DNA from: an uncultured Oscillospiraceae bacterium
GTDB taxonomy: Bacteria > Bacillota > Clostridia > Oscillospirales > Oscillospiraceae
Length of the DNA stretch: 64,000 bases
Assembly (NCBI GenBank): GCA_947624985.1
Contig: CANQMO010000014.1
Coordinates: 17,857-81,856, forward strand
Direction of reading: 5' to 3'
This document shows positions 1 to 64,000 of the stretch, piece after piece (position 1 is the stretch's first letter; each line of letters starts with the position of its first letter). The notes beneath the pieces are model-generated. The model was not told the DNA's origin, did not search any database, and saw only the letters and a program-made list of their open reading frames with translations. Both the position numbers and the translations under genes were made by a program.

Positions 1-61
1 CCCCGGCGTTCGAGCGAAAACCGCCGCCCGTCATGGCGCCGGATTTTGGTCAAAATCGCCT

Positions 62-90
62 TTGACGCTCGTGCGTCCGGCGGGTATAAT
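62..90 (+). promoter_or_regulatory. Sigma-A type promoter
   Basis: TTGACG and TATAAT are separated by exactly 17 bases. The predicted start lies immediately before the large hairpin that precedes the MATE gene, so the whole leader up to the start codon is hairpin plus ribosome site. Confidence 0.7.
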
Positions 91-97
91 AAAAATA

Positions 98-151
98 CAA
101 CGTGTAGCACGCAATGCGTAAATCCGGTTGCGTGCTGCACGTTGTTTTTTT
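98..151 (+). terminator. Strong leader hairpin with T-run (terminator/attenuator)
   Basis: Two 17-base arms (starting CAACGTG and ending GCACGTTG) pair with a single G-T wobble around a 13-base loop and are followed by seven T. It sits about eight bases after the -10 box and before the MATE start, so it could end most transcripts. It could also be the terminator of a short RNA. Confidence 0.75.
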
Positions 152-171
152 GTGTGTGAAAGGAAGTCAAA

Positions 172-1614
172 ATGGAAAAAGAAGCAAATGCGTTTCTGGG
201 CGACCGGCCCGTGGGAAAGCTCATGGGAAAGTACGCCGTGCCCTGTATCATCTCGCTGCTGGTAGGCGCGCTCTATAACATCGTGGACCAGATCTTCATC
301 GCCAACGCCGCCTATCTCGGCTCCTACGGCAACGCGGCCAACACGGTGGTTTTCCCCTTGACGGTCATCGCTCTGGCCATCGCCGTCATGATCGGGGACG
401 GCTGCTGCGCCTTCGTGAGCCTGAGCCTGGGCAAAAACGAGACGGTGGACGCCAGAAAGAGCGTAGGCAACGCCGTGGTCATGACCGTGGTAGGCGGCGT
501 GGCGCTGTGCGCGGTATACCTCCTTTTTGCCGACCCCATCATCGCGCTGTTCGGCGGCACGGTCAACGACGAGACCTGCCGGTATTCTCAGGAATACTTC
601 TTCTGGATCGCCCTGGGCGTGCCCTTTTACATGTTCGGCCAGGCCATGAACCCCATCATCCGGGCGGACGGCTCGCCCCGGTTCGCCATGGTATCCACCC
701 TGGCGGGGGCGGTGCTCAACATCATACTGGACCCGGTGTTCATCTTCGTTTTCCGCTGGGGCATGATGGGCGCGGCGGTGGCCACGGTGCTGGGTCAGAT
801 CGTGACGGCTGCGCTGGCGGCGTGGTATCTGGCGCACATGCGGCTCGTTCGTCCGGCGCGGGGCGACTACCGTGTGGACCGGCGTATCGCCGGGCGGACC
901 CTGGTCCTGGGTATCACCAGCTTCCTGTCTCAGATCTCACTGGTCATGGCCATGGCCGCCGTCAACAATATGCTGCGCAAGTACGGGGCCCTGGACCCGG
1001 TGTTCGGCCAGGCCCAGTACGCTCAGATCCCCATGGCGGTGGTGGGGATCGTGATGAAGTTCTTCCAGATCGTCATCTCCGTGGTGGTGGGCATGGCGGC
1101 TGGGTGCATACCCATCGCCGGCTACAACATGGGCGCGGGGCACAAGGGCCGGGTGCGGAGCCTCTTTTCCCGGCTGCTGACGGCAGAGGCCGCCGTGGGT
1201 GTCGTGGCCCTCATAGTTGTGGAGTGCTTCCCGGCGCGGCTCATCGCCATCTTCGGCGCGGATAACGAGAGCGCGTACTATACGGACTTCGCAATGCGGT
1301 CCTTCCGGATCTATCTCAGCATGGTGGTGTTCGCCTGCGTGAACAAGGCGTGCTTCATCTTCCTACAGGCCATGGGCAAGGCGCTGGCCTCTACCATGCT
1401 GTCCATGGTGCGGGAGGTCGTGTTCGGCGTAGGCTTCGCGCTGCTCCTGCCCCGGTTTTTCGGGCTGGACGGGGTGCTTTTCTCCATGCCGGTTTCCGAC
1501 GCGCTGACTTTTCTGATCGCCGTCGTGCTGATCGTGCGGACCTATAAGGAGTTGTGGGGCGAGGCGAAGCCCCTCCCGCAAAGCAGGCCCCGGATCCTTT
1601 CCGACGTGTCCTGA
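172..1614 (+). CDS. MATE-family multidrug/toxin efflux protein
   Basis: The 480-residue protein is about as long as a typical MATE transporter and is hydrophobic throughout, with roughly 12 membrane segments in two halves. The N-terminal half has the family's GALYNIVDQIFI-like segment and the second half the NYNMGAG-type motif (AGYNMGAG). MATE proteins export cationic drugs or metabolites across the cytoplasmic membrane in exchange for Na+ or H+. The ATG follows AAAGGAAG at good spacing. It stands alone behind its own promoter and leader hairpin, so attenuation is possible. The substrate cannot be told. Confidence 0.9.
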   Translation: MEKEANAFLGDRPVGKLMGKYAVPCIISLLVGALYNIVDQIFIANAAYLGSYGNAANTVVFPLTVIALAIAVMIGDGCCAFVSLSLGKNETVDARKSVGNAVVMTVVGGVALCAVYLLFADPIIALFGGTVNDETCRYSQEYFFWIALGVPFYMFGQAMNPIIRADGSPRFAMVSTLAGAVLNIILDPVFIFVFRWGMMGAAVATVLGQIVTAALAAWYLAHMRLVRPARGDYRVDRRIAGRTLVLGITSFLSQISLVMAMAAVNNMLRKYGALDPVFGQAQYAQIPMAVVGIVMKFFQIVISVVVGMAAGCIPIAGYNMGAGHKGRVRSLFSRLLTAEAAVGVVALIVVECFPARLIAIFGADNESAYYTDFAMRSFRIYLSMVVFACVNKACFIFLQAMGKALASTMLSMVREVVFGVGFALLLPRFFGLDGVLFSMPVSDALTFLIAVVLIVRTYKELWGEAKPLPQSRPRILSDVS

Positions 1615-1753
1615 GCGCCTGCGCCGATATCCGGAAGCGGTTTTTCCGGCGTTTAAAAAAAGACGCGTTCCGCGGCGGCCCCGTAGCTTCCGGGCCGTCC
1701 CGGCGCGCATAAGATCGCCCGGAGCGGGGAAAACTGGCTCCGGGTGATCATGT

Positions 1754-2398
1754 TTGGACGAAGTAAAGACCGAGGACATCAAGGAGCTTGGGACCACCGG
1801 CCCGTCGGAGATACAGGTGCTGACCATCATCGGCCAGATCGAGGGGCACCAGGTGCTGGGCGAGGAGAACAAGACCACGAAATACGAGCATGTGATGCCG
1901 TTGCTGGCAGCGGTGGAGGAGTCCCCCGACGTGAAGGGCCTGCTCATTTTGCTCAACACCGTCGGCGGCGATATCGAAGCGGGACTTGCCATCGCGGAGC
2001 TTATCGCGGGGATGAGAAAGCCTACAGCGTCTCTGGTGCTGGGCGGCGGGCACTCCATCGGCGTGCCTTTGGCGGTGGCGGCCAAGCGCAGCTTCATCGC
2101 GCCCTCCGCCTCCATGACGATCCATCCCGTGCGCCTGAACGGTACGGTCATCGGCGTGAGCCAGACCTATGAGTATTTTGCCAGGACCCGGGAGAGGATC
2201 GTCCGGTTCGTGACAGAAAATTCCCACATCAGCCGGGAGCGGTTTTTGGAGTACATGCTCAAGACGGGGGAGCTTGCAAACGATGTGGGCAGTATCATCG
2301 ACGGAGAGGAGGCCGTGGCCTGCGGCCTGATGGACCAGCTGGGGAGCCTTGCGGACGCGCTGGCGTGGCTGCACGGGCAGGAGAAGAAATCGGAATGA
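1754..2398 (+). CDS. ClpP/TepA-like serine protease
   Basis: The 214-residue protein matches the ClpP/crotonase-fold family. It has the NTVGGDIEAG segment near residue 70, a nucleophile-type GGGHSIG motif near residue 98, and a conserved SMTIHP motif near residue 120. It most resembles the YmfB/TepA branch of Gram-positive bacteria, which acts in the cytoplasm or near the membrane and is not part of the classical Clp proteasome-like complex. The start is a TTG, because an in-frame stop lies just upstream. GGTGAT is a weak ribosome site. It ends just before the tRNA-Gln promoter and is the last host gene before the elements. Confidence 0.8.
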   Translation: MDEVKTEDIKELGTTGPSEIQVLTIIGQIEGHQVLGEENKTTKYEHVMPLLAAVEESPDVKGLLILLNTVGGDIEAGLAIAELIAGMRKPTASLVLGGGHSIGVPLAVAAKRSFIAPSASMTIHPVRLNGTVIGVSQTYEYFARTRERIVRFVTENSHISRERFLEYMLKTGELANDVGSIIDGEEAVACGLMDQLGSLADALAWLHGQEKKSE

Positions 2399-2426
2399 AA
2401 AATTTACCGAGTCAGGGAATTAATCC

Positions 2427-2455
2427 TTGACAATTTTAAGAAATAGTGGCATAAT
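2427..2455 (+). promoter_or_regulatory. Promoter of tRNA-Gln
   Basis: TTGACA and CATAAT are 17 bases apart and sit about 20 bases before the tRNA. Confidence 0.75.
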
Positions 2456-2474
2456 ACACACCGTTCAGCAGTGT

Positions 2475-2548
2475 AGCGGGATTGTGTAAAGGTAGCACAG
2501 CGGACTCTGACTCCGTATGTGAGGGTTCGAATCCTTCTCCCGCTGCCA
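2475..2548 (+). tRNA. tRNA-Gln (CTG anticodon)
   Basis: The 7-bp acceptor stem AGCGGGA/TCCCGCT, the anticodon stem GCGGA/TCCGT with loop CTCTGAC (anticodon CTG) and the T-arm GGTTCGAATCC all fold, and CCA is encoded. The last 26 bases belong to the attachment core, so the present 3' end was probably supplied by the incoming element and the tRNA stays intact. Confidence 0.9.
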
Positions 2549-2550
2549 AC
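2523..2550 (+). other. attL of element 1 (tRNA 3' end)
   Basis: The 28 bases beginning GGGTTCGAATCC and ending GCTGCCAAC recur exactly at 38915-38942. A 24-base version recurs at 56120-56143. Confidence 0.88.
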
Positions 2551-2590
2551 CCGGAAAGCGTTGAATCACAACGCTTTCCGGGTTTTCTTT
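2549..2590 (+). terminator. tRNA-Gln terminator supplied by element 1
   Basis: ACCCGGAAAGCGTT pairs perfectly with AACGCTTTCCGGGT and is followed by a T-rich run. It starts within or just after the attachment core, so it came with the element. Confidence 0.85.
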
Positions 2591-2669
2591 TTATTATCAG
2601 GGGTTTGCGGGCTTGGCAGATTATCAGGTCTTTGTTAATAAAAGCAGCTTTTTGCGAGATTTTGACAAG

Positions 2670-2717
2670 AAAATGCTAACTAAAATGCTAACTAAAATGC
2701 TAACTAAAAATGCTAAT
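2670..2717 (+). repeat. 12-bp tandem repeats, likely integrase arm sites
   Basis: AAAATGCTAACT occurs three times in perfect tandem, followed by a degenerate fourth unit. Two more copies lie next to the other end of element 1 (38834-38857). The position between attachment core and integrase gene is that of arm-type binding sites of a tyrosine recombinase. Confidence 0.7.
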
Positions 2718-2732
2718 GAGGGCCGGGAACGG

Positions 2733-3845
2733 TCAATTCGTTCCCGGCCTCGTCGTATTTCCCGAAAAGAAGCTTTCAATGCTCCGGGTGTATTTGCTCA
2801 CGTCTGATCTGGCAATGTGGGTGTATATCTTCCGCATTGTCTCAAAGTCGCTCCACCCGCCGATCTGCATGACGATCTTTTCAGGGACGCCCAGATGGTA
2901 GCAGAGTGAAACGAATGAGTGGCGCAGGCCGTGAACTCCTACTTTTGGGAGACCTGATTTCTCACAGACGGCGTTGATACGGGACCAGAGAGCGTTTGGG
3001 GGTACCGAAACGACCAATGCGTCGGCGTCAGGCTTCTTGGCAACCTTTAGCGCGTTATACAGTTCGTCGATCATAATGGGTACGATCCGGTTTGAAGATC
3101 GGTTCTTGTTCTCCTTGCGATATACGAGCTTGTTTTCATCGTTCGGGACGGCGGACCCGCTGACGTGTATAATTTTTTTCTTGAGATCGACATTCCCCCA
3201 GGTAAGGGCCAGCAACTCAGAGCGGCGCAAGCTGGACAGGGCCAGCAGGGACGGGATGGCAATACTGGTGTCCTTTACGGCCTCTATGAATGGGCGGATC
3301 TGCTCCGGCTCCAGAAATGGTCTCTCTTGCTGGATTATCTGCGGTAGGATCACTTTTGGCCGGCTACCGCTAGTCTCTGCCACGGCAGAGGAAATGAGGC
3401 CCCAGGCGTTCTTTAGTGTCTTTGGGGCGCAGGTACTGGCCTCGCGGCTGACCATGGTCTGCCAGTCGATGGAGGAGATGTCCGTATCCATGAAGGCTTG
3501 GAAACGGCTTTTGCGCATGATCTTATAATTCCGTATGGTCACGGGGGACAGAACACCGGCTCGCCGGGCAATGTAAGCGTCTACCGCCTCTCCAAGCGTG
3601 GGGAGCTTCTCTGGCGCCGATGAATCCAGTTCTGGCTCGGCGGGCTTTTCCCGCTTACCCACCAGGTACTGGCTCTTGATATACGCCGCCTGTTTGACGC
3701 ACTCACGCTCGGTATTACCAGTGACCGGAATACTTTCTCCGCCTAGACGAAGCTGGATAAACCATGTGCCGGACTTGAGTTTCCGCGCTTTTGGGACGTT
3801 CGTTTCGCTCTCCTCCTTGCTTTTTCCGGGGGAGTGTGCTACCAT
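2733..3845 (-). CDS. int: Phage tyrosine integrase (element 1)
   Basis: This 370-residue site-specific recombinase is read away from the prophage interior towards attL. An N-terminal DNA-binding region is followed by a core-binding SAM-like domain (about residues 85-170) and the catalytic domain. The visible catalytic residues are Arg207 (LSSLRRSE), His305/Arg308 (HGLRHSF), Trp331 and the nucleophile Tyr341 (KIYTHI). It should insert the prophage into the tRNA-Gln 3' end. It is only distantly like the second integrase at 39039, although both use the same site. Confidence 0.93.
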   Translation of the reverse strand: MVAHSPGKSKEESETNVPKARKLKSGTWFIQLRLGGESIPVTGNTERECVKQAAYIKSQYLVGKREKPAEPELDSSAPEKLPTLGEAVDAYIARRAGVLSPVTIRNYKIMRKSRFQAFMDTDISSIDWQTMVSREASTCAPKTLKNAWGLISSAVAETSGSRPKVILPQIIQQERPFLEPEQIRPFIEAVKDTSIAIPSLLALSSLRRSELLALTWGNVDLKKKIIHVSGSAVPNDENKLVYRKENKNRSSNRIVPIMIDELYNALKVAKKPDADALVVSVPPNALWSRINAVCEKSGLPKVGVHGLRHSFVSLCYHLGVPEKIVMQIGGWSDFETMRKIYTHIARSDVSKYTRSIESFFSGNTTRPGTN

Positions 3846-3889
3846 AAAAGGGTAGATTAACCCCCGTGCGTGTGGTGGTTTTCTACGTT

Positions 3890-3926
3890 GCCGCTTCCGG
3901 TGTGCGAGACCGGGAGCGGCTTTTTT
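3890..3926 (+). terminator. Plus-strand hairpin terminator upstream of integrase
   Basis: GCCGCTTCCGGT pairs with ACCGGGAGCGGC and is followed by six T on the plus strand, although both neighbouring genes run on the minus strand. It would stop transcripts running antisense through the integrase into the repressor region. A 16-base part, TTGCCGCTTCCGGTGT, recurs inverted at 8026-8041. Confidence 0.7.
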
Positions 3927-3929
3927 GTT

Positions 3930-4667
3930 TTACAGGTCTATCTGTGTACCTGTTCCTCTAAGCTGCTTTTTATATGCGGAAATGAATTTTCGCCCATCAC
4001 TGCCCCAGTCTGTGAGGCTCAAGATGATGTACTTTGTATCTTTGCCAGGATCTCCGTAGGCGAAAATGAGATAACGGCTGTAATTGCGGACGGTTTTCTG
4101 CTTGGCACTGCCGCCGATAATGGCACCGAGAGGGCCGAACAGTGCAGCGCCGGCGACCGCTCCGCCTATACTGGAGACATATTGCTGCTGGATTGCCTTT
4201 TTTGTGGTCTTTGTGACAGACCGCACTTTGCTGTGTGCGAGAGCAAACGTTTGATTCATAGCAGAAAAAGATAGGTGATCTGACCAGTAAGATACCTTGC
4301 ACTTTGTTTCCGGTGGGAAATTCAGGCCGGACATATGATAAAAGTGGCCGGAGAAAAAAGGTTTGTCCGTGGTTCGTGGCGACGGCCTAGAAGAGCGCGT
4401 ATGTGCGATTCGGCTTTGAGCGATGAGGGAAGGGCCGCGGGGCCTAATGGCAACGAGGTGAACCTTGTCTTTTTCGGGTGCTTTTCTGGGGCCGATAGAC
4501 CGGAAAAAGAGAAAAATAAAAACAAGAGAAGGGATGATTATCAGGGCGTATGCATACCAGTCGGGCGGGTCAGTGGTCGGGTAAATAATAGTGGCCAAGA
4601 TGATACCGAGGCCAAACAAACCAGCTCCACAGAAGGCAGCTCCTACAATTCGGAGAAAAGTTTTCAT
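3930..4667 (-). CDS. Membrane protein of unknown function next to the repressor
   Basis: The 245-residue protein has two hydrophobic segments at the N terminus (about residues 8-30 and 38-58), then a soluble region. A later Gly/Ala-rich segment (GGAVAGAALFGPLGAIIGG, near 165-185) resembles a membrane-inserting glycine-zipper hairpin. It lies 15 bases downstream of the cI gene and is probably co-transcribed with it, so it would be expressed in the lysogen. That position is typical of superinfection-exclusion or other lysogenic-conversion genes, but no specific function can be read. Confidence 0.6.
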   Translation of the reverse strand: MKTFLRIVGAAFCGAGLFGLGIILATIIYPTTDPPDWYAYALIIIPSLVFIFLFFRSIGPRKAPEKDKVHLVAIRPRGPSLIAQSRIAHTRSSRPSPRTTDKPFFSGHFYHMSGLNFPPETKCKVSYWSDHLSFSAMNQTFALAHSKVRSVTKTTKKAIQQQYVSSIGGAVAGAALFGPLGAIIGGSAKQKTVRNYSRYLIFAYGDPGKDTKYIILSLTDWGSDGRKFISAYKKQLRGTGTQIDL

Positions 4668-4682
4668 GGGGCACCTCTCCGG

Positions 4683-5315
4683 TCAATATGAAATCTGGTT
4701 TCGGACGACGCGGCCTTGGATACGAATACGGGTGGACCGGGCATCGTAAACCTGGGGCTTGTGAATTGGATTGGTAGACTGGGGCATAAGGGTAATGGTA
4801 TCACCGTCTCGGTAAAACCGCTTTACTGTGGCGTCATCGTCGTCAACCAAGACAACGGCAATGTCGCCGTTGTCCACAATATCCTGCCTACGGATGATGA
4901 GCAGATCGCCGTCGTGGATACGGGCGGCGTCCATGCTGTCACCGTTCACCCGAAGGGCAAAATATTCCGCGCCGCCATTCAGGTCCGTATAGGTGTAGCC
5001 CTCGATATGCTCGTCCGCATAGAGGGGATGGCCCGCGCTGATGTGGCCAAGGATTGGAATGCGGTGCGTGGGGTGGTAAGGGGTGAAGCCAGGGATCGGA
5101 TGGGCGTTTTCGATATCGCTTCGGCCAATTAGATAATCCATATCAACGTTAAAAATGTCGGCTATGGCTTCACAAATCTCGAAATCGGGTTCGCGTTGAC
5201 CTGTTTCATACATTCCAACTGCGCTCCTGGATTTACCTAGTAGTGTAGCTAACTGGTCCTGAGACATGTTTCTCTTTGTGCGAAGAAGCTTGATCCTCTC
5301 GGCATATATTTTCAT
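4683..5315 (-). CDS. cI-type phage repressor, HTH plus S24 LexA-like protease
   Basis: An N-terminal XRE helix-turn-helix (about residues 4-60, with SQDQLATLLGKSRSAVGMYE) is joined to a C-terminal LexA/UmuD-type domain. The likely self-cleavage Ala-Gly lies in GHISAGHP, with the Ser in GDSMDAA and the Lys in ATVKRFY. It should maintain lysogeny and self-cleave after RecA activation by DNA damage. The ATG at MKIYAER is preferred, because the upstream GTG in the ORF track lies inside the AGAGGTG ribosome site. It is divergent from Cro across a region with three operator copies. Confidence 0.92.
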   Translation of the reverse strand: MKIYAERIKLLRTKRNMSQDQLATLLGKSRSAVGMYETGQREPDFEICEAIADIFNVDMDYLIGRSDIENAHPIPGFTPYHPTHRIPILGHISAGHPLYADEHIEGYTYTDLNGGAEYFALRVNGDSMDAARIHDGDLLIIRRQDIVDNGDIAVVLVDDDDATVKRFYRDGDTITLMPQSTNPIHKPQVYDARSTRIRIQGRVVRNQISY

Positions 5316-5349
5316 GTAGCACACCTCTTTTCATGTGGGGCTTTCTTAC

Positions 5350-5447
5350 ATAGTATCACAAAACGTGATAAAGTCAAGAAAAAATGTCACAAATAGTGTT
5401 GACAAACTGTAAGGAAGTGATATAATACAGTCACGAAACGTGACGAA
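5350..5447. promoter_or_regulatory. Lysogeny switch: divergent promoters and three operators
   Basis: Rightward promoter TTGACA (5399)/TATAAT (5421) reads into Cro. Leftward TTGACT/TACTAT (complement of 5350-5377) reads into cI. Palindromes of the form TCACnnnnnGTGA lie at 5354-5370 (between the cI -35 and -10), 5385-5401 (a weaker copy overlapping the Cro -35) and 5429-5445 (just after the Cro -10). This layout lets cI repress the lytic promoter and control itself. Confidence 0.85.
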
Positions 5448-5460
5448 AGGAGGTGTGAGT

Positions 5461-5661
5461 TTGGATAATCAGGCAATTGCAACGAGACTAGTAGATCATC
5501 GTGGCAGAAAACGGCGGGAGGTTGTAGCGGCAGATTTGGGAATTAGTGTTTCTGCTGTCGCCATGTATGAAAGAGGGGCAAGGATTCCTAGAGATGAAAT
5601 CAAAGAGAAGATGGCCGAATATTATAACACCACCGTGGGGGCTCTTTTTTTTGATGAGTAA
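5461..5661 (+). CDS. Cro-like helix-turn-helix regulator
   Basis: This 66-residue protein is an XRE-type helix-turn-helix (DLGISVSAVAMYERGARIP) with nothing else, as expected for a Cro protein opposing the cI repressor. The TTG start at 5461 follows AAAGGAGGTG at about 8 bases. The GTG at 5440 in the ORF track lies within that ribosome site and is rejected. A fourth operator copy overlaps the end of the gene. Confidence 0.85.
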   Translation: MDNQAIATRLVDHRGRKRREVVAADLGISVSAVAMYERGARIPRDEIKEKMAEYYNTTVGALFFDE

Positions 5662-5678
5662 TGTCACGAAAAGTGATA
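5662..5678. promoter_or_regulatory. Fourth repressor operator
   Basis: TGTCACGAAAAGTGATA matches the cI operator pattern and lies directly after the Cro stop codon. Confidence 0.65.
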
Positions 5679-5708
5679 ATTAAACAGAAAGAAAGGAGCT
5701 GAGAAAAG

Positions 5709-5960
5709 ATGAACGCAAAGGTAAGGATATTGGATAACGGCCGGGGGGCCTGGCTGGAACTGGACGGGAAAACGATGGGAGAGGGTATCGACCTCATTGA
5801 GTACAAAAAGAAAGGATCTGATCCGGCGGAGCTGACCATCCATATCCAGAACACTGACGACTTCCAATTCCACCCGGACGGGACCTTTGACAAGGCCGAG
5901 AAGTGGCTGAAGGAGCAGACCGGTTCCGGAAAGCCACTTCTGGCAACACCATGGGATTAA
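5709..5960 (+). CDS. Small early phage protein, unknown
   Basis: The 83-residue acidic protein follows AAAGGAG at good spacing, directly after Cro, and belongs to the rightward early operon. It has no membrane segment or known motif. Its last bases overlap the convergent gene on the other strand by a few bases. Function unknown. Confidence 0.6.
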   Translation: MNAKVRILDNGRGAWLELDGKTMGEGIDLIEYKKKGSDPAELTIHIQNTDDFQFHPDGTFDKAEKWLKEQTGSGKPLLATPWD

Positions 5961-6163
5961 CTATTTGCTCCTTGGATCGCTTGAGGCGTAAGGGATATCG
6001 TCCCGATAATGTTGTGCTTTTGGGTAATGAAGCCGTTATCTTCAAGTTCCATTAGCACACGATCCGGGACGTCCATGTAAAAGGTATATGGAAAATCGGT
6101 ATGCTTTGTTTCCTTATATGCCTTGACCATTTTCCTTAAAAGCGAATTTGCGGCCTGGGTCAT
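5957..6163 (-). CDS. Small minus-strand protein, unknown
   Basis: The 68-residue product (starting MTQAANSLLRKMVKAY) has a near-perfect ribosome site AAGGAGGTGATACTT before its ATG at 6163. The much longer reading in the ORF track, which starts in a proline-rich stretch, has no ribosome site and is an artefact. It is the only minus-strand gene among the early genes here and converges on the 5709 gene. The sequence looks like a small winged-helix-type domain (RVLMELEDNGFI), but this is a guess. Confidence 0.6.
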   Translation of the reverse strand: MTQAANSLLRKMVKAYKETKHTDFPYTFYMDVPDRVLMELEDNGFITQKHNIIGTISLTPQAIQGANS

Positions 6164-6235
6164 AAGTATCACCTCCTTCCGTCCTGATTCTACCACAGGA
6201 GCGGGAGGGGGGCAAGCAGAAAGGAGCGTGAGCAG

Positions 6236-6532
6236 GTGGGCTTGATTTGGTATGCGGGGCTGGGCTTTACAACGCCGCAGAGGATCGCAGAGATCGAGAA
6301 GGCCGTGACGGTCGCCCATGTCGCCGCACTCTATGAGTGGGAGCAGGAGCAGCCTCCGCGGTGGAAGGTCCGGAGGTGGAGGCGGTGGAAGGAAAGCCGG
6401 CCAACGGTAGACCGTATCCGGGAGGGTATCATAGCCGCCGTCGAGCCGCACGGTGTGAACTGTCGGCATACAACACCGACTTATCAGCTGAAAGCGGAAG
6501 ATTTACCTCGTCATCCGGTGGTGCAGACTTAA
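6236..6532 (+). CDS. Hypothetical early protein
   Basis: The 98-residue ORF starts with GTG nine bases after AAAGGAG. It is rich in Trp and Arg in the middle (RWKVRRWRRWKESRP). No family is recognised. The reading is supported only by its ribosome site and its position in the early operon. Confidence 0.45.
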   Translation: MGLIWYAGLGFTTPQRIAEIEKAVTVAHVAALYEWEQEQPPRWKVRRWRRWKESRPTVDRIREGIIAAVEPHGVNCRHTTPTYQLKAEDLPRHPVVQT

Positions 6533-6549
6533 AGGGAGGAGGCGGTGGT

Positions 6550-6831
6550 ATGCCGCGGACAAGAGAACAGGCAGCGCAAGCCGCCAGAGAAAAGGCACTC
6601 ATGCGGGCAATCAACCGGTGCCAGTTTGAACGGGGATTGTGCTCCGTCCTCAAACTTTCGGCTTTTTTGCATGTCCCGTATTCCACGCTGCGGGTGGCGC
6701 TGGGCGAAAACTGCCAGAGCATGAAGCTCCGGGACTTCGGAGAGATGGCCCGGCGGCTGGGCTTCACGGGGCGGGAGGTGTGCGCCATGCTGGGCGTGCC
6801 TTACGATGACGAGAGAGAGTGGACGGCATGA
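6550..6831 (+). CDS. Small HTH-like phage protein shared with element 2
   Basis: The 93-residue protein has a helical pattern with a possible recognition helix (VPYSTLRVALGENC) and the C-terminal motif ARRLGFTGREVCAMLGVPY. The protein at 50311 in element 2 has the same layout and nearly the same C-terminal motif, so the two mobile elements share this family. It overlaps the next gene by ATGA. A DNA-binding regulator is likely, but the target is unknown. Confidence 0.6.
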   Translation: MPRTREQAAQAAREKALMRAINRCQFERGLCSVLKLSAFLHVPYSTLRVALGENCQSMKLRDFGEMARRLGFTGREVCAMLGVPYDDEREWTA

Positions 6832-7001
6832 ACAGAGAGAAGAAGGATTACAGCTTTCGGTCGTATATGCGGCGGCTGCGTGGGATGGCCGGTGACCCCC
6901 AGGGGCTGGACCGGGTGCTGAACGACGCTGAGCAGAACGGGATACTCACCGCCGAGGAGTATGAGCGGCTGGTGATGGAGGCCGAAAGGCTGGGATTATG
7001 A
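6828..7001 (+). CDS. Small early protein, unknown
   Basis: The 57-residue charged helical protein (ending YERLVMEAERLGL) starts in an ATGA overlap with the previous gene and ends in another with the next, a sign of translational coupling. It resembles the short helical proteins common in Clostridia phage early operons. No function is assigned. Confidence 0.6.
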   Translation: MNREKKDYSFRSYMRRLRGMAGDPQGLDRVLNDAEQNGILTAEEYERLVMEAERLGL

Positions 7002-7264
7002 GCCGTGTGCCGGAGCGGTGCCGGGGGTGCTTCTTCATGCGCCCCGTGGCGCTGGGGGAAGAACAGGAGTTTATCGGGGCTTGCATATATGTGCTGGTCA
7101 GCGGCCAGCGCCGGCCATGCCCGGAGGGCGATGGCTGCACGGTGTATCAGTCAAAAGATAAGGAGGACAAGCATGACGCTGAGCAAGATCATGGCGATAC
7201 TGGCCATCGTCGGGCTGATGATGGTGCTGGTATCGTACAGGAGCGTGGAGCGGGACGCGGTTGA
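6998..7264 (+). CDS. Cys-containing small protein, unknown
   Basis: The ORF starts in an ATGA overlap. It carries four to five cysteines in its first half (CRGCFF, GACIYV, PCPEGDGC) that could bind a metal. The last 30 or so residues overlap the next gene by 92 bases in another frame and look poor in quality, so the reading frame may have been extended by loss of a stop codon. Function unknown. Confidence 0.45.
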   Translation: MSRVPERCRGCFFMRPVALGEEQEFIGACIYVLVSGQRRPCPEGDGCTVYQSKDKEDKHDAEQDHGDTGHRRADDGAGIVQERGAGRG

Positions 7265-7796
7265 CGAGCTCCGGCCAGATGAAGGGCCGGACCCGCGTTT
7301 GGAGGCGCCGGACGAGTGGGTGACAGCCATGGGCAAGGCGGTGATGGCCGGCGACGTGGACGCCGGGCACGAGGCGGAGCGGCACCTGTACATTACATAT
7401 GACGACACGGCGCTGCTGGCCAGGTACCTGGAGGCGGTCAGGCGGCCCGGGTGGGCGAAAGAATATGTGATGATGGCCGGTGAAGTGGTGATCAACCGGA
7501 TGGCGTCGCCTGAGTTTGAGGGGACCACCGTGCGTGAGGTGCTTTTCGCCCAGGACGCCCCGGGCGTGGCGGCGTTTGACGCTGTGCGGGTCCCCTGGTG
7601 GGACGACATCGAGATCGGCAAACAGGCCGCGGGCATGGCCATGCAGCTGCTGCTGGGGGAGAGCGTGCTGCGCGATCCGCAGATCGTGTACATCGGGCAG
7701 ACGGCCAAACCCTGGGGATATGAGAGGGCGCTGGTCGACAACAACGGCGGCTGCACCTATCTGTGCCGGACGGAGCGCCCGGAGGTGTACAGATGA
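7173..7796 (+). CDS. Membrane-anchored SleB-like cell wall hydrolase
   Basis: A signal-anchor (MAILAIVGLMMVLVSY) is followed by a SleB/Hydrolase_2-like domain with the hallmark GEVVINRMASPEF near residue 110 and a Trp/Tyr-rich C-terminal part. Such enzymes cut glycan strands of spore or cell wall. The ATG at 7173 follows AGGAGG. The ORF-track extension to 7005 is not supported. Its place in the early genes, far from the holin-endolysin pair, is odd. It could modify the host wall during lysogeny or early infection. Confidence 0.65.
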   Translation: MTLSKIMAILAIVGLMMVLVSYRSVERDAVDELRPDEGPDPRLEAPDEWVTAMGKAVMAGDVDAGHEAERHLYITYDDTALLARYLEAVRRPGWAKEYVMMAGEVVINRMASPEFEGTTVREVLFAQDAPGVAAFDAVRVPWWDDIEIGKQAAGMAMQLLLGESVLRDPQIVYIGQTAKPWGYERALVDNNGGCTYLCRTERPEVYR

Positions 7797-8020
7797 CGAG
7801 CGAGTGGAGAGTGGGCCAGGTCAAGCGCCGGACCTCGGATGGTGAGGAGGTCGTGTGGGGCGTGTACCGTCTGCGGGACGCCGCCCGGCCAGATGAGCGC
7901 GGGAACCGGGAGTGGTTTAAACGCGGCGGCTACTGGGCCTATTGCAGCAGCCGCAAGGGCGCGCAGAAGTACGCTGACGTGTTCAACGCGCTGGAAAGCA
8001 AAAAAAGCCGCCCCCGGTGA
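7793..8020 (+). CDS. Small early protein, unknown
   Basis: The 75-residue basic protein starts with an ATG overlapping the previous stop, behind GGAGGTGTACAG. Aromatic residues (WRVGQVKR, VWGVYRLRD, GGYWAYCSS) suggest a compact beta-rich fold. Proteins of this type are frequent in Clostridia phages without known function. The 3' end runs into a hairpin. Confidence 0.55.
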   Translation: MTSEWRVGQVKRRTSDGEEVVWGVYRLRDAARPDERGNREWFKRGGYWAYCSSRKGAQKYADVFNALESKKSRPR

Positions 8021-8039
8021 CGGTAACACCGGAAGCGGC
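8007..8039 (-). terminator. Hairpin with minus-strand T-run
   Basis: GCCGCCCCCGGTG pairs with CACCGGAAGCGGC. The run of seven A before it makes this a terminator only for minus-strand transcripts, yet no minus-strand gene lies upstream of it for several kilobases. It shares 16 bases with the hairpin near 3890, in inverted orientation. Confidence 0.5.
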
Positions 8040-8090
8040 AAAGCCAAAAAATGACACCCCTATTATAACAGGGGAGAAAGGACCTTGTCA

Positions 8091-8483
8091 ATGATGAAAC
8101 CATACCGGGCGGCAAAGTTCCGGAAAGAGGAGGCCCCGGGCGAGCACCCGTATACTCAGGACCTGATGTTGAATCTGCACCAGGCGATCATCGAGGAGAA
8201 CCGCCGGCAATCATCCAGGAAGTACAAGCTATCGGACGGCGGAGAGACATTTACGCTCACGTTTGAGGAGGCGCTTTACCCGGGAAAAGAAAAAACGATG
8301 ATCCCGCCTGGCACGCCGGTCACAGAAGCTAATCTGACGTGGGCGCTCTCTGATCTGCGCGCGTCGATGAAGGGGTGCAATTTCGGGCGCTGGAATGGCG
8401 CGGACCGGGAGCGGTCGATGGAGCAGATCCAGAAGATCATCCAGGAATGCCGGGAACGGGAAGGAGCGCGGGAAAATGGTTGA
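8091..8483 (+). CDS. Hypothetical early protein
   Basis: The 130-residue charged protein starts at ATG 8091, eight bases after GAAAGGA. Its upstream TTG start is too close to that site. It ends within the next gene, to which it is translationally coupled, and opens the group AcrIIA9/PcfK-like, PcfJ, DUF3102. No motif is recognised. Confidence 0.55.
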   Translation: MMKPYRAAKFRKEEAPGEHPYTQDLMLNLHQAIIEENRRQSSRKYKLSDGGETFTLTFEEALYPGKEKTMIPPGTPVTEANLTWALSDLRASMKGCNFGRWNGADRERSMEQIQKIIQECREREGARENG

Positions 8484-8844
8484 TGAGGCGATCCGCAAGC
8501 TCAACGAGGAGCTGAAAAGCGGGAAGTTTGACCGGTACGGTGCGGCGATGAAAGACGCGGTACACAAAGCGCTGGTCTGCTTCTGCCGGCAGGACGGGGA
8601 GTTTGCCCAGGCGGTGGTCCAGGGCGGGAGTTTTGAAGACTGCATGAAGGCCGTGGGAAAGGCCGTCAAGGGAGGCTCCATCAGCGACATAGACGCCTTC
8701 ACGGCGGCGGTGCGGTTTTATTTCCCCGGCGCGGGGATCGACGTGCAGATGACCATTGATCTGTGCGCCAGCGTTCGGGGCGAGAGCGGCGGGGAGCCGG
8801 CGGGTTCGTCCGGTATCGTCCTGAACCTACTGGATTTCATGTGA
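8476..8844 (+). CDS. AcrIIA9/PcfK-like family protein
   Basis: The 122-residue protein has the family pattern: an N-terminal helix pair (EELKSGKFDRYGAAMK), then FCRQDGEFAQAVVQ, FEDCMKAVGK, SDIDAFTAAVRFYFPG and an acidic C terminus ending in a hydrophobic LLDFM. Members are annotated as PcfK-like or as Cas9-inhibitor AcrIIA9 relatives, and often sit beside PcfJ, as here. A role in blocking type II-A CRISPR is known for one branch only. For this copy it is inference. The ATG follows AAGGAG. Confidence 0.65.
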   Translation: MVDEAIRKLNEELKSGKFDRYGAAMKDAVHKALVCFCRQDGEFAQAVVQGGSFEDCMKAVGKAVKGGSISDIDAFTAAVRFYFPGAGIDVQMTIDLCASVRGESGGEPAGSSGIVLNLLDFM

Positions 8845-8854
8845 GGTGAGCGGG

Positions 8855-10534
8855 ATGAACTACATAAATCAGTACGGGAAATATGGGCCGCTGCCGAAGT
8901 CCGTTGATGTTCTGCCAGATCTCCGCATGCCGACGGAAAAGGAGCTTGAGAAGGTAAACGGTCTGTTTGTCCCTTATGTGTTTTACAGGACCGTCAAGGG
9001 TGGGCGGGAACTGACGACATCGTGCTGTGGCCGCGACCGGGCATTTTATCCCGGATCGCAGAGGACGGAGACGCCGGAATACTGGAAATTCATGGCTTCG
9101 AGACACAATGACGCTGTACGGTGTCCCTTCTGCGGTCGGAGGGCGACGCTGAAAGCGATCGGCAGAAAACGCGGCGGCCTGGCTGAGTGGGTGCCGGTGC
9201 TTTTTCTCCGGGAGCGGAAAGGGGACCTGCTGGCGCTGGGGGTCTGGGCCCGGAAACTGTATTGGGACGGCACCCTGGCAGATAGGCCGGAATACCGGAT
9301 AACGAACGTTTACCGGTTCACGCCGGGGCGCGCGGTGCAATATGAGCATGAAAGCTACGGGCGGGAAGCCTGGCGCGAAAGGGTCCTTGAAGGCGCGTAT
9401 GACCCCAAACACCTGATGATCAGAGATCCGTTCACGATCGGCGGGTATATAGGCGGCGTGGAGTATGAACTATACCACGTCATCGGCATGGAGGTGTTAA
9501 AACGCAGTGCTTTTAGGTACTGCCAGTATGACAGGTTCTGGGGCACAAGGGAATATAAAGGCTGGTTCATGGAATATCTGGCCGCCTGCTGTATCTGGCC
9601 GCGAAACATCGAAATGCTGATGAAGTGCGGGATGGCTGAACTGGTCGAGGAACTGGTAAAGGGTGTAAGAAAAAACCACTATCTGTTCAAATGGGGCGAG
9701 ACAGACCCCAAAAAGGCGTTCGGACTGGACGGTCAGGAGTGGAGGGCGTTTGCCGACAGTGGATATGATCTGGCGGGGCTGTACATCTACAAAAAGCTGC
9801 GGGGGGCCCGGGCAAGATGTGACTTTGGCACCGCGAGGAAAGTGATATCCAGATTGGGCACGTCATACGCAAACGATCTTGCCGTCTTATGCAAAAAGCA
9901 CGGCGTTGATCCCGTGCGAGCCTTTAAATATCTGGCAAAAGAACCGCAGTGCGCCAAGGGGAGTATGCCGATCGGGAGAAAATTTGAGCTTTGGAAGGAT
10001 TACGTCGGTTTCTGCGCCGGGCTCGGGTATGACCTGCGCGATGAAACTGTGGCGCTGCCACGGGATTTTATGCGTAAGCATGACGAGGCAGCGGCGGCTT
10101 ACGCCGAGCGAGAAGCGGAGATCGAGTATAAGAAATATGAAAAAAAGATCGGTGAGCGGGCAAAAAAATACGATTTTGCCCAGGGGGATCTGTTTATCCG
10201 GGTGGCCAGATCCCGTGACGAGGTAGTGGCCGAGGGGAACGCCCTCAAGCATTGCGTCGGCGGCTATGCCGGGCGGCACATGCAGGGGACGGTCACGATC
10301 CTCTTTCTCCGGATGGCCTCGGACCCGGATAAGCCGATGGTCACGGTGGAAATGGACGGAAACAGGCTCGTACAGGCGCACGGGTATAAGAATGATCGCG
10401 GGCGTGAATCGCCTCTGGTGACATACAAGACGTTTTTCAACAGATGGATGAAATGGCTGGAGCGGGGCAGCCCGCGAAAAAAAGATGGCACGCCCAGGGT
10501 ACGGCGTGAGAAAGGAGCTACAGCAGCGGCATGA
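8855..10534 (+). CDS. PcfJ-like protein
   Basis: The 559-residue protein has an N-terminal CxxC zinc-ribbon-like part (CPFCGRRATLK, near residue 90), a long middle region, and the conserved PcfJ C-terminal segment ALKHCVGGYAGRHMQG near residue 465, followed by TILFLRM. PcfJ was named in the conjugative plasmid pCF10, but relatives are common in prophages, usually beside a PcfK-like gene as here. The biochemical role is not established. ATG 8855 is chosen because AGGTG sits six bases before it. It overlaps the next start. Confidence 0.8.
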   Translation: MNYINQYGKYGPLPKSVDVLPDLRMPTEKELEKVNGLFVPYVFYRTVKGGRELTTSCCGRDRAFYPGSQRTETPEYWKFMASRHNDAVRCPFCGRRATLKAIGRKRGGLAEWVPVLFLRERKGDLLALGVWARKLYWDGTLADRPEYRITNVYRFTPGRAVQYEHESYGREAWRERVLEGAYDPKHLMIRDPFTIGGYIGGVEYELYHVIGMEVLKRSAFRYCQYDRFWGTREYKGWFMEYLAACCIWPRNIEMLMKCGMAELVEELVKGVRKNHYLFKWGETDPKKAFGLDGQEWRAFADSGYDLAGLYIYKKLRGARARCDFGTARKVISRLGTSYANDLAVLCKKHGVDPVRAFKYLAKEPQCAKGSMPIGRKFELWKDYVGFCAGLGYDLRDETVALPRDFMRKHDEAAAAYAEREAEIEYKKYEKKIGERAKKYDFAQGDLFIRVARSRDEVVAEGNALKHCVGGYAGRHMQGTVTILFLRMASDPDKPMVTVEMDGNRLVQAHGYKNDRGRESPLVTYKTFFNRWMKWLERGSPRKKDGTPRVRREKGATAAA

Positions 10535-11517
10535 CAGAGGAAATGAACACAGTGGAAGCTGGCGCGGTCGAACAGACCCGGACTATTGAGACGGTCACAG
10601 CGGAGATCATCATGCTCAAGCGCGGTGCGGAGCAGATCGCTCTGCGTATCGCCATCGAGCTGGGCCGTCGGCTGACGGAAGCAAAGGAAATGTTACCCTA
10701 CGGGGAGTGGGGCACATGGGTGCGGGAAAAGGTTGAATTTTCCCAGGTAACAGCCACCAGGTACATGAAGCTGTTTGAGGAGTATGCAGCGCCACAGGAG
10801 AGCCTTTTCGGGGCAGAGACAGATTTTTCAACGTTGAAAAATCTGAGCGTTTCCAAGGCTTTGGCGCTGCTTGCGGTTCCGTCCGAGGAGCGGGAGACCT
10901 TCGCTGCGGAACATCATGTGGACAAGTTGTCAACCCGCCAGATGGACGAGCTGATGAAGCAGGTAAAGGACGCCGAGGACGCCAAGGAAGTGGCAGAGGC
11001 GGCGCTGGCCGGCGTGCAACTTGATCTCGAGAAGACCGTCTTGGAGCGGGATGATCTGCGGGAGCAGGTCAAGGATCTGCAGAGCCGCCCGGCGCCGGTG
11101 GCCGTTCAGGAGCCGGACCCGGAGGAAATGAGACGCCAGGTGGACGCCGCTGTGGCGGAGGCGACCAAGGACGTTGAAAAGACAGTCAAGGACCTCCGGG
11201 CTGAGCTGAAGGAGGCTACTAAGAGAGCGGACAGGCTGGCCAAGGAGGCAACGGACCGCCAGAAAGCGGCAGAGGAAGCTGTGTCTGCCATGGCGGAGCG
11301 GGACCGGCTCCGGGAGCAGTTGCAGACGGCGGAAAAGAAGCTTGCCATGTCTGACGCTGCGGTCTCTGCCGTCAATGTCCACTTTGAGACGGTGCAGACG
11401 GAGTTTGGCAAACTGACAGATGGGCTTCTGCGGATCGGGGACGAGGCGACCCGGGAAAAGGTCCGGGGCGCCGTGCTGCGGCTGCTGGACAAGCTCCGGG
11501 AGGAGATATCGGTATGA
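10531..11517 (+). CDS. DUF3102-type protein with long coiled coil
   Basis: The first 90 residues match the DUF3102 pattern (ELGRRLTEAKEMLPYGEWGTWVREKVEFSQVTATRYM family), a helix-turn-helix-like region seen in phage and plasmid proteins. From about residue 135 to 310 the sequence is an almost uninterrupted charged coiled coil. Such proteins may act in DNA partition or replication control. It is coupled to its neighbours by 4-base overlaps on both sides. Confidence 0.7.
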   Translation: MTEEMNTVEAGAVEQTRTIETVTAEIIMLKRGAEQIALRIAIELGRRLTEAKEMLPYGEWGTWVREKVEFSQVTATRYMKLFEEYAAPQESLFGAETDFSTLKNLSVSKALALLAVPSEERETFAAEHHVDKLSTRQMDELMKQVKDAEDAKEVAEAALAGVQLDLEKTVLERDDLREQVKDLQSRPAPVAVQEPDPEEMRRQVDAAVAEATKDVEKTVKDLRAELKEATKRADRLAKEATDRQKAAEEAVSAMAERDRLREQLQTAEKKLAMSDAAVSAVNVHFETVQTEFGKLTDGLLRIGDEATREKVRGAVLRLLDKLREEISV

Positions 11518-11957
11518 CGCCTGAGCAGGCATTGATGATCGTGGACCCGGACACACGAGAGGCTGCGCTGGCCGGGGCAATGGGCTGCCGTCCACTGCGG
11601 GCAGAGTACATAGCGGAGGCGTGCCGGGTCCTGGCGGCGGACTATCGGACACTGAGCGAGGGATTGGGCCTTGCGACGGCAGGTCTTGCCGGGGCACTCA
11701 CACGAATGACAGCCGAGCGGGACGCGGCGGTGCGGGACTTCACGGAATACACACAAGCGTGGTGGAACGATGAAAAACGGTTTCCGTGTGAATGGTGCAA
11801 GCACTACGATCCTCCCTATTGCAGGAACATCAAGAAGTTGAATAGCGGGGAACCGTGTGCTGGGCAATTTTTCGAGTGGCGCGGCCCGCAGCCGGAAGAA
11901 GGCGCGGTCTGGGGAGAAAGAGCGAACATGAGCGCGAGTAAGGAGGCAGGTGCTTGA
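11514..11957 (+). CDS. Hypothetical protein with Cys cluster
   Basis: The 147-residue protein has a helical N-terminal part and then a cluster of four cysteines (CEWCKHYDPPYC, GEPCAG), probably binding zinc. Similar CxxC-H/C proteins are common between DUF3102 and ASCH-type genes in Clostridia phages. It starts in an ATGA overlap. Function unknown. Confidence 0.6.
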   Translation: MTPEQALMIVDPDTREAALAGAMGCRPLRAEYIAEACRVLAADYRTLSEGLGLATAGLAGALTRMTAERDAAVRDFTEYTQAWWNDEKRFPCEWCKHYDPPYCRNIKKLNSGEPCAGQFFEWRGPQPEEGAVWGERANMSASKEAGA

Positions 11958-12408
11958 TGAAACCGATATATTTTAAAGCCGACATGGTGCAGGCCATCCT
12001 GGAGGGCAGAAAAACCGTGACGCGCTGGAGCGCGCCGCGAAGTGGAGAAAATACGCCGATAAGCCGAAAGACCACTGGCAATCGCCGTATTTCATGCCCC
12101 GGGAGGCGGCCAGGCTGTTCCTGCGCGTGACCGGCGTCCGGGTGGAGCGGTTGCAGGACATCGACGTTGTAGGGTGCAGGGCCGAGGGAATATGGGACGA
12201 TTACAAGGCCAGCAGCGAGAAACACCATGAAGCCCTTGCCACTATGGCATATCCGAAAGTGTTTTCCGAGTTGTGGGACAGCACCATCAAAAAGAAGGAG
12301 CGGGACCTATATGGCTGGGAGGCCAATCCGTGGGTTTGGGTGATCGAGTTCGAGCGGATCACCCGCGAGGACGCGCTGAGGGCAGGGACTGATGGGAGAG
12401 CTAGTTGA
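11957..12408 (+). pseudogene. ASCH-type phage protein, broken by deletion and frameshift
   Basis: The N terminus MKPIYFKADMVQAILEGRKTVTR and the C-terminal part (WRKYADKPKDHWQSPYFMPRE onward, then LFLRVTGVRVERLQDI and NPWVWVIEFERI) are both characteristic of one phage family. Here they lie in different frames. The family's central segment with the VRETW-type motif is missing. The first frame stops after 57 codons, at 12130. An internal deletion that is not a multiple of three explains both facts. The two fragments might still be translated, but the intact protein cannot be made. Confidence 0.75.
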
Positions 12409-12604
12409 CATCGGACCATACATCGAGAGGAAAAAACAACGGGAGCCGTCATGCGCGAATTGCGCACACCACTTGGTCAAGGGCGACAGGCTGCCAAACG
12501 GGAGTATTGTAGCGGATGACGCATGTGCTATCAATTGGCGGATGGATCTGAGGACGCACCGTTGCGTGGATTTCAAAAGGAGGTCAAAGAGCGGACATGA
12601 GTGA
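12392..12604 (+). CDS. Small Cys-rich protein, probable zinc binder
   Basis: The 70-residue product has CANCAHHLVKG followed by two further cysteines, a pattern suited to one zinc ion. It overlaps the end of the broken ASCH-type gene. Such proteins are typical of Clostridia phage early regions. No function is known. Confidence 0.55.
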   Translation: MGELVDIGPYIERKKQREPSCANCAHHLVKGDRLPNGSIVADDACAINWRMDLRTHRCVDFKRRSKSGHE

Positions 12605-12719
12605 GAGTAAGGGGTATAAGACAATGATCGAGCAGACGGAGGCCAAGCTGGCCCGGGTGATGGAGCGGCTGACGGCAGCAGAATACCGCATGGCGAGAGC
12701 CGCCCAGCGGCTAGGCTAG
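12597..12719 (+). CDS. Very small helical protein
   Basis: Forty residues (MSESKGYKTMIEQTEAKLAR...) form one amphipathic helix. The ATG overlaps the previous stop, and AGGAGG lies about 14 bases upstream. It is too short for the ORF track. It is the last gene of this rightward operon before the minus-strand repressor pair. Confidence 0.45.
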   Translation: MSESKGYKTMIEQTEAKLARVMERLTAAEYRMARAAQRLG

Positions 12720-12742
12720 GCGGCCCATCATCCGTCGATATG

Positions 12743-13198
12743 TTAAATAAGATCGTGCGGATCTGCTCCCAATGCGTCTGCTATGGCGATAAGGTTTTTT
12801 GCGGTTAGATTCGCTGCTGTTGATGTGCCGGATTCGACCCGCTGGATCTGCCTTATGTTCACGCCGGATTTTTCGGCCAACTGGCGCTGCGTCATACCCG
12901 ACATCCCGCGGAAAAACACCAATGATCCGGCGGTAGGAGTACGCTTGTATATATCAGCGTCTCCCATTTTCTCCGCGTCGCGGATTGGCATCCATCCCCA
13001 ATTTATGGCCTTGATACCCGGCTTTAGCATTTTAGTGATTTTCTCCTTGCCGCGCTCCATAGCCTCCTGCCAAGTGCTGGCCTCAATAATGGCCTTAACT
13101 CGTCCAACGTATACCTGTGCGCCTTTAACACCGATCTCAGCGTCCTCGCTTTTGGTCGCCGCCCGGTCTAGCTCAGCAGTGATGTAATACTTATCCAT
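12743..13198 (-). CDS. HTH repressor with extra N-terminal domain
   Basis: The 151-residue protein has a 95-residue N-terminal domain of unknown type. Its C-terminal XRE helix-turn-helix (MTQRQLAEKSGVNIRQIQRVESG) closely resembles that of the 38019 gene at the other end of the prophage. The operon promoter contains GCTAATATTAGC between -35 and -10, and the same site controls the 38019 operon. It most likely represses itself and its paralogue. The N-terminal domain might sense a signal. Confidence 0.75.
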   Translation of the reverse strand: MDKYYITAELDRAATKSEDAEIGVKGAQVYVGRVKAIIEASTWQEAMERGKEKITKMLKPGIKAINWGWMPIRDAEKMGDADIYKRTPTAGSLVFFRGMSGMTQRQLAEKSGVNIRQIQRVESGTSTAANLTAKNLIAIADALGADPHDLI

Positions 13199-13210
13199 TT
13201 TAAGCCCTCC

Positions 13211-13534
13211 TTAAAACGTGGTACGGCCTTGGGAGATAGCCGCAACCGCCTTGCGGATATAATCGCCATCAAACACAAAACGTTTATCAATTACCAGCGC
13301 GGCGCTCCCGCTAGGCATTGCCCCAAGCTGCGCGAAAGTGTTGTTAATCAGGTCGTCGCGGTACGCTTTGACGCCCTCGTGAGTGTACTCGGGGAAAACC
13401 TTCCCGCCATCCGGATAACGACGCTCCACGTCATTGTCAATTATCTCTAATTGTTTAAGCGCACCAGTCAGTATGTCGGAGGCCCACTTGATCTGTTTAT
13501 CGGTACCTTTGAGCTCGGGGATTTTGTACTCCAT
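13211..13534 (-). CDS. First gene of the minus-strand repressor operon, unknown
   Basis: The 107-residue protein (starting MEYKIPELKGTDKQIKWASDI) precedes the helix-turn-helix gene by 12 bases and shares its promoter. The ATG follows CCAGGAGGTAAATAAG. The N-terminal segment resembles small proteins found in many Clostridia elements that begin with a similar GTxKQIxWA pattern. Paired with a repressor, it might be the toxin or effector of the pair, but nothing in the sequence proves this. Confidence 0.6.
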   Translation of the reverse strand: MEYKIPELKGTDKQIKWASDILTGALKQLEIIDNDVERRYPDGGKVFPEYTHEGVKAYRDDLINNTFAQLGAMPSGSAALVIDKRFVFDGDYIRKAVAAISQGRTTF

Positions 13535-13575
13535 CTTATTTACCTCCTGGGCGTTGCCCTTTATCTTATAGTCCT

Positions 13576-13604
13576 ATTATACGCTAATATTAGCGTATTG
13601 TCAA
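13576..13604 (-). promoter_or_regulatory. Promoter with GCTAATATTAGC operator
   Basis: Read on the minus strand, TTGACA and TATAAT are 17 bases apart and the 12-base perfect palindrome (13583-13594) fills the spacer. The arrangement is the same as at 37755-37783, at the other end of the prophage. Confidence 0.85.
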
Positions 13605-13722
13605 CAGCTTTTTGAGGTTTTTCTAATTTTTTTGACGTGAAAAAGGCTGAGGCGAGGGGCCGGCGCGGCCCGGCCCTTTGTCTGAACCTTTTTCAACAGC
13701 ACAGGGGATACATATTTAAATA

Positions 13723-13746
13723 TCACGCGCACGCGCGCGTGTTTTT
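13723..13746. repeat. Palindromic stretch upstream of the Rep-like gene
   Basis: An alternating CG/CA palindrome (CACGCGCACGCGCGCGTG) directly follows the AT palindrome ATATTTAAATAT. It lies about 60 bases before the HUH protein gene. It might be part of a nicking site or origin, but this rests only on position. Confidence 0.3.
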
Positions 13747-13795
13747 ATCCGGCTTGATAACGGCGGGATTTATGACCACGGAGAGGGTGTGAGCG

Positions 13796-14752
13796 ATGGT
13801 TCGGGTAGAGTGGCGGATACGGGAATGGCAAATGCGCAACGGCGTATGCGAGAAAGTCAAGTTTGCTGTGACGCTGGACGGCGCTGTCCGCACGGGGACG
13901 CGCTCATACATGAGGGCGGTGGACCGGGCGGAGAAAAACAGACGGGAGGCGGCACGGGAGATGGCGAGGATCCTCAATGACAACTTCGAGGCCGGCTCAG
14001 ACGTGCATTTGCTCCTGACCTATGACGAGGCGTCGGTCCGGAAACTGGTTCGTCGGGTAGGTGTGCCGGAGCAAGATATCGAGCGCTTTCTGTTCTCTGT
14101 CCGTAGCGAGGGGGAGACCCGGGAGCAGGAGGACAACCGGCTGCTGCTCTACATGGCGGCGGAGCAGGAGTTCAGAAACTGGACGAAGCGCTGCCGGCGG
14201 GCATGCGGGAAGGCCGGCGTGCAGCTGAAGTATGCGGGGATCACCAGCGACCGAGAGCGGGACAAGCGCACCGGGACGACGGGACCGGCCCGGCTGCACC
14301 ATCATGTCGTCGTGAACCGGGAGACAGCAGAGCTATGCGCTCGGGCCTGGCGCGGTGGTGCGGCAGACAAAAAAGTCCTATACGGGCCCCATGGGGACCT
14401 GTCCGAACTGGCTGAGTACATGATCGACCAGGTGCGTACCATCCCGGGGATGAAGCGTTACCACCCGTCCCGGACGCTGACCCAACCGGAGCCAATCGAC
14501 AGACCGGCGCAGAATCCGGACGCGCCGCTGCGGGTGCCGGAAGGCTGCGAATTTATCTGGCGGTCAGAGAGCAGGCCCGGGCGGCCACAGGTGATCCGGT
14601 ATTACCGTCCGCCGGAGAAGCGCCGGCGGCAGCGGAAAAAGCGAAAAGGAGGCAAGGGCCATGGCGGAGACATACGGGGAACTGATATGCCGGCTGTGCC
14701 GGCTCCGGGACGAGATGAACAAGACCCCGGAGGGCCGGGCGGCTCTGCATGA
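13796..14752 (+). CDS. HUH (Rep/ORF2-G2P-like) replication protein
   Basis: The 318-residue protein has the three ordered motifs of rolling-circle initiators: LLLTYD (residues 72-77), a histidine triplet in ARLHHHVVVN (168-170) that can serve as the metal-binding HUH pair, and a candidate nucleophile Tyr208 in LAEYMIDQ. Basic C-terminal residues would hold DNA. Such proteins nick an origin to start replication or packaging. No DnaA/DnaC/helicase set is visible in the prophage, so this may be its initiator. The downstream gene starts inside its 3' end. Confidence 0.6.
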   Translation: MVRVEWRIREWQMRNGVCEKVKFAVTLDGAVRTGTRSYMRAVDRAEKNRREAAREMARILNDNFEAGSDVHLLLTYDEASVRKLVRRVGVPEQDIERFLFSVRSEGETREQEDNRLLLYMAAEQEFRNWTKRCRRACGKAGVQLKYAGITSDRERDKRTGTTGPARLHHHVVVNRETAELCARAWRGGAADKKVLYGPHGDLSELAEYMIDQVRTIPGMKRYHPSRTLTQPEPIDRPAQNPDAPLRVPEGCEFIWRSESRPGRPQVIRYYRPPEKRRRQRKKRKGGKGHGGDIRGTDMPAVPAPGRDEQDPGGPGGSA

Positions 14753-14840
14753 GGTCAAAAAGACGCTGCGGGTCATGCGGCGGCGCGGCGTGTCCTACGC
14801 AAAGGCTGCAATGCTGCGGAAAAATAGCGGGGGGGGGTAA
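14661..14840 (+). CDS. Small basic protein overlapping the Rep-like gene
   Basis: The 59-residue product (starting MAETYGELICRLCRLRDEM) begins behind AGGAGG inside the previous gene and runs 91 bases past its start before leaving it. It ends in a run of nine G before TAA, giving a Gly-Gly-Gly tail. It is too short for the ORF track. Function unknown. Confidence 0.45.
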   Translation: MAETYGELICRLCRLRDEMNKTPEGRAALHEVKKTLRVMRRRGVSYAKAAMLRKNSGGG

Positions 14841-14843
14841 GCG

Positions 14844-15254
14844 ATGAGTACAGACAGGTATGGATGGATGGGGTTTGTGCGCTGGATGGTGCGGGCGTTC
14901 CCGGCGAGAGCGCAGGCGCTGGGGGACCTGCACGCCATGAAAATGACGGCCCGGTATTCCATGGAGCCAGGGGGCGGCGGCCCGGAACGGACTACGGAGG
15001 CGGTGGCCATTCGCCAGTTGCCTGAGGACGAGCAAAAAGAATATGACGCGGTGCGTACCGCGCTGGAACGGATGGCGGCAAGATCTGACGCCAAGGACAG
15101 GCTGCGCCTGATCCGCATGGTGTATTGGGACCGTTCCTGCGGCCTGTATGCGGCAGCGAGGAAAGTCGGGATATCGGAGGCGACAGCAAAGCGGTGGAAC
15201 GGCTCATTTTTGCGTGATGTGGGGTGGAATTATGGGTGGCACCCTGAAAAATGA
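14844..15254 (+). CDS. ArpU/sigma-like late transcription regulator
   Basis: The 136-residue protein ends in a sigma-region-4-like helix-turn-helix (AARKVGISEATAKRWNGSFL). It sits exactly where phages of Gram-positive bacteria keep the ArpU-type activator of late genes, directly before the terminase. It should act on the promoter or leader that follows at 15279. No antisigma or other partner is seen. Confidence 0.7.
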   Translation: MSTDRYGWMGFVRWMVRAFPARAQALGDLHAMKMTARYSMEPGGGGPERTTEAVAIRQLPEDEQKEYDAVRTALERMAARSDAKDRLRLIRMVYWDRSCGLYAAARKVGISEATAKRWNGSFLRDVGWNYGWHPEK

Positions 15255-15278
15255 GCCCTCACGGCCAAAAAAGTGTGT

Positions 15279-15336
15279 TATAATGGCAGCATGGAATAGA
15301 GCGAGAGCCCCGACGGAGACCATCTGCCGGGGCTTT
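15279..15336 (+). promoter_or_regulatory. Candidate late promoter and leader hairpin
   Basis: TATAAT (15279-15284) has no good -35 box, as expected if an activator is needed. Just downstream, AGCCCCG pairs with CGGGGCT followed by three T, a weak terminator that could be overcome by antitermination. The terminase genes follow. Confidence 0.5.
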
Positions 15337-15362
15337 GCTATGCCCGGAAGGAGGCGGGGGCC

Positions 15363-15827
15363 ATGGCGACGGGCAAGTATGAGCGGTGGCTCACGCCGGA
15401 GGGGCTGGGCGAGATCGAGGCGTGGGCCCGGGACGGGCTCACTGACGAGCAACTGGCCCGGAAGATGGGCATAAGCAGAGAGACGCTGCGGGTCTGGGCG
15501 AAAAAGTATCCTGGCATTTCTGGCAGCGTCACGCGCGGGCGCGGCGGCGCGCGCGAACAGATTGAAAATGCAGTCTACAAGCGGGCACTGGGCTACACCG
15601 TGGAGGTGAAGGAGCCAATGAAGGTGCGCCGGCGGTTTTTTAATCCAACGACCGGGAAGATGGAGGAGCAGGAGGAGGTCGTCCAGGGGGTCCGAGAGGT
15701 ACATATCCCGCCGGACACGCGGGCGGCTCAGATGTGGCTGACCAACCGGGAGCGGGACCGGTGGGCGGAACACCCGACGCCCATCGACGGCCAGCGTGAG
15801 GCGGTCACGGTGGAGGTGGACTTGTGA
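15363..15827 (+). CDS. terS: Terminase small subunit (element 1)
   Basis: The 154-residue protein has an N-terminal helix-turn-helix (DEQLARKMGISRETLRVWAKKYPG) that would bind the pac or cos site. A middle part (RGGAREQIENAVYKRALGYTVE) is typical of small terminases, followed by a segment for ring assembly. The AGGAGG site and ATG are clear. It overlaps the large subunit by four bases. It differs from the TerS-like protein of element 2. Confidence 0.85.
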   Translation: MATGKYERWLTPEGLGEIEAWARDGLTDEQLARKMGISRETLRVWAKKYPGISGSVTRGRGGAREQIENAVYKRALGYTVEVKEPMKVRRRFFNPTTGKMEEQEEVVQGVREVHIPPDTRAAQMWLTNRERDRWAEHPTPIDGQREAVTVEVDL

Positions 15828-17059
15828 GGGTCCGGTTGTCCGAACATATGGGCCCGGCATTTTACGATCTGGCCCGGGACGTGTTCCGGCACGGGCACAC
15901 ATACTACGACCTGAGCGGGGGCCGGGGCAGTCTGAAAAGCTCCACGGTGAGCCTGCTGGTGCCGCTGCTGCTGATAACCCATCCGGGCACCCATGCGCTG
16001 GTGCTGCGCAAGGTGGCAAACACCATGCGGGACAGCGTGTTTGCCCAGTATAGCTGGGCGGTGGCGGAGCTTGGGATGGCGGACTATTGGACGGCTCGGG
16101 TGTCGCCCATGGAACTGGTCTACCGCCCCACCGGACAGAAGATCATGTTCCGGGGCGCCGACGACCCCATGAAGATCAAGTCCATCAAGGCCCCGTTCGG
16201 CTACATCGCCGTGACCCATTTCGAGGAAAAGGACCAGTTCGCCGGTCGGGAGGAGATCCGGAACATACTTCAGTCAACCATGCGCGGCGGGGACGTGTTC
16301 TGGAACTTCGAGAGCTACAACCCGCCCATCAGCCGGGACAACTGGGCAAACCTGGACACGGCCAAACCCATGCCGGACCGCCTGGTCCACAAGAGCAGCT
16401 ATCTGGACGCGCCGGCCCAGTGGCTGGGAGAGGAGTTCCTGGCGGCGGCGGATCACCTGAAGGCGGCAGACCCCCGGGCCTATGAGCATGAGTACCTGGG
16501 CGTGGCCACCGGCACCGGGGCCAATGTCTTTGAGAAGGTGGAGGTCCGGCGGATCACCGACGAGGAGATAGAGCGTCAGGACCGGATATTCCAGGGGGTG
16601 GACTGGGGGTGGTTCCCGGATCAGTTCGCTTTCCTGCGGACCGGGTATGAGGCCGCCCAGGAGAAGATATGGCTGCTGGATGAGCTTTATGGCAACAAGC
16701 TGAGCAACCAGGCGACGGCCAAGTGGATCAAGGACCACGGCTACACGGACTATGTGATAGCCTGCGACAGCGCGGAGCCCAAAAGCGTTGATGATTACCG
16801 TGGCGCCGGGCTGCCGGCCCGGGGCGCGATCAAGGGGCCCGGAAGCGTGGATTATGGCTTCAAGTGGCTCCAGACACGGACGCTGGTGATCGACCCGGAG
16901 CGGACACCGGCGGCGTACCGGGAGATCATGCACTACGAATATGAGCGGGACCGGGCCGGGAACATCATCAGCGGGTACCCGGACAAGGATGATCACGCTA
17001 TATCGGCTCTGCGCTATGCGTATGAGTCGCTTTTCAACAGGAGAGGTACGACGGCATGA
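15824..17059 (+). CDS. terL: Terminase large subunit (element 1)
   Basis: The 411-residue ATPase-nuclease packages DNA into the procapsid. A Walker A-type GGRGSLKSST lies at residues 32-41. The nuclease part carries VDWGWFPDQ and later CDSAEP and a DKDDHAISALRY segment with the acidic residues expected for an RNase H-like active site (Terminase_3/PBSX type). The length is normal. It is the only large terminase in the window, so element 2 must use it or another helper's. Confidence 0.93.
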   Translation: MRVRLSEHMGPAFYDLARDVFRHGHTYYDLSGGRGSLKSSTVSLLVPLLLITHPGTHALVLRKVANTMRDSVFAQYSWAVAELGMADYWTARVSPMELVYRPTGQKIMFRGADDPMKIKSIKAPFGYIAVTHFEEKDQFAGREEIRNILQSTMRGGDVFWNFESYNPPISRDNWANLDTAKPMPDRLVHKSSYLDAPAQWLGEEFLAAADHLKAADPRAYEHEYLGVATGTGANVFEKVEVRRITDEEIERQDRIFQGVDWGWFPDQFAFLRTGYEAAQEKIWLLDELYGNKLSNQATAKWIKDHGYTDYVIACDSAEPKSVDDYRGAGLPARGAIKGPGSVDYGFKWLQTRTLVIDPERTPAAYREIMHYEYERDRAGNIISGYPDKDDHAISALRYAYESLFNRRGTTA

Positions 17060-17406
17060 ACGTGACGGTGAATGTGCTGGGAACAGAATACGACGTCAAG
17101 GAGGTCACGCAGGATCTGCTGCCCGATGGGGCGGACGGATATTGCGACTTGTCGGAGCACGTCTGTGCGGTCGATGGCTATGCGGAGGACAAGGCAAAAA
17201 CACCGGCCCAACGGCTGAAAGAATCGATCTTGTCGGATCTGGATGTGCAGATCAAAAAGAATAAGCGGCATGAGATCGTCCACGCGTTTCTGAACGAGAG
17301 TGGGCTGTGGGAAAACAGCTGGGCGAGAAATGAAGAAATGGTGGACTGGATCGCCATCCAGGGGCCGAAGATATACCGGGCCTGGGAGGCTGCCGGCGCG
17401 CTGTGA
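17056..17406 (+). CDS. HEXXH-containing small protein
   Basis: The 116-residue protein contains RHEIVHAFLNESGL, a perfect HEXXH zinc-metalloprotease signature with a downstream Glu, around residue 76. It starts in a 4-base overlap with the large terminase. Families of this kind occur between packaging genes of Clostridia phages, but their substrate is unknown. It might process a structural protein or bind metal without catalysis. Confidence 0.65.
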   Translation: MNVTVNVLGTEYDVKEVTQDLLPDGADGYCDLSEHVCAVDGYAEDKAKTPAQRLKESILSDLDVQIKKNKRHEIVHAFLNESGLWENSWARNEEMVDWIAIQGPKIYRAWEAAGAL

Positions 17407-17441
17407 CGGCTGGGTGATAAAAAACGAAAGGAGACGAGGAT

Positions 17442-17825
17442 ATGGGAGGCAGAGGAGCGTCTAGTGGTGGCGGTGATGGCGTTTTCCCGTCGAAAAAAGA
17501 AAGAACAATAGAGACCATATATAGAGAACAGCGCGGTTTTCAGAAGTCGTACTACAAGGACGAGGTGCTTGAAGCCAGAAGTGACGGCAAAGGGAATGTA
17601 ACATTTAGTTATGCAACTGGCGGGCAGTATGAAAAAACGGCCAAAACGAATAGGACAAACTATGTGACGTTCAAGCTGCGCGCAGGGGCTATAAATGGCG
17701 AGACCTTTAATGTAAATTGGTCAAAAGTAAAGTCGATATCTGGGCATACATACAGTCTCCGCGATGAAGCGAAGGCTGCGGGGCTGAAGTGGGACGGCGA
17801 AACAAAAAAATGGATCAGAAAATGA
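17442..17825 (+). CDS. GGRG-leader protein with DUF5710-like C terminus
   Basis: The 127-residue product starts MGGRGASSGGG, a leader repeatedly seen on Clostridia phage proteins of unknown role. It ends in a short domain (DEAKAAGLKWDGETKKWIRK) resembling DUF5710. The sequence is visibly richer in A/T than the terminase and portal genes and is set between them, so it looks inserted. Confidence 0.6.
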   Translation: MGGRGASSGGGDGVFPSKKERTIETIYREQRGFQKSYYKDEVLEARSDGKGNVTFSYATGGQYEKTAKTNRTNYVTFKLRAGAINGETFNVNWSKVKSISGHTYSLRDEAKAAGLKWDGETKKWIRK

Positions 17826-17835
17826 CATCTTTATT

Positions 17836-18507
17836 ATGATAAACTTTGAAAATCTGGACAAATGCATATTTCCGGGCGTGGGGAAGTACGGAATACCACA
17901 ACTGGAACCTGTCAATGAATATCCAGAGGGCGAGTTCATCCCTGTCAATTACCACTATACGGCCAAAGACCGCGCAGAAAAGATAATCCATTTTTTTGTT
18001 GATGATACGCTGTTCATCCGCCAGTGGAATCAGCCAGATAAGTACATACCCGCGTTGAAGCAATTCGAGGCTATATGCGCTCCTGACTTCTCAACATACA
18101 CCGATATGCCGCTGGCAATGCAGATATACAACCATTACCGTAAGCATTGGCTGGCGGCGTACTGGCAAATGCAGGGAATGACAGTATATCCGACAATATC
18201 ATGGAGTACGCCTGACAGTTACGATTGGTGTTTTGATGGTGAGCCTGTCGGCGGCATTGTGGCAATATCAAGCGTCGGGGTCGCAAGGGATAAAGAGGCA
18301 AAGCGGTTGTTCCTGCAAGGCTATGACGAGATGATGAAACGGCTTGACCCGTCATGGGTGATATTCTACGGGACTGTTTTTGAAGAATGTGACTGGAACG
18401 TAATACGAGTCAAACCTTTCGGCGCAGCCTTTACACAGCGTGGAAAAGAGGCGGCGCTAAAGAGGGAAGCCGAAATGTATTATGACAGTATACTCTGTCG
18501 GGATTGA
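17836..18507 (+). CDS. DUF4417 protein, probable inserted cargo gene
   Basis: The 223-residue protein has the DUF4417 pattern: YPTISWSTPDSYDWCFDG near residue 115, then SSVGV and a late WVIFYGTVF segment. The family occurs in phages and mobile elements with no settled function. With its neighbour it forms an A/T-richer block between the terminase and portal genes. It ends five bases before the portal start. Confidence 0.75.
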   Translation: MINFENLDKCIFPGVGKYGIPQLEPVNEYPEGEFIPVNYHYTAKDRAEKIIHFFVDDTLFIRQWNQPDKYIPALKQFEAICAPDFSTYTDMPLAMQIYNHYRKHWLAAYWQMQGMTVYPTISWSTPDSYDWCFDGEPVGGIVAISSVGVARDKEAKRLFLQGYDEMMKRLDPSWVIFYGTVFEECDWNVIRVKPFGAAFTQRGKEAALKREAEMYYDSILCRD

Positions 18508-18511
18508 TGAT

Positions 18512-19915
18512 ATGGGACTGTTTGCAAGGATCAAGGGGTGGATCGACATGCACCTGAGGACCAGGGCGAAAGAGGTATACGGCATACGGGCGGCAACCTC
18601 CGTGGATATGGATAAGTTCGTTGACCGCTGCGCGGAAGTCTACCGGGGAAACCCGTACTGGCTGGACAGCGAGCATGGCATCCGGACGGTTAATTTTGCG
18701 AAGTCGGTCTGCTCGGAGACGGCGCGGCTGACCATGATGGGCACAAAGATCACCATCGGCGGCGAGAGCCAGCGTGCGGCGTGGCTACAGGAGCAGGTCG
18801 ACCAGATGTGGCCGAGGCTGCGGGAGTGGGTAGAAAAGGGCTGCGCCCTGGGCACCGTGATCCTGCGGCCCTGCGGCGACGGGGTGGAGTGCCTGGAGCC
18901 GGACCAGTTCGTCGTCACAGATACCAGCGGAGAGATCATCACCGGCGTTGTGTTCATCAGCCGCGAGTATGAGGAGCCGGAGCGGTACTTCACCAAACTG
19001 GAGTATCACCACTTCCTCCCGGACGGGGCCTATGCCATCTCCAACCGCTGTTTTCTGGGCCACTCTGAGCGGGACGACGGTAAGCCGGTGCCAATCGAGG
19101 CGACGCCGTGGGCGGATCTGGCCGAGGACGTGACCGTGGAGAATCTGACCGGGCCCCTGTTTGGGGTGCTGCGCATGCCGGGCGCCAACAACAAGAGCAA
19201 GAGCGCCGTGATGGGCATGCCGGTGTTCGCCGACGCGCTGGAGGAACTGCGGGACCTGGACGTGGCGTACAGCCGCATGACCACCGAGATATATGACAGC
19301 CGCCGGCTCGCCATGATCGACGACAGGCTGCTCCAACAGGCGGGGACGAAGGTGGGCGCGGCGGAAAAGGTGGAACTGCCGGACTATGTGCGCAAGGTGA
19401 GCGGCGTGGGCCCGGAGGAGTATTATCAGGAGATCAACCCGGCGCTGAACACGTCGGACCGGCTGGTGGGGCTCAACGCCATATTGAATCAGATCGGATT
19501 CAAGTGCGGCTTTTCCAACGGCGCGTTCGTTTTCAACGAGAAGCGGGGCGTGGCCACGGCGACCCAGGTAGAGAGCGAGGATCAGCGGACCATCCAGTTG
19601 ATCAAGGACGTGCGGGACAAGCTGGAGGCGGCCATGGACGCGCTGCTGTATGCCCTCAATGTTTTTGCCGATCTCTACGACCTGGCCCCTGCGGGCGTCT
19701 GGGAGGTAAATTATGATTTTGGCGACATCACCTATAACCGGGAGGAGGACCGGGCCCGGTGGCTGTCCTATGTGATACAGGGCGTGGTACCGCCGTGGAC
19801 GCTGCTGGCCAAGTTCGAGGGCATGAGCGAGGAGGAAGCCCGGGCCATGGTGGACGAGGCTGCGGGCGCTGCCCAGACGCCGCCGCCGGGGACCGGATTT
19901 GGGAATGATGTGTAA
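18512..19915 (+). CDS. Phage portal protein
   Basis: The roughly 467-residue protein has the SPP1 gp6-like portal pattern: a helical start (MGLFARIKGWIDMHL), a wing region, LGTVILRPC, and a C-terminal LNAILNQIGFKCGFSNGAFVF segment followed by long helices. Twelve copies would form the ring through which DNA enters. ATG 18512 is chosen over the ORF-track start, which lies inside DUF4417. The ribosome site is weak (TCGGGA). Confidence 0.9.
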   Translation: MGLFARIKGWIDMHLRTRAKEVYGIRAATSVDMDKFVDRCAEVYRGNPYWLDSEHGIRTVNFAKSVCSETARLTMMGTKITIGGESQRAAWLQEQVDQMWPRLREWVEKGCALGTVILRPCGDGVECLEPDQFVVTDTSGEIITGVVFISREYEEPERYFTKLEYHHFLPDGAYAISNRCFLGHSERDDGKPVPIEATPWADLAEDVTVENLTGPLFGVLRMPGANNKSKSAVMGMPVFADALEELRDLDVAYSRMTTEIYDSRRLAMIDDRLLQQAGTKVGAAEKVELPDYVRKVSGVGPEEYYQEINPALNTSDRLVGLNAILNQIGFKCGFSNGAFVFNEKRGVATATQVESEDQRTIQLIKDVRDKLEAAMDALLYALNVFADLYDLAPAGVWEVNYDFGDITYNREEDRARWLSYVIQGVVPPWTLLAKFEGMSEEEARAMVDEAAGAAQTPPPGTGFGNDV

Positions 19916-19917
19916 CA

Positions 19918-21162
19918 ATGCTGACGCCTGAGTACAAACGGCGCGTTGCGGAGGGAAGCGAGATGATCGCGTCCCTTTTGCATGAGGAGATCATCAAGAT
20001 CATCGTCGAGGCCATTGTGACCAGGATGGAGCGGGGCGTTGATTACCGGCTGACGGCCCGGGACAGGTGGCTGCTGGAGACGTTGCAGACCGCCGGGTAT
20101 CTCCGGGCGGATCTGGAGCGGGAGATCGCCGCCAAGACAAAGCTCATGCTCAGCGAGATACAGGACGCCTTCCAGGACGCCGCTGTGCGGAACATGGCCT
20201 GGGATGACGCGGTGTACAAGGCCGCCGGCCTGGAGCCGCCGCCCATGCGCCAGTCTCCTTACCTGCTGCGGCTGGTGCAGCGGGGCTACGAAAAGACCGC
20301 GGGGGAGTGGGTCAACTTCACCGGGACCCTGGCGGACACGACGCAGCAGGTGTTTATTAGGGAGTGCGACAAGGCGTACAACCTGGTGGCGTCGGGGGCC
20401 ATGGGGCAGGATCAGGCGGTGCGCCAGGCGGTGGATACCGTGGCCAGCGAGGGCGTGGTGGTGAAGTACACCCGCCAGCGGCCCGACGGGACCCGGTACG
20501 TCTACCACACGGATACCATCGAGACGGCCACGGCCCGGGCGGTGCGGACCGGCGTGGGACAGGCATGCGGGGAGATGACCCTGGCCCGGATGGAGGAGAT
20601 GGACTGGGACATCGTGCTGGTCACCGCCCACCTGGGGGCCCGGACCGGCGACGGCGGGGAGAATTTTACCAATCACTTCTGGCTGCAAGGTAAATTCTAC
20701 AGCCGGGACGGGTCCGACAAGCGCTTCCCGCCGCTGAGCGTGTGCGGGATCGGGGACGTGCAGGGCCTACTGGGGGCCAATTGCCGGCACAGCATAGGCC
20801 CGGGGGACGGACGGTTCATCCCCGACGAGCTTAAGATCGACAGCGAGGAAAACCAGCTCCGGGAGGAGCAGGAACAGAAACAGCGGAAGCTGGAGCGGAC
20901 CATCCGCAAGACCAAGCGGGAGGTCCAGGGCCTGAAAACGGCCATGGACGCGGCGGAGGACCCGGCGGACAAGGCGGCCTTGAAGGCCCGGTACCAACAG
21001 CAGGCCCTGAAGCTCCGGGAGCAGAACCGGGCATATCAGGATTACTGCGACGAGACCGGGCTCAAGACCCAGAGCGAGCGGCTGCATATCGCCGGCTGGG
21101 ACCGGAAACAGGCGGCAGCAGCCTCCGGCGCGGCCCGCACCGCGGCGAAAGTGATGAGCTGA
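19918..21162 (+). CDS. Phage minor capsid protein 2 (head morphogenesis)
   Basis: The 414-residue protein belongs to the minor capsid protein 2 family. The conserved features are EWVNFTGTLADTTQQ near residue 125, RQRPDGTRYVYHTDTIETATARAVRTG near 190, and GANCRHSIGPG near 285. A charged coiled coil closes the protein. It is thought to sit inside the portal vertex. It starts three bases after the portal stop. Confidence 0.88.
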   Translation: MLTPEYKRRVAEGSEMIASLLHEEIIKIIVEAIVTRMERGVDYRLTARDRWLLETLQTAGYLRADLEREIAAKTKLMLSEIQDAFQDAAVRNMAWDDAVYKAAGLEPPPMRQSPYLLRLVQRGYEKTAGEWVNFTGTLADTTQQVFIRECDKAYNLVASGAMGQDQAVRQAVDTVASEGVVVKYTRQRPDGTRYVYHTDTIETATARAVRTGVGQACGEMTLARMEEMDWDIVLVTAHLGARTGDGGENFTNHFWLQGKFYSRDGSDKRFPPLSVCGIGDVQGLLGANCRHSIGPGDGRFIPDELKIDSEENQLREEQEQKQRKLERTIRKTKREVQGLKTAMDAAEDPADKAALKARYQQQALKLREQNRAYQDYCDETGLKTQSERLHIAGWDRKQAAAASGAARTAAKVMS

Positions 21163-21185
21163 CGATAAAATACCAGTTGACGAAA

Positions 21186-21214
21186 GCGCAGTGCGTTTTG
21201 CACCGTGCTTTTTT
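21186..21214 (+). terminator. Probable terminator before the scaffold gene
   Basis: GCGCAGTGC pairs with GCACCGTGC with one wobble and one mismatch, followed by six T. It may reduce transcription into the scaffold and capsid genes. Confidence 0.5.
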
Positions 21215-21315
21215 CAAACCCAATTTCGCTGGTACCGGGCGTGAACAGGTACGACCCGCGCGGGGGTCGCGTCCCCGTAAAACAGCCGCGTAGCGGGGGA
21301 AAGGAAAGGAAACGT

Positions 21316-21936
21316 ATGAAGCGAGAATTTTTGGAGGGCCTTGACCTGGGCGACGGCGCCAAACTTCCGAAGAAAGCTGTGGAGGCCATCATGGCCGAAC
21401 ACGGGAAAACGCTCAATCAGCTGACCAGTGATCGTGACGCTTGGCGGCAGCGAGCCGAGACCGCCGAGGCGATAGTCCAGAAAATCCCCAAGGACCAAGA
21501 CCCGGCAAAGCTGGTGGAGGCGCTGAACGAGGCGCAGACCGCACTGGAGACCGCCAAGACGGACTACGACAATAAGCTGGCGGCCCGGGACTTCGACGAC
21601 GCCCTGCGTGCGGCCATGCAGGAGTATAAGTTCACCTCTCCCGGGGCGCAACGCGACGCCGAACGCCAGATCCGGGAAGCCGGCATGTCGGCCCGGGACG
21701 GTAAGATCCTGGGCTTGAAGGAGTTTATGGACGATCTCCGGGAAAAGGACCCCTCCGCTTTTGTGGATGAGCAGGCGGAGAAGGCCGAGGCCGACAAGGC
21801 CCACTTCACCAGGCGCACCACAGACGGCGGGAAGGACAAAAAAACCATGACCCGCGACGAGATCATGGCCATGCCGGACCGGGCGGCCCGGCGAAAGGCC
21901 ATCGCAGAAAATATGGAACTTTTTGAAAACAAATAA
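21316..21936 (+). CDS. Phage scaffold protein (GP20 family)
   Basis: The 206-residue protein is mostly charged coiled coil (about residues 35-115) with the GP20-type ending TMTRDEIMAMPDRAARRKAIAENMELF. It should guide capsid assembly and leave or be degraded before packaging. ATG 21316 follows GGAAAGGAAACGT. The ORF-track extension to 21205 lacks a ribosome site. Confidence 0.88.
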   Translation: MKREFLEGLDLGDGAKLPKKAVEAIMAEHGKTLNQLTSDRDAWRQRAETAEAIVQKIPKDQDPAKLVEALNEAQTALETAKTDYDNKLAARDFDDALRAAMQEYKFTSPGAQRDAERQIREAGMSARDGKILGLKEFMDDLREKDPSAFVDEQAEKAEADKAHFTRRTTDGGKDKKTMTRDEIMAMPDRAARRKAIAENMELFENK

Positions 21937-21951
21937 GGAGGATTTTTTATC

Positions 21952-23106
21952 ATGGCAGAAAATAACCTGATCGTAAGTGCGGACCTCGCCCGCGTGCGCG
22001 AGGTCGAGTTTGTCAATAGTTTCGGCGATTCCATCAAGAAGCTTATGGAGGCGCTGGCTGTGACCCGCAAGATCCCGAAGAAGTCCGGCACGGTGCTGAA
22101 GGTCTACAAGGCCGTAGGTAACTTGCAGAGCGGCGATGTGGCCCCGGGCGAGATCATCCCTCTGAGCAAGTACAAGACCGAGGGTAAGGAGCTCGGCGCC
22201 ATCAAGATGAAGAAGTGGCGGAAGGCCGTCACGGCGGAGGCCATTGAGGAACGTGGCTTTGATCAGGCGGTGGATGATACCACCGCTGAAATGCTCAAGG
22301 ACGTGCAGAAGGGGATCCGGAAGGACTTCTTCGACTTTCTGGCAACCGGGACCGCCACGGCACGGGGCGACACGTTCCAGGCGGCGCTGGCCCGGGCGTG
22401 GGGGCAGTTGCAGGTGCTGTTCGATGATGACGGCGTCGCCAGCGTGTTCTTCATGAACCCCATGGACGTGGCCGATTATCTGGCCAACGCGCCCATCACC
22501 ATGCAGACGGCTTTTGGGATGAGCTATGCCGAGAACTTTCTGGGTCTTGGTACCGTGATCTTGAACGGATCAGTGCCCCAGGGCAAAATCTTTGCCACGG
22601 CCAAGGATAACCTGGTCCTGTACTATATCCAGGTGGACGACGCAGACCTGGGCAAGGCGTTCACCTTCACCACCGACGACACCGGGTACATTGGCATCCA
22701 CGAGGTAGCCGACTATGCCAACCTGACGGCCTCTGATACGGTGGTTTGCGGCATGCAGCTTCTGGCTGAGCGGCTGGACGGGATCGTGGTGGCCACCATC
22801 GGCCCGGAGACCGCGCCCACCATCGGCAAGCTGACGGTTTCCAGCGGCGAGGGCACCAGCGAGGGCAAGACCAAGCTGACTGTCACCGAGGGTAAGCTGG
22901 ACGCCGCCAACAGCTACAAGTATCGTCTGGGCGACCACGCCGACGATGTCGCATATGGCCAGAACGTCAAACAGTGGAAGGTGTGGGACGGCTCCGCCGA
23001 GATCGACGCCACCACCGGCCAGACGCTTACCCTGGTGGAGTGCAACAAGGAGTACGGGGCTGTGGCTGTGGGCTCCTGCACTGTGACCGCCAAGGCCGGC
23101 GCGTAA
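21952..23106 (+). CDS. Major capsid protein with added C-terminal domain
   Basis: The 384-residue protein has an HK97-like capsid core over the first 285 residues (for example KKWRKAVTAEAIEERGFDQAVDDTTAEMLKD and FFMNPMDVADYL). A roughly 100-residue beta-rich Ser/Thr/Lys-rich domain follows, likely displayed on the capsid surface. There is no separate protease and no N-terminal delta domain, consistent with a separate scaffold. AGGAGG lies before the ATG. Confidence 0.9.
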   Translation: MAENNLIVSADLARVREVEFVNSFGDSIKKLMEALAVTRKIPKKSGTVLKVYKAVGNLQSGDVAPGEIIPLSKYKTEGKELGAIKMKKWRKAVTAEAIEERGFDQAVDDTTAEMLKDVQKGIRKDFFDFLATGTATARGDTFQAALARAWGQLQVLFDDDGVASVFFMNPMDVADYLANAPITMQTAFGMSYAENFLGLGTVILNGSVPQGKIFATAKDNLVLYYIQVDDADLGKAFTFTTDDTGYIGIHEVADYANLTASDTVVCGMQLLAERLDGIVVATIGPETAPTIGKLTVSSGEGTSEGKTKLTVTEGKLDAANSYKYRLGDHADDVAYGQNVKQWKVWDGSAEIDATTGQTLTLVECNKEYGAVAVGSCTVTAKAGA

Positions 23107-23116
23107 GGAGACGCCC

Positions 23117-23632
23117 ATGTCGTATGCGACCTATGAGGATTTCAAGGCGCTGTACGGCGACGGGAAACTGGACGAGGCGGGTTTTTCCCGCCTCGTCTGG
23201 GAGGCGGAGAAGCTGATGGACGACGCCACCACGGGCGCGGACGGCGTGCGCAAGCTCCGGGCGGCCCCGCCGAAGTGCAAGTGTGATAAAGAGGCTGTCA
23301 AACGCTGCGCCTGTGCCCTGGTGGACACGCTCCGGCAGATAGAGGAGGCGGCGGAGAATATCCGCCGGGCCCAGGGATACACAGAGAACGCCGACGGGAC
23401 CTTGCAGGGCCGGGTGATCACGTCCCGGTCCGCCGGCGGAGAATCCATCAGCTACGCCACCGGCAGCGCCGCCAAGAGCGGGACGACCGCGATCGACGCC
23501 GCCGTGAGCGACATGACGGCCCGGGAACGGCTTTTCGCCGACACGGTGCGCCGGTACCTGTCCGGCGTGCCGGACGCCAACGGGGTCAATCTGCTTTACA
23601 TGGGGCCATATCCCGTGAGGATGGAGGCGTGA
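23117..23632 (+). CDS. Head-tail connector protein
   Basis: The 171-residue protein has the gp6/gp15-like helical start (YATYEDFKALYGDGKL...FSRLVWEAEKLMDDATTGADG) and a CKCDKEAVKRCACALVD segment. It lies directly after the capsid gene, the usual place of the adaptor that joins portal and tail. Confidence 0.8.
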   Translation: MSYATYEDFKALYGDGKLDEAGFSRLVWEAEKLMDDATTGADGVRKLRAAPPKCKCDKEAVKRCACALVDTLRQIEEAAENIRRAQGYTENADGTLQGRVITSRSAGGESISYATGSAAKSGTTAIDAAVSDMTARERLFADTVRRYLSGVPDANGVNLLYMGPYPVRMEA

Positions 23633-23634
23633 GA

Positions 23635-24078
23635 ATGTACGATAACACGGTCACGCTTTTCAACCGCTTGGAGCGGGACGGAGAACTGCTGTGGTACCCC
23701 ACGGTGATGACAGGCGTACACCTGGTGGATTCTGAGGCCGCCGTGGCGGCCAAATACGGCTATCAGCGGGGCGATAAGGCTTTGTTGTTCATCCACTACC
23801 TGGGCGGGCCGGACGAGCCGTCTGTGGGCGCGAAAAAATACCTGACGCCGAGGCGCTGGACAAGGGCGGAGGACCCATCCGGCGCGTTCACCTTCCAGAC
23901 GGGCGCGGACTTTGACTTTTTCATGGCCGGTAGATGGGAAGGCCCGTTCCCGGTCCGGGACGCGGATTACCCGGGCGGGTTCTACGACCACATGCAGGAC
24001 CAGTTCGACCGTGTGTGGGCCATCACCGGGGCGGAGAAGTTCGGCGTGATACCACATTTCGAGGTGACGGGACGATGA
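23635..24078 (+). CDS. Head-closure/minor structural protein
   Basis: The 147-residue beta-rich protein (MYDNTVTLFNRLERDGEL...) matches the small minor structural proteins that follow the connector in Clostridia siphophages. ATG 23635 is chosen because GGAGG lies seven bases upstream. It overlaps the next start by ATGA. Confidence 0.65.
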   Translation: MYDNTVTLFNRLERDGELLWYPTVMTGVHLVDSEAAVAAKYGYQRGDKALLFIHYLGGPDEPSVGAKKYLTPRRWTRAEDPSGAFTFQTGADFDFFMAGRWEGPFPVRDADYPGGFYDHMQDQFDRVWAITGAEKFGVIPHFEVTGR

Positions 24079-24545
24079 GCGAGCTTTATAAGATCAAAGG
24101 CTTTGACCTGACAGCGGACGGGCTGGAGGTCCATGTGCATATGGGACCCACGACCGCCAGGCTCAAAAAGGCCCATCGGAATCTGAAAGTCAACATCATG
24201 AACGCCATGATGGGTTTTATGCCGATCCGGAATGGCGATCTCATAGGAAAGACCGAGACAGCCAACACGCTGCTGCTGGACGATGAGCGCATGTATGCCG
24301 CCGCCGGCACGGACGCCAACGGCGTGCCATACGGTAAGTTCCAATACGAGGGAAAAGTGATGATCGGCGAGGAGACCGGCTCGCCGTTTGCCAGAAAGAA
24401 TGAGAAAAAGGTGGTCACCGACAGGTCGTTAGACCAGCAGCATGGTGGACACCCATATGCCGTACCGCACTGGTTTGAGGTAGCCTGGAAAAAGTACGGG
24501 AAGCGGCTGATAGGGTACGCGCAGGACGATCTGGAGGGAAAGTGA
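24075..24545 (+). CDS. Minor capsid/tail-completion protein
   Basis: The 156-residue protein contains PYGKFQYEGKVMIGEETGSPFARKNEKKV and HPYAVPHWFEVAWKKYG, characteristic of the minor capsid proteins encoded between connector and tail tube in Gram-positive phages. It is translationally coupled to the previous gene. Confidence 0.75.
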   Translation: MSELYKIKGFDLTADGLEVHVHMGPTTARLKKAHRNLKVNIMNAMMGFMPIRNGDLIGKTETANTLLLDDERMYAAAGTDANGVPYGKFQYEGKVMIGEETGSPFARKNEKKVVTDRSLDQQHGGHPYAVPHWFEVAWKKYGKRLIGYAQDDLEGK

Positions 24546-24546
24546 T

Positions 24547-25068
24547 ATGGACCGGACGAGCGAGGCGAAAAACCAGCCCGCCAAATACGACTTGGAGGGC
24601 GAGCCGACCCTGACGGACGCCATCGGCGCGCTGCTGTGCGATTTCCCCGGGCTGGACGAGGGAGAGAAGGTTGCCTTTGCCACCCTGCGCGAGACGGGAG
24701 GCATGGCCATGTTCCCCGGAGGCGGGCCGGTGGTGGAGGATGAGCGGCGCAGCGTCACGGGCCGGGTACGGCAGGTATGCCGATACCCCTTTGCGGTGCT
24801 ATACCGTCGGTCTGGATTCAGCGAGAGTGCACGGGCCTCCGCCAAGGAGAGGCTGGACGCCCTGGGCCGGTGGCTGGGCGGCCAGCCGGTCTCCATTGAC
24901 GGCACGGCATACCGCATGGCGGAGTATCCGGCACTGGACGGCGGTCGAAAGATCCTGGACTTCTCCATCGAGGCGCCGGCTTACCTGTACACGCGGGACG
25001 ATCACCAGGTGGAGACCTGGGCGGTGGAGATCTCCGCCCGATATGAGAACATTTTCCAAAAAAATTGA
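24547..25068 (+). CDS. Tail terminator/minor capsid protein
   Basis: The 173-residue protein sits directly before the major tail protein, the usual place of the tail terminator. Features are LTDAIGALLCDFPGL, a central R-rich beta part and a closing VETWAVEISARYENIF. The position and a recurring family in Clostridia phages support a structural role. The exact role is inferred. Confidence 0.7.
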   Translation: MDRTSEAKNQPAKYDLEGEPTLTDAIGALLCDFPGLDEGEKVAFATLRETGGMAMFPGGGPVVEDERRSVTGRVRQVCRYPFAVLYRRSGFSESARASAKERLDALGRWLGGQPVSIDGTAYRMAEYPALDGGRKILDFSIEAPAYLYTRDDHQVETWAVEISARYENIFQKN

Positions 25069-25081
25069 GGAGGTCATTTCT

Positions 25082-25654
25082 ATGAAACTGGAACGCGAGG
25101 CCCTGGGCCACTATCTGGACACCAAGTTCAACAAGAAGGTGAGCGAGGCGGCCAGCGCCGAGTTTGAGATCATCGGCGACGACATTGAGGAGATGAGCGT
25201 GGAGCTCAACGCCGACACCGAGCAGGTCAAAAATATCCTGGGCCAGACCAAGACCCGGGATAACGGCTATGCTCCCAGCATGGAGGCGGATCCGTTCTAT
25301 GCGGACCCGGACAAGAAGCTTTATCCCAAGCTGCGGGATATCGCCATGAACCGGCTCAAGGGGGACCCCTGCAAGACCCTTATGCTGGAGGTGCTGGTGG
25401 AGGACACCGAGGCCGAGAACCACAAAGCCTGGCTGCGGGAGGTCATCGTCAAGCCCCAGAGCTACGGCGGCGACACGGCAGGATTCAACATTCCCTTTTC
25501 GGTCAGCGAGGACGGCGAGAGCGTAGAGGGCTATGTTTCCGCCGAATCCATGATGACCGGTAACCCCACCTTTACCGTGGGGGCTCTGCCGATCCTGACG
25601 AAGGGCAAGGTACCGGTGACCACGGCGGGCAATACTGCCGGGTCCGGAAAGTGA
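25082..25654 (+). CDS. Major tail tube protein
   Basis: The 190-residue protein has the tail-tube pattern: MKLEREALGHYLDTKFN, VELNADTEQVKNILGQTKTRDNGY and a DPFYADPDKKLYPKLRD segment, and lies between terminator and tape measure. It would form the tube whose length the tape measure sets. A strong terminator follows, so it may be made in excess over downstream genes. The 327-residue ORF-track reading includes a spurious N-terminal part. Confidence 0.88.
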   Translation: MKLEREALGHYLDTKFNKKVSEAASAEFEIIGDDIEEMSVELNADTEQVKNILGQTKTRDNGYAPSMEADPFYADPDKKLYPKLRDIAMNRLKGDPCKTLMLEVLVEDTEAENHKAWLREVIVKPQSYGGDTAGFNIPFSVSEDGESVEGYVSAESMMTGNPTFTVGALPILTKGKVPVTTAGNTAGSGK

Positions 25655-25655
25655 C

Positions 25656-25690
25656 AGAACAGCCCGGGTCACCCGGGCTGTTCTGATTTT
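25656..25690 (+). terminator. Terminator after the tail tube gene
   Basis: AGAACAGCCCGGGT pairs perfectly with ACCCGGGCTGTTCT and is followed by GATTTTA. It would lower expression of the tape measure and distal tail genes relative to the tube. Confidence 0.8.
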
Positions 25691-25715
25691 ATGCGTTTTG
25701 GGAGGGAAAAGAAAT

Positions 25716-26165
25716 ATGGCTGACGTGATGAAGCTGCGGGTGGAGACCGGCGCGGTCACCGTGGAGGTAGAGGACGAGCGGGGCGTGGTGCTGGGGACAT
25801 TCGACTTCAACCCCACCGATTCCAACATACTGAGCCGCTACGGCAAGGTGGTTGATTTCTTCAACGCCGTCTCCTTTGACACGGAGGCGGACGATGAGCA
25901 GCAGATCGCCCAGATGGACAAGCTGAACGGCGACATCAAGGAGCAGTTCGATTATCTGCTGGGCTATGAGGTCTCCGAGGGCCTCTTTGGCCGGTGCGGT
26001 CCTTTGACCGTCACCAAAAACGGCGACTTCTTCTTCGAGCAGGTGCTGGACAATGTGGGCAAGATCATCGAGCAGACCACCAAAAAGCGCCTGGACAAGA
26101 AGCTGGCCAGGATCAAAAAGGCCGTGGACGGAGCGCCCGGGAAAAGGGCCAGACAAAGAAAATGA
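25716..26165 (+). CDS. Tail assembly chaperone (first)
   Basis: The 149-residue acidic protein lies between tail tube and tape measure and ends in a basic stretch (KKRLDKKLARIKKAVDG). This is the usual chaperone slot. It overlaps the next gene by four bases rather than using an evident frameshift. Confidence 0.72.
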   Translation: MADVMKLRVETGAVTVEVEDERGVVLGTFDFNPTDSNILSRYGKVVDFFNAVSFDTEADDEQQIAQMDKLNGDIKEQFDYLLGYEVSEGLFGRCGPLTVTKNGDFFFEQVLDNVGKIIEQTTKKRLDKKLARIKKAVDGAPGKRARQRK

Positions 26166-26734
26166 CCCCGTGGGAATTGCCCACGTCGCTGGAGATCGGC
26201 GGCGTGGGTTATGCCATAAACACGGATTTTCGGACCGTGCTTTATGTGCTGGACGTTTTTGCAGATCCGGATTATGAGGATGATGAGCGGCCCGCCATAT
26301 GCTTACAGGTGATGTATCCGGATTGGGAGACCATCCCCCAGGAGCGCCGAAAGGAGGCGCTGGAGCGGGTGGTGGATTTTATCGACATGGATATGCCGGA
26401 GGGCACAGAGGGCAACCACGGGCGGCGTCCCAGGCTGGTAGACTGGCGGCAGGACGCGCCAATGATCGTCCCGGCGGTGAACAAGGTGCTGGGCGCGGAG
26501 GTGCGGGCTATGGAGTACCTGCACTGGTGGACGTTCCTGGGCGCCTACATGGAAGTGGGCGACAGCCTCTTTTCGTCGGTCTTGGGGATCAGGCAGAAAA
26601 AGAGAAAGGGAAAACCGCTCGAGAAGTATGAGCAGGAGTTTTACAGGGAGAACAGAGCCCTGATCGACATAAAAAAACGGGACAGCGCGGCGGAGACCGA
26701 AAGGAGAGCGGCGCTGAAAAAACTGTTCGTGTGA
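26162..26734 (+). CDS. Gp15-family tail assembly chaperone (second)
   Basis: The 190-residue protein matches the bacteriophage Gp15 family ([59 protein letters not shown]). Such proteins coat or deliver the tape measure before tube polymerisation. It begins in an ATGA overlap with the first chaperone and ends just before the tape measure. Confidence 0.85.
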
Positions 26735-26744
26735 GGTGAGGGAT

Positions 26745-29700
26745 ATGGCAGCCACTGACGGCTCCGTGATCATCAAAGTAAGATTCGATGTGGACGACGT
26801 CAATGCGGGCGTCGGCGACATTGAAGCGGGGTGCAAGCGTGCGGCCTCCGCCACGGAGAAAGCGGGTAAGTCCATGGCCCGGGCGCTGTCGGGCGGCAAA
26901 TATGACCGGGGCGCAATGGCGTTCATGGACAGCTTTGAAAAACAGCTGGAGGAGACGGCCACCAAGACAAAAAAGGTGATGAAGAGTGCCGCCGGTATCC
27001 ATGTGGCAGACGACGGAAGTGCGGACAACCTGCAGCAGCAAATCGAATCCGTAAAGATAGCACTGCGGGAGATGGAGGCGGCAGGGCTCGGAGCGGGAGA
27101 TACAAAGTGGGACGAGGCATACCAGACGCTCTGCCAATTGGAGGCCGAACTGAAGCGGTATAAAAATGAACTGAAAACAGCAGCGCTGGCGGAACAGGAG
27201 ACTGCAGCGGCGACGGGTCAAGTGTCGGCCTGGTCACGGTTCAAGTCCATGCTGACCGACGTGGCCGCGAGGCTCCGGGAGACTGCGGCAGCGAGTATGA
27301 CCGCGAAAAACAGCACAAAAGGGCTAAATAACAGCCTGGCACGTCATGCAAAGACCATGCTGAAGTACGGATTGGGGATCAGATCAGTTTTTGTGCTGAC
27401 AAACAGGTTGCGCGGTGCGCTTACAGACGGATTCGCCCAGCTGGCGGAGCAGGATAGCGAGACCAAGGCCACGCTGGACGGGCTGAAAGCCAGCCTGAAC
27501 AGCGTGAAAATGAGCCTGGCCACGGCGTTTAAGCCGGTTTTGACGGCGGCGGCGCCGTATCTCAGTAAGCTGTGCAGCATGCTGGTGACGGCGATGAACT
27601 ATGTGGCCATGTTTTTCTCCGTGCTGGGTGGCAAAAAGAGCTATCTAGGCGTGGCCACCGGCACGACGGGGACGGCGCCGATAGCTGGGCCCGGGGTGCG
27701 TGTGGCCACCATCGGCCAGGACGGACAGGCGACGGGAGACAACGCCACGGAGGGCCCGAGCGCCGCCGCCAGCTTTGCCAGCCGCGCGGGAGCGGCCTAT
27801 GCGACGATAGCAAGAACGGCGGCGGCAACGTCTGGCACCGGTCGCGCGGGCGGTCTGTCCGCCGCGGGATACGCCGATATGGGCGCGGCCATGGACGCCG
27901 CGGCTGAAAGCGCGGAGCGGTTCGAGCGGACGGCTACGGCCAGCTATGCGGCGGTGGGAAGGACCATTGCCGCCGTCACGGACAAGGCGGCTGGTACGGC
28001 GGAGGCCATAGCGCACACGGGCGACGAGGCCGATGAAACGGCGAACAAGGTCCGCGCCATAGGCAAAGCGGGCAAGGACGCGGAGCGCAATCTCTCCGGG
28101 CTGGACGAGATGAACATATGGCAGTCGGCGGAGGAGACAGACGCTTCCGGCGGCGCAGGTGGTAGTGGAGGGGGTCTGGACGTGGGCGGCGGCCCGACGT
28201 TGCAGGAGATCCCCATCGACGATTCGGTTGCGGAGCGGCTGAAACATATTGCGGGGCTGGTGGCCGCCATCGGCGCGGGTCTGCTGGCCTGGAAGATATC
28301 CAGAGCGCTGGGCGCGGATCTTAAAACTGCGGCGGCGCTGGCGCTGGGCGTGGCCGGGGCGGTGGAGATGATAAAAGGCGGTTTTGACGCATGGACCAAC
28401 GGCGTTGACTGGGGAAATTTTTTTGAAATGCTCGGGGGTACCGGTCTCCTTGCCGGCGGTCTTGCAATTAAATTCGGGAAAATCGGAGCGGCGATTGGAC
28501 TTCTCGTCGGAGGCATAGAACTGCTGATCACGGGTTTCAAAGACTGGTGGACTACAGGAGACCTTACAAATAAGAGCCTTGCGGCAATTGAAGCGGGGCT
28601 TCTGGGGGTCGGGGTAGCTATCGGCCTGCTGACGGGTACATGGATACCGCTGGTCATCGCGGCAATCGCCGGCGGAATACTGGCCATCGCAAAGTTTACA
28701 GGGCACGCGGATGAGATGATCGAAGGGATCAAGCTGGCGGTACGAGGGCTCGTCGACTTCTTTACCGGCATAGCGACTGGAGACCTTGAGGGCACGCTTT
28801 TGGGCGTAGAGGAGACCCTGAACGGCCTGCGTGATTTTGTGATGTCGGTCGTCGCGTCCATACGGGATGTGGGACTGAAATTTTTTGATTGGCTAGATGG
28901 CGTTACCGGGGGCCGTTTCAGCGGGATCATTGACAAGGCGAAGAAAATCTGGGAAGTGGGATTTGAGTTTATCGGAGACGTGGTAACAACCGCCATGGAA
29001 ACAGTGAAAGGTGTTTTGAGCGGGCTGATCACATTTCTCGCGGGTATCTTTACCGGGGACCTGCAAAAAGCTGGCGAAGGGATAAAGCAGGTATTTGCAA
29101 GTATTTGGGAAGGTATAACGGGCGAGAAGCTTTCAGAGACGAAAGCGAAAGTGATAAATGTCTTTGAGGGCATACGGAGCACAATATCTGAAAAGATCGA
29201 GGCGGCCAAGACGGCGGTACAAAATGCCGTCGAGAAGATCAAGAGCTTTTTCAACTTCTCGTGGAGCTTGCCGCATATCAAACTGCCGCATTTCTCCATC
29301 ACCGGCGGGTTCAGCCTGGTCCCGCCCAGCGTGCCTAAGTTTTCTGTGAACTGGTATGCCAAGGGCGGTGTCGTGGATGGCGCCACGCTGATAGGCGCGG
29401 GGGAGGCCGGCAAAGAGGCGATCATCCCTCTGGAGCGGCATACCGAGTGGATAGACGCCGTGGCGCAGCGGCTGGCGGCGCTGCTGGACGGACGGGAGCG
29501 CCTGCGTGGACTGGACGATGTGGCCGAGCGGCTGGGAGCGCTGGCGGCGTCTATCGACAGGCTGGGGCTGAACATTTCGTCGTACCGGCAGCCGGTCATG
29601 GCCACCGGCACGGTGATCCCACCGCGTGCCGTCTACACGGAGCGGGAGCAGCCGGCGCCGCTGGACGGCGAGAGCTTGCGGCAGCTGCTGGCGGGCCAGA

Positions 29701-29837
29701 CCACCGGGTGGAGCGACCGGGACGTCAACTATACCTTCATCGCAAAGCTGAGCGAGCGGGAGATATTCCGGGCCGTCATTTCGCAGGGGAAGCTGGAACA
29801 AATGCGCTCCGGCGCAAATCCATTCGATCTGAAATGA
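26745..29837 (+). CDS. Tail tape measure protein (element 1)
   Basis: The 1030-residue protein has a coiled-coil start, a conserved segment ([20 protein letters not shown]...), a short GLDEMNIW motif before a Gly-rich hinge, several hydrophobic stretches (about residues 490-700) and a C-terminal part read by the baseplate. It sets tail length and may help DNA entry. ATG 26745 follows GAGGTGAGGGAT. The shorter relative in element 2 has the same GxDExN-plus-Gly layout. Confidence 0.92.
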
Positions 29838-29861
29838 CAGGTGTGACAGGAGCGTGGACCT

Positions 29862-30260
29862 ATGCAGCGCATGCAAGATTACATCAAAATGAACGGCAAG
29901 GTGATCCATCAGCCTGACACGGGCCTGGGATACAGCTTTGAGACCACCTACACGGAGGATTCTACCCGCGTACAGAGCGGGCGGGCCTATACCACGCCCA
30001 TGTTTACCGTCGAATCGCTGTCCTACTACGCGACATGGATAACGGCGGCGCGGATGAGTGAGATCTTGCAGATCATCGAGCCGGGCCATCCCTTCAAGCT
30101 GCACTATTTCTCGCCTTACTACGGCTGCTGGAGGGATGATGAGTTTTATGTCGGCAAGGGCACGCTGTCCATCGGCTACCTCAATGCCGATGACGAGGTT
30201 TTTGACAAGCTGAGTTTTAACCTGATTGGGGTGAATCCGGTTGATCCAAGTAAGCGATGA
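29862..30260 (+). CDS. Small tail protein (DUF6711-like)
   Basis: The 132-residue beta-rich protein lies between tape measure and the large tail protein and matches a family common there in Clostridia siphophages (MNGKVIHQPDTGLGYSFETTYTEDSTR). It is probably part of the distal tail. It overlaps the next gene. Confidence 0.7.
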   Translation: MQRMQDYIKMNGKVIHQPDTGLGYSFETTYTEDSTRVQSGRAYTTPMFTVESLSYYATWITAARMSEILQIIEPGHPFKLHYFSPYYGCWRDDEFYVGKGTLSIGYLNADDEVFDKLSFNLIGVNPVDPSKR

Positions 30261-32814
30261 ATTTAAGCGGCTGATGAAGACCCGCACGGACTTCAAGGCC
30301 CACGCCGAGGTAACGCTGGCTAATGGCGAAAAGCTGGCCCTCGGCGACGATGAGCTTTTGATGAGCGGTCACACGCTTACGGACGGCGCGGGGGCCTCCG
30401 GACTGCCTCTGGGCGCCGCTGTCTGCCGCACGGTGCAAATTAAGATAAACAACCGGGATGGCCGCATGGACGGCTATGACTTCTTCGGCGCCCGTATTCG
30501 GTTCTGGCTCACCTACCGGCTGTCAGAGACGGTGGAGCGTGTCGAGCTTGGCATGTTCACGGTGACAGAACCGGAAAGCTGGGGCGAGACGGTCACCATC
30601 ACTGCCGGGGACGACATGACCCGGGCGGACAGGACATTCGCGCCAGGCCGGGATACGGACCTGACGCTGGGGGAGCTCTTCCGGGCGGTCTGCGATCAGT
30701 GCGGGATAAGCTACACAACGGCGGTGTTTCGCAATTCGGACCTCCGGGTCACAGTGCCGGCAGATGAGTACACATGCCGCCAGCTGCTGGGATACATCGC
30801 CATGCTGGCCGGCGGGAATGCACGGATAGACCGCCTGGGGCACATCGAGATACTGAGCTATGACAAGGCCGGAGAGCCCGATCACGATCTGACGGACTGG
30901 AGCAGCCTCACCACGGACACGGACGATATCTATGTGACCGGACTGGAGGCGGAGACAGAGAGCGGGACGGTCCTGGAGGGGACTGAGGGGTATGTCCTGC
31001 AAGTGGACAACCCGTTGATGGAGGGGCGCGAGGCCGAGGCGCTGGCCCGGATGGGTGACGTGCTGCTGGGAATGACGCTCCGCAAATTCGATGGGTCCCA
31101 TGTGGGGTATCCGCTGGCGGAGTGCATGGATACGGTGCGGTTGACAGACCGGCGCGGCAGAAAGTACACGTCCGTCATTACGGACGTGACATATACATTC
31201 GGGGCGCTCACGGAGATCTCCAACAGCGCGGAGGGCGTTGTGCGAAACGGGAGCCGGTATGTGTCCGGGGAGACCCGGGCGAAGATCGCCGCCCGGAAGC
31301 TGGTGGAGCAGGAGCGGACCAGACGCGAACAGGCCGTGAAGGATCTGAAAGACACGCTGGACCGCTCATCCGGCATGTACACGACTGAGGTAAAACTGCC
31401 GGACGGGTCGAAGATATCATATGTCCACGACAAACCGACGCTGGCGGAATCCGGGATCGTGACGAAATACACGGTGGAGGCTGTGGGCTTTTCGACCGAC
31501 GGGGGCAAAACATACCCATACGGCGTGACGGTCAACGGAAAGGTGATCATGGGGATCATCCAGGCGGAGGGGGTCAACGCCGACTGGATCAACACCGGAA
31601 CGCTGAACGCCTCTCGCCTGGGCGCCGGGACTATAACGGCGGACAAGCTGAGCATTAAAGACCTTTCGGCGCTGAGCGCGACGATCGGAGGATGGACCAT
31701 CGCCGGCAGCGCCATCTACAACGGTTTGCCGTATACGGGGCAGAAAAGCTCCAATGCTACTGGGATAGGCGACTATGGCGGCGGATGGGCTTTTTGGGCA
31801 GGAGACGGCCGGTTTTGGGTAAAACAATCCGGTGAGTTTTTCGCTGAGAGTGGGACCGTGGCCGGATGGAGGCTTGGGACCGGCTGGCTGACAGGCACGG
31901 ACCCGGCGTCTGGTCGGATCACGGCCATGCAAAGCCCGTCCGCAAACGTTAAATGGGTCTTTGCCGCCGGCGGAACAGATCCCAACGACTACAGCGCCTT
32001 TCCGTTTCGTGTGGACAAGGAGGGCAACCTCTACGCGGCCAGCGCAAGTATAAGCGGGACCATAAGCGCCGGTGGTACATACTGGGGCGGGCTATCCAGC
32101 GCGACGGGGTCCGTATCAAGCCTGAGCGGGTCGCTGTCCGGCGCGAATTTGCTGTCATGCGGGACCTATGGCACGTCGTTTACCGTTGCGGGCGGTGGAT
32201 CGATCACGAATTATTCCGGAGGCACCACATATGGTAGCAGCGGTTTAGCAGTTATCAGGTCAGGGAATGCACTGCATGTTTTCAACGGAAGTCATTTGGG
32301 GGTGCCTGGAGCGCTTAGTTGTGACGGGGATTTCTCGTGCAACGGGGTTAAACACCGTGCGATCAGCACAGTGCATTATGGCAGGAGAGCCCTATCCGCG
32401 TACGAGACGCCTCTGCCAACGTTTGCCGACTATGGCATGGCCGAACTGGACGAAAACGGCGCGTGCTACATCACAATTGATCCCATATTTGCCGAAACGG
32501 TAGACGAAGCGTATCTGCCGACGGTGTTTTTGACCAAATACGGTCAGGGAGATATCTGGGTGGAGACCGTCGAGCACGATACCGTCACGGTCAGAGGGAC
32601 AGCGGGACTGCGGTTCTCCTGGGAGACACGTTTTTTCCAGACTAACGCAGACGTGGAGCGCCTATCTGTTTTGGGCTACGACTATAGGGACGAAAGCATG
32701 GAGCAGGATTTCGAGGGCGACGCCGCTGTCGCATATGAGCATAGCGCGGAGAATGTGGATTACGCCCATGCGGGGTATGAATACTTCACAGATTTTGAAA
32801 GGAGCCAAAAATGA
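30241..32814 (+). CDS. Large tail/baseplate protein (prophage endopeptidase-tail type)
   Basis: The 857-residue protein starts with a tail-hub-like part (residues 1-350) typical of Gram-positive siphophage tail proteins. A middle with NADWINTGTLNASRLGAGTITADKL and GG-rich beta repeats, and a host-facing C-terminal part ending in short Tyr/Asp-rich repeats, follow. The TTG start has GGGGTGA at six bases. No clear peptidase residues are seen. It forms the baseplate hub and carries the fibre. Confidence 0.8.
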   Translation: MIQVSDEFKRLMKTRTDFKAHAEVTLANGEKLALGDDELLMSGHTLTDGAGASGLPLGAAVCRTVQIKINNRDGRMDGYDFFGARIRFWLTYRLSETVERVELGMFTVTEPESWGETVTITAGDDMTRADRTFAPGRDTDLTLGELFRAVCDQCGISYTTAVFRNSDLRVTVPADEYTCRQLLGYIAMLAGGNARIDRLGHIEILSYDKAGEPDHDLTDWSSLTTDTDDIYVTGLEAETESGTVLEGTEGYVLQVDNPLMEGREAEALARMGDVLLGMTLRKFDGSHVGYPLAECMDTVRLTDRRGRKYTSVITDVTYTFGALTEISNSAEGVVRNGSRYVSGETRAKIAARKLVEQERTRREQAVKDLKDTLDRSSGMYTTEVKLPDGSKISYVHDKPTLAESGIVTKYTVEAVGFSTDGGKTYPYGVTVNGKVIMGIIQAEGVNADWINTGTLNASRLGAGTITADKLSIKDLSALSATIGGWTIAGSAIYNGLPYTGQKSSNATGIGDYGGGWAFWAGDGRFWVKQSGEFFAESGTVAGWRLGTGWLTGTDPASGRITAMQSPSANVKWVFAAGGTDPNDYSAFPFRVDKEGNLYAASASISGTISAGGTYWGGLSSATGSVSSLSGSLSGANLLSCGTYGTSFTVAGGGSITNYSGGTTYGSSGLAVIRSGNALHVFNGSHLGVPGALSCDGDFSCNGVKHRAISTVHYGRRALSAYETPLPTFADYGMAELDENGACYITIDPIFAETVDEAYLPTVFLTKYGQGDIWVETVEHDTVTVRGTAGLRFSWETRFFQTNADVERLSVLGYDYRDESMEQDFEGDAAVAYEHSAENVDYAHAGYEYFTDFERSQK

Positions 32815-33083
32815 GGAGGGAAAAACTGACTAGCGCCACGCTGCACAACACACAACAGGGGCCGTACATATCATATACCTATTCGGTCGAGGATACATCG
32901 ACCGGAGAGACGCTGCAATCAAATATACGAGACGGGCTTCGTCTGATCGACGGTATTGCGGATATGGATGAGGCGAAAAAACACTTTGACGCCATTTTTG
33001 ATTTTATCAAAGCAAAGCGGAGAGAAAAGAGAGCGGCTGAGCTTGAGGCGCTCAAAGATATGATGGGGGAGGTCGAACAGTGA
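32811..33083 (+). CDS. Small tail-associated protein
   Basis: The 90-residue protein begins in an ATGA overlap. Its second half is a charged helix (AKKHFDAIFDFIKAKRREKRAAELEALKDMM). Position in the tail operon is the only clue to role. Confidence 0.6.
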   Translation: MRREKLTSATLHNTQQGPYISYTYSVEDTSTGETLQSNIRDGLRLIDGIADMDEAKKHFDAIFDFIKAKRREKRAAELEALKDMMGEVEQ

Positions 33084-33274
33084 ACAAGATCCAAGAAGAA
33101 ATAGATCAGGCTTTTGGCCTGATCAGCAATATCGCGGTGTCCGGCCCCGCCGTTGACGTGATGTTCTCGGCAAAACAGCACTTGCGGCAGGCGTCAGATC
33201 TGGTGAGTGCTTTGAACGAGAAAAAGGACAGCGCTGGGCCGGGGAAAACCGGCGAGGGAGGCCCGACGAAATGA
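33080..33274 (+). CDS. Small tail-associated protein
   Basis: The 64-residue protein (GTG start in a 4-base overlap) has a helical core (EIDQAFGLISNIAVSGPAVDVMFSAKQHL) and a Gly/Lys tail. Short proteins of this kind precede the upper baseplate protein in Clostridia phages. Function unknown. Confidence 0.55.
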   Translation: MNKIQEEIDQAFGLISNIAVSGPAVDVMFSAKQHLRQASDLVSALNEKKDSAGPGKTGEGGPTK

Positions 33275-33308
33275 CTGGGCGGGTCCGGCAGGTAGGGGGT
33301 GAGAGCGA

Positions 33309-34643
33309 ATGGCTATAGCACGGCAAAAAATTACACTGGACGTCTACAAAGAAGAATACTACAAGTACGTCAACGCAAAGCAGGATGATAATATCAGCCG
33401 GCTGCTCATAATAACGCTCACCGCGAACGATGAACGCCTAAAGCTTGACAGCGATCAGGAGCAGGCGTATTTCCGGGCGGTCAAACCGGATGGATATGAC
33501 ATCATAAACCCGGCCACTATCAACAAGGACGGGGATATCGAGGTGGCGCTGACAGATCAGGTGCTGGCTTGCCCGGGTAAAGTGGAGGCCGACGTTGCTG
33601 TATCAGACGGGGAAAATGTCTTGGCGTCTGCCACGTTTTTTATCCAGGTCGAGCCGATCCCCAGGAGCGGGAAAAGCATTGTCAGTACCAATGAGTTTCT
33701 CGTTTTGGTCGAGGCCACGGAGCGGGCGGAGGCGGCGGCGCGGGCAGCAAATAAGGCCAAGGAGGACGCGGACGCCGCGGAGACGCTCCGGCAGCAGGCC
33801 GAGGACCTCCGGCAGCAGGCCGAAGAAACCCGCGAACAGATGGCCAATGAAATAGCGGAGGCGGAGAACAGCCGGGAAAGTGCCGAAACGGCCCGGGCCG
33901 ACGCGGAACGTCTGCGGACTGAGGCGGAGGATCACCGCGCCACAGCCGAAGTAGCCCGCCAGCAGGCCGAGGACGAGAGAGCCGAGACGTTTGCCGCGGC
34001 GGTCGAATCCGTCAACAACGCAGTTTCTGACGCCGCAGAGGCGACCCAAAAAGCCGAGGAAGCGGCGGGGGAAGCTGACGCCTCAGCCGGGCGAGCAAAT
34101 GCGGCGAGCGAAGCTGCTGAGGGGGCAGCCCAAAAGGCGCTCGCCGCGGCCGAATTGCCGTACCATCCGCCGCAGGTAATGGACGGCGAACACTACTGGT
34201 CATTTTGGGACGCGGCCCGTGGCGAGTATGTGCAGAGCGATTTGCCCGCAGGTGTGTGGATCACCGGCGTTCGGGCGGTCACCGGCGAGCCGGGGACTGA
34301 GGCGTCCGTGGTCAACGAGGGCACGGCCATGGAGCAACAGCTGGTGTTTACCATCCCCCGGGGTCAGGACGCCGACATCAAGACCTGGGCCGTGTCGGTA
34401 CCGGCGGAAGGGTGGACGCCGGGCGAGGACACCTATGGCACCATCACAGGCCGGTTTTGTGCCCAGGTGCCGCTGGACGGCCTCAGCGAGGACCCAAAGG
34501 ACCTGCGTATCGAGTACGCCGGCGGGGACATGACGGCGTACTGCACCATGGATTACTGGCGGTCCGCCGCCGGCGAGCTGACGCTTTGGGCGGTCACGGC
34601 GCCGGGCGCAGACTTTGAGATCAAGATCGTGGAGGTGATGTGA
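33309..34643 (+). CDS. BppU-family upper baseplate protein
   Basis: Residues 1-130 match the BppU N-terminal domain that docks on the baseplate. Residues 135-280 are a long Ala/Glu/Arg coiled coil with repeated RQQAEDxR units. The rest is a beta domain carrying the host-binding end (WSFWDAARGEYVQ). It would present receptor-binding fibres as in lactococcal phages. Confidence 0.85.
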   Translation: MAIARQKITLDVYKEEYYKYVNAKQDDNISRLLIITLTANDERLKLDSDQEQAYFRAVKPDGYDIINPATINKDGDIEVALTDQVLACPGKVEADVAVSDGENVLASATFFIQVEPIPRSGKSIVSTNEFLVLVEATERAEAAARAANKAKEDADAAETLRQQAEDLRQQAEETREQMANEIAEAENSRESAETARADAERLRTEAEDHRATAEVARQQAEDERAETFAAAVESVNNAVSDAAEATQKAEEAAGEADASAGRANAASEAAEGAAQKALAAAELPYHPPQVMDGEHYWSFWDAARGEYVQSDLPAGVWITGVRAVTGEPGTEASVVNEGTAMEQQLVFTIPRGQDADIKTWAVSVPAEGWTPGEDTYGTITGRFCAQVPLDGLSEDPKDLRIEYAGGDMTAYCTMDYWRSAAGELTLWAVTAPGADFEIKIVEVM

Positions 34644-34644
34644 T

Positions 34645-35091
34645 ATGGGCTCTGGATTGCTCAAGCGGCCCCGGACACCGGCGGACCTGGCTGCTATCTA
34701 TTTGGCCGCCCACCCCGTCGGATCGCTCTATGTGTCCTTTGACAAGACCAGCCCCGCCGAACTGTACGGCGGGGCGTGGGAGCAGATCAAGGACCGGTTT
34801 TTGCTGGCGGCGGGCGACGCCTACAACGCCGACAGCACCGGCGGCGCGGCCAGCGTCACCAGCGGCGGTACGGCGATAAGTGTAGCGCAAATGCCTGCGC
34901 ATAGTCATGGGGTAGATGGTATCCAATGGCCAGGCCCAGGGGACCAGCCCGGCTGGACCGGCTGGGGAGAAGGCCCAAATGTCCGCACGACAACTACCTC
35001 AAAAATTACCGGTGGCGGACAGCCTCACACCCACACGGTGGCCACCATGCCGCCGTACATCGTCGCCTACGTCTGGCGGCGGGTGGGCTAA
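34645..35091 (+). CDS. Tail fibre tip protein with HxH motif (first copy)
   Basis: The 148-residue protein has AAHPVGSLYVSFDKTSPAELYGGAWEQI, a PAHSHGVDG metal-type HxH and a closing MPPYIVAYVWRR, the phage tail-collar/short fibre tip pattern. It has a clear relative 0.6 kb downstream (35637). The middle differs, so the pair may offer two receptor specificities. Confidence 0.8.
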   Translation: MGSGLLKRPRTPADLAAIYLAAHPVGSLYVSFDKTSPAELYGGAWEQIKDRFLLAAGDAYNADSTGGAASVTSGGTAISVAQMPAHSHGVDGIQWPGPGDQPGWTGWGEGPNVRTTTTSKITGGGQPHTHTVATMPPYIVAYVWRRVG

Positions 35092-35115
35092 AACAAAAAA
35101 AGAAGGGAGCAAGTC

Positions 35116-35571
35116 ATGGAAACTACGACGATCGTTGACCAGCAGGGCAACCCCTTGGACAATTACGACCCCGATCTGGGGTACCTGGAGACCCATACCG
35201 AGATCATCCACCACCCGGCCGACGAGGCCGTGGCAGAAGTCTCACATTATGTGCCGGTGCAGGAGTTCCCCGCCACCGGCGGACGAATCGTCCAGAAGGT
35301 CATAGACGTGCCGGGCGTGGAGGCCCAGGAGGCGTGGGATGAGCCTGTCACCACGCAGGTATACATACCCTACACCGCGGCGGAGCTCGCGGCCCGGGAC
35401 CGCGCGCGGCGTATCGCCGAGCTCAAACGGTCATTGTCCGAAACGGACTACACGGTCATCAAGATCGCAGAGGGCTCGGCCACGGCAGAGGAGTACGCGG
35501 CGGTGATCGAGCAGCGGCGCGCCTGGCGGGCGGAGATCAACCGCCTGGAGGCCGAGGGGCAGGAGGTATGA
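35116..35571 (+). CDS. Tail fibre assembly-like protein
   Basis: The 151-residue protein is acidic, with a C-terminal helical region (SETDYTVIKIAEGSATAEEYAAVIEQRRAWRAEINRLEA) typical of tail-fibre assembly chaperones and a modest beta N-terminal part. It lies between two related fibre tip genes. Confidence 0.75.
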   Translation: METTTIVDQQGNPLDNYDPDLGYLETHTEIIHHPADEAVAEVSHYVPVQEFPATGGRIVQKVIDVPGVEAQEAWDEPVTTQVYIPYTAAELAARDRARRIAELKRSLSETDYTVIKIAEGSATAEEYAAVIEQRRAWRAEINRLEAEGQEV

Positions 35572-35612
35572 CCATGGTCGATAGGTTCAAGCTCCCCACC
35601 GGGGGGGGGTAA
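35568..35612 (+). CDS. Tiny ORF ending in a run of nine G
   Basis: Fourteen codons (MTMVDRFKLPTGGG) start behind AGGAGGT and stop at TAA right after nine G. In related phages a fibre-type gene begins with a like segment and continues, so this looks like the surviving start of a gene, or one whose frame depends on the G-run length. Confidence 0.4.
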   Translation: MTMVDRFKLPTGGG

Positions 35613-35636
35613 TTCCCGGGGCCGCGGAGGTGTGGC

Positions 35637-36110
35637 ATGAGCGCCGGCGTGAATCAGCTTGCGGCGCTGCGCCGGGAGATACTGCTGGCGGCCCATCCTG
35701 TCGGGACGATATACACGTCTGACAGCCCCACCAGCCCCGCCGAGCTGTTCGGCGGGACCTGGGAGCGGCTGGAGGGCCGGTTTGTACTGGGGGCCAGTGC
35801 GGCACACCCTGCTGGCAGCACCGGCGGCGAAGAGGCCGTGGCGCTCAAAGCGCCAAACATCGCTCCGCACCAGCACGGCCCGGGTACGCTATATGTCACC
35901 TACTTTGGCGAATACCTTGGAGACGCCATCGCCGCGCAGCACTCACCGTTTAGAGGGTACACATTAAATCTTGATAGTGGCGTGCAAACCAATCTGACCC
36001 GGCATGCAATGCTGTCTGGCCTGACAGATTCAGGCCAAGGCATCACCGGCGCGGCCCATAACAACATGCCGCCCTATTACGCCGCCTACGTCTGGCGGCG
36101 CCTGGAATAG
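35637..36110 (+). CDS. Tail fibre tip protein with HxH motif (second copy)
   Basis: The 157-residue protein repeats the first copy's layout: AAHPVGTIYTSDSPTSPAEL, GGTWERLEGRFVLGA, an HQH motif and a final NNMPPYYAAYVWRR. It lies behind GGAGGTGTGGC. The two copies are alike at both ends and differ in the middle, so duplication followed by divergence of the receptor-facing part is likely. Confidence 0.8.
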   Translation: MSAGVNQLAALRREILLAAHPVGTIYTSDSPTSPAELFGGTWERLEGRFVLGASAAHPAGSTGGEEAVALKAPNIAPHQHGPGTLYVTYFGEYLGDAIAAQHSPFRGYTLNLDSGVQTNLTRHAMLSGLTDSGQGITGAAHNNMPPYYAAYVWRRLE

Positions 36111-36161
36111 AGCGGAGACACACAAAAACAAAATAAAATTTATGCAAAGGAGCGTAAAAAA

Positions 36162-36614
36162 ATGAATAACACAGTCAAGATGGTGGTGGCCGCTATTTTT
36201 GCGGCCACCGGCGCGTATTTCCGGGAGCTGCTGGGGCCGATCCTGGTCCTGGTGGCAGTCATGCTGCTGGACTACATATCCGGCATGGCCCGGGCGTGGG
36301 CAGAGAAGGACCTGTCCTCCCGCATGGGCGTGCTGGGGATAGTCAAAAAGCTGCTGTACCTGGTGGCGGTGGCGGTGGCCGTCGTGGTGGACTGGGTCAT
36401 CCAGACGGCGGCGGCCAAGGCCGGTATCAATGCCGTGGGCGTACACTTCGTGGGGCTTCTGGTGGCGATTTGGCTCATTCTCAACGAGTGTATCAGCATA
36501 TTGGAGAACGTATCCGCCCTGGGCGTGCCGATCCCCGCATTTTTGCAGACAATCATCGAGCGGCTGAGACAGACCACAGAGACCGAGGCGGAGGAGGGAG
36601 GCAGCCATGAGTAA
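36162..36614 (+). CDS. Phage holin (phage_holin_4 type)
   Basis: The 150-residue protein has about three to four membrane segments (residues 5-25, 30-47, 66-85, 95-115), a DYISGMARAW motif typical of holin family 4, and an acidic C terminus. It forms pores for the endolysin or permits its release. It overlaps the endolysin gene. Confidence 0.88.
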   Translation: MNNTVKMVVAAIFAATGAYFRELLGPILVLVAVMLLDYISGMARAWAEKDLSSRMGVLGIVKKLLYLVAVAVAVVVDWVIQTAAAKAGINAVGVHFVGLLVAIWLILNECISILENVSALGVPIPAFLQTIIERLRQTTETEAEEGGSHE

Positions 36615-37434
36615 CGCAGCGCAGGTAGTGTCCATCGCCCTGGCGGAGGTGGGCTACAAAGAGAAGGCCACCAACGCCAGCCTTGACCTGGCCACCGCCA
36701 ACGCTGGCAGCGGCAACTGGACCAAATACGCCCGGGACCTGTACGCCGCCGGGTACTACAACGGCAACAAAAACGGCTACGCCTGGTGCGACGTGTTCGT
36801 GGACTGGTGCTTCTTCAAGGCCTTCGGCAAGACAGAGGGACAGCTGGTGGAGTGCCAGACCGGGACGCTGGGTGCCGCGTGCCCGTACAGCGCCGGGTAC
36901 TACAAGGCCCTGGGTCGGTACGACCGGAGCCCCCGGGTGGGGGACCAGGTGTTTTTCCAGCAGGGCGGTGAACTGGTCCACACCGGTATCGTGGTGGGCG
37001 TCAGCGGCAGCACTATCACCTGCGTGGAGGGCAACGCCTCCGACATGGTGAAGCAGACCAGCTACAGCCTCTCCAACGGCTATGTGGCTGGGTTCGGCCA
37101 TCCCCGGTATGACGATGAGAGCGGGGCGGTCACGCCGGCGCCCGCCCCGTCCCCTGAGCCCGCCCCGGTGGCTACGATCGTGACGATCCAGCTACCGGTG
37201 CTGCGCGAGGGCATGACGAGCATGGCGGCGATCAAGTCCATCCAGCGTATCTGCTACGCCCGGGGCTGTCTGGACAACGCCGGCCGGCAGATCAAGGTGG
37301 ACGGCAATTTCGGCCCCGCCACGAAGCAGGCGGTGATCAAGCTGCAGAGGCAGCTTTGGCCGAACACTTCCTCCAAGTGGGACGGCGTGGTGGGCGCCGA
37401 GACCTGGGCCTCCGCCATGAACCAGCTTTGGTAA
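36607..37434 (+). CDS. Endolysin, CHAP amidase/endopeptidase with PG-binding domain
   Basis: The 275-residue protein has a CHAP domain (about residues 10-165) with the catalytic Cys in YAWCDVFVDW and His in ELVHTGIVVGV. After a Pro-rich linker, a peptidoglycan-binding domain (KSIQRICYARG, VDGNFGPATKQAV, about 200-275) follows. It should cut peptide cross-links of the host wall. The start overlaps the holin. Confidence 0.9.
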   Translation: MSNAAQVVSIALAEVGYKEKATNASLDLATANAGSGNWTKYARDLYAAGYYNGNKNGYAWCDVFVDWCFFKAFGKTEGQLVECQTGTLGAACPYSAGYYKALGRYDRSPRVGDQVFFQQGGELVHTGIVVGVSGSTITCVEGNASDMVKQTSYSLSNGYVAGFGHPRYDDESGAVTPAPAPSPEPAPVATIVTIQLPVLREGMTSMAAIKSIQRICYARGCLDNAGRQIKVDGNFGPATKQAVIKLQRQLWPNTSSKWDGVVGAETWASAMNQLW

Positions 37435-37673
37435 GGCGTCTGCTGGCGGTGCTGCTGGCGCTGGCCATGCTGGCGCTCTGCGGGACCGCCATGGTCCGGG
37501 ACCGCCGGCAGCCCGCCGGAGAGATCTCTTGGGAGGACATGGACCCTGCGCAACTGTCCTGGGTGATCGAGGGCATACAAGAGCGCATATCCGCCCTCCA
37601 GGACGATCTGGCCCGGGCCAAAACGCTGCAGGCCGATAAGCTGGCAGTGGCCCGCCCGCCCCCTGAAAAATAG
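37428..37673 (+). CDS. Small membrane-anchored protein after endolysin
   Basis: The 81-residue product starts with TTG overlapping the endolysin stop (LVRRLLAVLLALAMLALCG), giving a signal-anchor followed by a helical, acidic outer part. It resembles the small Rz-like or accessory proteins after endolysin genes. A strong terminator follows. Whether it helps lysis is unknown. Confidence 0.55.
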   Translation: MVRRLLAVLLALAMLALCGTAMVRDRRQPAGEISWEDMDPAQLSWVIEGIQERISALQDDLARAKTLQADKLAVARPPPEK

Positions 37674-37677
37674 TTTT

Positions 37678-37720
37678 GCCCCAGTCTGTGCAATGTGTAC
37701 AGGCTGGGGCCTCTTTTTTT
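37678..37720 (+). terminator. Terminator at the end of the late operon
   Basis: GCCCCAGTCTGT pairs with ACAGGCTGGGGC and is followed by nine T after CTC. It separates late genes from the lysogeny cassette at the right end. Confidence 0.88.
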
Positions 37721-37734
37721 GTACGATATTATAG

Positions 37735-37783
37735 GCTAATATTAGCATTTTATCTTGACAAGAGGCTAATATTAGCCTATAAT
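37735..37783 (+). promoter_or_regulatory. Promoter with two GCTAATATTAGC operators
   Basis: Perfect 12-base palindromes lie at 37735-37746 and 37765-37776, 30 bases apart. The second fills the 17-base spacer between TTGACA (37755) and TATAAT (37778). The architecture is the same as at 13576-13604. Operator occupancy would block RNA polymerase. Confidence 0.88.
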
Positions 37784-37824
37784 ACAACCATAAGATAACC
37801 GGAACGGCCCAGGAGGTAAATACA

Positions 37825-38019
37825 GTGAGCAACTTGAGCAAGGCTTTCATCGAGCGCGTGAAAAAAGAGTACATCGTCGACACCCGGAAATATCGCTATA
37901 CTACAAAAGAGTGCTACGACGCGACCCATCAATGGCTGGAAATTCGGCGGCTGCCGATCTCTGCTCTGGACACGACCGCCGCGATCGACGGCTGGGAGAC
38001 GGTGGAGGTCATAGAGTAA
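37825..38019 (+). CDS. Small protein in the lysogeny cassette
   Basis: The 64-residue protein (SNLSKAFIERVKKEYIVDTRKYRYTTKECYDA) begins with GTG behind AGGAGGTAAATACA. It is helical and charged, and shares a promoter and a stop/start overlap with the downstream repressor. It parallels the first gene of the 13.2 kb operon in position, though not visibly in sequence. Confidence 0.6.
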   Translation: MSNLSKAFIERVKKEYIVDTRKYRYTTKECYDATHQWLEIRRLPISALDTTAAIDGWETVEVIE

Positions 38020-38300
38020 TGAGGCGCAAATATGCTGATTGCCAGCGAACGGACGGGGATTGCTCCGTCTGCTCGCTGGTCAACTACGGGCGGGACTGTC
38101 ATAATAACGCGATCACAAAACTGGAGTGGTGCCGCCGGGCTGCGGGTATGTCCCAGACGGACCTGGCGGAGGCTGCGGGCGTCAATGTGCGCCAGATACG
38201 CCGAGTAGAGATGGGGGAGAGTGCTGCCGGCAACCTGACGGCCAGCAACCTTCTGGCCATCGCCGACGCGCTGGGCGTGGATCCCCGCGACCTGGTGTGA
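38019..38300 (+). CDS. HTH repressor, paralogue of the 12743 gene
   Basis: A Cys-containing N terminus (CQRTDGDCSVC, CHNN) precedes an XRE helix-turn-helix (MSQTDLAEAAGVNVRQIRRVEMGES...LLAIADALGVDPRDLV) almost identical in pattern to the C-terminal domain at 12743. Both operons carry GCTAATATTAGC in their promoter spacers. Autoregulation and cross-regulation are likely. The Cys cluster might sense metal or redox state. Confidence 0.8.
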   Translation: MRRKYADCQRTDGDCSVCSLVNYGRDCHNNAITKLEWCRRAAGMSQTDLAEAAGVNVRQIRRVEMGESAAGNLTASNLLAIADALGVDPRDLV

Positions 38301-38301
38301 C

Positions 38302-38847
38302 ATGGCGGTCGTTGTCAAGGACAGGGTATGCCGTCAGTGCGGCATGTCTTTCCCGGGCGGGCCCCGCGCCTGGTATTGCCCCGCGTGCCGAGCGGAGCGG
38401 AAACGGGAATCTTGCAGGCGGTATAAGCACAAAGGACGTGCGGACAGGCCGCTTGGCAGTGCAGACAGATGTACCGTGTGCGGCAAGGAGTATATAGTCA
38501 ACTCCGCCCGGCAGAAATACTGCCCAGACTGCGCTCACGAGGCCGTCCGCGCCGTTGACCGCGCCCAGTCCCGCGCCTGGATCCAGGGTAACAAGGACAC
38601 ATACTACCACGCCCGGAACGAGCAACGCCGCAAGGAGCGGCACTGTATCATTTGCGGAGCTGTGATCACTGCCAAAACGCCTACCATCACCTGCGATAAC
38701 CCAGACTGCAAGAGGGCCCGCATACGACAGCGCCAGCAAGCTGCTGAGGCAAGGCGGGCGGGGAGAGAGCCGCCGGCAGATTATAAGCCAACAAAAGGTA
38801 CATCTTTTTCCTCAGGAACGATAATCTGGCGCGAAAATGCTAACTAA
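38302..38847 (+). CDS. Multi zinc-ribbon protein at the prophage end
   Basis: The 181-residue protein has three or more CxxC-type zinc ribbons (CRQCGMSFPGG...CPACR; CTVCGKEYIVN...CPDC; CIICG...CDNPDC) with basic linkers. Its stop codon lies inside the first AAAATGCTAACT arm repeat (38834). Such proteins often sit at element ends. DNA or RNA binding is plausible. Confidence 0.7.
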   Translation: MAVVVKDRVCRQCGMSFPGGPRAWYCPACRAERKRESCRRYKHKGRADRPLGSADRCTVCGKEYIVNSARQKYCPDCAHEAVRAVDRAQSRAWIQGNKDTYYHARNEQRRKERHCIICGAVITAKTPTITCDNPDCKRARIRQRQQAAEARRAGREPPADYKPTKGTSFSSGTIIWRENAN

Positions 38848-38857
38848 AATGCTAAGT
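38834..38857 (+). repeat. Right-end integrase arm repeats of element 1
   Basis: Two tandem copies (AAAATGCTAACT and AAAATGCTAAGT) match the left-end units at 2670-2705. Confidence 0.7.
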
Positions 38858-38914
38858 AGATAGGTTGTGCGCCCAAAAACGCCGGAATCATGCGGTTTTT
38901 GGAAAAAGAATGGC

Positions 38915-38942
38915 GGGTTCGAATCCTTCTCCCGCTGCCAAC
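38915..38942 (+). other. Junction site attR(E1)/attL(E2)
   Basis: This is an exact copy of the 28-base core. Here it joins the right end of element 1 and the left end of element 2, with no host DNA between them. Confidence 0.88.
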
Positions 38943-38946
38943 AAAA

Positions 38947-38980
38947 AACCCTGTAACCATCACGGTTGCAGGGCTTTTCT
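38947..38980 (+). terminator. Terminator carried by element 2
   Basis: CCCTGTAACC pairs with GGTTGCAGGG and is followed by CTTTTC. It lies directly after the core, so it would end tRNA-Gln transcripts if element 2 were alone. It closely resembles a host terminator at 58799. Confidence 0.75.
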
Positions 38981-38997
38981 ATGTCTTGAAACAGGGT

Positions 38998-39021
38998 GTT
39001 TTCCCTTATGTTTTCCCTTTA
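38998..39021 (+). repeat. Left-end arm repeats of element 2
   Basis: GTTTTCCCTTA and GTTTTCCCTTTA sit next to each other. The same 24-base arrangement, with one mismatch, lies at the right end of element 2 (55991-56014). Confidence 0.65.
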
Positions 39022-39038
39022 CAGGGTATTTTTGGCCG

Positions 39039-40313
39039 TCAAAGACCGCTAATGTACGCCTCCATCCGGGCCGCGCTGTCGTCCTTCATTTTCTCCGAGA
39101 CGTGGCCGTACACGTCCAAGGTGAAAGCTGCCGTAGCGTGGCCGAGGTTGCCTTGCACTGTCTTTACATCGTCCCCGTTCTGGAGGGACAGCACCGCGAA
39201 GGTGTGCCGGAGATCGTGTACCCGGCTATCAGGTGCGCCGATCTGGGCGGCCAGCTTCTTGTAATGATTGTAAAGCGTCTGCGGCTGGATATTCTGTCCC
39301 GTGGCCGTGGTAAAGACAAGGGCGGTTTTCTGTTCCGCGAGGTTCGACCAGCCTTCCCAAGATTCACCAGCCCGGAGCCGTTGCGCGATCTGTTCTGCTT
39401 TGCGGTGCTTTAACAGTCCCATGACAAAGGGAGCGGGCTTTAGTATCCGTGTCTTATCGTTTTTCAGCGGTGCGAAGGTTGCCCCACCATCGGCAAGCGG
39501 GCGTTTCTGTAGTTGCTTGCAGACCTTGACGGTCCCAGCCTTGAAGTCTATGCAATCCCATGTAAGGCCGGTTGCTTCAGCTTCCCGCAGGCCGGTGAAC
39601 AAGATCACTTTTAGAATGGTCCCGTATTCGTCGCCGTCTGCAACCCGGAGGAAGTCTTTTATCTGCGCGTCCGTCAGCGGGCGAATCTCCCGGCGCTGCA
39701 CTTTTGGGAGTGTTACATGGTCCGCCGGGTTCGTCCTGATATATCCGACATCAACGGCAACTGACAATGCTTTTGTCAATATGCCGTGAATGTTGCGAAC
39801 GCTCTTTGCGGACATGGGCGCTTGTTCGGTGACGGTCTTTCCATCCTTCTTAATGATATTGCCGTCGGCGTCTCTCTTGGGGACCGTGCGCCCGCTTTTC
39901 AAGAGAGTGTTATAAAACCCTTGTATCATGTGCGGGGAAAGCTGGGAGAGTTTCACGGCACCGAGAGCGGGCTTAATGTGCTCTTTCACCTGAGCTTTGT
40001 AGTGCTTGACCGTCAGATACTTCTTGTCCCCCATATAGTCAGCCGACCAAATGTCGAGCCACTTTGCAAAGGTCATTTTTGACGGCTCAAAATACTCCCC
40101 GGCGCTGATTTGCAAGTTTGCCTCTTGCAGTTTGGCAATCACTTCTTTTTGAGTCTTGCCTGTAAAAGACCGTTGTATCTGCTTTCCGGTGCCTGGGTCA
40201 TAACCGACAGTTGCCCGCCCTTCCCAATAGGTGTAAGGCTTTCCCCTCCGGGTGACTGTCTTTTTCCGTATGGTCCCGCCTCCCTGGGCGGCCCGTGTTG
40301 CTTTACGCGGCAT
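39039..40313 (-). CDS. int: Tyrosine integrase of element 2
   Basis: The 424-residue protein is of the Tn916/phage-like integrase type with an AP2-like N-terminal domain (YWEGRATVGYDPGTGKQIQRSFTGKTQKE), a SAM-like core-binding domain and a catalytic domain. The conserved catalytic residues appear in FTGLREAEATGLTW, HDLRHTF and the LGHATAAFTLDVYGH segment with the Tyr nucleophile. It should integrate at the same tRNA-Gln site as the unrelated integrase of element 1. The ATG lies behind AGGAGGAATTTTC. Confidence 0.93.
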   Translation of the reverse strand: MPRKATRAAQGGGTIRKKTVTRRGKPYTYWEGRATVGYDPGTGKQIQRSFTGKTQKEVIAKLQEANLQISAGEYFEPSKMTFAKWLDIWSADYMGDKKYLTVKHYKAQVKEHIKPALGAVKLSQLSPHMIQGFYNTLLKSGRTVPKRDADGNIIKKDGKTVTEQAPMSAKSVRNIHGILTKALSVAVDVGYIRTNPADHVTLPKVQRREIRPLTDAQIKDFLRVADGDEYGTILKVILFTGLREAEATGLTWDCIDFKAGTVKVCKQLQKRPLADGGATFAPLKNDKTRILKPAPFVMGLLKHRKAEQIAQRLRAGESWEGWSNLAEQKTALVFTTATGQNIQPQTLYNHYKKLAAQIGAPDSRVHDLRHTFAVLSLQNGDDVKTVQGNLGHATAAFTLDVYGHVSEKMKDDSAARMEAYISGL

Positions 40314-40398
40314 GAAAATTCCTCCTTGTGTTTCGCCGCGCTTTCATGTAAAATAAGAGCGCGGTTCGGATTCTTTGGCGAGGGTCCAACTGCTTTTT

Positions 40399-40438
40399 GG
40401 CCGTCCTCGGTGTTCCAGCACCGGGGGCGGTTTTTTTA
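40399..40438 (+). terminator. Plus-strand hairpin terminator near integrase
   Basis: GCCGTCCTCGGTG pairs with CACCGGGGGCGG and is followed by seven T on the plus strand. Position and orientation, antisense to the minus-strand genes around it, mirror the hairpin at 3890 in element 1. Confidence 0.65.
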
Positions 40439-41335
40439 TTTTTTCAAGCTATCTTCAATCCACTGTGTAAACCCGGCAAGGTCATTATTTGCCCTGCACT
40501 CCTGTTGCTTTGCCTTTGCCTCCTTCCTCCACTGTTTGTTTCGTTCTTGTATGTTCTTATATCCCTTTGCGCGGCTTGCCCGCTGCGACATGGTCTTATA
40601 TGCTTTTCGGTAAAGGTTCTGGAAAGGATCCTCTTTCTCCTTTGTGAGCATAGCCAAATCATAGCAGGTCCGCCCATCAGAGTATTTTTTCCGGCAATAC
40701 TTCTCGTTTGATTTTGATACCGGCATGAACGCCCGTCCACACACTTCACAGATATTAGGTTGCTGTCCCAACTCCTGCAGACGGAGAAGATGGTAGTATA
40801 AGATTGAGCTTGCATAGATCGATGAATACTCAATAATCAACTTCCCGCTGTCATCTGTAAGTATTCGTGCGTCTAGTGAAATCCCCGCTTTCGTGGTCGT
40901 CAATTCAACGCCATCTATATAGCTCTTGCACATCTGCGCCATTTTTTTCAATCTTGTCCTGAAGTATTTTCCTGGAGCCGCGCTTCCCCTGTGCCTTGCC
41001 TCAAAGCACAAAAGAACAATCGTCCAGGCAAACATAGTTTTCCCATACTTGATAGCCACGGAAAATAATTTTTCGCTGTCATGTTTTGGCGTTGAAAAAA
41101 ACGGCTCTATCTCACAACAGAGAGACACGAACTCCTGTTGTTTGTTTCTCTTGTCAAGTAATAGGTTTGCATAATCCGTGACGAGATCACCAACAGGATA
41201 AGAGCGTGGAACGCTGCGCCGGTCCCCCTCCCCTATAACATAGGTTATAGTGCCGCCTTTCTCCGTGAAGTGAACGGCATCTGGAGGCGGCGGGTAGATA
41301 GCCCGGATAAGGTTTTCAGTGTTAACAGTGTACAT
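40436..41335 (-). CDS. DUF6076-like protein
   Basis: The 299-residue protein contains a zinc-finger-like CEVCGRAFMPVSKSNEKYCRKKYSDGRTCYDLA (near residues 195-230) and Lys/Arg-rich helices at the end. This pattern fits DUF6076 proteins of Clostridia mobile elements. It is the first gene of the leftward arm, facing the HTH gene at 41502 across a shared intergenic region. It might be a regulator of the lysogenic state. The function is not established. Confidence 0.6.
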   Translation of the reverse strand: MYTVNTENLIRAIYPPPPDAVHFTEKGGTITYVIGEGDRRSVPRSYPVGDLVTDYANLLLDKRNKQQEFVSLCCEIEPFFSTPKHDSEKLFSVAIKYGKTMFAWTIVLLCFEARHRGSAAPGKYFRTRLKKMAQMCKSYIDGVELTTTKAGISLDARILTDDSGKLIIEYSSIYASSILYYHLLRLQELGQQPNICEVCGRAFMPVSKSNEKYCRKKYSDGRTCYDLAMLTKEKEDPFQNLYRKAYKTMSQRASRAKGYKNIQERNKQWRKEAKAKQQECRANNDLAGFTQWIEDSLKK

Positions 41336-41409
41336 ATACCCATCTTGTAGACAGTTTAAAATCAGAAAAATAAAGCGTCGTCTTGTCTATGGTAGTTTGC
41401 CACAAATTA

Positions 41410-41438
41410 TTTACAATGTATCCAAGCGATGCTATAAT
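41410..41438 (+). promoter_or_regulatory. Promoter of the element 2 replication operon
   Basis: TTTACA and TATAAT are 17 bases apart. Translation of the first gene begins about 60 bases downstream. Confidence 0.7.
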
Positions 41439-41501
41439 CATCTTATGACGACAGTTTATCATAATTTACTTGCACTGTCAACACTTGAAAGGAGGGAAAA
41501 C

Positions 41502-41684
41502 GTGAAAACGAATCAGAAAGTGCGCGACGCCGCGAGGATTGCAGATGTCCCGCTCTACGCCATAGCACACAAAATCGGGATCAGCGAACCGACGTTCTCC
41601 AGGTGGATACGCTTCCAGCTTCCTCCGGAGAAAGAGAAACAAATCCTTGCAGCGATCAAGGAACTGGAGAAGGAGGCGGAATAA
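41502..41684 (+). CDS. Small HTH regulator of element 2
   Basis: The 60-residue protein is essentially one helix-turn-helix (ARIADVPLYAIAHKIGISEPTFSRWIRF). The GTG start follows AAAGGAGGG at good spacing. It opens the rightward replication operon, the position of the early regulators of PICIs. It might be a switch protein or a phage-induction sensor. Confidence 0.75.
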   Translation: MKTNQKVRDAARIADVPLYAIAHKIGISEPTFSRWIRFQLPPEKEKQILAAIKELEKEAE

Positions 41685-41869
41685 TGAAAAAGGAAGGATA
41701 TAGCCCGAAGGAGTTTGGGGAGGCGTGGGGCATTTCGCGTCCAACGGTTTACAAATTGCTCAATCAAGACGGCTTCCCCAAATGCAAAATAGGTCGCCGG
41801 ACAGTCATTCCTGCCGATGCTTCCCGGCGGTGGATGGAGCGTCAGGCGGGGGAGCGTGAGGCAGTTTGA
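41684..41869 (+). CDS. Excisionase/AlpA-like HTH protein
   Basis: The 61-residue protein has a MerR/HTH_17-like helix-turn-helix (FGEAWGISRPTVYKLLNQDGFPKCKIGRRTVIPA). Such small proteins act as excisionases or activators in P4-like elements and PICIs. It starts in an ATAATG overlap and couples to the primase gene. Confidence 0.72.
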   Translation: MKKEGYSPKEFGEAWGISRPTVYKLLNQDGFPKCKIGRRTVIPADASRRWMERQAGEREAV

Positions 41870-43335
41870 ATGGAGAACAAAGCTACCGCCCGCCTGATTT
41901 CTCGGACGCCGGAAATGCAGAGGTTTTTTGCAGGCATCACCGCAACGACCTAATTTATACGGATTCTCTTGGGTGGTTATGGTGGACCGGGAAAGTGTGG
42001 GAGCGCGGAGACCACAAAGCTATGGACATGGCGCTGGAGATGTCCGCCGCTATGCTTTTCGAGGCAGAGACGGAGTTATTTTCGGCGATGGAGGATGAAG
42101 CGCGGGCAAAGGCAAACCGGGCAATAGACAAATCGAGCGCAAACGAGGCTGAGGCGAGACGCGCCGCCGATGTGACCGCAGCGGCAAAGGATTTTTTGAA
42201 ACACGCCAAAAGGACCCGGAACGCACTGAGCCTAAAAAATATGCTTGACCTGTCGAAACCCGCGCTTGTGGTCCCGCTTGAACAGCTAGACGCGAACCGG
42301 GACATTATGAACACCCCAGACGGCATTATAGAACTACCAACCGGGAAACTCCGTCCCCATGATCCCGCTGATTATTGCACCATGATTACAAATTTTGCCC
42401 CCGGCGATCAGGGCGAAGATGAATGGTATGAATTTCTTGATATGACAACTTGTGAAGATGGAAGCATGGAAGGGTATTTACAAGATGTGGCCGGCCTCGC
42501 TTCATTCGGGAAGGTTAAAGAAGAAAAAGTGATACTTGCACATGGCGAGGGCGAAAACGGCAAAAGCACGTTGTTTGGTGCGCTGGGCTATGCTATGGGG
42601 TCCTATTCTGGATCAATCGCCGTTAAGATACTCACCACAGACAAGAGCAACCAGGGCGCTTCCCTTGCCACTTTGCGCGGGAAACGGCTTGTTGTGACCG
42701 GCGAACTGGAAGAACATCAACGGCTTTCAGTGTCTATGCTGAAGCAGATAGCAAGCACAGACCCGCTTGTCATCGAAGAAAAATACCGTATGCCGGAAAC
42801 AATTACTCCATCACATACCATCGTTTTATACACGAACCATTTACCCCGCGTGGGGAGTACGGATCACGGCACATGGAGACGGCTTGTGGTGGTCCCCTTC
42901 AAAGCGAGTATCAAACCGCAACAAAAGATTTTGAACTATGCTGAAGTTCTGGCGCAGCGGTGCGGCCCGGCAATAATGAAGTGGATTATTCAAGGCGCGG
43001 TGAATGTAGCCCGCAACGGGTATAAAGTGCCCGTCCCGGAGTGCGTAGAGGAAGCAACAGAGCAATACAAGGAAAAAGAAGATTGGCTGAACAACTTTAT
43101 AGACGATATTTGCATTAAAGATCCAAATGCCACCGTTGGCGGGCAGGCTCTTTATAATGCCTATCAGGACTGGGCCAGAGAAACAGGCGACTACATACGC
43201 AGGAGGACCGATTTTAACAAGGCCCTGGAAAGCGCCGGTTTTTGGACCACCAAACCAAAAAACAAGGTAACGTGGCATGGATTGAAGATTGATCCCGCTG
43301 TGGAGTATGGGGAATATCGCTATGCTGTTGGGTAA
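41866..43335 (+). CDS. P4/D5-type primase-helicase
   Basis: The 489-residue protein has a D5_N-like region (around residues 130-210) and an SF3-helicase domain with Walker A GEGENGKST (227-235), a TGELEE segment and late motif TNHLPRV...GTWRRLVVVPF. The C-terminal half ends in the primase-C-like DNA-binding region. It would unwind and initiate at the adjacent repeat-rich origin so that the element replicates after phage induction. The TTG start overlaps the previous stop. Confidence 0.9.
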   Translation: MNGEQSYRPPDFSDAGNAEVFCRHHRNDLIYTDSLGWLWWTGKVWERGDHKAMDMALEMSAAMLFEAETELFSAMEDEARAKANRAIDKSSANEAEARRAADVTAAAKDFLKHAKRTRNALSLKNMLDLSKPALVVPLEQLDANRDIMNTPDGIIELPTGKLRPHDPADYCTMITNFAPGDQGEDEWYEFLDMTTCEDGSMEGYLQDVAGLASFGKVKEEKVILAHGEGENGKSTLFGALGYAMGSYSGSIAVKILTTDKSNQGASLATLRGKRLVVTGELEEHQRLSVSMLKQIASTDPLVIEEKYRMPETITPSHTIVLYTNHLPRVGSTDHGTWRRLVVVPFKASIKPQQKILNYAEVLAQRCGPAIMKWIIQGAVNVARNGYKVPVPECVEEATEQYKEKEDWLNNFIDDICIKDPNATVGGQALYNAYQDWARETGDYIRRRTDFNKALESAGFWTTKPKNKVTWHGLKIDPAVEYGEYRYAVG

Positions 43336-43652
43336 TAGGTTAGCTTGTGTTAGGGTTAAAAACCAAACTTTTCTATATTGTAATTCTTTCAAATTATCCT
43401 TTAACAATGGGTTTTAATCCTAACCCACCCTAACCCGAAACGCCAAACCATTGCGGCTCTAGGCGTTGCGGGTTTAGGAAAAACCGGAGAAAACTTAAAA
43501 ACCTAACCCGTAAAGGGAAACACTAAAAAGGTTTGGTCCCGCTCCAGGTGTTTATCACCGTGGCGGGAAAATAAAAAACCCTTTTTAGTGTGTCGTGACA
43601 ACATGAGAGCGTCACCACAAGCACCATCTGACACGGGAAGGAGGTGAACGGC
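43336..43652. other. Candidate replication origin: CCTAACCC iterons plus cruciform
   Basis: Five copies of CCTAACCC or its inverse lie at 43350, 43419, 43428, 43470 and 43502. A 70-base imperfect cruciform (43521-43590) follows: outer arms CACTAAAAAGG and CCCTTTTTAGTG with inner stems TCCCGC/GCGGGA and GGTG/CACC. The region has no ORF of interest and sits between primase and terminase-like genes, where PICIs keep their origin. Confidence 0.6.
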
Positions 43653-44243
43653 ATGGAGCGAAAGGCGAGAAGCGCGGTAGAAATGGCGTTAGAGATGAAG
43701 GACGAAAAAGAGGGTAACAAGCTGTACGATCAGTCGAAGAAGCAGAAAAATCAGCAGTACCCGGAAGCAGCCGCAGAGATCAGGACCGAGGCCATACAGA
43801 CCAGTATCAGCAACCAACTGGACATCCTGCAAAAGAGCTATGTGCGGGGCAGAGTTGATCTAAACGACACGGACGCGGTACACGCCCAGGCTATGGAGTA
43901 CATGAGGGCTTGCCAGTTGGCTGGGGTGTTTCCTACAATGCTTGGCTTTTCATCGGCCCTCGGTGTGTCGAGGCAATATCTGTATGCCTACATTCAGAGG
44001 AACCGGGAAGCACCTACCAGCGAATATCTGGACCGGTTGCGGAGCAGCTGGGCCGGGATCATCGCACAAGCCAGCTTGATAAAGGCGGCGGACAACGCAA
44101 CGTCAATTTTCCTTCTGAAAAATTCCGGCCAGGGCCTGACGGATAAAGTCGAGGTCGAGGCGGTAAAGAAGGAGCAACCACTTGGGGAAATGCTGACGCT
44201 GGAAGAAATCGCGTCTCGGTATCGGGATATGGTGGACGATTGA
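43653..44243 (+). CDS. Terminase small subunit-like protein of element 2
   Basis: The 196-residue protein has a helix-turn-helix-like middle (GFSSALGVSRQYLYAYIQRNRE) and the segment IFLLKNSGQGLTDKVEVE that is typical of phage small terminases. A satellite TerS would steer a helper's large terminase to package satellite DNA, as shown for SaPIs. ATG 43653 is chosen because GGAGGTGAACGGC precedes it. It lies directly after the origin-like region. It is not visibly similar to the element 1 TerS. Confidence 0.7.
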   Translation: MERKARSAVEMALEMKDEKEGNKLYDQSKKQKNQQYPEAAAEIRTEAIQTSISNQLDILQKSYVRGRVDLNDTDAVHAQAMEYMRACQLAGVFPTMLGFSSALGVSRQYLYAYIQRNREAPTSEYLDRLRSSWAGIIAQASLIKAADNATSIFLLKNSGQGLTDKVEVEAVKKEQPLGEMLTLEEIASRYRDMVDD

Positions 44244-44286
44244 CCCGGCAAGGAACACCACGAGACGAGAGAGGGGGCGAGAGATT

Positions 44287-44463
44287 ATGACCGTTGACGA
44301 ACTGTGCGAAAAGATTTGGGACGGCAGTTTTACCAGTATGACGGAGCTCAACTATGAGTTGAACGAACTACGGCAAGAAGGATATACCGCCGGGTATTCC
44401 GACGGGTACACCAAGGCCGCCGACGATCTAAAGAATCTGGCGAAAGACATGGAGCCATTCTAA
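44287..44463 (+). CDS. Small acidic helical protein, copy 1
   Basis: The 58-residue protein (MTVDELCEKIWDGSFTSMTELNYELNELRQEGY) shares its layout with the one at 48967 (residues TPEELAERIWDKSYMSLDEIKNDLRELYNEGW). Both end near a GYTxA segment. The two flank the chaperone and tape measure genes. Function unknown. Confidence 0.6.
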   Translation: MTVDELCEKIWDGSFTSMTELNYELNELRQEGYTAGYSDGYTKAADDLKNLAKDMEPF

Positions 44464-44530
44464 CGGGGCCGGAAACAACTGAATAAAAAGCAGCGCAACA
44501 GCGGGTTGCGTTAGACATCCAGAGGGGTTA

Positions 44531-44558
44531 AGTGCCAAGTGCCTAGTGCCAAGTGCCG
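44531..44558 (+). repeat. 7-bp tandem repeat upstream of the tail genes
   Basis: AGTGCCA, AGTGCCT, AGTGCCA, AGTGCCG form four heptamers in perfect register, about 85 bases before the chaperone-like gene. It may be a regulator-binding array for the tail genes. Confidence 0.5.
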
Positions 44559-44644
44559 TTATCCGAGAGGGTAACACTCACTTTCACAGGCAAAGGTACT
44601 TGACCGTTTTTTGTATTTCAAGGAATAACAGGAGGTTATTAAAA

Positions 44645-44983
44645 ATGAAGATTTCCCTAAACAGTGTGGAATATCGCCTCCCGCCTCTAAATGCCGTGAC
44701 GTTGCGGAAGCTGAAGCAAATTTCCGGCGTCCCGATGGCACAGATGGACCCTTACACGCTTATGCAATCTCTTATTGCAGTTGCGGCGGGTGTATCTCTT
44801 GCGGAGGCTGGGGAACTGTGGACGAGGCACCGGGACCGATACGGCCCGGACGCAACGAACCAGCTTATTGGCGACATGGCCGGGGACCTGGCCGGACAAG
44901 TCAACAACAAAATGTTATGGCTTGCCCGCCGGAGTCCGACCGTCCGTAACAAATGGCTGCTTGCCTATCAAGAGGGGGCGTGA
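44645..44983 (+). CDS. Tail assembly chaperone-like protein (element 2)
   Basis: The 112-residue protein begins MKISLNSVEYRLPPLNAVTLRKLKQI, a pattern of phage tail chaperones that start with a short beta-hairpin and a helix. It lies six bases before the tape measure gene, the universal chaperone position. The ATG follows AGGAGGTTATTAAAA. It would keep the element 2 tape measure soluble. Confidence 0.62.
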   Translation: MKISLNSVEYRLPPLNAVTLRKLKQISGVPMAQMDPYTLMQSLIAVAAGVSLAEAGELWTRHRDRYGPDATNQLIGDMAGDLAGQVNNKMLWLARRSPTVRNKWLLAYQEGA

Positions 44984-44989
44984 TTCGCT

Positions 44990-47900
44990 ATGGCCGGTAG
45001 TGAGCCGATTGATAGAATTGAAATCGAGATCGAGGCGACAAGCACAACCGCAGAAACCCGATTAAACAATATCACAAAGGCCCTGGATGGCGTGAGGGAC
45101 AGCGCGGCGCGTGTTATCTCACCGTTCAAGGCAATCCGCGAGGCGTTGAACATCGGGAAGAAACAAAGCGGTATGCAGGCGATCAACAAGGCGATGGAGC
45201 AGACGAAGGGGCAGGCGGAGAGCTTGCATAAAACCCTTTCCCGCGCATCGTCTGGGCTGGACGCTACGAAGTTTTCAAAAGAGCTTGGAAAGATAGACAC
45301 CGAAATAAGCAAGACGGACCAAAAAATACAGAGTTTGAAGGACACCTTGAGTTATTTGAAAATGCCCGTGTCCGGCGCTTCTGCAACGGGCATACTTGGC
45401 GTTGCTGATGAGGTTGCCGAGGCCGAAGCGAAGCTAAAGGAGCTTGAAAAGGTCCGCTCTATGCTGACGGATCAGCGGGCGGCGCTTTGGTCCAGTATGG
45501 AGCAGCAAGGCGGAGCCGGGGCGACGCAGCAGGCGCAACAGGCAACGGACGCTCTTACAAAGGGGCTGAAAAATGCCGATGTGCAGGCACTTAAAACGTC
45601 CCGCTCTTTGTCGGAAATGCAAGACCGCTTGGCAGCCCTGGAGCGCGTAAAAGGGTTTATAAAAACCTCGGAATATCAGACGGCGGCAGGACAGATCAGA
45701 GACTATGCAAACGCCGTTGACGCAGCGACGGAGCGTGTAAACGCTTTGAAGTCCGCTCTTGCTGACGCCCAGGCCGGGAAACTTGGAATGTCCACGGAGG
45801 GGGTCTCCCAGCTTATCAAGGATTACCAGGGCGCGAGATCGGAGGCGCAATATCTCGGCACGGCTGCAAGCTATGCTCTAAAGGACGCGGAGCGGGCCGT
45901 AAAAGACACCACGGGAGAAGTCAGCCGATTGTCTGCGGCGTTCCAGAGCGTGAGAAGCAGCGCCATTTCCGGGTTAAAGGGCATTGGCTCCTATATCGCC
46001 ACGAACTTCACGCGGCCTTTCAAAAGTGCGATCAGTACGTTTGATAAGTGGAAATCGGCCATTGGCAGGCTTGCCCTTTACCGGGTGATTCGGACCGCTA
46101 TCAAGGCTATTACGGACGGTCTAAAAGAAGGAACACAAAACTTGTATTACTTCTCGCAGCTTGCCGGGTCACAGTTTGCGGCGACAATGGACAGTCTGGC
46201 GTCTAGTTCCCTATACTTGAAAAACTCCATTGGAGCGATGGCCGCGCCGCTTATCCAGGCAGTCGCGCCGGCAATCAACTTTGTGATTGATAAATTTGTT
46301 TCTTTGCTGAATGTAATTAACGCTGTTTTTGCAGCATTGGGAGGCAAAACGACATTTGCAAAGGCAGTCAAAAACGGTGCGAAGTTCGGGGACGATCTGG
46401 CCGGGTCCCTTGGCGGGGCCGCTGACTCCGCAAAGGAGATCAAGCGTTATCTTATCGGCATTGATGAATTGAACGTCATACCGGACATGAACACCGGCGG
46501 CGGTGGAGGCGGAGGGGGCGGCGGCCTTTCTACGGATTACGGCTCCATGTTTGAAACCGTCGAAATCCCGTCCACAATTACGGACCTTGCCAAGAGAATC
46601 AAAGACGCGATAGCCGCCGGGGACTGGTACGGCGTAGGCGCTATCCTCGCAGACAAACTGAACAGCGTCGTTGCAAACCTTGATACAAAAGGCTGGGGGC
46701 TGAAGTTAGGCGACAAGATCACGCATGGCTTGCAAGCTGCATACGGCTTTTTATCAAATTTCAGTTTTTCCGGTCTAGCCTCCAAAATTGCGGAATTTGT
46801 AAACGGCGCGTTTGAAAATCTGGACTTCTCCACGGCGGGCCGGGTGTTTGTGCGAAATCTGACGATCATCCCGGATATGTTGATAGGCTTCTTTTCTACG
46901 CTGGATTTTGGCTTGGTTGCCCGGAGTTTGAGCAATTTTCTCACGGGAGCATTTGACGAGGCTACGACCTGGCTTGGAAGTTATGACTGGGGCACACTGG
47001 GCGTGACGGCCTGGCAGAAAATCAAAGCCGCAGTTACAAATATTGATTATGCCGGTATTGCCTCCACGCTGTTTACATTCCTTGGGACGGCGATCCGGTC
47101 AGCGGCGAAATTCCTTGGCGGCTTTTTTGGCAACATCACCAGCGACATCAAGCGGTGGTGGGACACTAGCATAAAGGGCACGTCCTGGAAAGAAACAGCA
47201 AGCAACCTATTGGCCGCTATTGGCCGGGGCTTTGTAAACACCGGTGAATGGGTCATAGAAAACATCGTTGACCCGCTTTGTAATGCGCTTCTCGGCGAGG
47301 ACACATGGGCCGACCTGAAGGAATCCGGGAAAAATCTTGTAGAAGGGCTATGGAGCGGGATAAAAAGCACCCTTTCCGATGTGGGCGGCTGGCTGAAAGA
47401 ACACCTTGTTGACCCGATTGTAAATGGTGTGAAGTCCCTGTTTGGTATTGCCTCGCCGTCTACCGTGTTTGCAGAGATTGGCGGCTATCTTGTGGAAGGG
47501 CTTTACAACGGCATTTCCAGCGCGTGGGAAACGATTACTGGGTTTTTCTCCGATACCCTTGGCAAACTTGGCGGGCTTGTCTCTGACGGCTGGGAGGCTA
47601 TCAAGGTTAGCACAGAAACCGCGTGGGACACTGTTTCCGGCTGGCTGGGCGATACCTGGGAGAGCATAAAGGGCACGGCCTCCAAGACCTGGGAAAATAT
47701 CAGTTCCGGAGTCGGATCTGCTTGGGACAAAATCACCGGAGATACGTCTACAAAAACAGGGTCGGTTAAAAGCGATGTAAGTTCCGCATTCAACAGCGTC
47801 AAGAGCAGCATTTCCACTACGCTCCAGAGCGCAAAGTCAACCGCTTCAAGTTCTTGGGACAATATCAAAACAACAGTTTCAAGAGCAAACAGCAGCGTGA

Positions 47901-48577
47901 GTTCTGCCGTTTCGTCAGCGTGGAGCAGAATCAGTTCAAGTCTTTCTGGATCGCTTGGTGGCGTTCAGTCGTCTGTATCCAGCACATTCAGTTCCATCGT
48001 GAGCAGCGCGTGGTCTTGGGGAAGCGATTTGGCTGCGAACATTGCAAACGGAATATCGTATGGAGTTCAGTGGGTGAAAAACGCGGCGAGCAACGTTGCA
48101 GGATGGATACGGTCCTATCTTCACTTCTCTGTGCCTGACATCGGTCCGTTGAAAGATTTTGACACCTACATGCCAGACATGATGAAGCAGATGGCGGCGG
48201 GAATATCCGGGAACAGAGGGCTAGTGCTTACGGCTGTGTCCGATCTTACGTCTGATATGGCGAAGCGATTTGGATTTACAGCAGAGCCGGAAGTCGTTGG
48301 AAGGGACCTGTCGGGAGAACTTTCCTACTCGGTAAAACGAGCAGACATCGCAAGTCAGCGTTCGGAAAGCATGAGGCGGGATGACATTGCCGAAGTCATG
48401 CAGACGAACAATGAGGACCTGATAAGCGTAATTTTCGGGGCCGCGCAACAGATCATAACGGCCATCAACGAGAAGGACACGGCGGCGTATATTGACGGTC
48501 GAAAGGTGAGCAACGAGACGACGGCCAGCCAGAATCGCCTAAACATCATGTTCGGAAAAAGTCTGCAAAATGCGTAA
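44990..48577 (+). CDS. Tail tape measure protein of element 2
   Basis: The 1195-residue protein has a helical N-terminal third, a segment matching the element 1 protein (AIGRLALYRVIRTAIKAITDGL...), the motif IGIDELNVIPDM before a ten-Gly hinge (about residue 505), several hydrophobic stretches, a repeat region (W-E/D-x-I-K/S segments, about 850-990) and the C-terminal SYLHFSVPDIGPLKDFDTYMPDM. Length predicts a tail longer than the 1030-residue prophage protein. No other tail structural gene exists in element 2. Confidence 0.85.
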   Translation: MAGSEPIDRIEIEIEATSTTAETRLNNITKALDGVRDSAARVISPFKAIREALNIGKKQSGMQAINKAMEQTKGQAESLHKTLSRASSGLDATKFSKELGKIDTEISKTDQKIQSLKDTLSYLKMPVSGASATGILGVADEVAEAEAKLKELEKVRSMLTDQRAALWSSMEQQGGAGATQQAQQATDALTKGLKNADVQALKTSRSLSEMQDRLAALERVKGFIKTSEYQTAAGQIRDYANAVDAATERVNALKSALADAQAGKLGMSTEGVSQLIKDYQGARSEAQYLGTAASYALKDAERAVKDTTGEVSRLSAAFQSVRSSAISGLKGIGSYIATNFTRPFKSAISTFDKWKSAIGRLALYRVIRTAIKAITDGLKEGTQNLYYFSQLAGSQFAATMDSLASSSLYLKNSIGAMAAPLIQAVAPAINFVIDKFVSLLNVINAVFAALGGKTTFAKAVKNGAKFGDDLAGSLGGAADSAKEIKRYLIGIDELNVIPDMNTGGGGGGGGGGLSTDYGSMFETVEIPSTITDLAKRIKDAIAAGDWYGVGAILADKLNSVVANLDTKGWGLKLGDKITHGLQAAYGFLSNFSFSGLASKIAEFVNGAFENLDFSTAGRVFVRNLTIIPDMLIGFFSTLDFGLVARSLSNFLTGAFDEATTWLGSYDWGTLGVTAWQKIKAAVTNIDYAGIASTLFTFLGTAIRSAAKFLGGFFGNITSDIKRWWDTSIKGTSWKETASNLLAAIGRGFVNTGEWVIENIVDPLCNALLGEDTWADLKESGKNLVEGLWSGIKSTLSDVGGWLKEHLVDPIVNGVKSLFGIASPSTVFAEIGGYLVEGLYNGISSAWETITGFFSDTLGKLGGLVSDGWEAIKVSTETAWDTVSGWLGDTWESIKGTASKTWENISSGVGSAWDKITGDTSTKTGSVKSDVSSAFNSVKSSISTTLQSAKSTASSSWDNIKTTVSRANSSVSSAVSSAWSRISSSLSGSLGGVQSSVSSTFSSIVSSAWSWGSDLAANIANGISYGVQWVKNAASNVAGWIRSYLHFSVPDIGPLKDFDTYMPDMMKQMAAGISGNRGLVLTAVSDLTSDMAKRFGFTAEPEVVGRDLSGELSYSVKRADIASQRSESMRRDDIAEVMQTNNEDLISVIFGAAQQIITAINEKDTAAYIDGRKVSNETTASQNRLNIMFGKSLQNA

Positions 48578-48592
48578 GGGGGGGGTAACACA

Positions 48593-48814
48593 TTGACGAG
48601 CGGTGACGTTGCGAGGGCATTAGGCATTTGCCCGCAAACAGTTTACAGACACTTGCACAGTGGACGCCTAGGTGCAGAATGGACCGGCTCAAGATGGAAT
48701 ATCCGTCCGGCTGACGCCTACTATTGGGCGCAGGATATTTGGGACGAAGGCCGATGTAATATGCGCCCGCCTTCATCCATCGAGCATTACTGCGAGTGGT
48801 TCAACGTCAGTTGA
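48593..48814 (+). CDS. HTH_17-like small DNA-binding protein
   Basis: The 73-residue protein (TSGDVARALGICPQTVYRHLHSGRLGAEWTGSRWNIRP) matches the excisionase/HTH_17 pattern. The TTG start follows eight G directly after the tape measure stop, a strong ribosome site. It might regulate the cargo genes downstream. Confidence 0.65.
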   Translation: MTSGDVARALGICPQTVYRHLHSGRLGAEWTGSRWNIRPADAYYWAQDIWDEGRCNMRPPSSIEHYCEWFNVS

Positions 48815-48910
48815 CACAGAAACCGGCGCTTTCCTGCCCGTCCCGCTCCTGCAAAGCGTCAGACGGGCCAGGATTGCGCCGAGGTGCCAAGGCGAGTAAA
48901 CATACCACCT

Positions 48911-48955
48911 AGAAAAAGAACACGCAGAGCGAGAAATAAATACAATACGAAAGGG
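48911..48955 (+). repeat. Leader repeat, copy 1
   Basis: About 45 bases (AAAAAGAACACGCAGAGCGAGAAATAAATACAATACGAAAGGGGG) precede the copy-2 small protein gene. A similar block precedes the 49243 gene at 49187-49233. They probably serve as 5' leaders with ribosome sites. Confidence 0.5.
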
Positions 48956-48966
48956 GGGGATAGAGT

Positions 48967-49137
48967 GTGACTCCTGAAGAACTAGCCGAGCGAATTTGGG
49001 ACAAGTCCTATATGAGCCTAGACGAAATCAAAAACGATTTGCGCGAATTGTATAACGAGGGCTGGGTTGTCGGATATACGGAGGCAACAGACAAGATGAA
49101 GGAACCCGCAAAGAAACCCACGCGGGAAAGGCGATAA
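48967..49137 (+). CDS. Small acidic helical protein, copy 2
   Basis: The 56-residue protein (GTG start behind AAGGGGGG) is related to the one at 44287: ERIWDKSYMSLDEIKNDLRELYNEGW against EKIWDGSFTSMTELNYELNELRQEGY. The pair flanks the tail genes. It is too short for the ORF track. Confidence 0.6.
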   Translation: MTPEELAERIWDKSYMSLDEIKNDLRELYNEGWVVGYTEATDKMKEPAKKPTRERR

Positions 49138-49186
49138 CAGGCCGCAGAGCGCGCTTTGTGTCCTGGGTGGGTAAAATACCACTGAA

Positions 49187-49233
49187 AAGAAAAACGCATA
49201 GAACGCGAAATAGACGCATTACAAGCGAAAGGA
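49187..49233 (+). repeat. Leader repeat, copy 2
   Basis: A 47-base block with the same arrangement (GAAAAACGCA, CGCGAAATA, ACGCATTACAAGCGAAAGGAG) as copy 1. It holds the ribosome site of the next gene. Confidence 0.45.
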
Positions 49234-49242
49234 GATATTTAC

Positions 49243-49368
49243 ATGAAAACTTTGATGGTGCTGGCTGGGGGCGTACTTGTCCTTGATACTATCGGGACGA
49301 TTCTTATTATTTCGTCTCTTGTGTTCAGTATTCGCAAGCAGATCAAGGAAAACAAGAACAACAAATAA
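49243..49368 (+). CDS. Single-pass membrane peptide, unknown
   Basis: Forty-one residues, MKTLMVLAGGVLVLDTIGTILIISSL then a basic tail (RKQIKENKNNK). One membrane helix with positive end fits a small toxin-like or regulatory membrane peptide. AAAGGAG lies at good spacing. Confidence 0.55.
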   Translation: MKTLMVLAGGVLVLDTIGTILIISSLVFSIRKQIKENKNNK

Positions 49369-49395
49369 CTACGACCGAAACGGAGGGATAAAGAC

Positions 49396-49749
49396 ATGGG
49401 TACAGACGAGAAGCCCGTGGACGAGCTCACGCCCGCTCAGAAAGCAAAAGAGACGTACAAGCGCAATCGGGAGTTGAGACAGAAACAGGCGAAGGAGAAC
49501 GCGGCACGGCACCACGCAGATCAAGAGCGAGTGGCCGCCGCGATGAGGTACATTCTTGACCGCCCCCAGGACGCAACGCCGGGACTGTTGGTGTTTGCTG
49601 CTGAAACTCTGGACCACCTGGAATCGGGTGCGTCCATCGTTCCATACCACGCCCGGAAAGTGATGGAAATGGAACCGCCTAACATTAAGGCGTTTGCAAG
49701 CGCCGTCAAGACACTGGAGGCACTTTCTCAGCAAGGCGGAAACGGTTAG
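49396..49749 (+). CDS. Hypothetical helical protein
   Basis: The 117-residue protein is highly charged at the start (TYKRNRELRQKQAKENAARHHADQERV) with later amphipathic helices. ATG behind GGAGG. No family is recognised. It belongs to the group of small genes after the tape measure. Confidence 0.55.
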   Translation: MGTDEKPVDELTPAQKAKETYKRNRELRQKQAKENAARHHADQERVAAAMRYILDRPQDATPGLLVFAAETLDHLESGASIVPYHARKVMEMEPPNIKAFASAVKTLEALSQQGGNG

Positions 49750-49847
49750 ACCATAGTACATAATGAGAGGACCGGGGAATAACCCCCGGCCCTTTCTCTT
49801 GTCATGGTCTGGATGGTGTGATATTATCAGCGTGAGGGGTGATAGAT

Positions 49848-50180
49848 ATGCCGTCAAAGCTTGTATGTCCGAAATGCAAGGGAACAAACATCGACGTTCA
49901 AGTAGTCCAGGAAACCCAGGGTGCTAAAACGACCACCAAGACCCGCTCCAAGTATAAGGAGAAACAACACGGCTTTATCTGGTGGCTGTTCATGGGTTGG
50001 TGGTGGTGGATTGTGGAACTGTTGCTATGGATTGTAGCGTTTATTCCGATGGCCCTTTTACGCATAGGGAGAAGAAAGAAGTATAAGGGCAAATCGACCA
50101 GCACCACGACCACAAAGAACATCATCGAATACAAGCGCGTTTTCGTCTGCAAGGATTGCGGCCACTACTGGACCATATGA
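49848..50180 (+). CDS. Zinc-ribbon membrane protein
   Basis: An N-terminal zinc ribbon (CPKCKGTNIDV) and a C-terminal one (CKDCGHYW) flank a Trp-rich membrane segment (WWLFMGWWWWIVELLLWIVAFIP). The 110-residue protein starts at ATG 49848, with AGGGGTG six bases upstream. Similar proteins occur in host genomes too. A role in element 2 is unknown. Confidence 0.6.
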   Translation: MPSKLVCPKCKGTNIDVQVVQETQGAKTTTKTRSKYKEKQHGFIWWLFMGWWWWIVELLLWIVAFIPMALLRIGRRKKYKGKSTSTTTTKNIIEYKRVFVCKDCGHYWTI

Positions 50181-50310
50181 CAGATGAAAACACCGCAAGT
50201 GACCAAAGCGATCACATACGGCCATAGAATAACATCGACCCGCTATGATACGTCATGGCGGGTTTATAATACTATCAGACAAAATATTAACCATCTGTGG
50301 AGAAAGCGAA

Positions 50311-50574
50311 ATGCCAAAATCAAAAATCCAGAGTGAACGGGAAGCGCGGGAACGCGCTGTCATGCTAGCAGTAGCCCGGTGTCAGGTTGAGCTAGGCTTT
50401 CAATACGACTTGCAGGTTGCTGGCTTTCTCGGGATGTTGCCGCAGTTCTATGGGCGGTACAAGCGCATGAAGTTCCAGACGCCATGGTTTCTACTGTTCT
50501 GCAAGATGGCCAGACAGCTAGGATTTACCGACAGGGAAGTTTGTGAGTCCGTGGGCATAAAATATCCAGTCTGA
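50311..50574 (+). CDS. Small HTH-like protein related to the 6550 gene
   Basis: The 87-residue protein shares with the prophage protein at 6550 the pattern AVARCQVELGF...FLLFCKMARQLGFTDREVCESVGIKYP (ARRLGFTGREVCAMLGVPY there). ATG behind GGAG. A regulator shared by a satellite and its neighbour prophage is a candidate for cross-talk. Confidence 0.6.
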   Translation: MPKSKIQSEREARERAVMLAVARCQVELGFQYDLQVAGFLGMLPQFYGRYKRMKFQTPWFLLFCKMARQLGFTDREVCESVGIKYPV

Positions 50575-50610
50575 CGACAACCATTTTAAGCGAATTTGTT
50601 TTAAATTAAG

Positions 50611-50640
50611 AACGCTCCGCCCTTGTTTTGGCGGAGCGTT
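50611..50640. terminator. Bidirectional hairpin between convergent genes
   Basis: AACGCTCCGCC pairs with GGCGGAGCGTT around an 8-base loop, between the plus-strand gene at 50311 and the minus-strand pair. Confidence 0.65.
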
Positions 50641-50651
50641 AAATGTATGTA

Positions 50652-51077
50652 TCAATTCAACTCTAATATTTCTTTTTTATCCATATAAACAACTTTGTTG
50701 TCATCTATCTCGTGCTGCTCATGGTAATCTTTGTAGGCTTTTAACACAGCTTGAAACTTTTCCGTGCTGAGTTTATCGACTTTGCGGCGGAATTTTCTCA
50801 AGCCGGGGAAATCTTCTAACTTGAAAGAATTGTCTAGCTGTGCATAGCTATTTTTGTAAATTACGGTTTCACCCTCGCATGAAATTAGTTTGTTTGTCTT
50901 AGAAATCAGTTTAAAACGGCGTTTGTTTTCGACGGAATCTATCTGTGCAACCTCAACGGTCCCCCATTGCCGGTCAATATCGATAATAAGATAAGGGTGT
51001 TCAACGGTTGCCAAAGTCCCTGATCTGTTAAACCGGATTTTCAACCATAATACTTGACCGATTTCTAAATCTGACAT
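50652..51077 (-). CDS. Putative toxin of a Panacea-type pair
   Basis: The 141-residue protein has a compact beta start (GQVLWLKIRFNRSGTLATVEHPYLIIDIDRQWGTVEVAQID) resembling the PemK/MazF-like fold, then a helical, charged C terminus. It is 51 bases downstream of a Panacea/DUF4065 antitoxin-like gene on the same strand. Panacea domains neutralise many unrelated toxins, so pairing is good evidence of a toxin although its target cannot be read. Confidence 0.6.
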   Translation of the reverse strand: MSDLEIGQVLWLKIRFNRSGTLATVEHPYLIIDIDRQWGTVEVAQIDSVENKRRFKLISKTNKLISCEGETVIYKNSYAQLDNSFKLEDFPGLRKFRRKVDKLSTEKFQAVLKAYKDYHEQHEIDDNKVVYMDKKEILELN

Positions 51078-51128
51078 TGCTTTACCACCAACTTCACTTT
51101 ATTTGTACAATGTCCTGTTTTGCTAGAA

Positions 51129-51617
51129 TCACATTTCATCCATGATTGACAGAATATCACTGTACTGTTGTCGATAGGTTGCAACTCGTGACATAGAATC
51201 CATCCTCTGTTCGGCCTTTCCGTAATACCTGTGCTTTGCAATCCATTCATCATCTTCATGGGAAAGCTCAATTAAATCGTCTAATGTAGCATCTCCGAGA
51301 ATTTCATAGAGTTTGTCCAGAAAAGAACATATGGCCTCTGGTATCTCTGGCATAGAGGGTCGACTAAGAAGAAGTTTATAATTCTCTTGGACATCCGGGA
51401 CGACAGCCCCGTTATCGTAGGCGTACATATCATCCTGAAACAGCTTTTCACCTGTCTTAGCAATGTATAGATTTTGCGCCATATGAAGGTATTTGTTTAA
51501 TCTTGCGTTCCCATCATAAAACTTTCTGCCACTCATCTGAATCAAATCTTTGTTGAATACTATGCGTTTTGGGTCTTTTCCCAAAAAATACTGCGCAACC
51601 TGTCTCGCGTTCAGCAT
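51129..51617 (-). CDS. Panacea (DUF4065/SocA-like) antitoxin
   Basis: The 162-residue protein has the family hallmarks: LNARQVAQYFLGKD, ARLNKYLHMAQNLYIAKTGEKLFQDDMYAYDNGAVVPDVQENY and a late helical segment. PanA proteins are modular antitoxins shown to oppose diverse toxins, often in prophages. ATG 51617 (spacing 10 from AAGGAG) is preferred over the upstream GTG. It would help element 2 persist or abort phage infection. Confidence 0.75.
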   Translation of the reverse strand: MLNARQVAQYFLGKDPKRIVFNKDLIQMSGRKFYDGNARLNKYLHMAQNLYIAKTGEKLFQDDMYAYDNGAVVPDVQENYKLLLSRPSMPEIPEAICSFLDKLYEILGDATLDDLIELSHEDDEWIAKHRYYGKAEQRMDSMSRVATYRQQYSDILSIMDEM

Positions 51618-51920
51618 GATAAGCACTCTCCTTCCTGCGTTTTATGATTACCACTCTCAGTATACCACAATCTAAGCAGATTGTGTAGCCTATGTGTAAA
51701 TTTTTTGTTTGCCCGCTCTGTAGCTGCCTATCTAAGCATAAATGGGCCTTTCATGTGGGTAAGGTACCAAGTCAAAATCCTTTTTATATCTACGCAGTTT
51801 TTGGGTGTACACACAAGTGTGCATGGCTAGCGGCCCAAAAAGCGTTTTTATCCGGTCCGGCTATCCGGGGAGGTTAAGCCCCCCCTGCAGGTATTCCCCA
51901 TCCCCCAGGGGTATGTCCGG

Positions 51921-52064
51921 ATGGTCCTGGTCATATACACCGTGCCGGGCGGGATCGTGTCCGCTTGCTTTTTGCTGGCCCGTGTGGTATTCTGTCGGTG
52001 GTGCTACGGCACCAGGGCGCTGAACAACGGCGGGCGGTTAGTCACACTCCCCGAAAGGGGGTGA
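51921..52064 (+). CDS. Small membrane protein, possible type I toxin-like
   Basis: The 47-residue ORF has a hydrophobic stretch (ACFLLARVVF) and a basic/polar tail ending EARG-like residues. AGGGG lies about nine bases before ATG. Together with the next ORF and hairpin it resembles a recurrent module in Clostridia elements. Real translation is not certain. Confidence 0.35.
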   Translation: MVLVIYTVPGGIVSACFLLARVVFCRWCYGTRALNNGGRLVTLPERG

Positions 52065-52069
52065 GGCGT

Positions 52070-52153
52070 ATGCCTATTACGCTGACGTTACATATCGGAA
52101 GATATACAGTAACGCTGACGATTAAAAGGACGAGCCGCCACCGGGCAGGGTGA
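52070..52153 (+). CDS. 27-residue conserved-looking peptide
   Basis: MPITLTLHIGRYTVTLTIKRTSRHRAG begins behind AAAGGGGGTGAGGC. Very similar short beta-patterned peptides recur in Clostridia mobile elements, often followed by a hairpin as here. It could be a toxin or leader peptide. Confidence 0.5.
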   Translation: MPITLTLHIGRYTVTLTIKRTSRHRAG

Positions 52154-52165
52154 CGGCTCTCTTTT
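52132..52165 (+). terminator. Terminator after the peptide ORF
   Basis: GAGCCG and CGGCTC pair around the end of the peptide ORF and are followed by TCTTTT. Confidence 0.7.
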
Positions 52166-52183
52166 GAGACCTTAACCTAGTTC

Positions 52184-52212
52184 GGGCTAACCGCTTGTCA
52201 CAGCGCCCTTTT
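52184..52212 (+). ncRNA. Second hairpin, possible antisense RNA terminator
   Basis: GGGCTAACCGC...GCGCCC with four T follows the first hairpin by about 20 bases. Two adjacent terminator-like hairpins next to tiny ORFs are the layout of type I toxin-antitoxin loci. No promoter for an antisense RNA could be placed with confidence. Confidence 0.3.
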
Positions 52213-52305
52213 GTATGTTCATTATAGACCGGGCCGGGTTTGCTTGTCAAGTCCTGCCCGGTCATTATTCGTATGGCCTGAGACCGTCAGCACAAGGAGA
52301 TAACT

Positions 52306-52983
52306 CTATACACTATATGTTGTGGCTCTCTGTGACATGTGCCACTCCATAGCGTGTTGCACGTCCTCGGTGGTGGGGTGGAGCTCAACAATGTTCTTTA
52401 CATTCCCATGTTGTATTACTTCATATTCGTTGCGGTCATTGGTGTATGCTATGATCTTGTTCCGCTCTATGGTCCCTGAATAGACAGGCATAGGCGTGTA
52501 GATATCATTAAAAGCACCATCAAGCATATATCCTTGACGATTGGCAAACCACAACGCAACGTCTTTATTGATGGTCCAAGAAATGTCGTTGCGGACTGTG
52601 TTTATCGGTGTGCTTGCTGCCCGGTACACCGTCAACACGTCACCGGCTGGAAGGTCCCCGAACCGTTCCGCCGCCGGTATGCTGGGCGCGATCTTCTTTG
52701 CCCGGAGCATGACACGCCGGGGGAATTTATACCCGTCGTTTGTGTATGTGTCAATAATGCAGCGGTACAGTATGGCCGGGTCTGTGAAGCGATCGTAGAA
52801 CACATACAACACGTTTGCACTTCTCCACTGCCCGCGATTGCCGAACCGATAACAGATCAGGTCCGCCGCGTCTTGTTCCTTTCCTTCCTTCAGCAGCTGC
52901 ATTACATCGGCCATAGTTGCCCGGTTATACTCCCGGCTTGCAGCGGCAAACTCCTCAGCAGAAACGGGGTGTGTCTCATTCAT
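52306..52983 (-). CDS. Putative ADP-ribosyltransferase
   Basis: The 225-residue protein has the three core residues of R-S-E ADP-ribosyltransferases in the right order and spacing: Arg121 in VYRAAS, the Ser-x-Thr of ISWTINKD (135-137) before ALWFANR, and Glu-Tyr-Glu (186-188) in RNEYEVIQHG. The ATG at 52983 (AAGGGG seven bases upstream) overlaps the end of the ribbon-helix-helix gene. Transfer of ADP-ribose to a host or phage target is likely. The target is unknown. It may be the toxin of a pair or a modifier during helper infection. Confidence 0.62.
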   Translation of the reverse strand: MNETHPVSAEEFAAASREYNRATMADVMQLLKEGKEQDAADLICYRFGNRGQWRSANVLYVFYDRFTDPAILYRCIIDTYTNDGYKFPRRVMLRAKKIAPSIPAAERFGDLPAGDVLTVYRAASTPINTVRNDISWTINKDVALWFANRQGYMLDGAFNDIYTPMPVYSGTIERNKIIAYTNDRNEYEVIQHGNVKNIVELHPTTEDVQHAMEWHMSQRATTYSV

Positions 52984-53173
52984 CGGCGGTCCCCTTTTCG
53001 TCAATACATTCTAGCACATATTCCCGCAACACGGCGTTTGACGTTTTGCCCCGGTCTGTGCAATACTCCTTGAATTTGTCGGCCTGCCCCTTTTTGACTT
53101 TGCAAGCCAGGGTTGCCATATTCTCACTGTCCCACTTTGCATTTGCTTTTTTCTTTGCGTCTGATACTGGCAT
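52976..53173 (-). CDS. Ribbon-helix-helix-like partner of the ADP-ribosyltransferase
   Basis: The 65-residue protein (PVSDAKKKANAKWDSENMATLACKVKKGQADKFKEYCTDRGKTSNAVLREYV) has the short beta strand plus two helices of a ribbon-helix-helix regulator. The ATG at 53173 follows AGGAGGTGAACAAT. The GTG at 53182 lies inside that site. It heads the operon with the ADP-ribosyltransferase and probably binds the three repeats upstream. Confidence 0.68.
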   Translation of the reverse strand: MPVSDAKKKANAKWDSENMATLACKVKKGQADKFKEYCTDRGKTSNAVLREYVLECIDEKGTADE

Positions 53174-53229
53174 ATTGTTCACCTCCTGGGGGCGTCTATT
53201 AAAGATGCTCCCTTTCCTATTATGGCTAT

Positions 53230-53336
53230 ATTATACCGCCGATTGCAAGCACTGTCAACCGTGTATAATGCACAAAGATACACTGTAAACCTTGTATATT
53301 ATGCCAATAGACATACACGGTAAACAGTGCTACAAT
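53230..53336. promoter_or_regulatory. Divergent promoters with three 17-bp operators
   Basis: Minus strand: TTGACA/TATAAT (53230-53258) 17 bases apart, reading into the ribbon-helix-helix gene. Plus strand: TAGACA/TACAAT (53308-53336) also 17 bases apart. Operators CACTGTCAACCGTGTAT (53250), CACTGTAAACCTTGTAT (53281, direct) and ATACACGGTAAACAGTG (53313, inverted) lie across them. The third falls exactly between the plus-strand -35 and -10. Confidence 0.78.
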
Positions 53337-53422
53337 ATAGACAGTTCAAGAGAGATCACCCCGGCGAAGGCAGACGGATTAGGCCCCAATTCAAACGGTA
53401 TTAACGGCTACGGCTGTTGGAT

Positions 53423-53653
53423 ATGCGCGGAGCGGGTACGGCGAGAAGCCAGCCGAAGCAAGAAGGCAACGTAAGAGCGGGACGGGATAAGAAATTCTCC
53501 AGCAGTCGAGTGATAAACTTAACGCCCACCGCCGCCAGGGTGAACCCACAAAAAGAGATCAAACCGGCACAGACGAAGCGGCCCAGCGCAGGGGAGCCGG
53601 AACCCCCTGAAAGGGAAAACCGGGAGATCGTGGAGCTGCCGAAGAAAACATAA
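53423..53653 (+). CDS. Low-confidence ORF after the divergent promoter
   Basis: The Pro/Lys/Arg-rich sequence (QKEIKPAQTKRPSAGEPEPPERE) has no clear ribosome site. It may be real, but a leader RNA for the next genes is as likely. Confidence 0.3.
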   Translation: MRGAGTARSQPKQEGNVRAGRDKKFSSSRVINLTPTAARVNPQKEIKPAQTKRPSAGEPEPPERENREIVELPKKT

Positions 53654-53738
53654 CCCACGGGCAAGGCCAGCCAGACAGGGCCGACAGCGAGCGCCGCAAC
53701 AGTGAGAGCGGACAATCAATTTTAAGGAGTGTAGAACA

Positions 53739-54017
53739 ATGAGCGCAAACGAGCTGAACACCACCGCCCGCGACCTTATGAGCGTTCGGGCCATGATTGC
53801 CGAACTGGAGGCCGAGGCCGAAGCCCTGACCGACAAGATCAAAACCGCCATGGTGGAGCAGGGCACCGAGATCATCCAGGGCGACGGCTGGAAAGCCACC
53901 TGGAAGAACGTCACAAGCAGCCGCTTTGACAGCAAGGCTTTTAAGGCCGATCACGCCGATCTTTACGGGAAGTACAGCAAGGCCACCACTACGACCCGTT
54001 TTGTGTTGAGCGTATGA
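53739..54017 (+). CDS. Conserved small protein of Clostridia elements
   Basis: The 92-residue protein has an N-terminal coiled coil (ARDLMSVRAMIAELEAEAEALTDKIK) and a compact end (GDGWKATWKNVTSSRFDSKAFKADHADLYGKYSKATTTTRFVL) that recurs, in pattern, in many phage and plasmid proteins of Clostridia. TAAGGAG precedes the ATG. Function unknown. Confidence 0.62.
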   Translation: MSANELNTTARDLMSVRAMIAELEAEAEALTDKIKTAMVEQGTEIIQGDGWKATWKNVTSSRFDSKAFKADHADLYGKYSKATTTTRFVLSV

Positions 54018-54022
54018 AGAAA

Positions 54023-54085
54023 GACCCCTTGTGTTTACGCCCTGGAAAAGCTGACACAAGAGGCCCGGTGAACCCGCGAGGGGTC
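54023..54085 (+). ncRNA. Structured intergenic RNA candidate
   Basis: An outer stem GACCCC/GGGGTC and a nested stem TTGTGT/ACACAA, plus a weak third arm, allow a three-way fold of 63 bases directly after the 53739 gene. No T-run follows, so it is not an ordinary terminator. Confidence 0.35.
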
Positions 54086-54132
54086 ATGTAGATTATAACA
54101 CGCCCCCTCCACCAAAATCAAGGAGGGATTAC

Positions 54133-54327
54133 ATGAACACACATAGCTTAGTTGTCTTGCCCCAGCCGAAGCCGACGAAGCAGACCAAGCGGCGGGACAG
54201 GCTTATAGAAAGCATAGCGACGGCCACCACCGTATGCGCCAAAGCTGGAGACGCATGGGCGCTATGGGGCGTATTGGAAAACCTTATGTCCCTTGCCGCG
54301 TCCTATGCGGAGGAGGCGGAACAGTGA
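54133..54327 (+). CDS. Small protein, unknown
   Basis: The 64-residue protein has a basic start (KPTKQTKRRDRLIESI) and a helical end (ALWGVLENLMSLAASYAEEAEQ). AGGAGG precedes the ATG. It is coupled to the membrane protein gene that follows. Confidence 0.5.
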   Translation: MNTHSLVVLPQPKPTKQTKRRDRLIESIATATTVCAKAGDAWALWGVLENLMSLAASYAEEAEQ

Positions 54328-54503
54328 GCAAATGGAGAAGGTTTTGGAACGCCTTTAGAGGCTACGGCGTGGGAGCTATGATCGGTATTGGCGTCGGTCA
54401 TTTTGCTGTCAGCATTGACGCGCCTATCCTAGTACAAATCGCCGTGTTGCTTTCCCTTATGGCGGTTCTGCTAATTCTGGTTCGTATAATCGACTTGTTT
54501 TAA
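54324..54503 (+). CDS. Two-segment small membrane protein
   Basis: The 59-residue protein (GTG start in a GTGA overlap) has two hydrophobic segments (AMIGIGVGHFAV and PILVQIAVLLSLMAVLLILV). It is too short to judge its role. It may be a small membrane effector of the element. Confidence 0.55.
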   Translation: MSKWRRFWNAFRGYGVGAMIGIGVGHFAVSIDAPILVQIAVLLSLMAVLLILVRIIDLF

Positions 54504-54519
54504 GGATGGATTACAGACG

Positions 54520-54753
54520 ATGAAAAAAGAGAATCCGCTGGACTTGATACCCACCAGCCAGGAAACGGCAAATTTCAAAGGGTACATAGCACGAAGCAAA
54601 ATCCCCCCGGAGGTATGGGACGGCTACAACCTGGGATCAGAGGACGCATACACCATGTTACAGCTTGGCCCTTTCCCCGCCGTGGTACTTGCCTACAAAC
54701 TGGGGCTTGCCAAAGGCTGGAGAGCCGCCCAAAAGTACGGGAAGGGGGGCTAA
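54520..54753 (+). CDS. Small protein, unknown
   Basis: The 77-residue protein ends in LAYKLGLAKGWRAAQKYGKGG, a pattern similar to the end of the next protein (AYTLGFVQGWAV). Related helical segments suggest two members of a family of small element proteins. Confidence 0.5.
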   Translation: MKKENPLDLIPTSQETANFKGYIARSKIPPEVWDGYNLGSEDAYTMLQLGPFPAVVLAYKLGLAKGWRAAQKYGKGG

Positions 54754-54756
54754 ACA

Positions 54757-55137
54757 ATGCCTATCAAGAGGGCCAGCGCAGCGCAGATAAAGAAACACTT
54801 TCTAATCACGGAGGACAAGCAAGAGGCCCGCTCCCACATTTTGGACATGGTAGATCAGCAGATGGACAAAGACGAAGCGTCAAAGCTAGTTGAATCCATT
54901 ATTGACGATCTGACGGAGCAGGCCAAAGAAAACAACGTAAACCTTAAAGAATGGAATATGTTTGACCGTGTTACATGGATAGCGCGGCAAGCCTACACGC
55001 TGGGATTTGTCCAGGGATGGGCCGTCACTATGGAGGCAGAGGAACAGGGCTTTATACACCTGTTCGGAGCTGAAGCCCTGGGATTTGCCCCGGGCGGATT
55101 TGAACCAGCCGACCTGGAAGGAGGCGACCAAACGTGA
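54757..55137 (+). CDS. Small protein, unknown
   Basis: The 126-residue protein is helical (KRASAAQIKKHFLITEDKQEARSHILDMVDQQMDKDEASKLVES) and starts three bases after the previous stop. It shares a GWx-like helical end segment with it. No family is known. Confidence 0.5.
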   Translation: MPIKRASAAQIKKHFLITEDKQEARSHILDMVDQQMDKDEASKLVESIIDDLTEQAKENNVNLKEWNMFDRVTWIARQAYTLGFVQGWAVTMEAEEQGFIHLFGAEALGFAPGGFEPADLEGGDQT

Positions 55138-55271
55138 CTGACGAAGATAGGGAGTTTATCGCGCTAGTAAACGCCATGGACACGGAAGAACTAGAAGCCT
55201 TGCGCGACCTTCTGCGGGAGATCGTGGAGATCCAGAACAGGAAGGAGGCGACGAGACGTGACGGACAGTGA
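55134..55271 (+). CDS. Very small acidic protein
   Basis: The 45-residue product (TDEDREFIALVNAMDTEELEALRDLLREIVEIQNRKE) is one amphipathic helix, begins with GTG in a 4-base overlap and overlaps the next gene's start. It is too short for the ORF track. Confidence 0.5.
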   Translation: MTDEDREFIALVNAMDTEELEALRDLLREIVEIQNRKEATRRDGQ

Positions 55272-55494
55272 AGCCCGCGAGAAGTACCCGAACTTAATGC
55301 GCGTGGCCCATGAGGTCAGCACCTTCCTGGAGCCGTACAAGGTGGCCGACAAGCTGTTAGCCGTTGCAAAGGCGGCGGGCGGCATTGATGGGCTGGACAC
55401 GCTGACCACGGAGCAGATGTATGATCTTCTCACGGACGAGAACAAAGAGATCATCAAGCACCACATTGAAACACTTGTAGAGGCTCAGCAGTAA
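55258..55494 (+). CDS. Small helical protein
   Basis: The 78-residue protein (TDSEAREKYPNLMRVAHEVSTFLEPYKVADKLLAVAKAAGG) starts with GTG behind AAGGAGGCGACGAGAC, in the end of the previous gene. Function unknown. Confidence 0.55.
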   Translation: MTDSEAREKYPNLMRVAHEVSTFLEPYKVADKLLAVAKAAGGIDGLDTLTTEQMYDLLTDENKEIIKHHIETLVEAQQ

Positions 55495-55520
55495 GCCGAG
55501 GCCAAAGGAGGTAACGAAGC

Positions 55521-55691
55521 ATGTCGCAGTATATGAGCAGGAGCGAGGCAGAAGCCGTAATATCCGGGCTGACCGAAAAAGAAAAGATCGTCCTTCTATG
55601 CCTTCTGCGGAGCTATGAGAAGCAGCACGGAGCAGGGGAGACGCCCACCAGCGAGGGCGCGAAGCACGACCCGCTCCAGGATGGGGAGTAA
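55521..55691 (+). CDS. Small protein near the right end
   Basis: The 56-residue protein (MSQYMSRSEAEAVISGLTEKEKIVLLCLLRSYEKQHG) follows AAAGGAGGTAACGAAGC, an excellent ribosome site. Its middle looks like a winged-helix-type start (ISGLTEKEKIVLLCLLRSYEK). Too short for the ORF track. Confidence 0.5.
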   Translation: MSQYMSRSEAEAVISGLTEKEKIVLLCLLRSYEKQHGAGETPTSEGAKHDPLQDGE

Positions 55692-55950
55692 CGCGCCGGG
55701 AGTGACAGAAGGGGGGTGGAGCCCTTTTTATCTGTCCGATGAAGTGATTGAACGCCGTATGCGGCGCAGACTGGCGAAGTACGGTTACAAGCTGCACAAG
55801 TCCCGGCAAGAGGGCGGCGGCTATACCGTGTCAGGCGGCTACTACCCGGACGAGCAAGACGGGTATTATTCCGATCTGATGAAGCTGGTGGACGACGTGG
55901 AGTTCATGGAAGAACGCTTTGCACAGCTTGAAGCGGACAAAAGGGCATGA
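55681..55950 (+). CDS. Last small gene of element 2
   Basis: The 89-residue protein overlaps the previous stop. It has a helical start (YLSDEVIERRMRRRLAKYGYKLHKS) and a helical end (YSDLMKLVDDVEFMEERFAQLEADKRA). A terminator follows. The ATG lacks a perfect ribosome site, and the GTG at V10 is an alternative. Confidence 0.5.
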   Translation: MGSNAPGVTEGGWSPFYLSDEVIERRMRRRLAKYGYKLHKSRQEGGGYTVSGGYYPDEQDGYYSDLMKLVDDVEFMEERFAQLEADKRA

Positions 55951-55956
55951 CACACC

Positions 55957-55990
55957 GAGCGGGGCGGGGTGAATCCTTGTCCCGCTCTTT
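55957..55990 (+). terminator. Terminator at the right end of element 2
   Basis: GAGCGGG pairs with CCCGCTC, followed by TTTG, just inside the right arm repeats. Confidence 0.65.
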
Positions 55991-56014
55991 GTTTTCCCTT
56001 ATTTTTTCCCTTTA
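55991..56014 (+). repeat. Right-end arm repeats of element 2
   Basis: The 24-base arrangement GTTTTCCCTTA plus TTTTTCCCTTTA matches 38998-39021 with one mismatch. Confidence 0.65.
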
Positions 56015-56119
56015 GCCGATTTACAACAGTTTACAGTCTTTACATTTTCAGAATAATCATTATAATGTGTTAGAGGCTCAATTTACGACGATTGACAGCG
56101 ATTACACCAGCTTTTATAA

Positions 56120-56143
56120 TTCGAATCCTTCTCCCGCTGCCAA
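56120..56143 (+). other. attR of element 2
   Basis: The 24-base TTCGAATCC...GCTGCCAA core marks the return to host sequence. Host DNA resumes with a terminator. Confidence 0.85.
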
Positions 56144-56177
56144 AAAGCACGGCTTCTATGATAGAAACCGTGCTTTT
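56143..56177 (+). terminator. Original host terminator of tRNA-Gln
   Basis: AAAAGCACGG with TTCTA pairs with TAGAA and CCGTGCTTTT directly after the third core. Before integration it would have stood behind the tRNA. Confidence 0.78.
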
Positions 56178-56251
56178 GTATTTTTACATCAAAAACTTTG
56201 TAGTTGCGAGGCTTCAATGACAAGATCACCGCATGGTCCGGGAGGTGTGAT

Positions 56252-57250
56252 ATGGAAGAAAGAGTACGGCTTTCGGATATAGCCTCGGAGCTGGGGCTCA
56301 GTACGGCCACGGTTTCGTATGTGCTCCACGGCAAGACCGGTATGGTGTCGGAACGGACGGCAAACAGGGTGCGGCAGGCTCTGGAGGAGCGGGGGTATCT
56401 GCCCCGTGCGGCGGAGGTGCTTCTGGCGGAGAATCCCGCGAAGATCGTGGGCGTGGTCATTCATGACCATGAGAAATATGAGGCCCACATCCTGGAGGAC
56501 GCCTTCATCGCCTCGACCCTCAACGCCCTGAGCGCCGAGACGGCACGCCGCGGATTGCAGATGATGGTGCGGACCGTGAATGACCTGGCCCAGATCGTGT
56601 CCTTCGCTACCATGTGGAACCTGGAGGGGCTGGTACTGATCGGCTTTTGCAACGCGGATTACAAACGCCTCCGGGAGAATATGCGCATCCCCTTTGTGGT
56701 CTACGACGCCTGCGGCGCCCAGACGGAGAGGACCTTTGCCGTCAACATCGACGATAGGGGCGGCGGCCGGCAGGTGGGAGAGTATTTCCGTCGGTGCGGC
56801 CATCGCCGCGCCCTGTGCCTCGCGGACAACGACGAGGACATGGACCATGCGCGCTGGGAGGGATTTCGTCAGGGGTTTGGCGAGGGCGCGGCGTTTTGGA
56901 TGATCCCCATGGCAAAGCGGGAGCGCCTGGCGTTTTATGAAGAGCGTCTCTTGGCGCTTTCCGCGTTCACAGCCGTATTTGCCGTGTCGGACTACTACGC
57001 GGTGGAGCTGAGTCATTTCCTGTCGGGCCATGGCGTTGCAATACCGGACGAAATATCGGTGTGCGGCTTTGACGACACGTCCCTGTGCGGCGTGGTGTAT
57101 CCCGCCCTCACCTCTGTCCGGCAGGATACGTCCGCGCGGGCAAAATGCGCTCTGGACGCCCTGCAACGCCTGCGGGCTGGGGAGACATTGGACCTTTCCG
57201 TCACCCTCCCGACGGAACTGATCATGCGTGGGAGTACTAGGCAGATGTGA
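56252..57250 (+). CDS. LacI-family transcriptional regulator
   Basis: The 332-residue protein has an N-terminal LacI helix-turn-helix (RLSDIASELGLSTATVSYVLHGKTGMVSERTANRV) and a periplasmic-binding-protein-like ligand domain with late CGFDDTSLCGVVYPALTSV. It is a typical sugar or metabolite repressor. ATG 56252 follows GGAGGTGTGAT. The effector and targets are unknown. The nearest gene is the MATE protein downstream. Confidence 0.9.
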   Translation: MEERVRLSDIASELGLSTATVSYVLHGKTGMVSERTANRVRQALEERGYLPRAAEVLLAENPAKIVGVVIHDHEKYEAHILEDAFIASTLNALSAETARRGLQMMVRTVNDLAQIVSFATMWNLEGLVLIGFCNADYKRLRENMRIPFVVYDACGAQTERTFAVNIDDRGGGRQVGEYFRRCGHRRALCLADNDEDMDHARWEGFRQGFGEGAAFWMIPMAKRERLAFYEERLLALSAFTAVFAVSDYYAVELSHFLSGHGVAIPDEISVCGFDDTSLCGVVYPALTSVRQDTSARAKCALDALQRLRAGETLDLSVTLPTELIMRGSTRQM

Positions 57251-57353
57251 CTTTACACAAAAAACCTGGAGGACTTTTGTCACGGCTTACAGATTTAAGT
57301 TTTGAAAGTACACCTCCTAGCAGGTTATCATCGATCTGTCAGGAGGTGATTTC

Positions 57354-58679
57354 ATGGAAAAACGGTCTTTTTTCCGCTGCGTCTGTGCCCTAGCCATTCC
57401 CGTGGCGCTGCAATCCATGCTCCAGGCGTCCTTCGGCGTGGTGGATCAGGTGATGATCGGCCAGCTTGGAGGCGTGGAGGTGGCCGCAGTCGGACTGGCC
57501 GGGAAATTCACGGGGATATTCAACGTGGTCATATCCGCTGTGGGCGCGGTGGCCGGGATCATGCTCTCCCAGTACATCGGCCAGAAAAATGCCGCCGCGT
57601 CGCGCCGGAGCCTGATCGTCAATCTGCGGGTGTGCCTCATCCTCGCGGCGCTGTTCACCCTGCTGGGGGTCGCTGTTCCCCAGGGGATCATGGGCCTTTA
57701 TATCAACGACAGCGCGACTGCGGCAGCGGCGGGGCGGTATCTCGCTATTGTGTCCGGCACCTTCTTCCCCGTGGCCGGGATCACCATGCTGTCCACCTAT
57801 TTGCGCTGTATGGAGAAGGCGGCCCTCCCGCTGTACGCCGGTATCGCGTCGGCGGCGGTCAACACGGGGCTGAACTGGATACTGATCTTCGGAAGGCTGG
57901 GCGCTCCGGCTCTCGGTATCACAGGGGCGGCCCTGGCTACGCTGATCTCGCAGCTCGTCTATTTCCTGGTCATTCTTGTAATGTATCGCAGATACCGCGA
58001 GAGCGGGAAGAGCGTTGCGGCCAGTCCCTTTGACTGGAGGCAGTATATGTCCATGCTGCTGCCCCTGCTGATCAGTGAATCCATGTGGGTCCTGGGTGAA
58101 AACGTGTATGCGGGCATTTATGGACACCTGGGCACCGACGCCTGCGCCGCCATGACGCTGACGAACCCCGTGCAGTCTCTGGCCATCGGGGCTCTGTGCG
58201 GCCTGAGCCAGGCCGCGGCGATCCTCATCGGCAAGCGCCTCGGCGACGGGGATCGGGAGATGGCCTACCGGGAGGCGAGAAAGCTCCTGTTCTACGGCTG
58301 GGTAGGGTCCCTGTTGCTGTCCGCACTGATTGCCTGCACCGGGCAATGGTATGTGCGTATCTTCAACGTGGAGGAGCCGATCAAGGAGCTGACACGCCAG
58401 ATCCTCACCGCCTACGCTGTGGTCCTTCCGTTCAAGGTGCTGAACATGATCGTTGGCAGCGGCATATTGCGCAGCGGCGGGAAAACAAAATACGTCATGG
58501 TCATCGACCTTGTGGGCACCTGGGTATTTGGCGTCCCTATGGGGCTTTTTGCGGCTTTCGTATACCACTGGACTATCCCCTGGGTCTATCTTACCTTGTC
58601 CCTGGAGGAGTGTGTACGGCTCGCCATCTCCCTTGTGGTGTTCGAGCGGCGCGATTGGATGGATCAGTTGCGGGCGTGA
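57354..58679 (+). CDS. MATE-family efflux protein (second)
   Basis: The 441-residue protein has the MATE topology of 12 membrane segments, with QSMLQASFGVVDQVMIGQLGGVEVAA at the N terminus and RILR-type late motifs. It follows AGGAGGTGATTTC. It lies 100 bases after the LacI-type gene and may be controlled by it. It differs clearly from the MATE protein at 172. Confidence 0.9.
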   Translation: MEKRSFFRCVCALAIPVALQSMLQASFGVVDQVMIGQLGGVEVAAVGLAGKFTGIFNVVISAVGAVAGIMLSQYIGQKNAAASRRSLIVNLRVCLILAALFTLLGVAVPQGIMGLYINDSATAAAAGRYLAIVSGTFFPVAGITMLSTYLRCMEKAALPLYAGIASAAVNTGLNWILIFGRLGAPALGITGAALATLISQLVYFLVILVMYRRYRESGKSVAASPFDWRQYMSMLLPLLISESMWVLGENVYAGIYGHLGTDACAAMTLTNPVQSLAIGALCGLSQAAAILIGKRLGDGDREMAYREARKLLFYGWVGSLLLSALIACTGQWYVRIFNVEEPIKELTRQILTAYAVVLPFKVLNMIVGSGILRSGGKTKYVMVIDLVGTWVFGVPMGLFAAFVYHWTIPWVYLTLSLEECVRLAISLVVFERRDWMDQLRA

Positions 58680-58798
58680 CAGCGCACGAACCATCCGCAA
58701 ACCGAAATGTGACAGGAACCGAAGCTGCGCCCCCTTGGGCTCACTTGCCCCCCCTGAAGGGAATTCTATCGCTGTTACAGGCCTTTTCCCACGGAAAA

Positions 58799-58829
58799 CC
58801 CCGTGACCATTACGGTCACGGGGCTTTTT
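58799..58829 (+). terminator. Terminator after MATE gene
   Basis: CCCCGTGACC pairs with GGTCACGGGG and is followed by CTTTTT. It resembles, including flanks, the terminator carried by element 2 at 38947. Confidence 0.88.
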
Positions 58830-58894
58830 CTATGCCCTGAAAAGGCAAGTTTCTCTTCTTATTGCCTCCAGCCGGTTTTTGCCGGTTGCCGGCC

Positions 58895-59146
58895 TTAACA
58901 GCAAGTGGGAGAGTACTTCTGCTTGGTCTGCTGTACCTGCTGCTGGGGGGCGTTCTCGATCTGATACCAGCCCTTGGCGGTCATCTGCTTATAGATGCTG
59001 TCCTGCATGTTCAGGGTGTCGTCAAAGGCGCTGGAAAAGGTCTGATGCACATTGGTGGTGGAAGATTCGATGGCACCGTGCATATAAAGGTCGATGACAC
59101 CCTTGGTGGTCAGGAGAAGGTTCTCCATGATGGTTTTGTCGTCCAT
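58895..59146 (-). CDS. Spore coat protein, CotF-like
   Basis: The 83-residue protein has the CotF-like core (ENLLLTTKGVIDLYMHGAIESSTTNVHQTFSSAFDDTLNMQDSIYKQMTAKGWY) and a Gln/Cys-rich end (QQQVQQTKQKYSPTCC). AAGGAGG precedes the ATG. It would be laid down on the spore surface. Its partner gene lies directly upstream on the same strand. Confidence 0.85.
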   Translation of the reverse strand: MDDKTIMENLLLTTKGVIDLYMHGAIESSTTNVHQTFSSAFDDTLNMQDSIYKQMTAKGWYQIENAPQQQVQQTKQKYSPTCC

Positions 59147-59158
59147 TGTGCGGCCTCC

Positions 59159-59332
59159 TTATACGAGATTGTAGAATTTCTGGTAGACCTGGCGGTGGCG
59201 GTCGGCCATCTGCTGGGCCTGGAGCTTCAGACTGGGGTCTTTCAGCGTGTTCGCGGCATTCTGGCACTGGGTGACCAGAAACATGGCGTGAGAGAGCGCG
59301 TCGTCTACATAGAGCAGTTCTTTGGTAGTCAT
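59159..59332 (-). CDS. Small spore-coat-like protein
   Basis: The 57-residue protein (MTTKELLYVDDALSHAMFLVTQCQNAANTLKDP) is helical like CotF-type proteins and lies 12 bases upstream of the previous gene on the same strand, behind AGGTGATTGATTT. The two are probably co-transcribed in the mother cell during sporulation. It is too short for the ORF track. Confidence 0.72.
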   Translation of the reverse strand: MTTKELLYVDDALSHAMFLVTQCQNAANTLKDPSLKLQAQQMADRHRQVYQKFYNLV

Positions 59333-59432
59333 AAATCAATCACCTCAACACCAGTATCTCCGCCAAAAACGGAAGTATGCCGGTAAAAGCAAAATCGATC
59401 ACGATTTTTTTGTAATATAGCGAAGAAAACTC

Positions 59433-59461
59433 TTGTTGAATCGAAAACAGAAGTATATAAT
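59433..59461 (+). promoter_or_regulatory. Promoter of the LysR gene
   Basis: TTGTTG and TATAAT are 17 bases apart, about 60 bases before the start codon. Confidence 0.6.
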
Positions 59462-59522
59462 GTCACCAATACGATGTTAGTGAAGTTGAAAAAGACGATT
59501 AGTCTGTCTTATGAGGTGCGCT

Positions 59523-60395
59523 GTGAAAACTTCTCGCTTTGAAGTGTTTTTAAAGATCGTTGAGACAAAGAGCCTGACCCGGACGGCGGCCTTCTTCGGC
59601 TGCACCCAGTCTGCGGTGAGCCAGCTCGTGCGGGCTTTGGAGTCCGACCTGGGCGTGACGCTGCTGAGCCGCAGCAAGAGCGGCGTGCGGCTGACGGCGG
59701 AGGGGGAATACCTGCTGCCCAGTATGCGCCAGATCGTGGCCGGCGAGCGGAGCGTGCTGGAGCGGTCGCTGGAGCTGCAGCACATGAACGCCGGGCTCAT
59801 CCGTATCGGGATCTTCACGAGCCTGTCCTGCCAGTGGCTGCCGCCGTATCTGAAGAAATTCCGGGAGCAGTATCCCAATATCGGCTTTGAGCTGTCCCAG
59901 GGGGATACGGTACAGATCTGCGACTGGCTCCGCAACGGGATCGTTGACATCGGTTTTATGACCAAACCGGACTCCGATGAGTTCACGTTCCAGGAGATAC
60001 TGGAGGACCGTATGCATATCGTGCTGCCGCCGGAGCACCCCCTAGCGGGCCAGCAGGTGAGCCTGAAGCAGCTAAAGGACGAGACGTTCGTACTTATGGA
60101 GTCCGGCTACAGCCAGATCGTGGAGAAGATGTTCCGCAGCGCCGGGATCCGGCCCAAGCGCCAGTACACGGTGAAGGACGACTATACCGTGATGAGCATG
60201 GTGGAGAGCGGGCTCGGCGTGAGCCTGCTGCCGGAGCTCATCCTGCACCGCACGCCGTACGACCTGCGCACCTGCCCGGCGGAGCCGGCCTTTTACCGGC
60301 GGCTCGGCGTCTCCTGGCTGAAAAAGGAGGAGAATTCCATCGCGGTGAACAAGTTCGTCCATTACCTGCTGTCGGACATGGGGCTCAAAAAATGA
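59523..60395 (+). CDS. LysR-family transcriptional regulator
   Basis: The 290-residue protein has an N-terminal winged helix (FEVFLKIVETKSLTRTAAFFGCTQSAVSQLVRALE) and a periplasmic-like co-inducer domain with GIVDIGFM and GLGVSLLPELI. The GTG at 59523 follows GAGGTG; the ATG at 59511 lies in or before this site. No divergent target gene is visible, so its regulon is unknown. Confidence 0.9.
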   Translation: MKTSRFEVFLKIVETKSLTRTAAFFGCTQSAVSQLVRALESDLGVTLLSRSKSGVRLTAEGEYLLPSMRQIVAGERSVLERSLELQHMNAGLIRIGIFTSLSCQWLPPYLKKFREQYPNIGFELSQGDTVQICDWLRNGIVDIGFMTKPDSDEFTFQEILEDRMHIVLPPEHPLAGQQVSLKQLKDETFVLMESGYSQIVEKMFRSAGIRPKRQYTVKDDYTVMSMVESGLGVSLLPELILHRTPYDLRTCPAEPAFYRRLGVSWLKKEENSIAVNKFVHYLLSDMGLKK

Positions 60396-60402
60396 TAACG
60401 GG

Positions 60403-60433
60403 AAATACCGGGAGACAACGCCTCCCGGTATTT
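60403..60433 (+). terminator. Terminator after the LysR gene
   Basis: AAATACCGGGAG pairs with CTCCCGGTATTT, followed somewhat later by CTTCTTTTTTG. Confidence 0.8.
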
Positions 60434-60467
60434 CGGGAAAAGCTTCTTTTTTGATGGGCAGACCCTT

Positions 60468-60494
60468 GACAACGAGGCGGTTATCCTGTATAAT
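60468..60494 (+). promoter_or_regulatory. Promoter of the tRNA cluster
   Basis: TTGACA and TATAAT (ending about 60494) lie just before the tRNA-Met gene. No gene separates the three tRNAs, so they are probably one transcript. Confidence 0.75.
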
Positions 60495-60508
60495 CCCTAT
60501 TGCTGTTT

Positions 60509-60585
60509 GGCGGCGTAGCTCAGTTGGCTAGAGCATGCGGTTCATACCCGCAGTGTCACCGGTTCAAATCCAGTCGCCGCTACCA
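60509..60585 (+). tRNA. tRNA-Met (CAT)
   Basis: Acceptor GGCGGCG/CGCCGCT, anticodon stem TGCGG/CCGCA with loop TTCATAC, T-arm GGTTCAAATCC and encoded CCA. Confidence 0.92.
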
Positions 60586-60615
60586 CCGGGAGGGACACGT
60601 CTCTCCCGAATATAT

Positions 60616-60692
60616 GGAGGCTTAGCTCAGCAGGTTAGAGCGCATGCTTCACACGCATGAGGTCGCGCGTTCGAGTCGCGCAGTCTCCACCA
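60616..60692 (+). tRNA. tRNA-Val (CAC)
   Basis: Acceptor GGAGGCT/AGTCTCC, anticodon stem CATGC/GCATG with loop TTCACAC, and encoded CCA. Anticodon CAC reads GTG. Confidence 0.9.
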
Positions 60693-60699
60693 TTTTTTT

Positions 60700-60774
60700 G
60701 GCCCGTTGGTCAAGTGGTTAAGACACCGCCCTTTCACGGCGGTAACATGGGTTCGAGTCCCGTACGGGTCACCA
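60700..60774 (+). tRNA. tRNA-Glu (TTC)
   Basis: Acceptor GGCCCGT/ACGGGTC, anticodon stem CCGCC/GGCGG with loop CTTTCAC, and encoded CCA. Anticodon TTC reads GAA/GAG. Confidence 0.92.
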
Positions 60775-60779
60775 CGTCG

Positions 60780-60842
60780 AAAGAACCCAAAAGATGATAG
60801 GGGGCTGCTGGGCAGCCCCCTATTCATCGGTTTGGGTTCTTT
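60780..60842 (+). terminator. Nested double hairpin after the tRNA cluster
   Basis: An outer stem AAAGAACCCAAA/TTTGGGTTCTTT encloses an inner stem ATAGGGGGCTGC/GCAGCCCCCTAT. It would fold very stably and end the tRNA transcript, although its T-run is weak. Confidence 0.75.
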
Positions 60843-60945
60843 CTCCTTTTCCCCATGAGACCCGGTGTGCTGGGCTCTCATGGGGGCCCCGAGAGGTCAT
60901 CTCCTTTTCCCATGAGACCCGCTGCGCTGGGCTCTCTTGGGGGGC
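60843..60945 (+). repeat. Two imperfect copies of a hairpin-forming repeat
   Basis: CTCCTTTTCCCCATGAGACCCG...CTCTCATGGGG occurs twice about 57 bases apart. Each unit folds as CCCATGAGA/TCTCATGGG (weaker in the second). The unit does not occur elsewhere in the window. Confidence 0.6.
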
Positions 60946-60956
60946 AAAAACTAAGC

Positions 60957-60979
60957 GAACGCAGCCATTGACGGCTGCG
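60957..60979 (-). terminator. Terminator of the secreted repeat-protein gene
   Basis: GAACGCAGCC pairs with GGCTGCGTTC on the minus strand just after the stop codon at 60982, followed by a T-containing run. Confidence 0.6.
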
Positions 60980-60981
60980 TT

Positions 60982-62805
60982 CTATACATATGAGACTTCC
61001 TGATCCGGCTGGGACGCGGCTCTCCGCCGGGGCTTCGGCGTGGGCGTTGGTTCCGCCGTAGGCGTGGGTGTCGTTTTTGCCGTGGGCGTGGGTGTCGCTT
61101 CGGCTGTGGGTTTGGGCGTCGCTTCTGCCGTGGGCGTGGGCGTTGCTTTTGCCGTGGGTTTTGGCGTTGCTTCCGCCGTGGGCGTGGGTGTCGCTTCCGC
61201 CGTAGGCGTGGGCGTTGCTTCCGCCGTGGGTGTGGCGGAGGGCGTCGGGTCCGGCGTTTTCACCGGCTCATAGATGCCCGGGCGCAGCTTCTCCGGGGAG
61301 GGGGACAGGGATACGGTCCCATCGGCGTTGCGGTGTACCCTGCCGAACACCGTGCCGCCCGCCTCCACAGTGAGCCGGCTCACCAGAGACGTCTCCCGCA
61401 CCACCCAGACGCCGCCCTCCGCCACTGTCACGTCAAGGCTCGACGCGCCGTTGGCGCAGGGCAGGTCACAGACGTGCCCTTGCAGATAATACTCCCTGCC
61501 GGTGTAGCCGGTGAACTGTATGTAAGCCGCTTCATCGGCTTCGCAGGGCGCGCCGTCCTCGTCCAGCAGCGTGTAGCGAACGTCCTCCATCCCGTCGAGA
61601 GCCTCCAGTGCCCCGGGGGTGCAGGGGACGGCCTTGGCTGTGGAGGTCAGGGCCGCGTCGCCGAAGAGGACGGCGCCGCTGCCTATCGTCAGATCCAGGC
61701 TGTCCCCGGGCTGGCCGTACCAGCCGGTGCCGTTGTACACGTCGCCCAGGTAGAGCCCGTTGGTATAGCTGGCCGTCAACCGTTCGCCGGCGTATGGGGC
61801 CGGGGGCAGGGCCGGGTCCGGCTCGGCGGAAGCGGCGGGGACGGGCGTCTGATCGTAAGCGACGCCGGGGAAGCCCGGAGCGCCGCCCACGTCCCGCTCG
61901 TCGTACAGGCCGCTGGCCGGGTCGATCCGCTCGTCGGCGTCGTCGTCCATCATCTGCAACAGTACGCCGTTTTCCGTAGTGACGCGGGCGTTGTTGAACC
62001 GGAGCGTGCCGCTGCCGCCGGTATAGAGAACGGCGGCGTCAAGGGTGTGGAGCACGGTGCCGTCGTCCACGGTGACGGACCCGGACACATCGCCCCGCAT
62101 ATACAGGCCGAAAACGCTCTCGATGACGGTGGCCTGCCCGCACCCCCGGACCACGCCGGTCATGTTGCCGGTGGCATCATAGAGGGGGATAGTGCCGGTG
62201 GAAGAGCCGAGCCAGACGCTCCCGGCGCCGTCCACGATGACGCCGTAGGCTCCGCCGGTGATGTCGGAGCCATAAAAGAAGTGTTCGGACCCGGGCCCGC
62301 AATACGCGCCACAGCCGGACCCCAGGGCGGCGGCATCGCAGCCCAGGAGCGCCGCACCCGTGGCGTCGCCCTCGGACAGGACGGCCAGCGCGGCGTCCAC
62401 CGCGGCAAAACAGGCGCCGCGGCTGTGCCCGGTAGAGAGGACGCTCCGGCCGCCGGCGGTCACATCACAGTCCACCAGCGACAGGCTTGGCCCGACGCCG
62501 CGCAAGGTGATGGCCGCGTCCCCGTCCCCGACGTCCGGGCCCCAAAGGCGCAGGGCCGCGTCCCCATCCCGCTCCGGGTCAGAAATGACAAGGGTCTCGC
62601 CCTGCAAAATGGCGCTCTCGCCCGGAGCAACGACGACGGGCTCATCCTCTTTTGGGGTGGGGAGAGGGGCGGCGTCCTCCGCGGGGGGAGCCGGGTCCGG
62701 CAAAACGGAGGGCTCCGCGGCAGGGCCGCCGTCCGCGTATGCGTTCGCGCTCAGCAGCAGGCACAGCGCGGCGGCCAGGGAGAAAAGACGCATATGCTTT
62801 GCCAT
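60982..62805 (-). CDS. Secreted Pro/Thr-repeat surface protein
   Basis: A signal peptide (MAKHMRLFSLAAALCLLLSANAYA) is followed by an acidic region of Asp/Ser/Gly-rich short repeats with beta-strand character (about residues 60-520), as in right-handed beta-helix proteins. A Pro/Thr repeat region (TPTAEATP/KP units, about 525-590) and a basic tail lacking an LPXTG motif or membrane anchor close it. ATG at 62805, with GGAGG upstream, is preferred over the ORF-track start. Adhesion or wall interaction is likely. The repeat number may vary. Confidence 0.75.
   Translation of the reverse strand: MAKHMRLFSLAAALCLLLSANAYADGGPAAEPSVLPDPAPPAEDAAPLPTPKEDEPVVVAPGESAILQGETLVISDPERDGDAALRLWGPDVGDGDAAITLRGVGPSLSLVDCDVTAGGRSVLSTGHSRGACFAAVDAALAVLSEGDATGAALLGCDAAALGSGCGAYCGPGSEHFFYGSDITGGAYGVIVDGAGSVWLGSSTGTIPLYDATGNMTGVVRGCGQATVIESVFGLYMRGDVSGSVTVDDGTVLHTLDAAVLYTGGSGTLRFNNARVTTENGVLLQMMDDDADERIDPASGLYDERDVGGAPGFPGVAYDQTPVPAASAEPDPALPPAPYAGERLTASYTNGLYLGDVYNGTGWYGQPGDSLDLTIGSGAVLFGDAALTSTAKAVPCTPGALEALDGMEDVRYTLLDEDGAPCEADEAAYIQFTGYTGREYYLQGHVCDLPCANGASSLDVTVAEGGVWVVRETSLVSRLTVEAGGTVFGRVHRNADGTVSLSPSPEKLRPGIYEPVKTPDPTPSATPTAEATPTPTAEATPTPTAEATPKPTAKATPTPTAEATPKPTAEATPTPTAKTTPTPTAEPTPTPKPRRRAASQPDQEVSYV
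61040..61250 (-). repeat. Tandem repeats coding for PTAEATP units
   Basis: The unit is about 27-30 bases, written on the plus strand as GTGGGCGTGGGTGTCGCTTC with variants. About eight units encode the Pro/Thr stretch. Confidence 0.75.
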
Positions 62806-63016
62806 GGAGGAACCTCCTTTCCGGTGCGTTTTCCACATGCCTATTTTAGAATAAAACGCCGGTCAATGCAATGGGGAACAGGAGCTATCCTGTCGAAAAA
62901 ATCATTTTTGTCCCCGGCGGGAGAGCAGGCGGCGATAAATTCACAGTTTGTTCAACACAAATCGCCGCCGTTGGGTTATTCTAAAGAAAAGAAAACGGAA
63001 GTTCCAGGGTGATCGT

Positions 63017-63433
63017 ATGAATTTCAGGCAGAAGATCGCACAGTTCATGTACGGGCGCAATGGGTACGACGCGTACAGTCAGTTCCTGCTGCTGGCGGCC
63101 ATTGTGCTCGTGGTGCTGTCCATGCTGTTTACCTGGCTGCCGCCGCTGGCGGTGCTGTTCCAGCTGGGCGAGTATGCGGTACTTATCTATTGCATTTGGC
63201 GCGTGCTGTCCAGAAATGTGTATAAAAGACAGCAGGAGAACGCCCGCTACTACGAAAAGAGGCAGGCGTTTTTCCGCTGGTGCCGGGGCGTCAGGGACCG
63301 CTGGCAGCAGCGCAAGGAGTACAGATTTTTCCGCTGTCCGTCCTGTCACGCGCTGCTCCGGGTCCCCCGGGGGAAAGGGAGGCTACAGCTGACCTGCCGC
63401 AAGTGCGGCAACCGCTTTGAGCGCAAAACATGA
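63017..63433 (+). CDS. Membrane protein with C-terminal zinc ribbon
   Basis: The 138-residue protein has two to three hydrophobic segments (residues 24-66) and a zinc ribbon (CPSCHALLRVPRGKGRLQLTCRKCGNRF). It is coupled to the J-domain gene by an ATGA overlap. Such proteins might link membrane quality control or chaperoning to the wall, but no function is proven. Confidence 0.7.
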   Translation: MNFRQKIAQFMYGRNGYDAYSQFLLLAAIVLVVLSMLFTWLPPLAVLFQLGEYAVLIYCIWRVLSRNVYKRQQENARYYEKRQAFFRWCRGVRDRWQQRKEYRFFRCPSCHALLRVPRGKGRLQLTCRKCGNRFERKT

Positions 63434-63882
63434 GCCCCTACGACGTATTGGGCGTGGACCCCGGCGCGTCGGATGAGCAGATCGCCAGCGCCTACAGGAA
63501 GCTGGCAAAGCGGTATCACCCGGACCTGAACCCGGGCAACGCCGCCGCCGCGGAGCGGATGGGCCGGATCAACCGGGCCTATGACGACATCAAGGCCATG
63601 CGCCAGCGGGGAAGCGGTCCGGACGGGAGCGGGACCGGCCGGACGAACGGGGGCCCCTTCGACCCCTACGCCGCCCACAGGACATATTATTATACCTATC
63701 GCCCGCCACGGCACAGCCCCATCGGCATGATCCTGGCGGCGATGGTGCTGTTTTTCCTCATCCGGCTGCTTTTCAGCCTGTTGTTTGCCGGTCCCGGGGA
63801 TCATTACTATGCCGTGCCTGGCGGGGGCGCCGGACCCGGCGGTTATTACGGATACTATCAGACAGTGCCCTACGGGGAATGA
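63430..63882 (+). CDS. DnaJ-domain membrane protein
   Basis: The 150-residue protein has a J domain (residues 2-60) with the key HPD motif (KRYHPDLNPGN). A Gly/Pro-rich linker, a hydrophobic segment (MILAAMVLFFLIRLLFSLLFAG) and a Gly/Tyr-rich tail follow. It would bring DnaK to the membrane. It forms an operon with the zinc-ribbon protein before it. Confidence 0.85.
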   Translation: MSPYDVLGVDPGASDEQIASAYRKLAKRYHPDLNPGNAAAAERMGRINRAYDDIKAMRQRGSGPDGSGTGRTNGGPFDPYAAHRTYYYTYRPPRHSPIGMILAAMVLFFLIRLLFSLLFAGPGDHYYAVPGGGAGPGGYYGYYQTVPYGE

Positions 63883-63884
63883 AA

Positions 63885-63923
63885 CGCCACGGTGGACAGC
63901 GCAACGCGCTGTCCACCGTGGCG
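63885..63923 (+). terminator. Terminator after the J-domain gene
   Basis: An 18-base arm CGCCACGGTGGACAGCGC pairs perfectly with GCGCTGTCCACCGTGGCG. The T-run is weak, so it may act in both directions. Confidence 0.7.
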
Positions 63924-64000
63924 TCAATCTGTCAAAGAACGAGTTGTTTTCAGGGAGCGAGAACGGCACGTTTTTGTATAAAGGCGGGAAATAACCAGAA

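Follow-up and report, generated by a model that had tools for sequence, protein, structure and literature searches.

Two mobile elements lie in tandem at a single tRNA-Gln gene of an uncultured Oscillospiraceae bacterium, within the 64,000-nucleotide stretch of DNA analysed here ('the window'). The first, prophage A, spans 36.4 kb and looks like a complete prophage of the siphophage type. The second, element B, encodes a tape measure protein (TMP) of its own, preceded by a probable tail assembly chaperone (TAC). We consider it reasonably probable (about 0.6) that B is an integrase-mobilised satellite, and that its TMP is a working part from which chimeric tails would be built on a helper phage. 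Three copies of the att core, together with two distinct pairs of arm-type repeats, mark out the two tandem elements: AAAATGCTAACT occurs at 2660-2712 and 38825-38862 in A, and TTTTCCCTTAT at 38997-39021 and 55990-56014 in B. A and B each encode a tyrosine integrase of their own next to the left att. The G+C content of B is 51%, that of A 59% and that of the host flanks 61%. The coordinates of these and other features are collected in the table.

The structural and lysis block of prophage A comprises, by PHROGs matches, the large terminase, portal, minor head, scaffold, major head and TMP genes, followed by tail tip, holin and endolysin. B is of a different kind. It is a discrete, integrase-borne, att-flanked element below ~20 kb, and it carries a D5 helicase and a small terminase without a complete set of virion genes, as satellites of the PICI-like kind do. 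In profile searches of B, genes for the capsid, portal, large terminase, tail tube, tail tip and lysis all went undetected, and the only structural matches were the TMP and the small terminase. The sequence-only reading of this DNA had called B a satellite, and that label is supported by its att and arm sites, by the genes it carries and by its sister elements. For B proteins, a search of viral contigs for close relatives gave distant TMPs or nothing, and a scan of genome contigs with the B TMP gave none. Small paralogues of 58 and 56 aa (Z 21.7 versus shuffles) flank the TAC-TMP region at 44287-44463 and 48967-49137. Further along, a weakly MazF-like protein (50652-51077; phrog_1936, E 0.006) is followed on the minus strand by a protein with a SocA/Panacea domain (51129-51626; Pfam E 3e-10), an antitoxin candidate, and the two are possibly a toxin-antitoxin pair.

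Table. Features of the window, with positions, and of sister satellites, with sizes
Feature	Position or size	Strand	Basis
tRNA-Gln (CTG), integration site for both elements	2475..2548	+	ARAGORN
att core copy 1, left end of prophage A	2523..2550	+	28/28 identical to 38915-38942
Integrase of prophage A	2733..3845	-	Pfam PF00589 E 1e-17
Prophage A structural and lysis genes	15824..37434	+	PHROGs
TMP of prophage A, 1030 aa	26745..29837	+	phrog_1535 E 4e-49, phrog_58 E 6e-32
att core copy 2, A/B junction	38915..38942	+	
Element B, 17.2-kb satellite	38943..56143		att copies 2 and 3 and own arm-type repeats
Integrase of element B	39039..40313	-	Pfam PF00589 E 6e-20, PF14659 E 1e-11; phrog_1
DUF6076 protein	40436..41335	-	Pfam E 6e-10
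Excisionase-like HTH protein	41603..41869	+	phrog_66 E 8e-7
D5-type primase/helicase	41866..43335	+	Pfam D5_N E 2e-27; phrog_1883 E 7e-146
Small terminase (GP3_package family)	43644..44243	+	Pfam PF16677 E 2e-7; phrog_606 E 2e-5; sister-satellite homologues
Probable TAC, 112 aa	44645..44983	+	Position, ribosome-binding site, AlphaFold, weak structural matches
TMP of element B, 1195 aa	44990..48577	+	phrog_58 E 6e-61, phrog_1535 E 2e-55
Small HTH protein	48593..48814	+	phrog_66 E 8e-4; L080/L108 homologue 38% identity, E 7e-13
117-aa protein, kept in sister satellites L097, L098 and L105	49396..49749	+	phmmer E 4e-8 to 7e-8
92-aa protein, common to other integrase/helicase satellites	53739..54017	+	86% identity in L105
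att core copy 3, right end of element B	56120..56143	+	24/24 identical
L096 satellite	10.8 kb		46-bp att repeat in tRNA-Met
L108/L080 satellite	8.0 kb		47-bp att repeat in tRNA-Gly
L097 satellite	9.1 kb		46-bp att repeat
L105 second element	8.4 kb		65-bp att repeat in tRNA-Thr

Both TMPs match several PHROG tape-measure families (E 1e-31 to 1e-61), and neither has a TMP match in Pfam or NCBIfam. The prophage protein is read from an ATG with a plausible ribosome-binding site upstream; a GTG in the same frame, at 26736, would give 1033 aa. The frame of the B TMP stays open over all of its codons, and each of the other five frames is interrupted by 22-68 stops. These open frames bear out the difference of 165 aa that the earlier reading had noticed. 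The coordinates that head that reading, 26745-29837, are those of the prophage protein; the satellite's lies outside them, at 44990-48577. In prophage A the TMP gene sits after the TAC and before the tail-tip genes, and in B it has the probable TAC on its 5' side and is without a tail-tip gene on its 3' side.

The two TMPs are distant homologues and, judged from sequence, belong to one superfamily, which is the level at which the earlier assignment to 'one family' holds. The pair aligns by BLASTP over 241 aa at 26% identity (E 5e-9 as a single comparison). The homology goes beyond low complexity, because with masking the best pieces still match at E 2e-6 and 6e-5. When segments were compared pairwise and scored as Z against shuffles, relatedness appeared in the core (A80-300 with B200-470, Z 15.7), in the xDExN/Gly-hinge region (Z 9.4) and in an amphipathic repeat (Z 11.8), and was absent from the N-terminus (Z 1.7), the middle (Z 2.2) and the C-terminus (Z 0.2). 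The 'similar flanking segments' proposed at first are thus to be found in the core and the amphipathic repeat, and not in these other three parts. The GxDExN motif, said to precede a Gly-rich hinge in both proteins, is indeed present, at A452 and at B490 (YLIGIDELNVI), with a Gly-rich stretch after each. It occurs as xDExN in 9 of the 14 TMPs examined, from unrelated prophages and satellites, and so is the mark of a superfamily, not a sign of pairing. We rejected kinship by this widespread motif as proof that A and B are partners.

The 112-aa gene directly upstream of the B TMP is probably a TAC, an assignment that draws on its position and on a structural model of moderate quality. Its ATG at 44645 is preceded by AGGAGG, it ends 6 nt short of the start codon of the TMP, and the two genes form a compact pair with good ribosome-binding sites. 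The AlphaFold model (pLDDT 80) has a beta hairpin and, after it, helices. Foldseek returned weak matches and nothing at E <= 0.001; several of the top viral ones are annotated TACs. The PLE1 TAC structure 5ir0, the one PLE sequence compared with B, reached no better than E 3.7. By sequence the protein is isolated. It has no profile match in PHROGs or NCBIfam, no homologue in 401 genomes of the family or in phage records, no solved relative, and no similarity to the two genes upstream of the TMP in prophage A. With the TAC of the sister satellite L096 it aligns weakly, at a score that 3.1% of shuffles reach.

Related elements, with B's type of integrase and helicase or of small terminase, occur across Oscillospiraceae genomes, some with a TAC and TMP and some without. 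L096 encodes an integrase, Rep, a small terminase, a TAC (phrog_183) and a TMP, and no capsid genes; capsid, portal and large terminase genes were not detected in it. Upstream of its TMP is an overlapping second frame, as in G/GT genes, and the TMP itself (765 aa) has a C-terminus that resembles B's. Another TMP, in L105, is 47% identical to it at the amino-acid level, with pN 0.38 and pS 0.72, which indicates constraint on the sequence, as a rough estimate since pS is saturated. Near the L105 TMP lies the homologue, 86% identical, of the B protein at 53739-54017. TAC and TMP are both absent from three att-delimited elements of 8-9 kb, namely L108/L080, L097 and the second element of L105. In L108 the homologue of the B gene at 48593-48814 comes directly after the small terminase, so the TAC-TMP cassette of B is an insertion between two backbone genes.

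Several observations were made alongside. A protein of ~270-360 aa, with no family match, is conserved immediately after the small terminase gene in L080, L096, L097, L099, L105 and L107. In L105 the stretch that bears the TMP abuts the second, att-delimited satellite in tRNA-Thr, so that two satellites stand in tandem at one site. The satellite of L098 has another integrase gene next to it. A sister integrase/helicase element, L071, encodes a protein of 1689 aa (13264-18333), possibly a large virion protein or an injected one. Two candidates were set aside. L041 (1-9127), considered as a second capsid-less TMP satellite, has a D5 helicase, TMP, small terminase and integrase and also encodes a major head protein; portal and large terminase genes were not seen in the part present before the contig ends inside the element. 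The TMP loci of G220 that resemble L096 belong to an ordinary prophage, with tail-tip-like genes following.

Which phage might lend its tails to B can be approached through the C-terminal part of the TMP, which in lambda-type tails meets the tail tip. The last ~190 aa of the B TMP match those of the prophage TMPs L037, L038, L039 and L043 (Z 24-28) and of the satellite L096 (Z 28), and match neither A (Z 0.7) nor C16, the assembly's other TMP (Z -0.4). The most likely helper, judged from these sequences, is therefore a siphophage whose tail tip is of the type seen in L037, L038, L039 and L043, and not A. The assembly, which is ~88% complete, yielded no helper whose tail tip matches, and at the threshold used contains no further TMP beyond those of A, B and C16. 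Prophage A itself is a possible but unlikely helper. If it were the helper, this lysogen would yield A particles with tails of ~155 nm and B particles with tails of ~179 nm; the two elements are, after all, in tandem in one tRNA, and the cores of their TMPs are homologous. Tandem insertion, however, shows that they use the same integration site, not that they are partners. A and B have unrelated C-termini (Z 0.2-0.7), yet that of A matches C16, in the second prophage, at Z 97 (and L044 at Z 46). The small terminases are unrelated as well (Z -0.8), and base composition differs. Taken together, the mismatches in C-terminus, small terminase and base composition make it more likely that the helper is a phage absent here. 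The C-terminal mismatch is not decisive, because PLE-like satellites use a TMP that is ~20% identical to that of their helper (PMC12987554). The two lengths above, which had been predicted for particles 'from one lysogen', do follow from the rule of 0.15 nm per residue; their origin in one lysogen cannot be read from the sequence and is weakly supported, since the C-terminus of the B TMP matches neither A nor C16, and would require that A, or another resident phage, accept the B TMP.

The presence of a lone TMP in B could also be explained by decay, if B were a former prophage from which the head and tail genes around the TMP had been deleted, leaving it behind. The order small terminase, TAC, TMP is indeed the normal phage order with the middle missing. 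We consider this improbable: the TMP frame and the att and arm sites are intact, and independent elements carry either the cassette (L096 and L105) or the same backbone without it (L108 and L097). The position of the cassette between backbone genes is likewise evidence against prophage debris. Satellites commonly inhibit their helpers, which lends some appeal to an account in which the B TMP and TAC are not built into particles and mainly block helper tails, by titrating the tail tube or the chaperone. The defence Rta of PLE11 targets the TMP route (PMC12987554), and fits this account too. That the TMP of B is full-length, keeps a conserved C-terminal domain and comes with its own chaperone suggests instead that it is used, and the TMPs of PLEs are present in virions and required for transfer (PMC12987554); mere interference seems the least probable of these explanations.

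On the reading we prefer, that of a satellite with a working TMP, infection by a helper or its induction would cause B to excise and to replicate with its own D5 helicase. The small terminase of B, acting with the large terminase of the helper, would direct packaging to B. B would further provide its TMP together with a chaperone dedicated to it, so that tail tubes of the helper would assemble around the ruler of B, in competition with the helper's TMP. Tails made in this way would be chimeric, with a length set by the satellite and predicted at ~179 nm by the per-residue rule.

A strong and recent precedent comes from Vibrio cholerae. Its PLE satellites PLE1, PLE4 and PLE11 encode a TMP and a TAC; virions of PLE11 contain the satellite TMP to the exclusion of that of the phage; a TMP difference of 95 aa goes with a tail 10 nm shorter; and deletion of tmp cuts transfer by 96-99.9% (PMC12987554). 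This work, of 2026, was the first in which chimeric tails were shown, and it names further putative tmp genes, some in PLE-like elements and others in cf-PICIs, the latter in Extended Data Fig. 10 (PMC12987554). B resembles the PLEs in having a TMP and an adjacent TAC (a probable one in B) that diverge from those of the phage, with most other tail genes absent, and in having a TMP length gap that predicts a tail gap (95 aa for 10 nm in PLE, 165 aa in B). It differs in belonging to an Oscillospiraceae host of the gut, in its tyrosine integrase, D5 helicase and small terminase, and in having no detected baseplate hub gene. Its helper, too, is probably a siphophage, whereas ICP1 is contractile.

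B has features in common with other satellites. Like B, cf-PICIs have been reported with predicted TMP genes; they build their own capsids, whereas neither B nor L096 has a detectable gene for capsid, portal or large terminase, or a head-gene match of any kind. Classical PICIs and SaPIs resemble B in size, integrase, regulators, replication gene, small terminase and lack of head genes, and in the probable use of the helper's large terminase, and differ in that TMP and TAC are absent from classical PICIs and present (TAC probable) in B. AH14b of Pseudomonas is an inducible element of 16.8 kb, packaged in the capsids of another prophage in one lysogen; its authors describe it as without structural protein genes, the TMP in their gene tables being that of the helper, AH14a (PMC4936722). 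AH14b and B are similar in size (16.8 and 17.2 kb). By analogy, B most likely represents the tail-ruler strategy of the PLEs in an unrelated, capsid-less, Gram-positive satellite. It is a new and independent variant of the recently described PLE-type TMP satellites.

Satellites have long been held to take the tails of their helpers unchanged. The Gram-positive satellites described here, with and without TAC-TMP, suggest that takeover of the tail ruler arose more than once. We would go further only tentatively, and propose that in gut Oscillospiraceae a separate lineage of capsid-less satellites may repeatedly gain or lose the TAC-TMP cassette, whose C-terminus would fit the tail tip of one given helper. 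By exchanging the helper's tail ruler for their own, they would make the length of the tail and the choice of helper independent of whichever prophage is resident. Satellites with the cassette and satellites without it form natural pairs for asking what a satellite gains from a ruler of its own.
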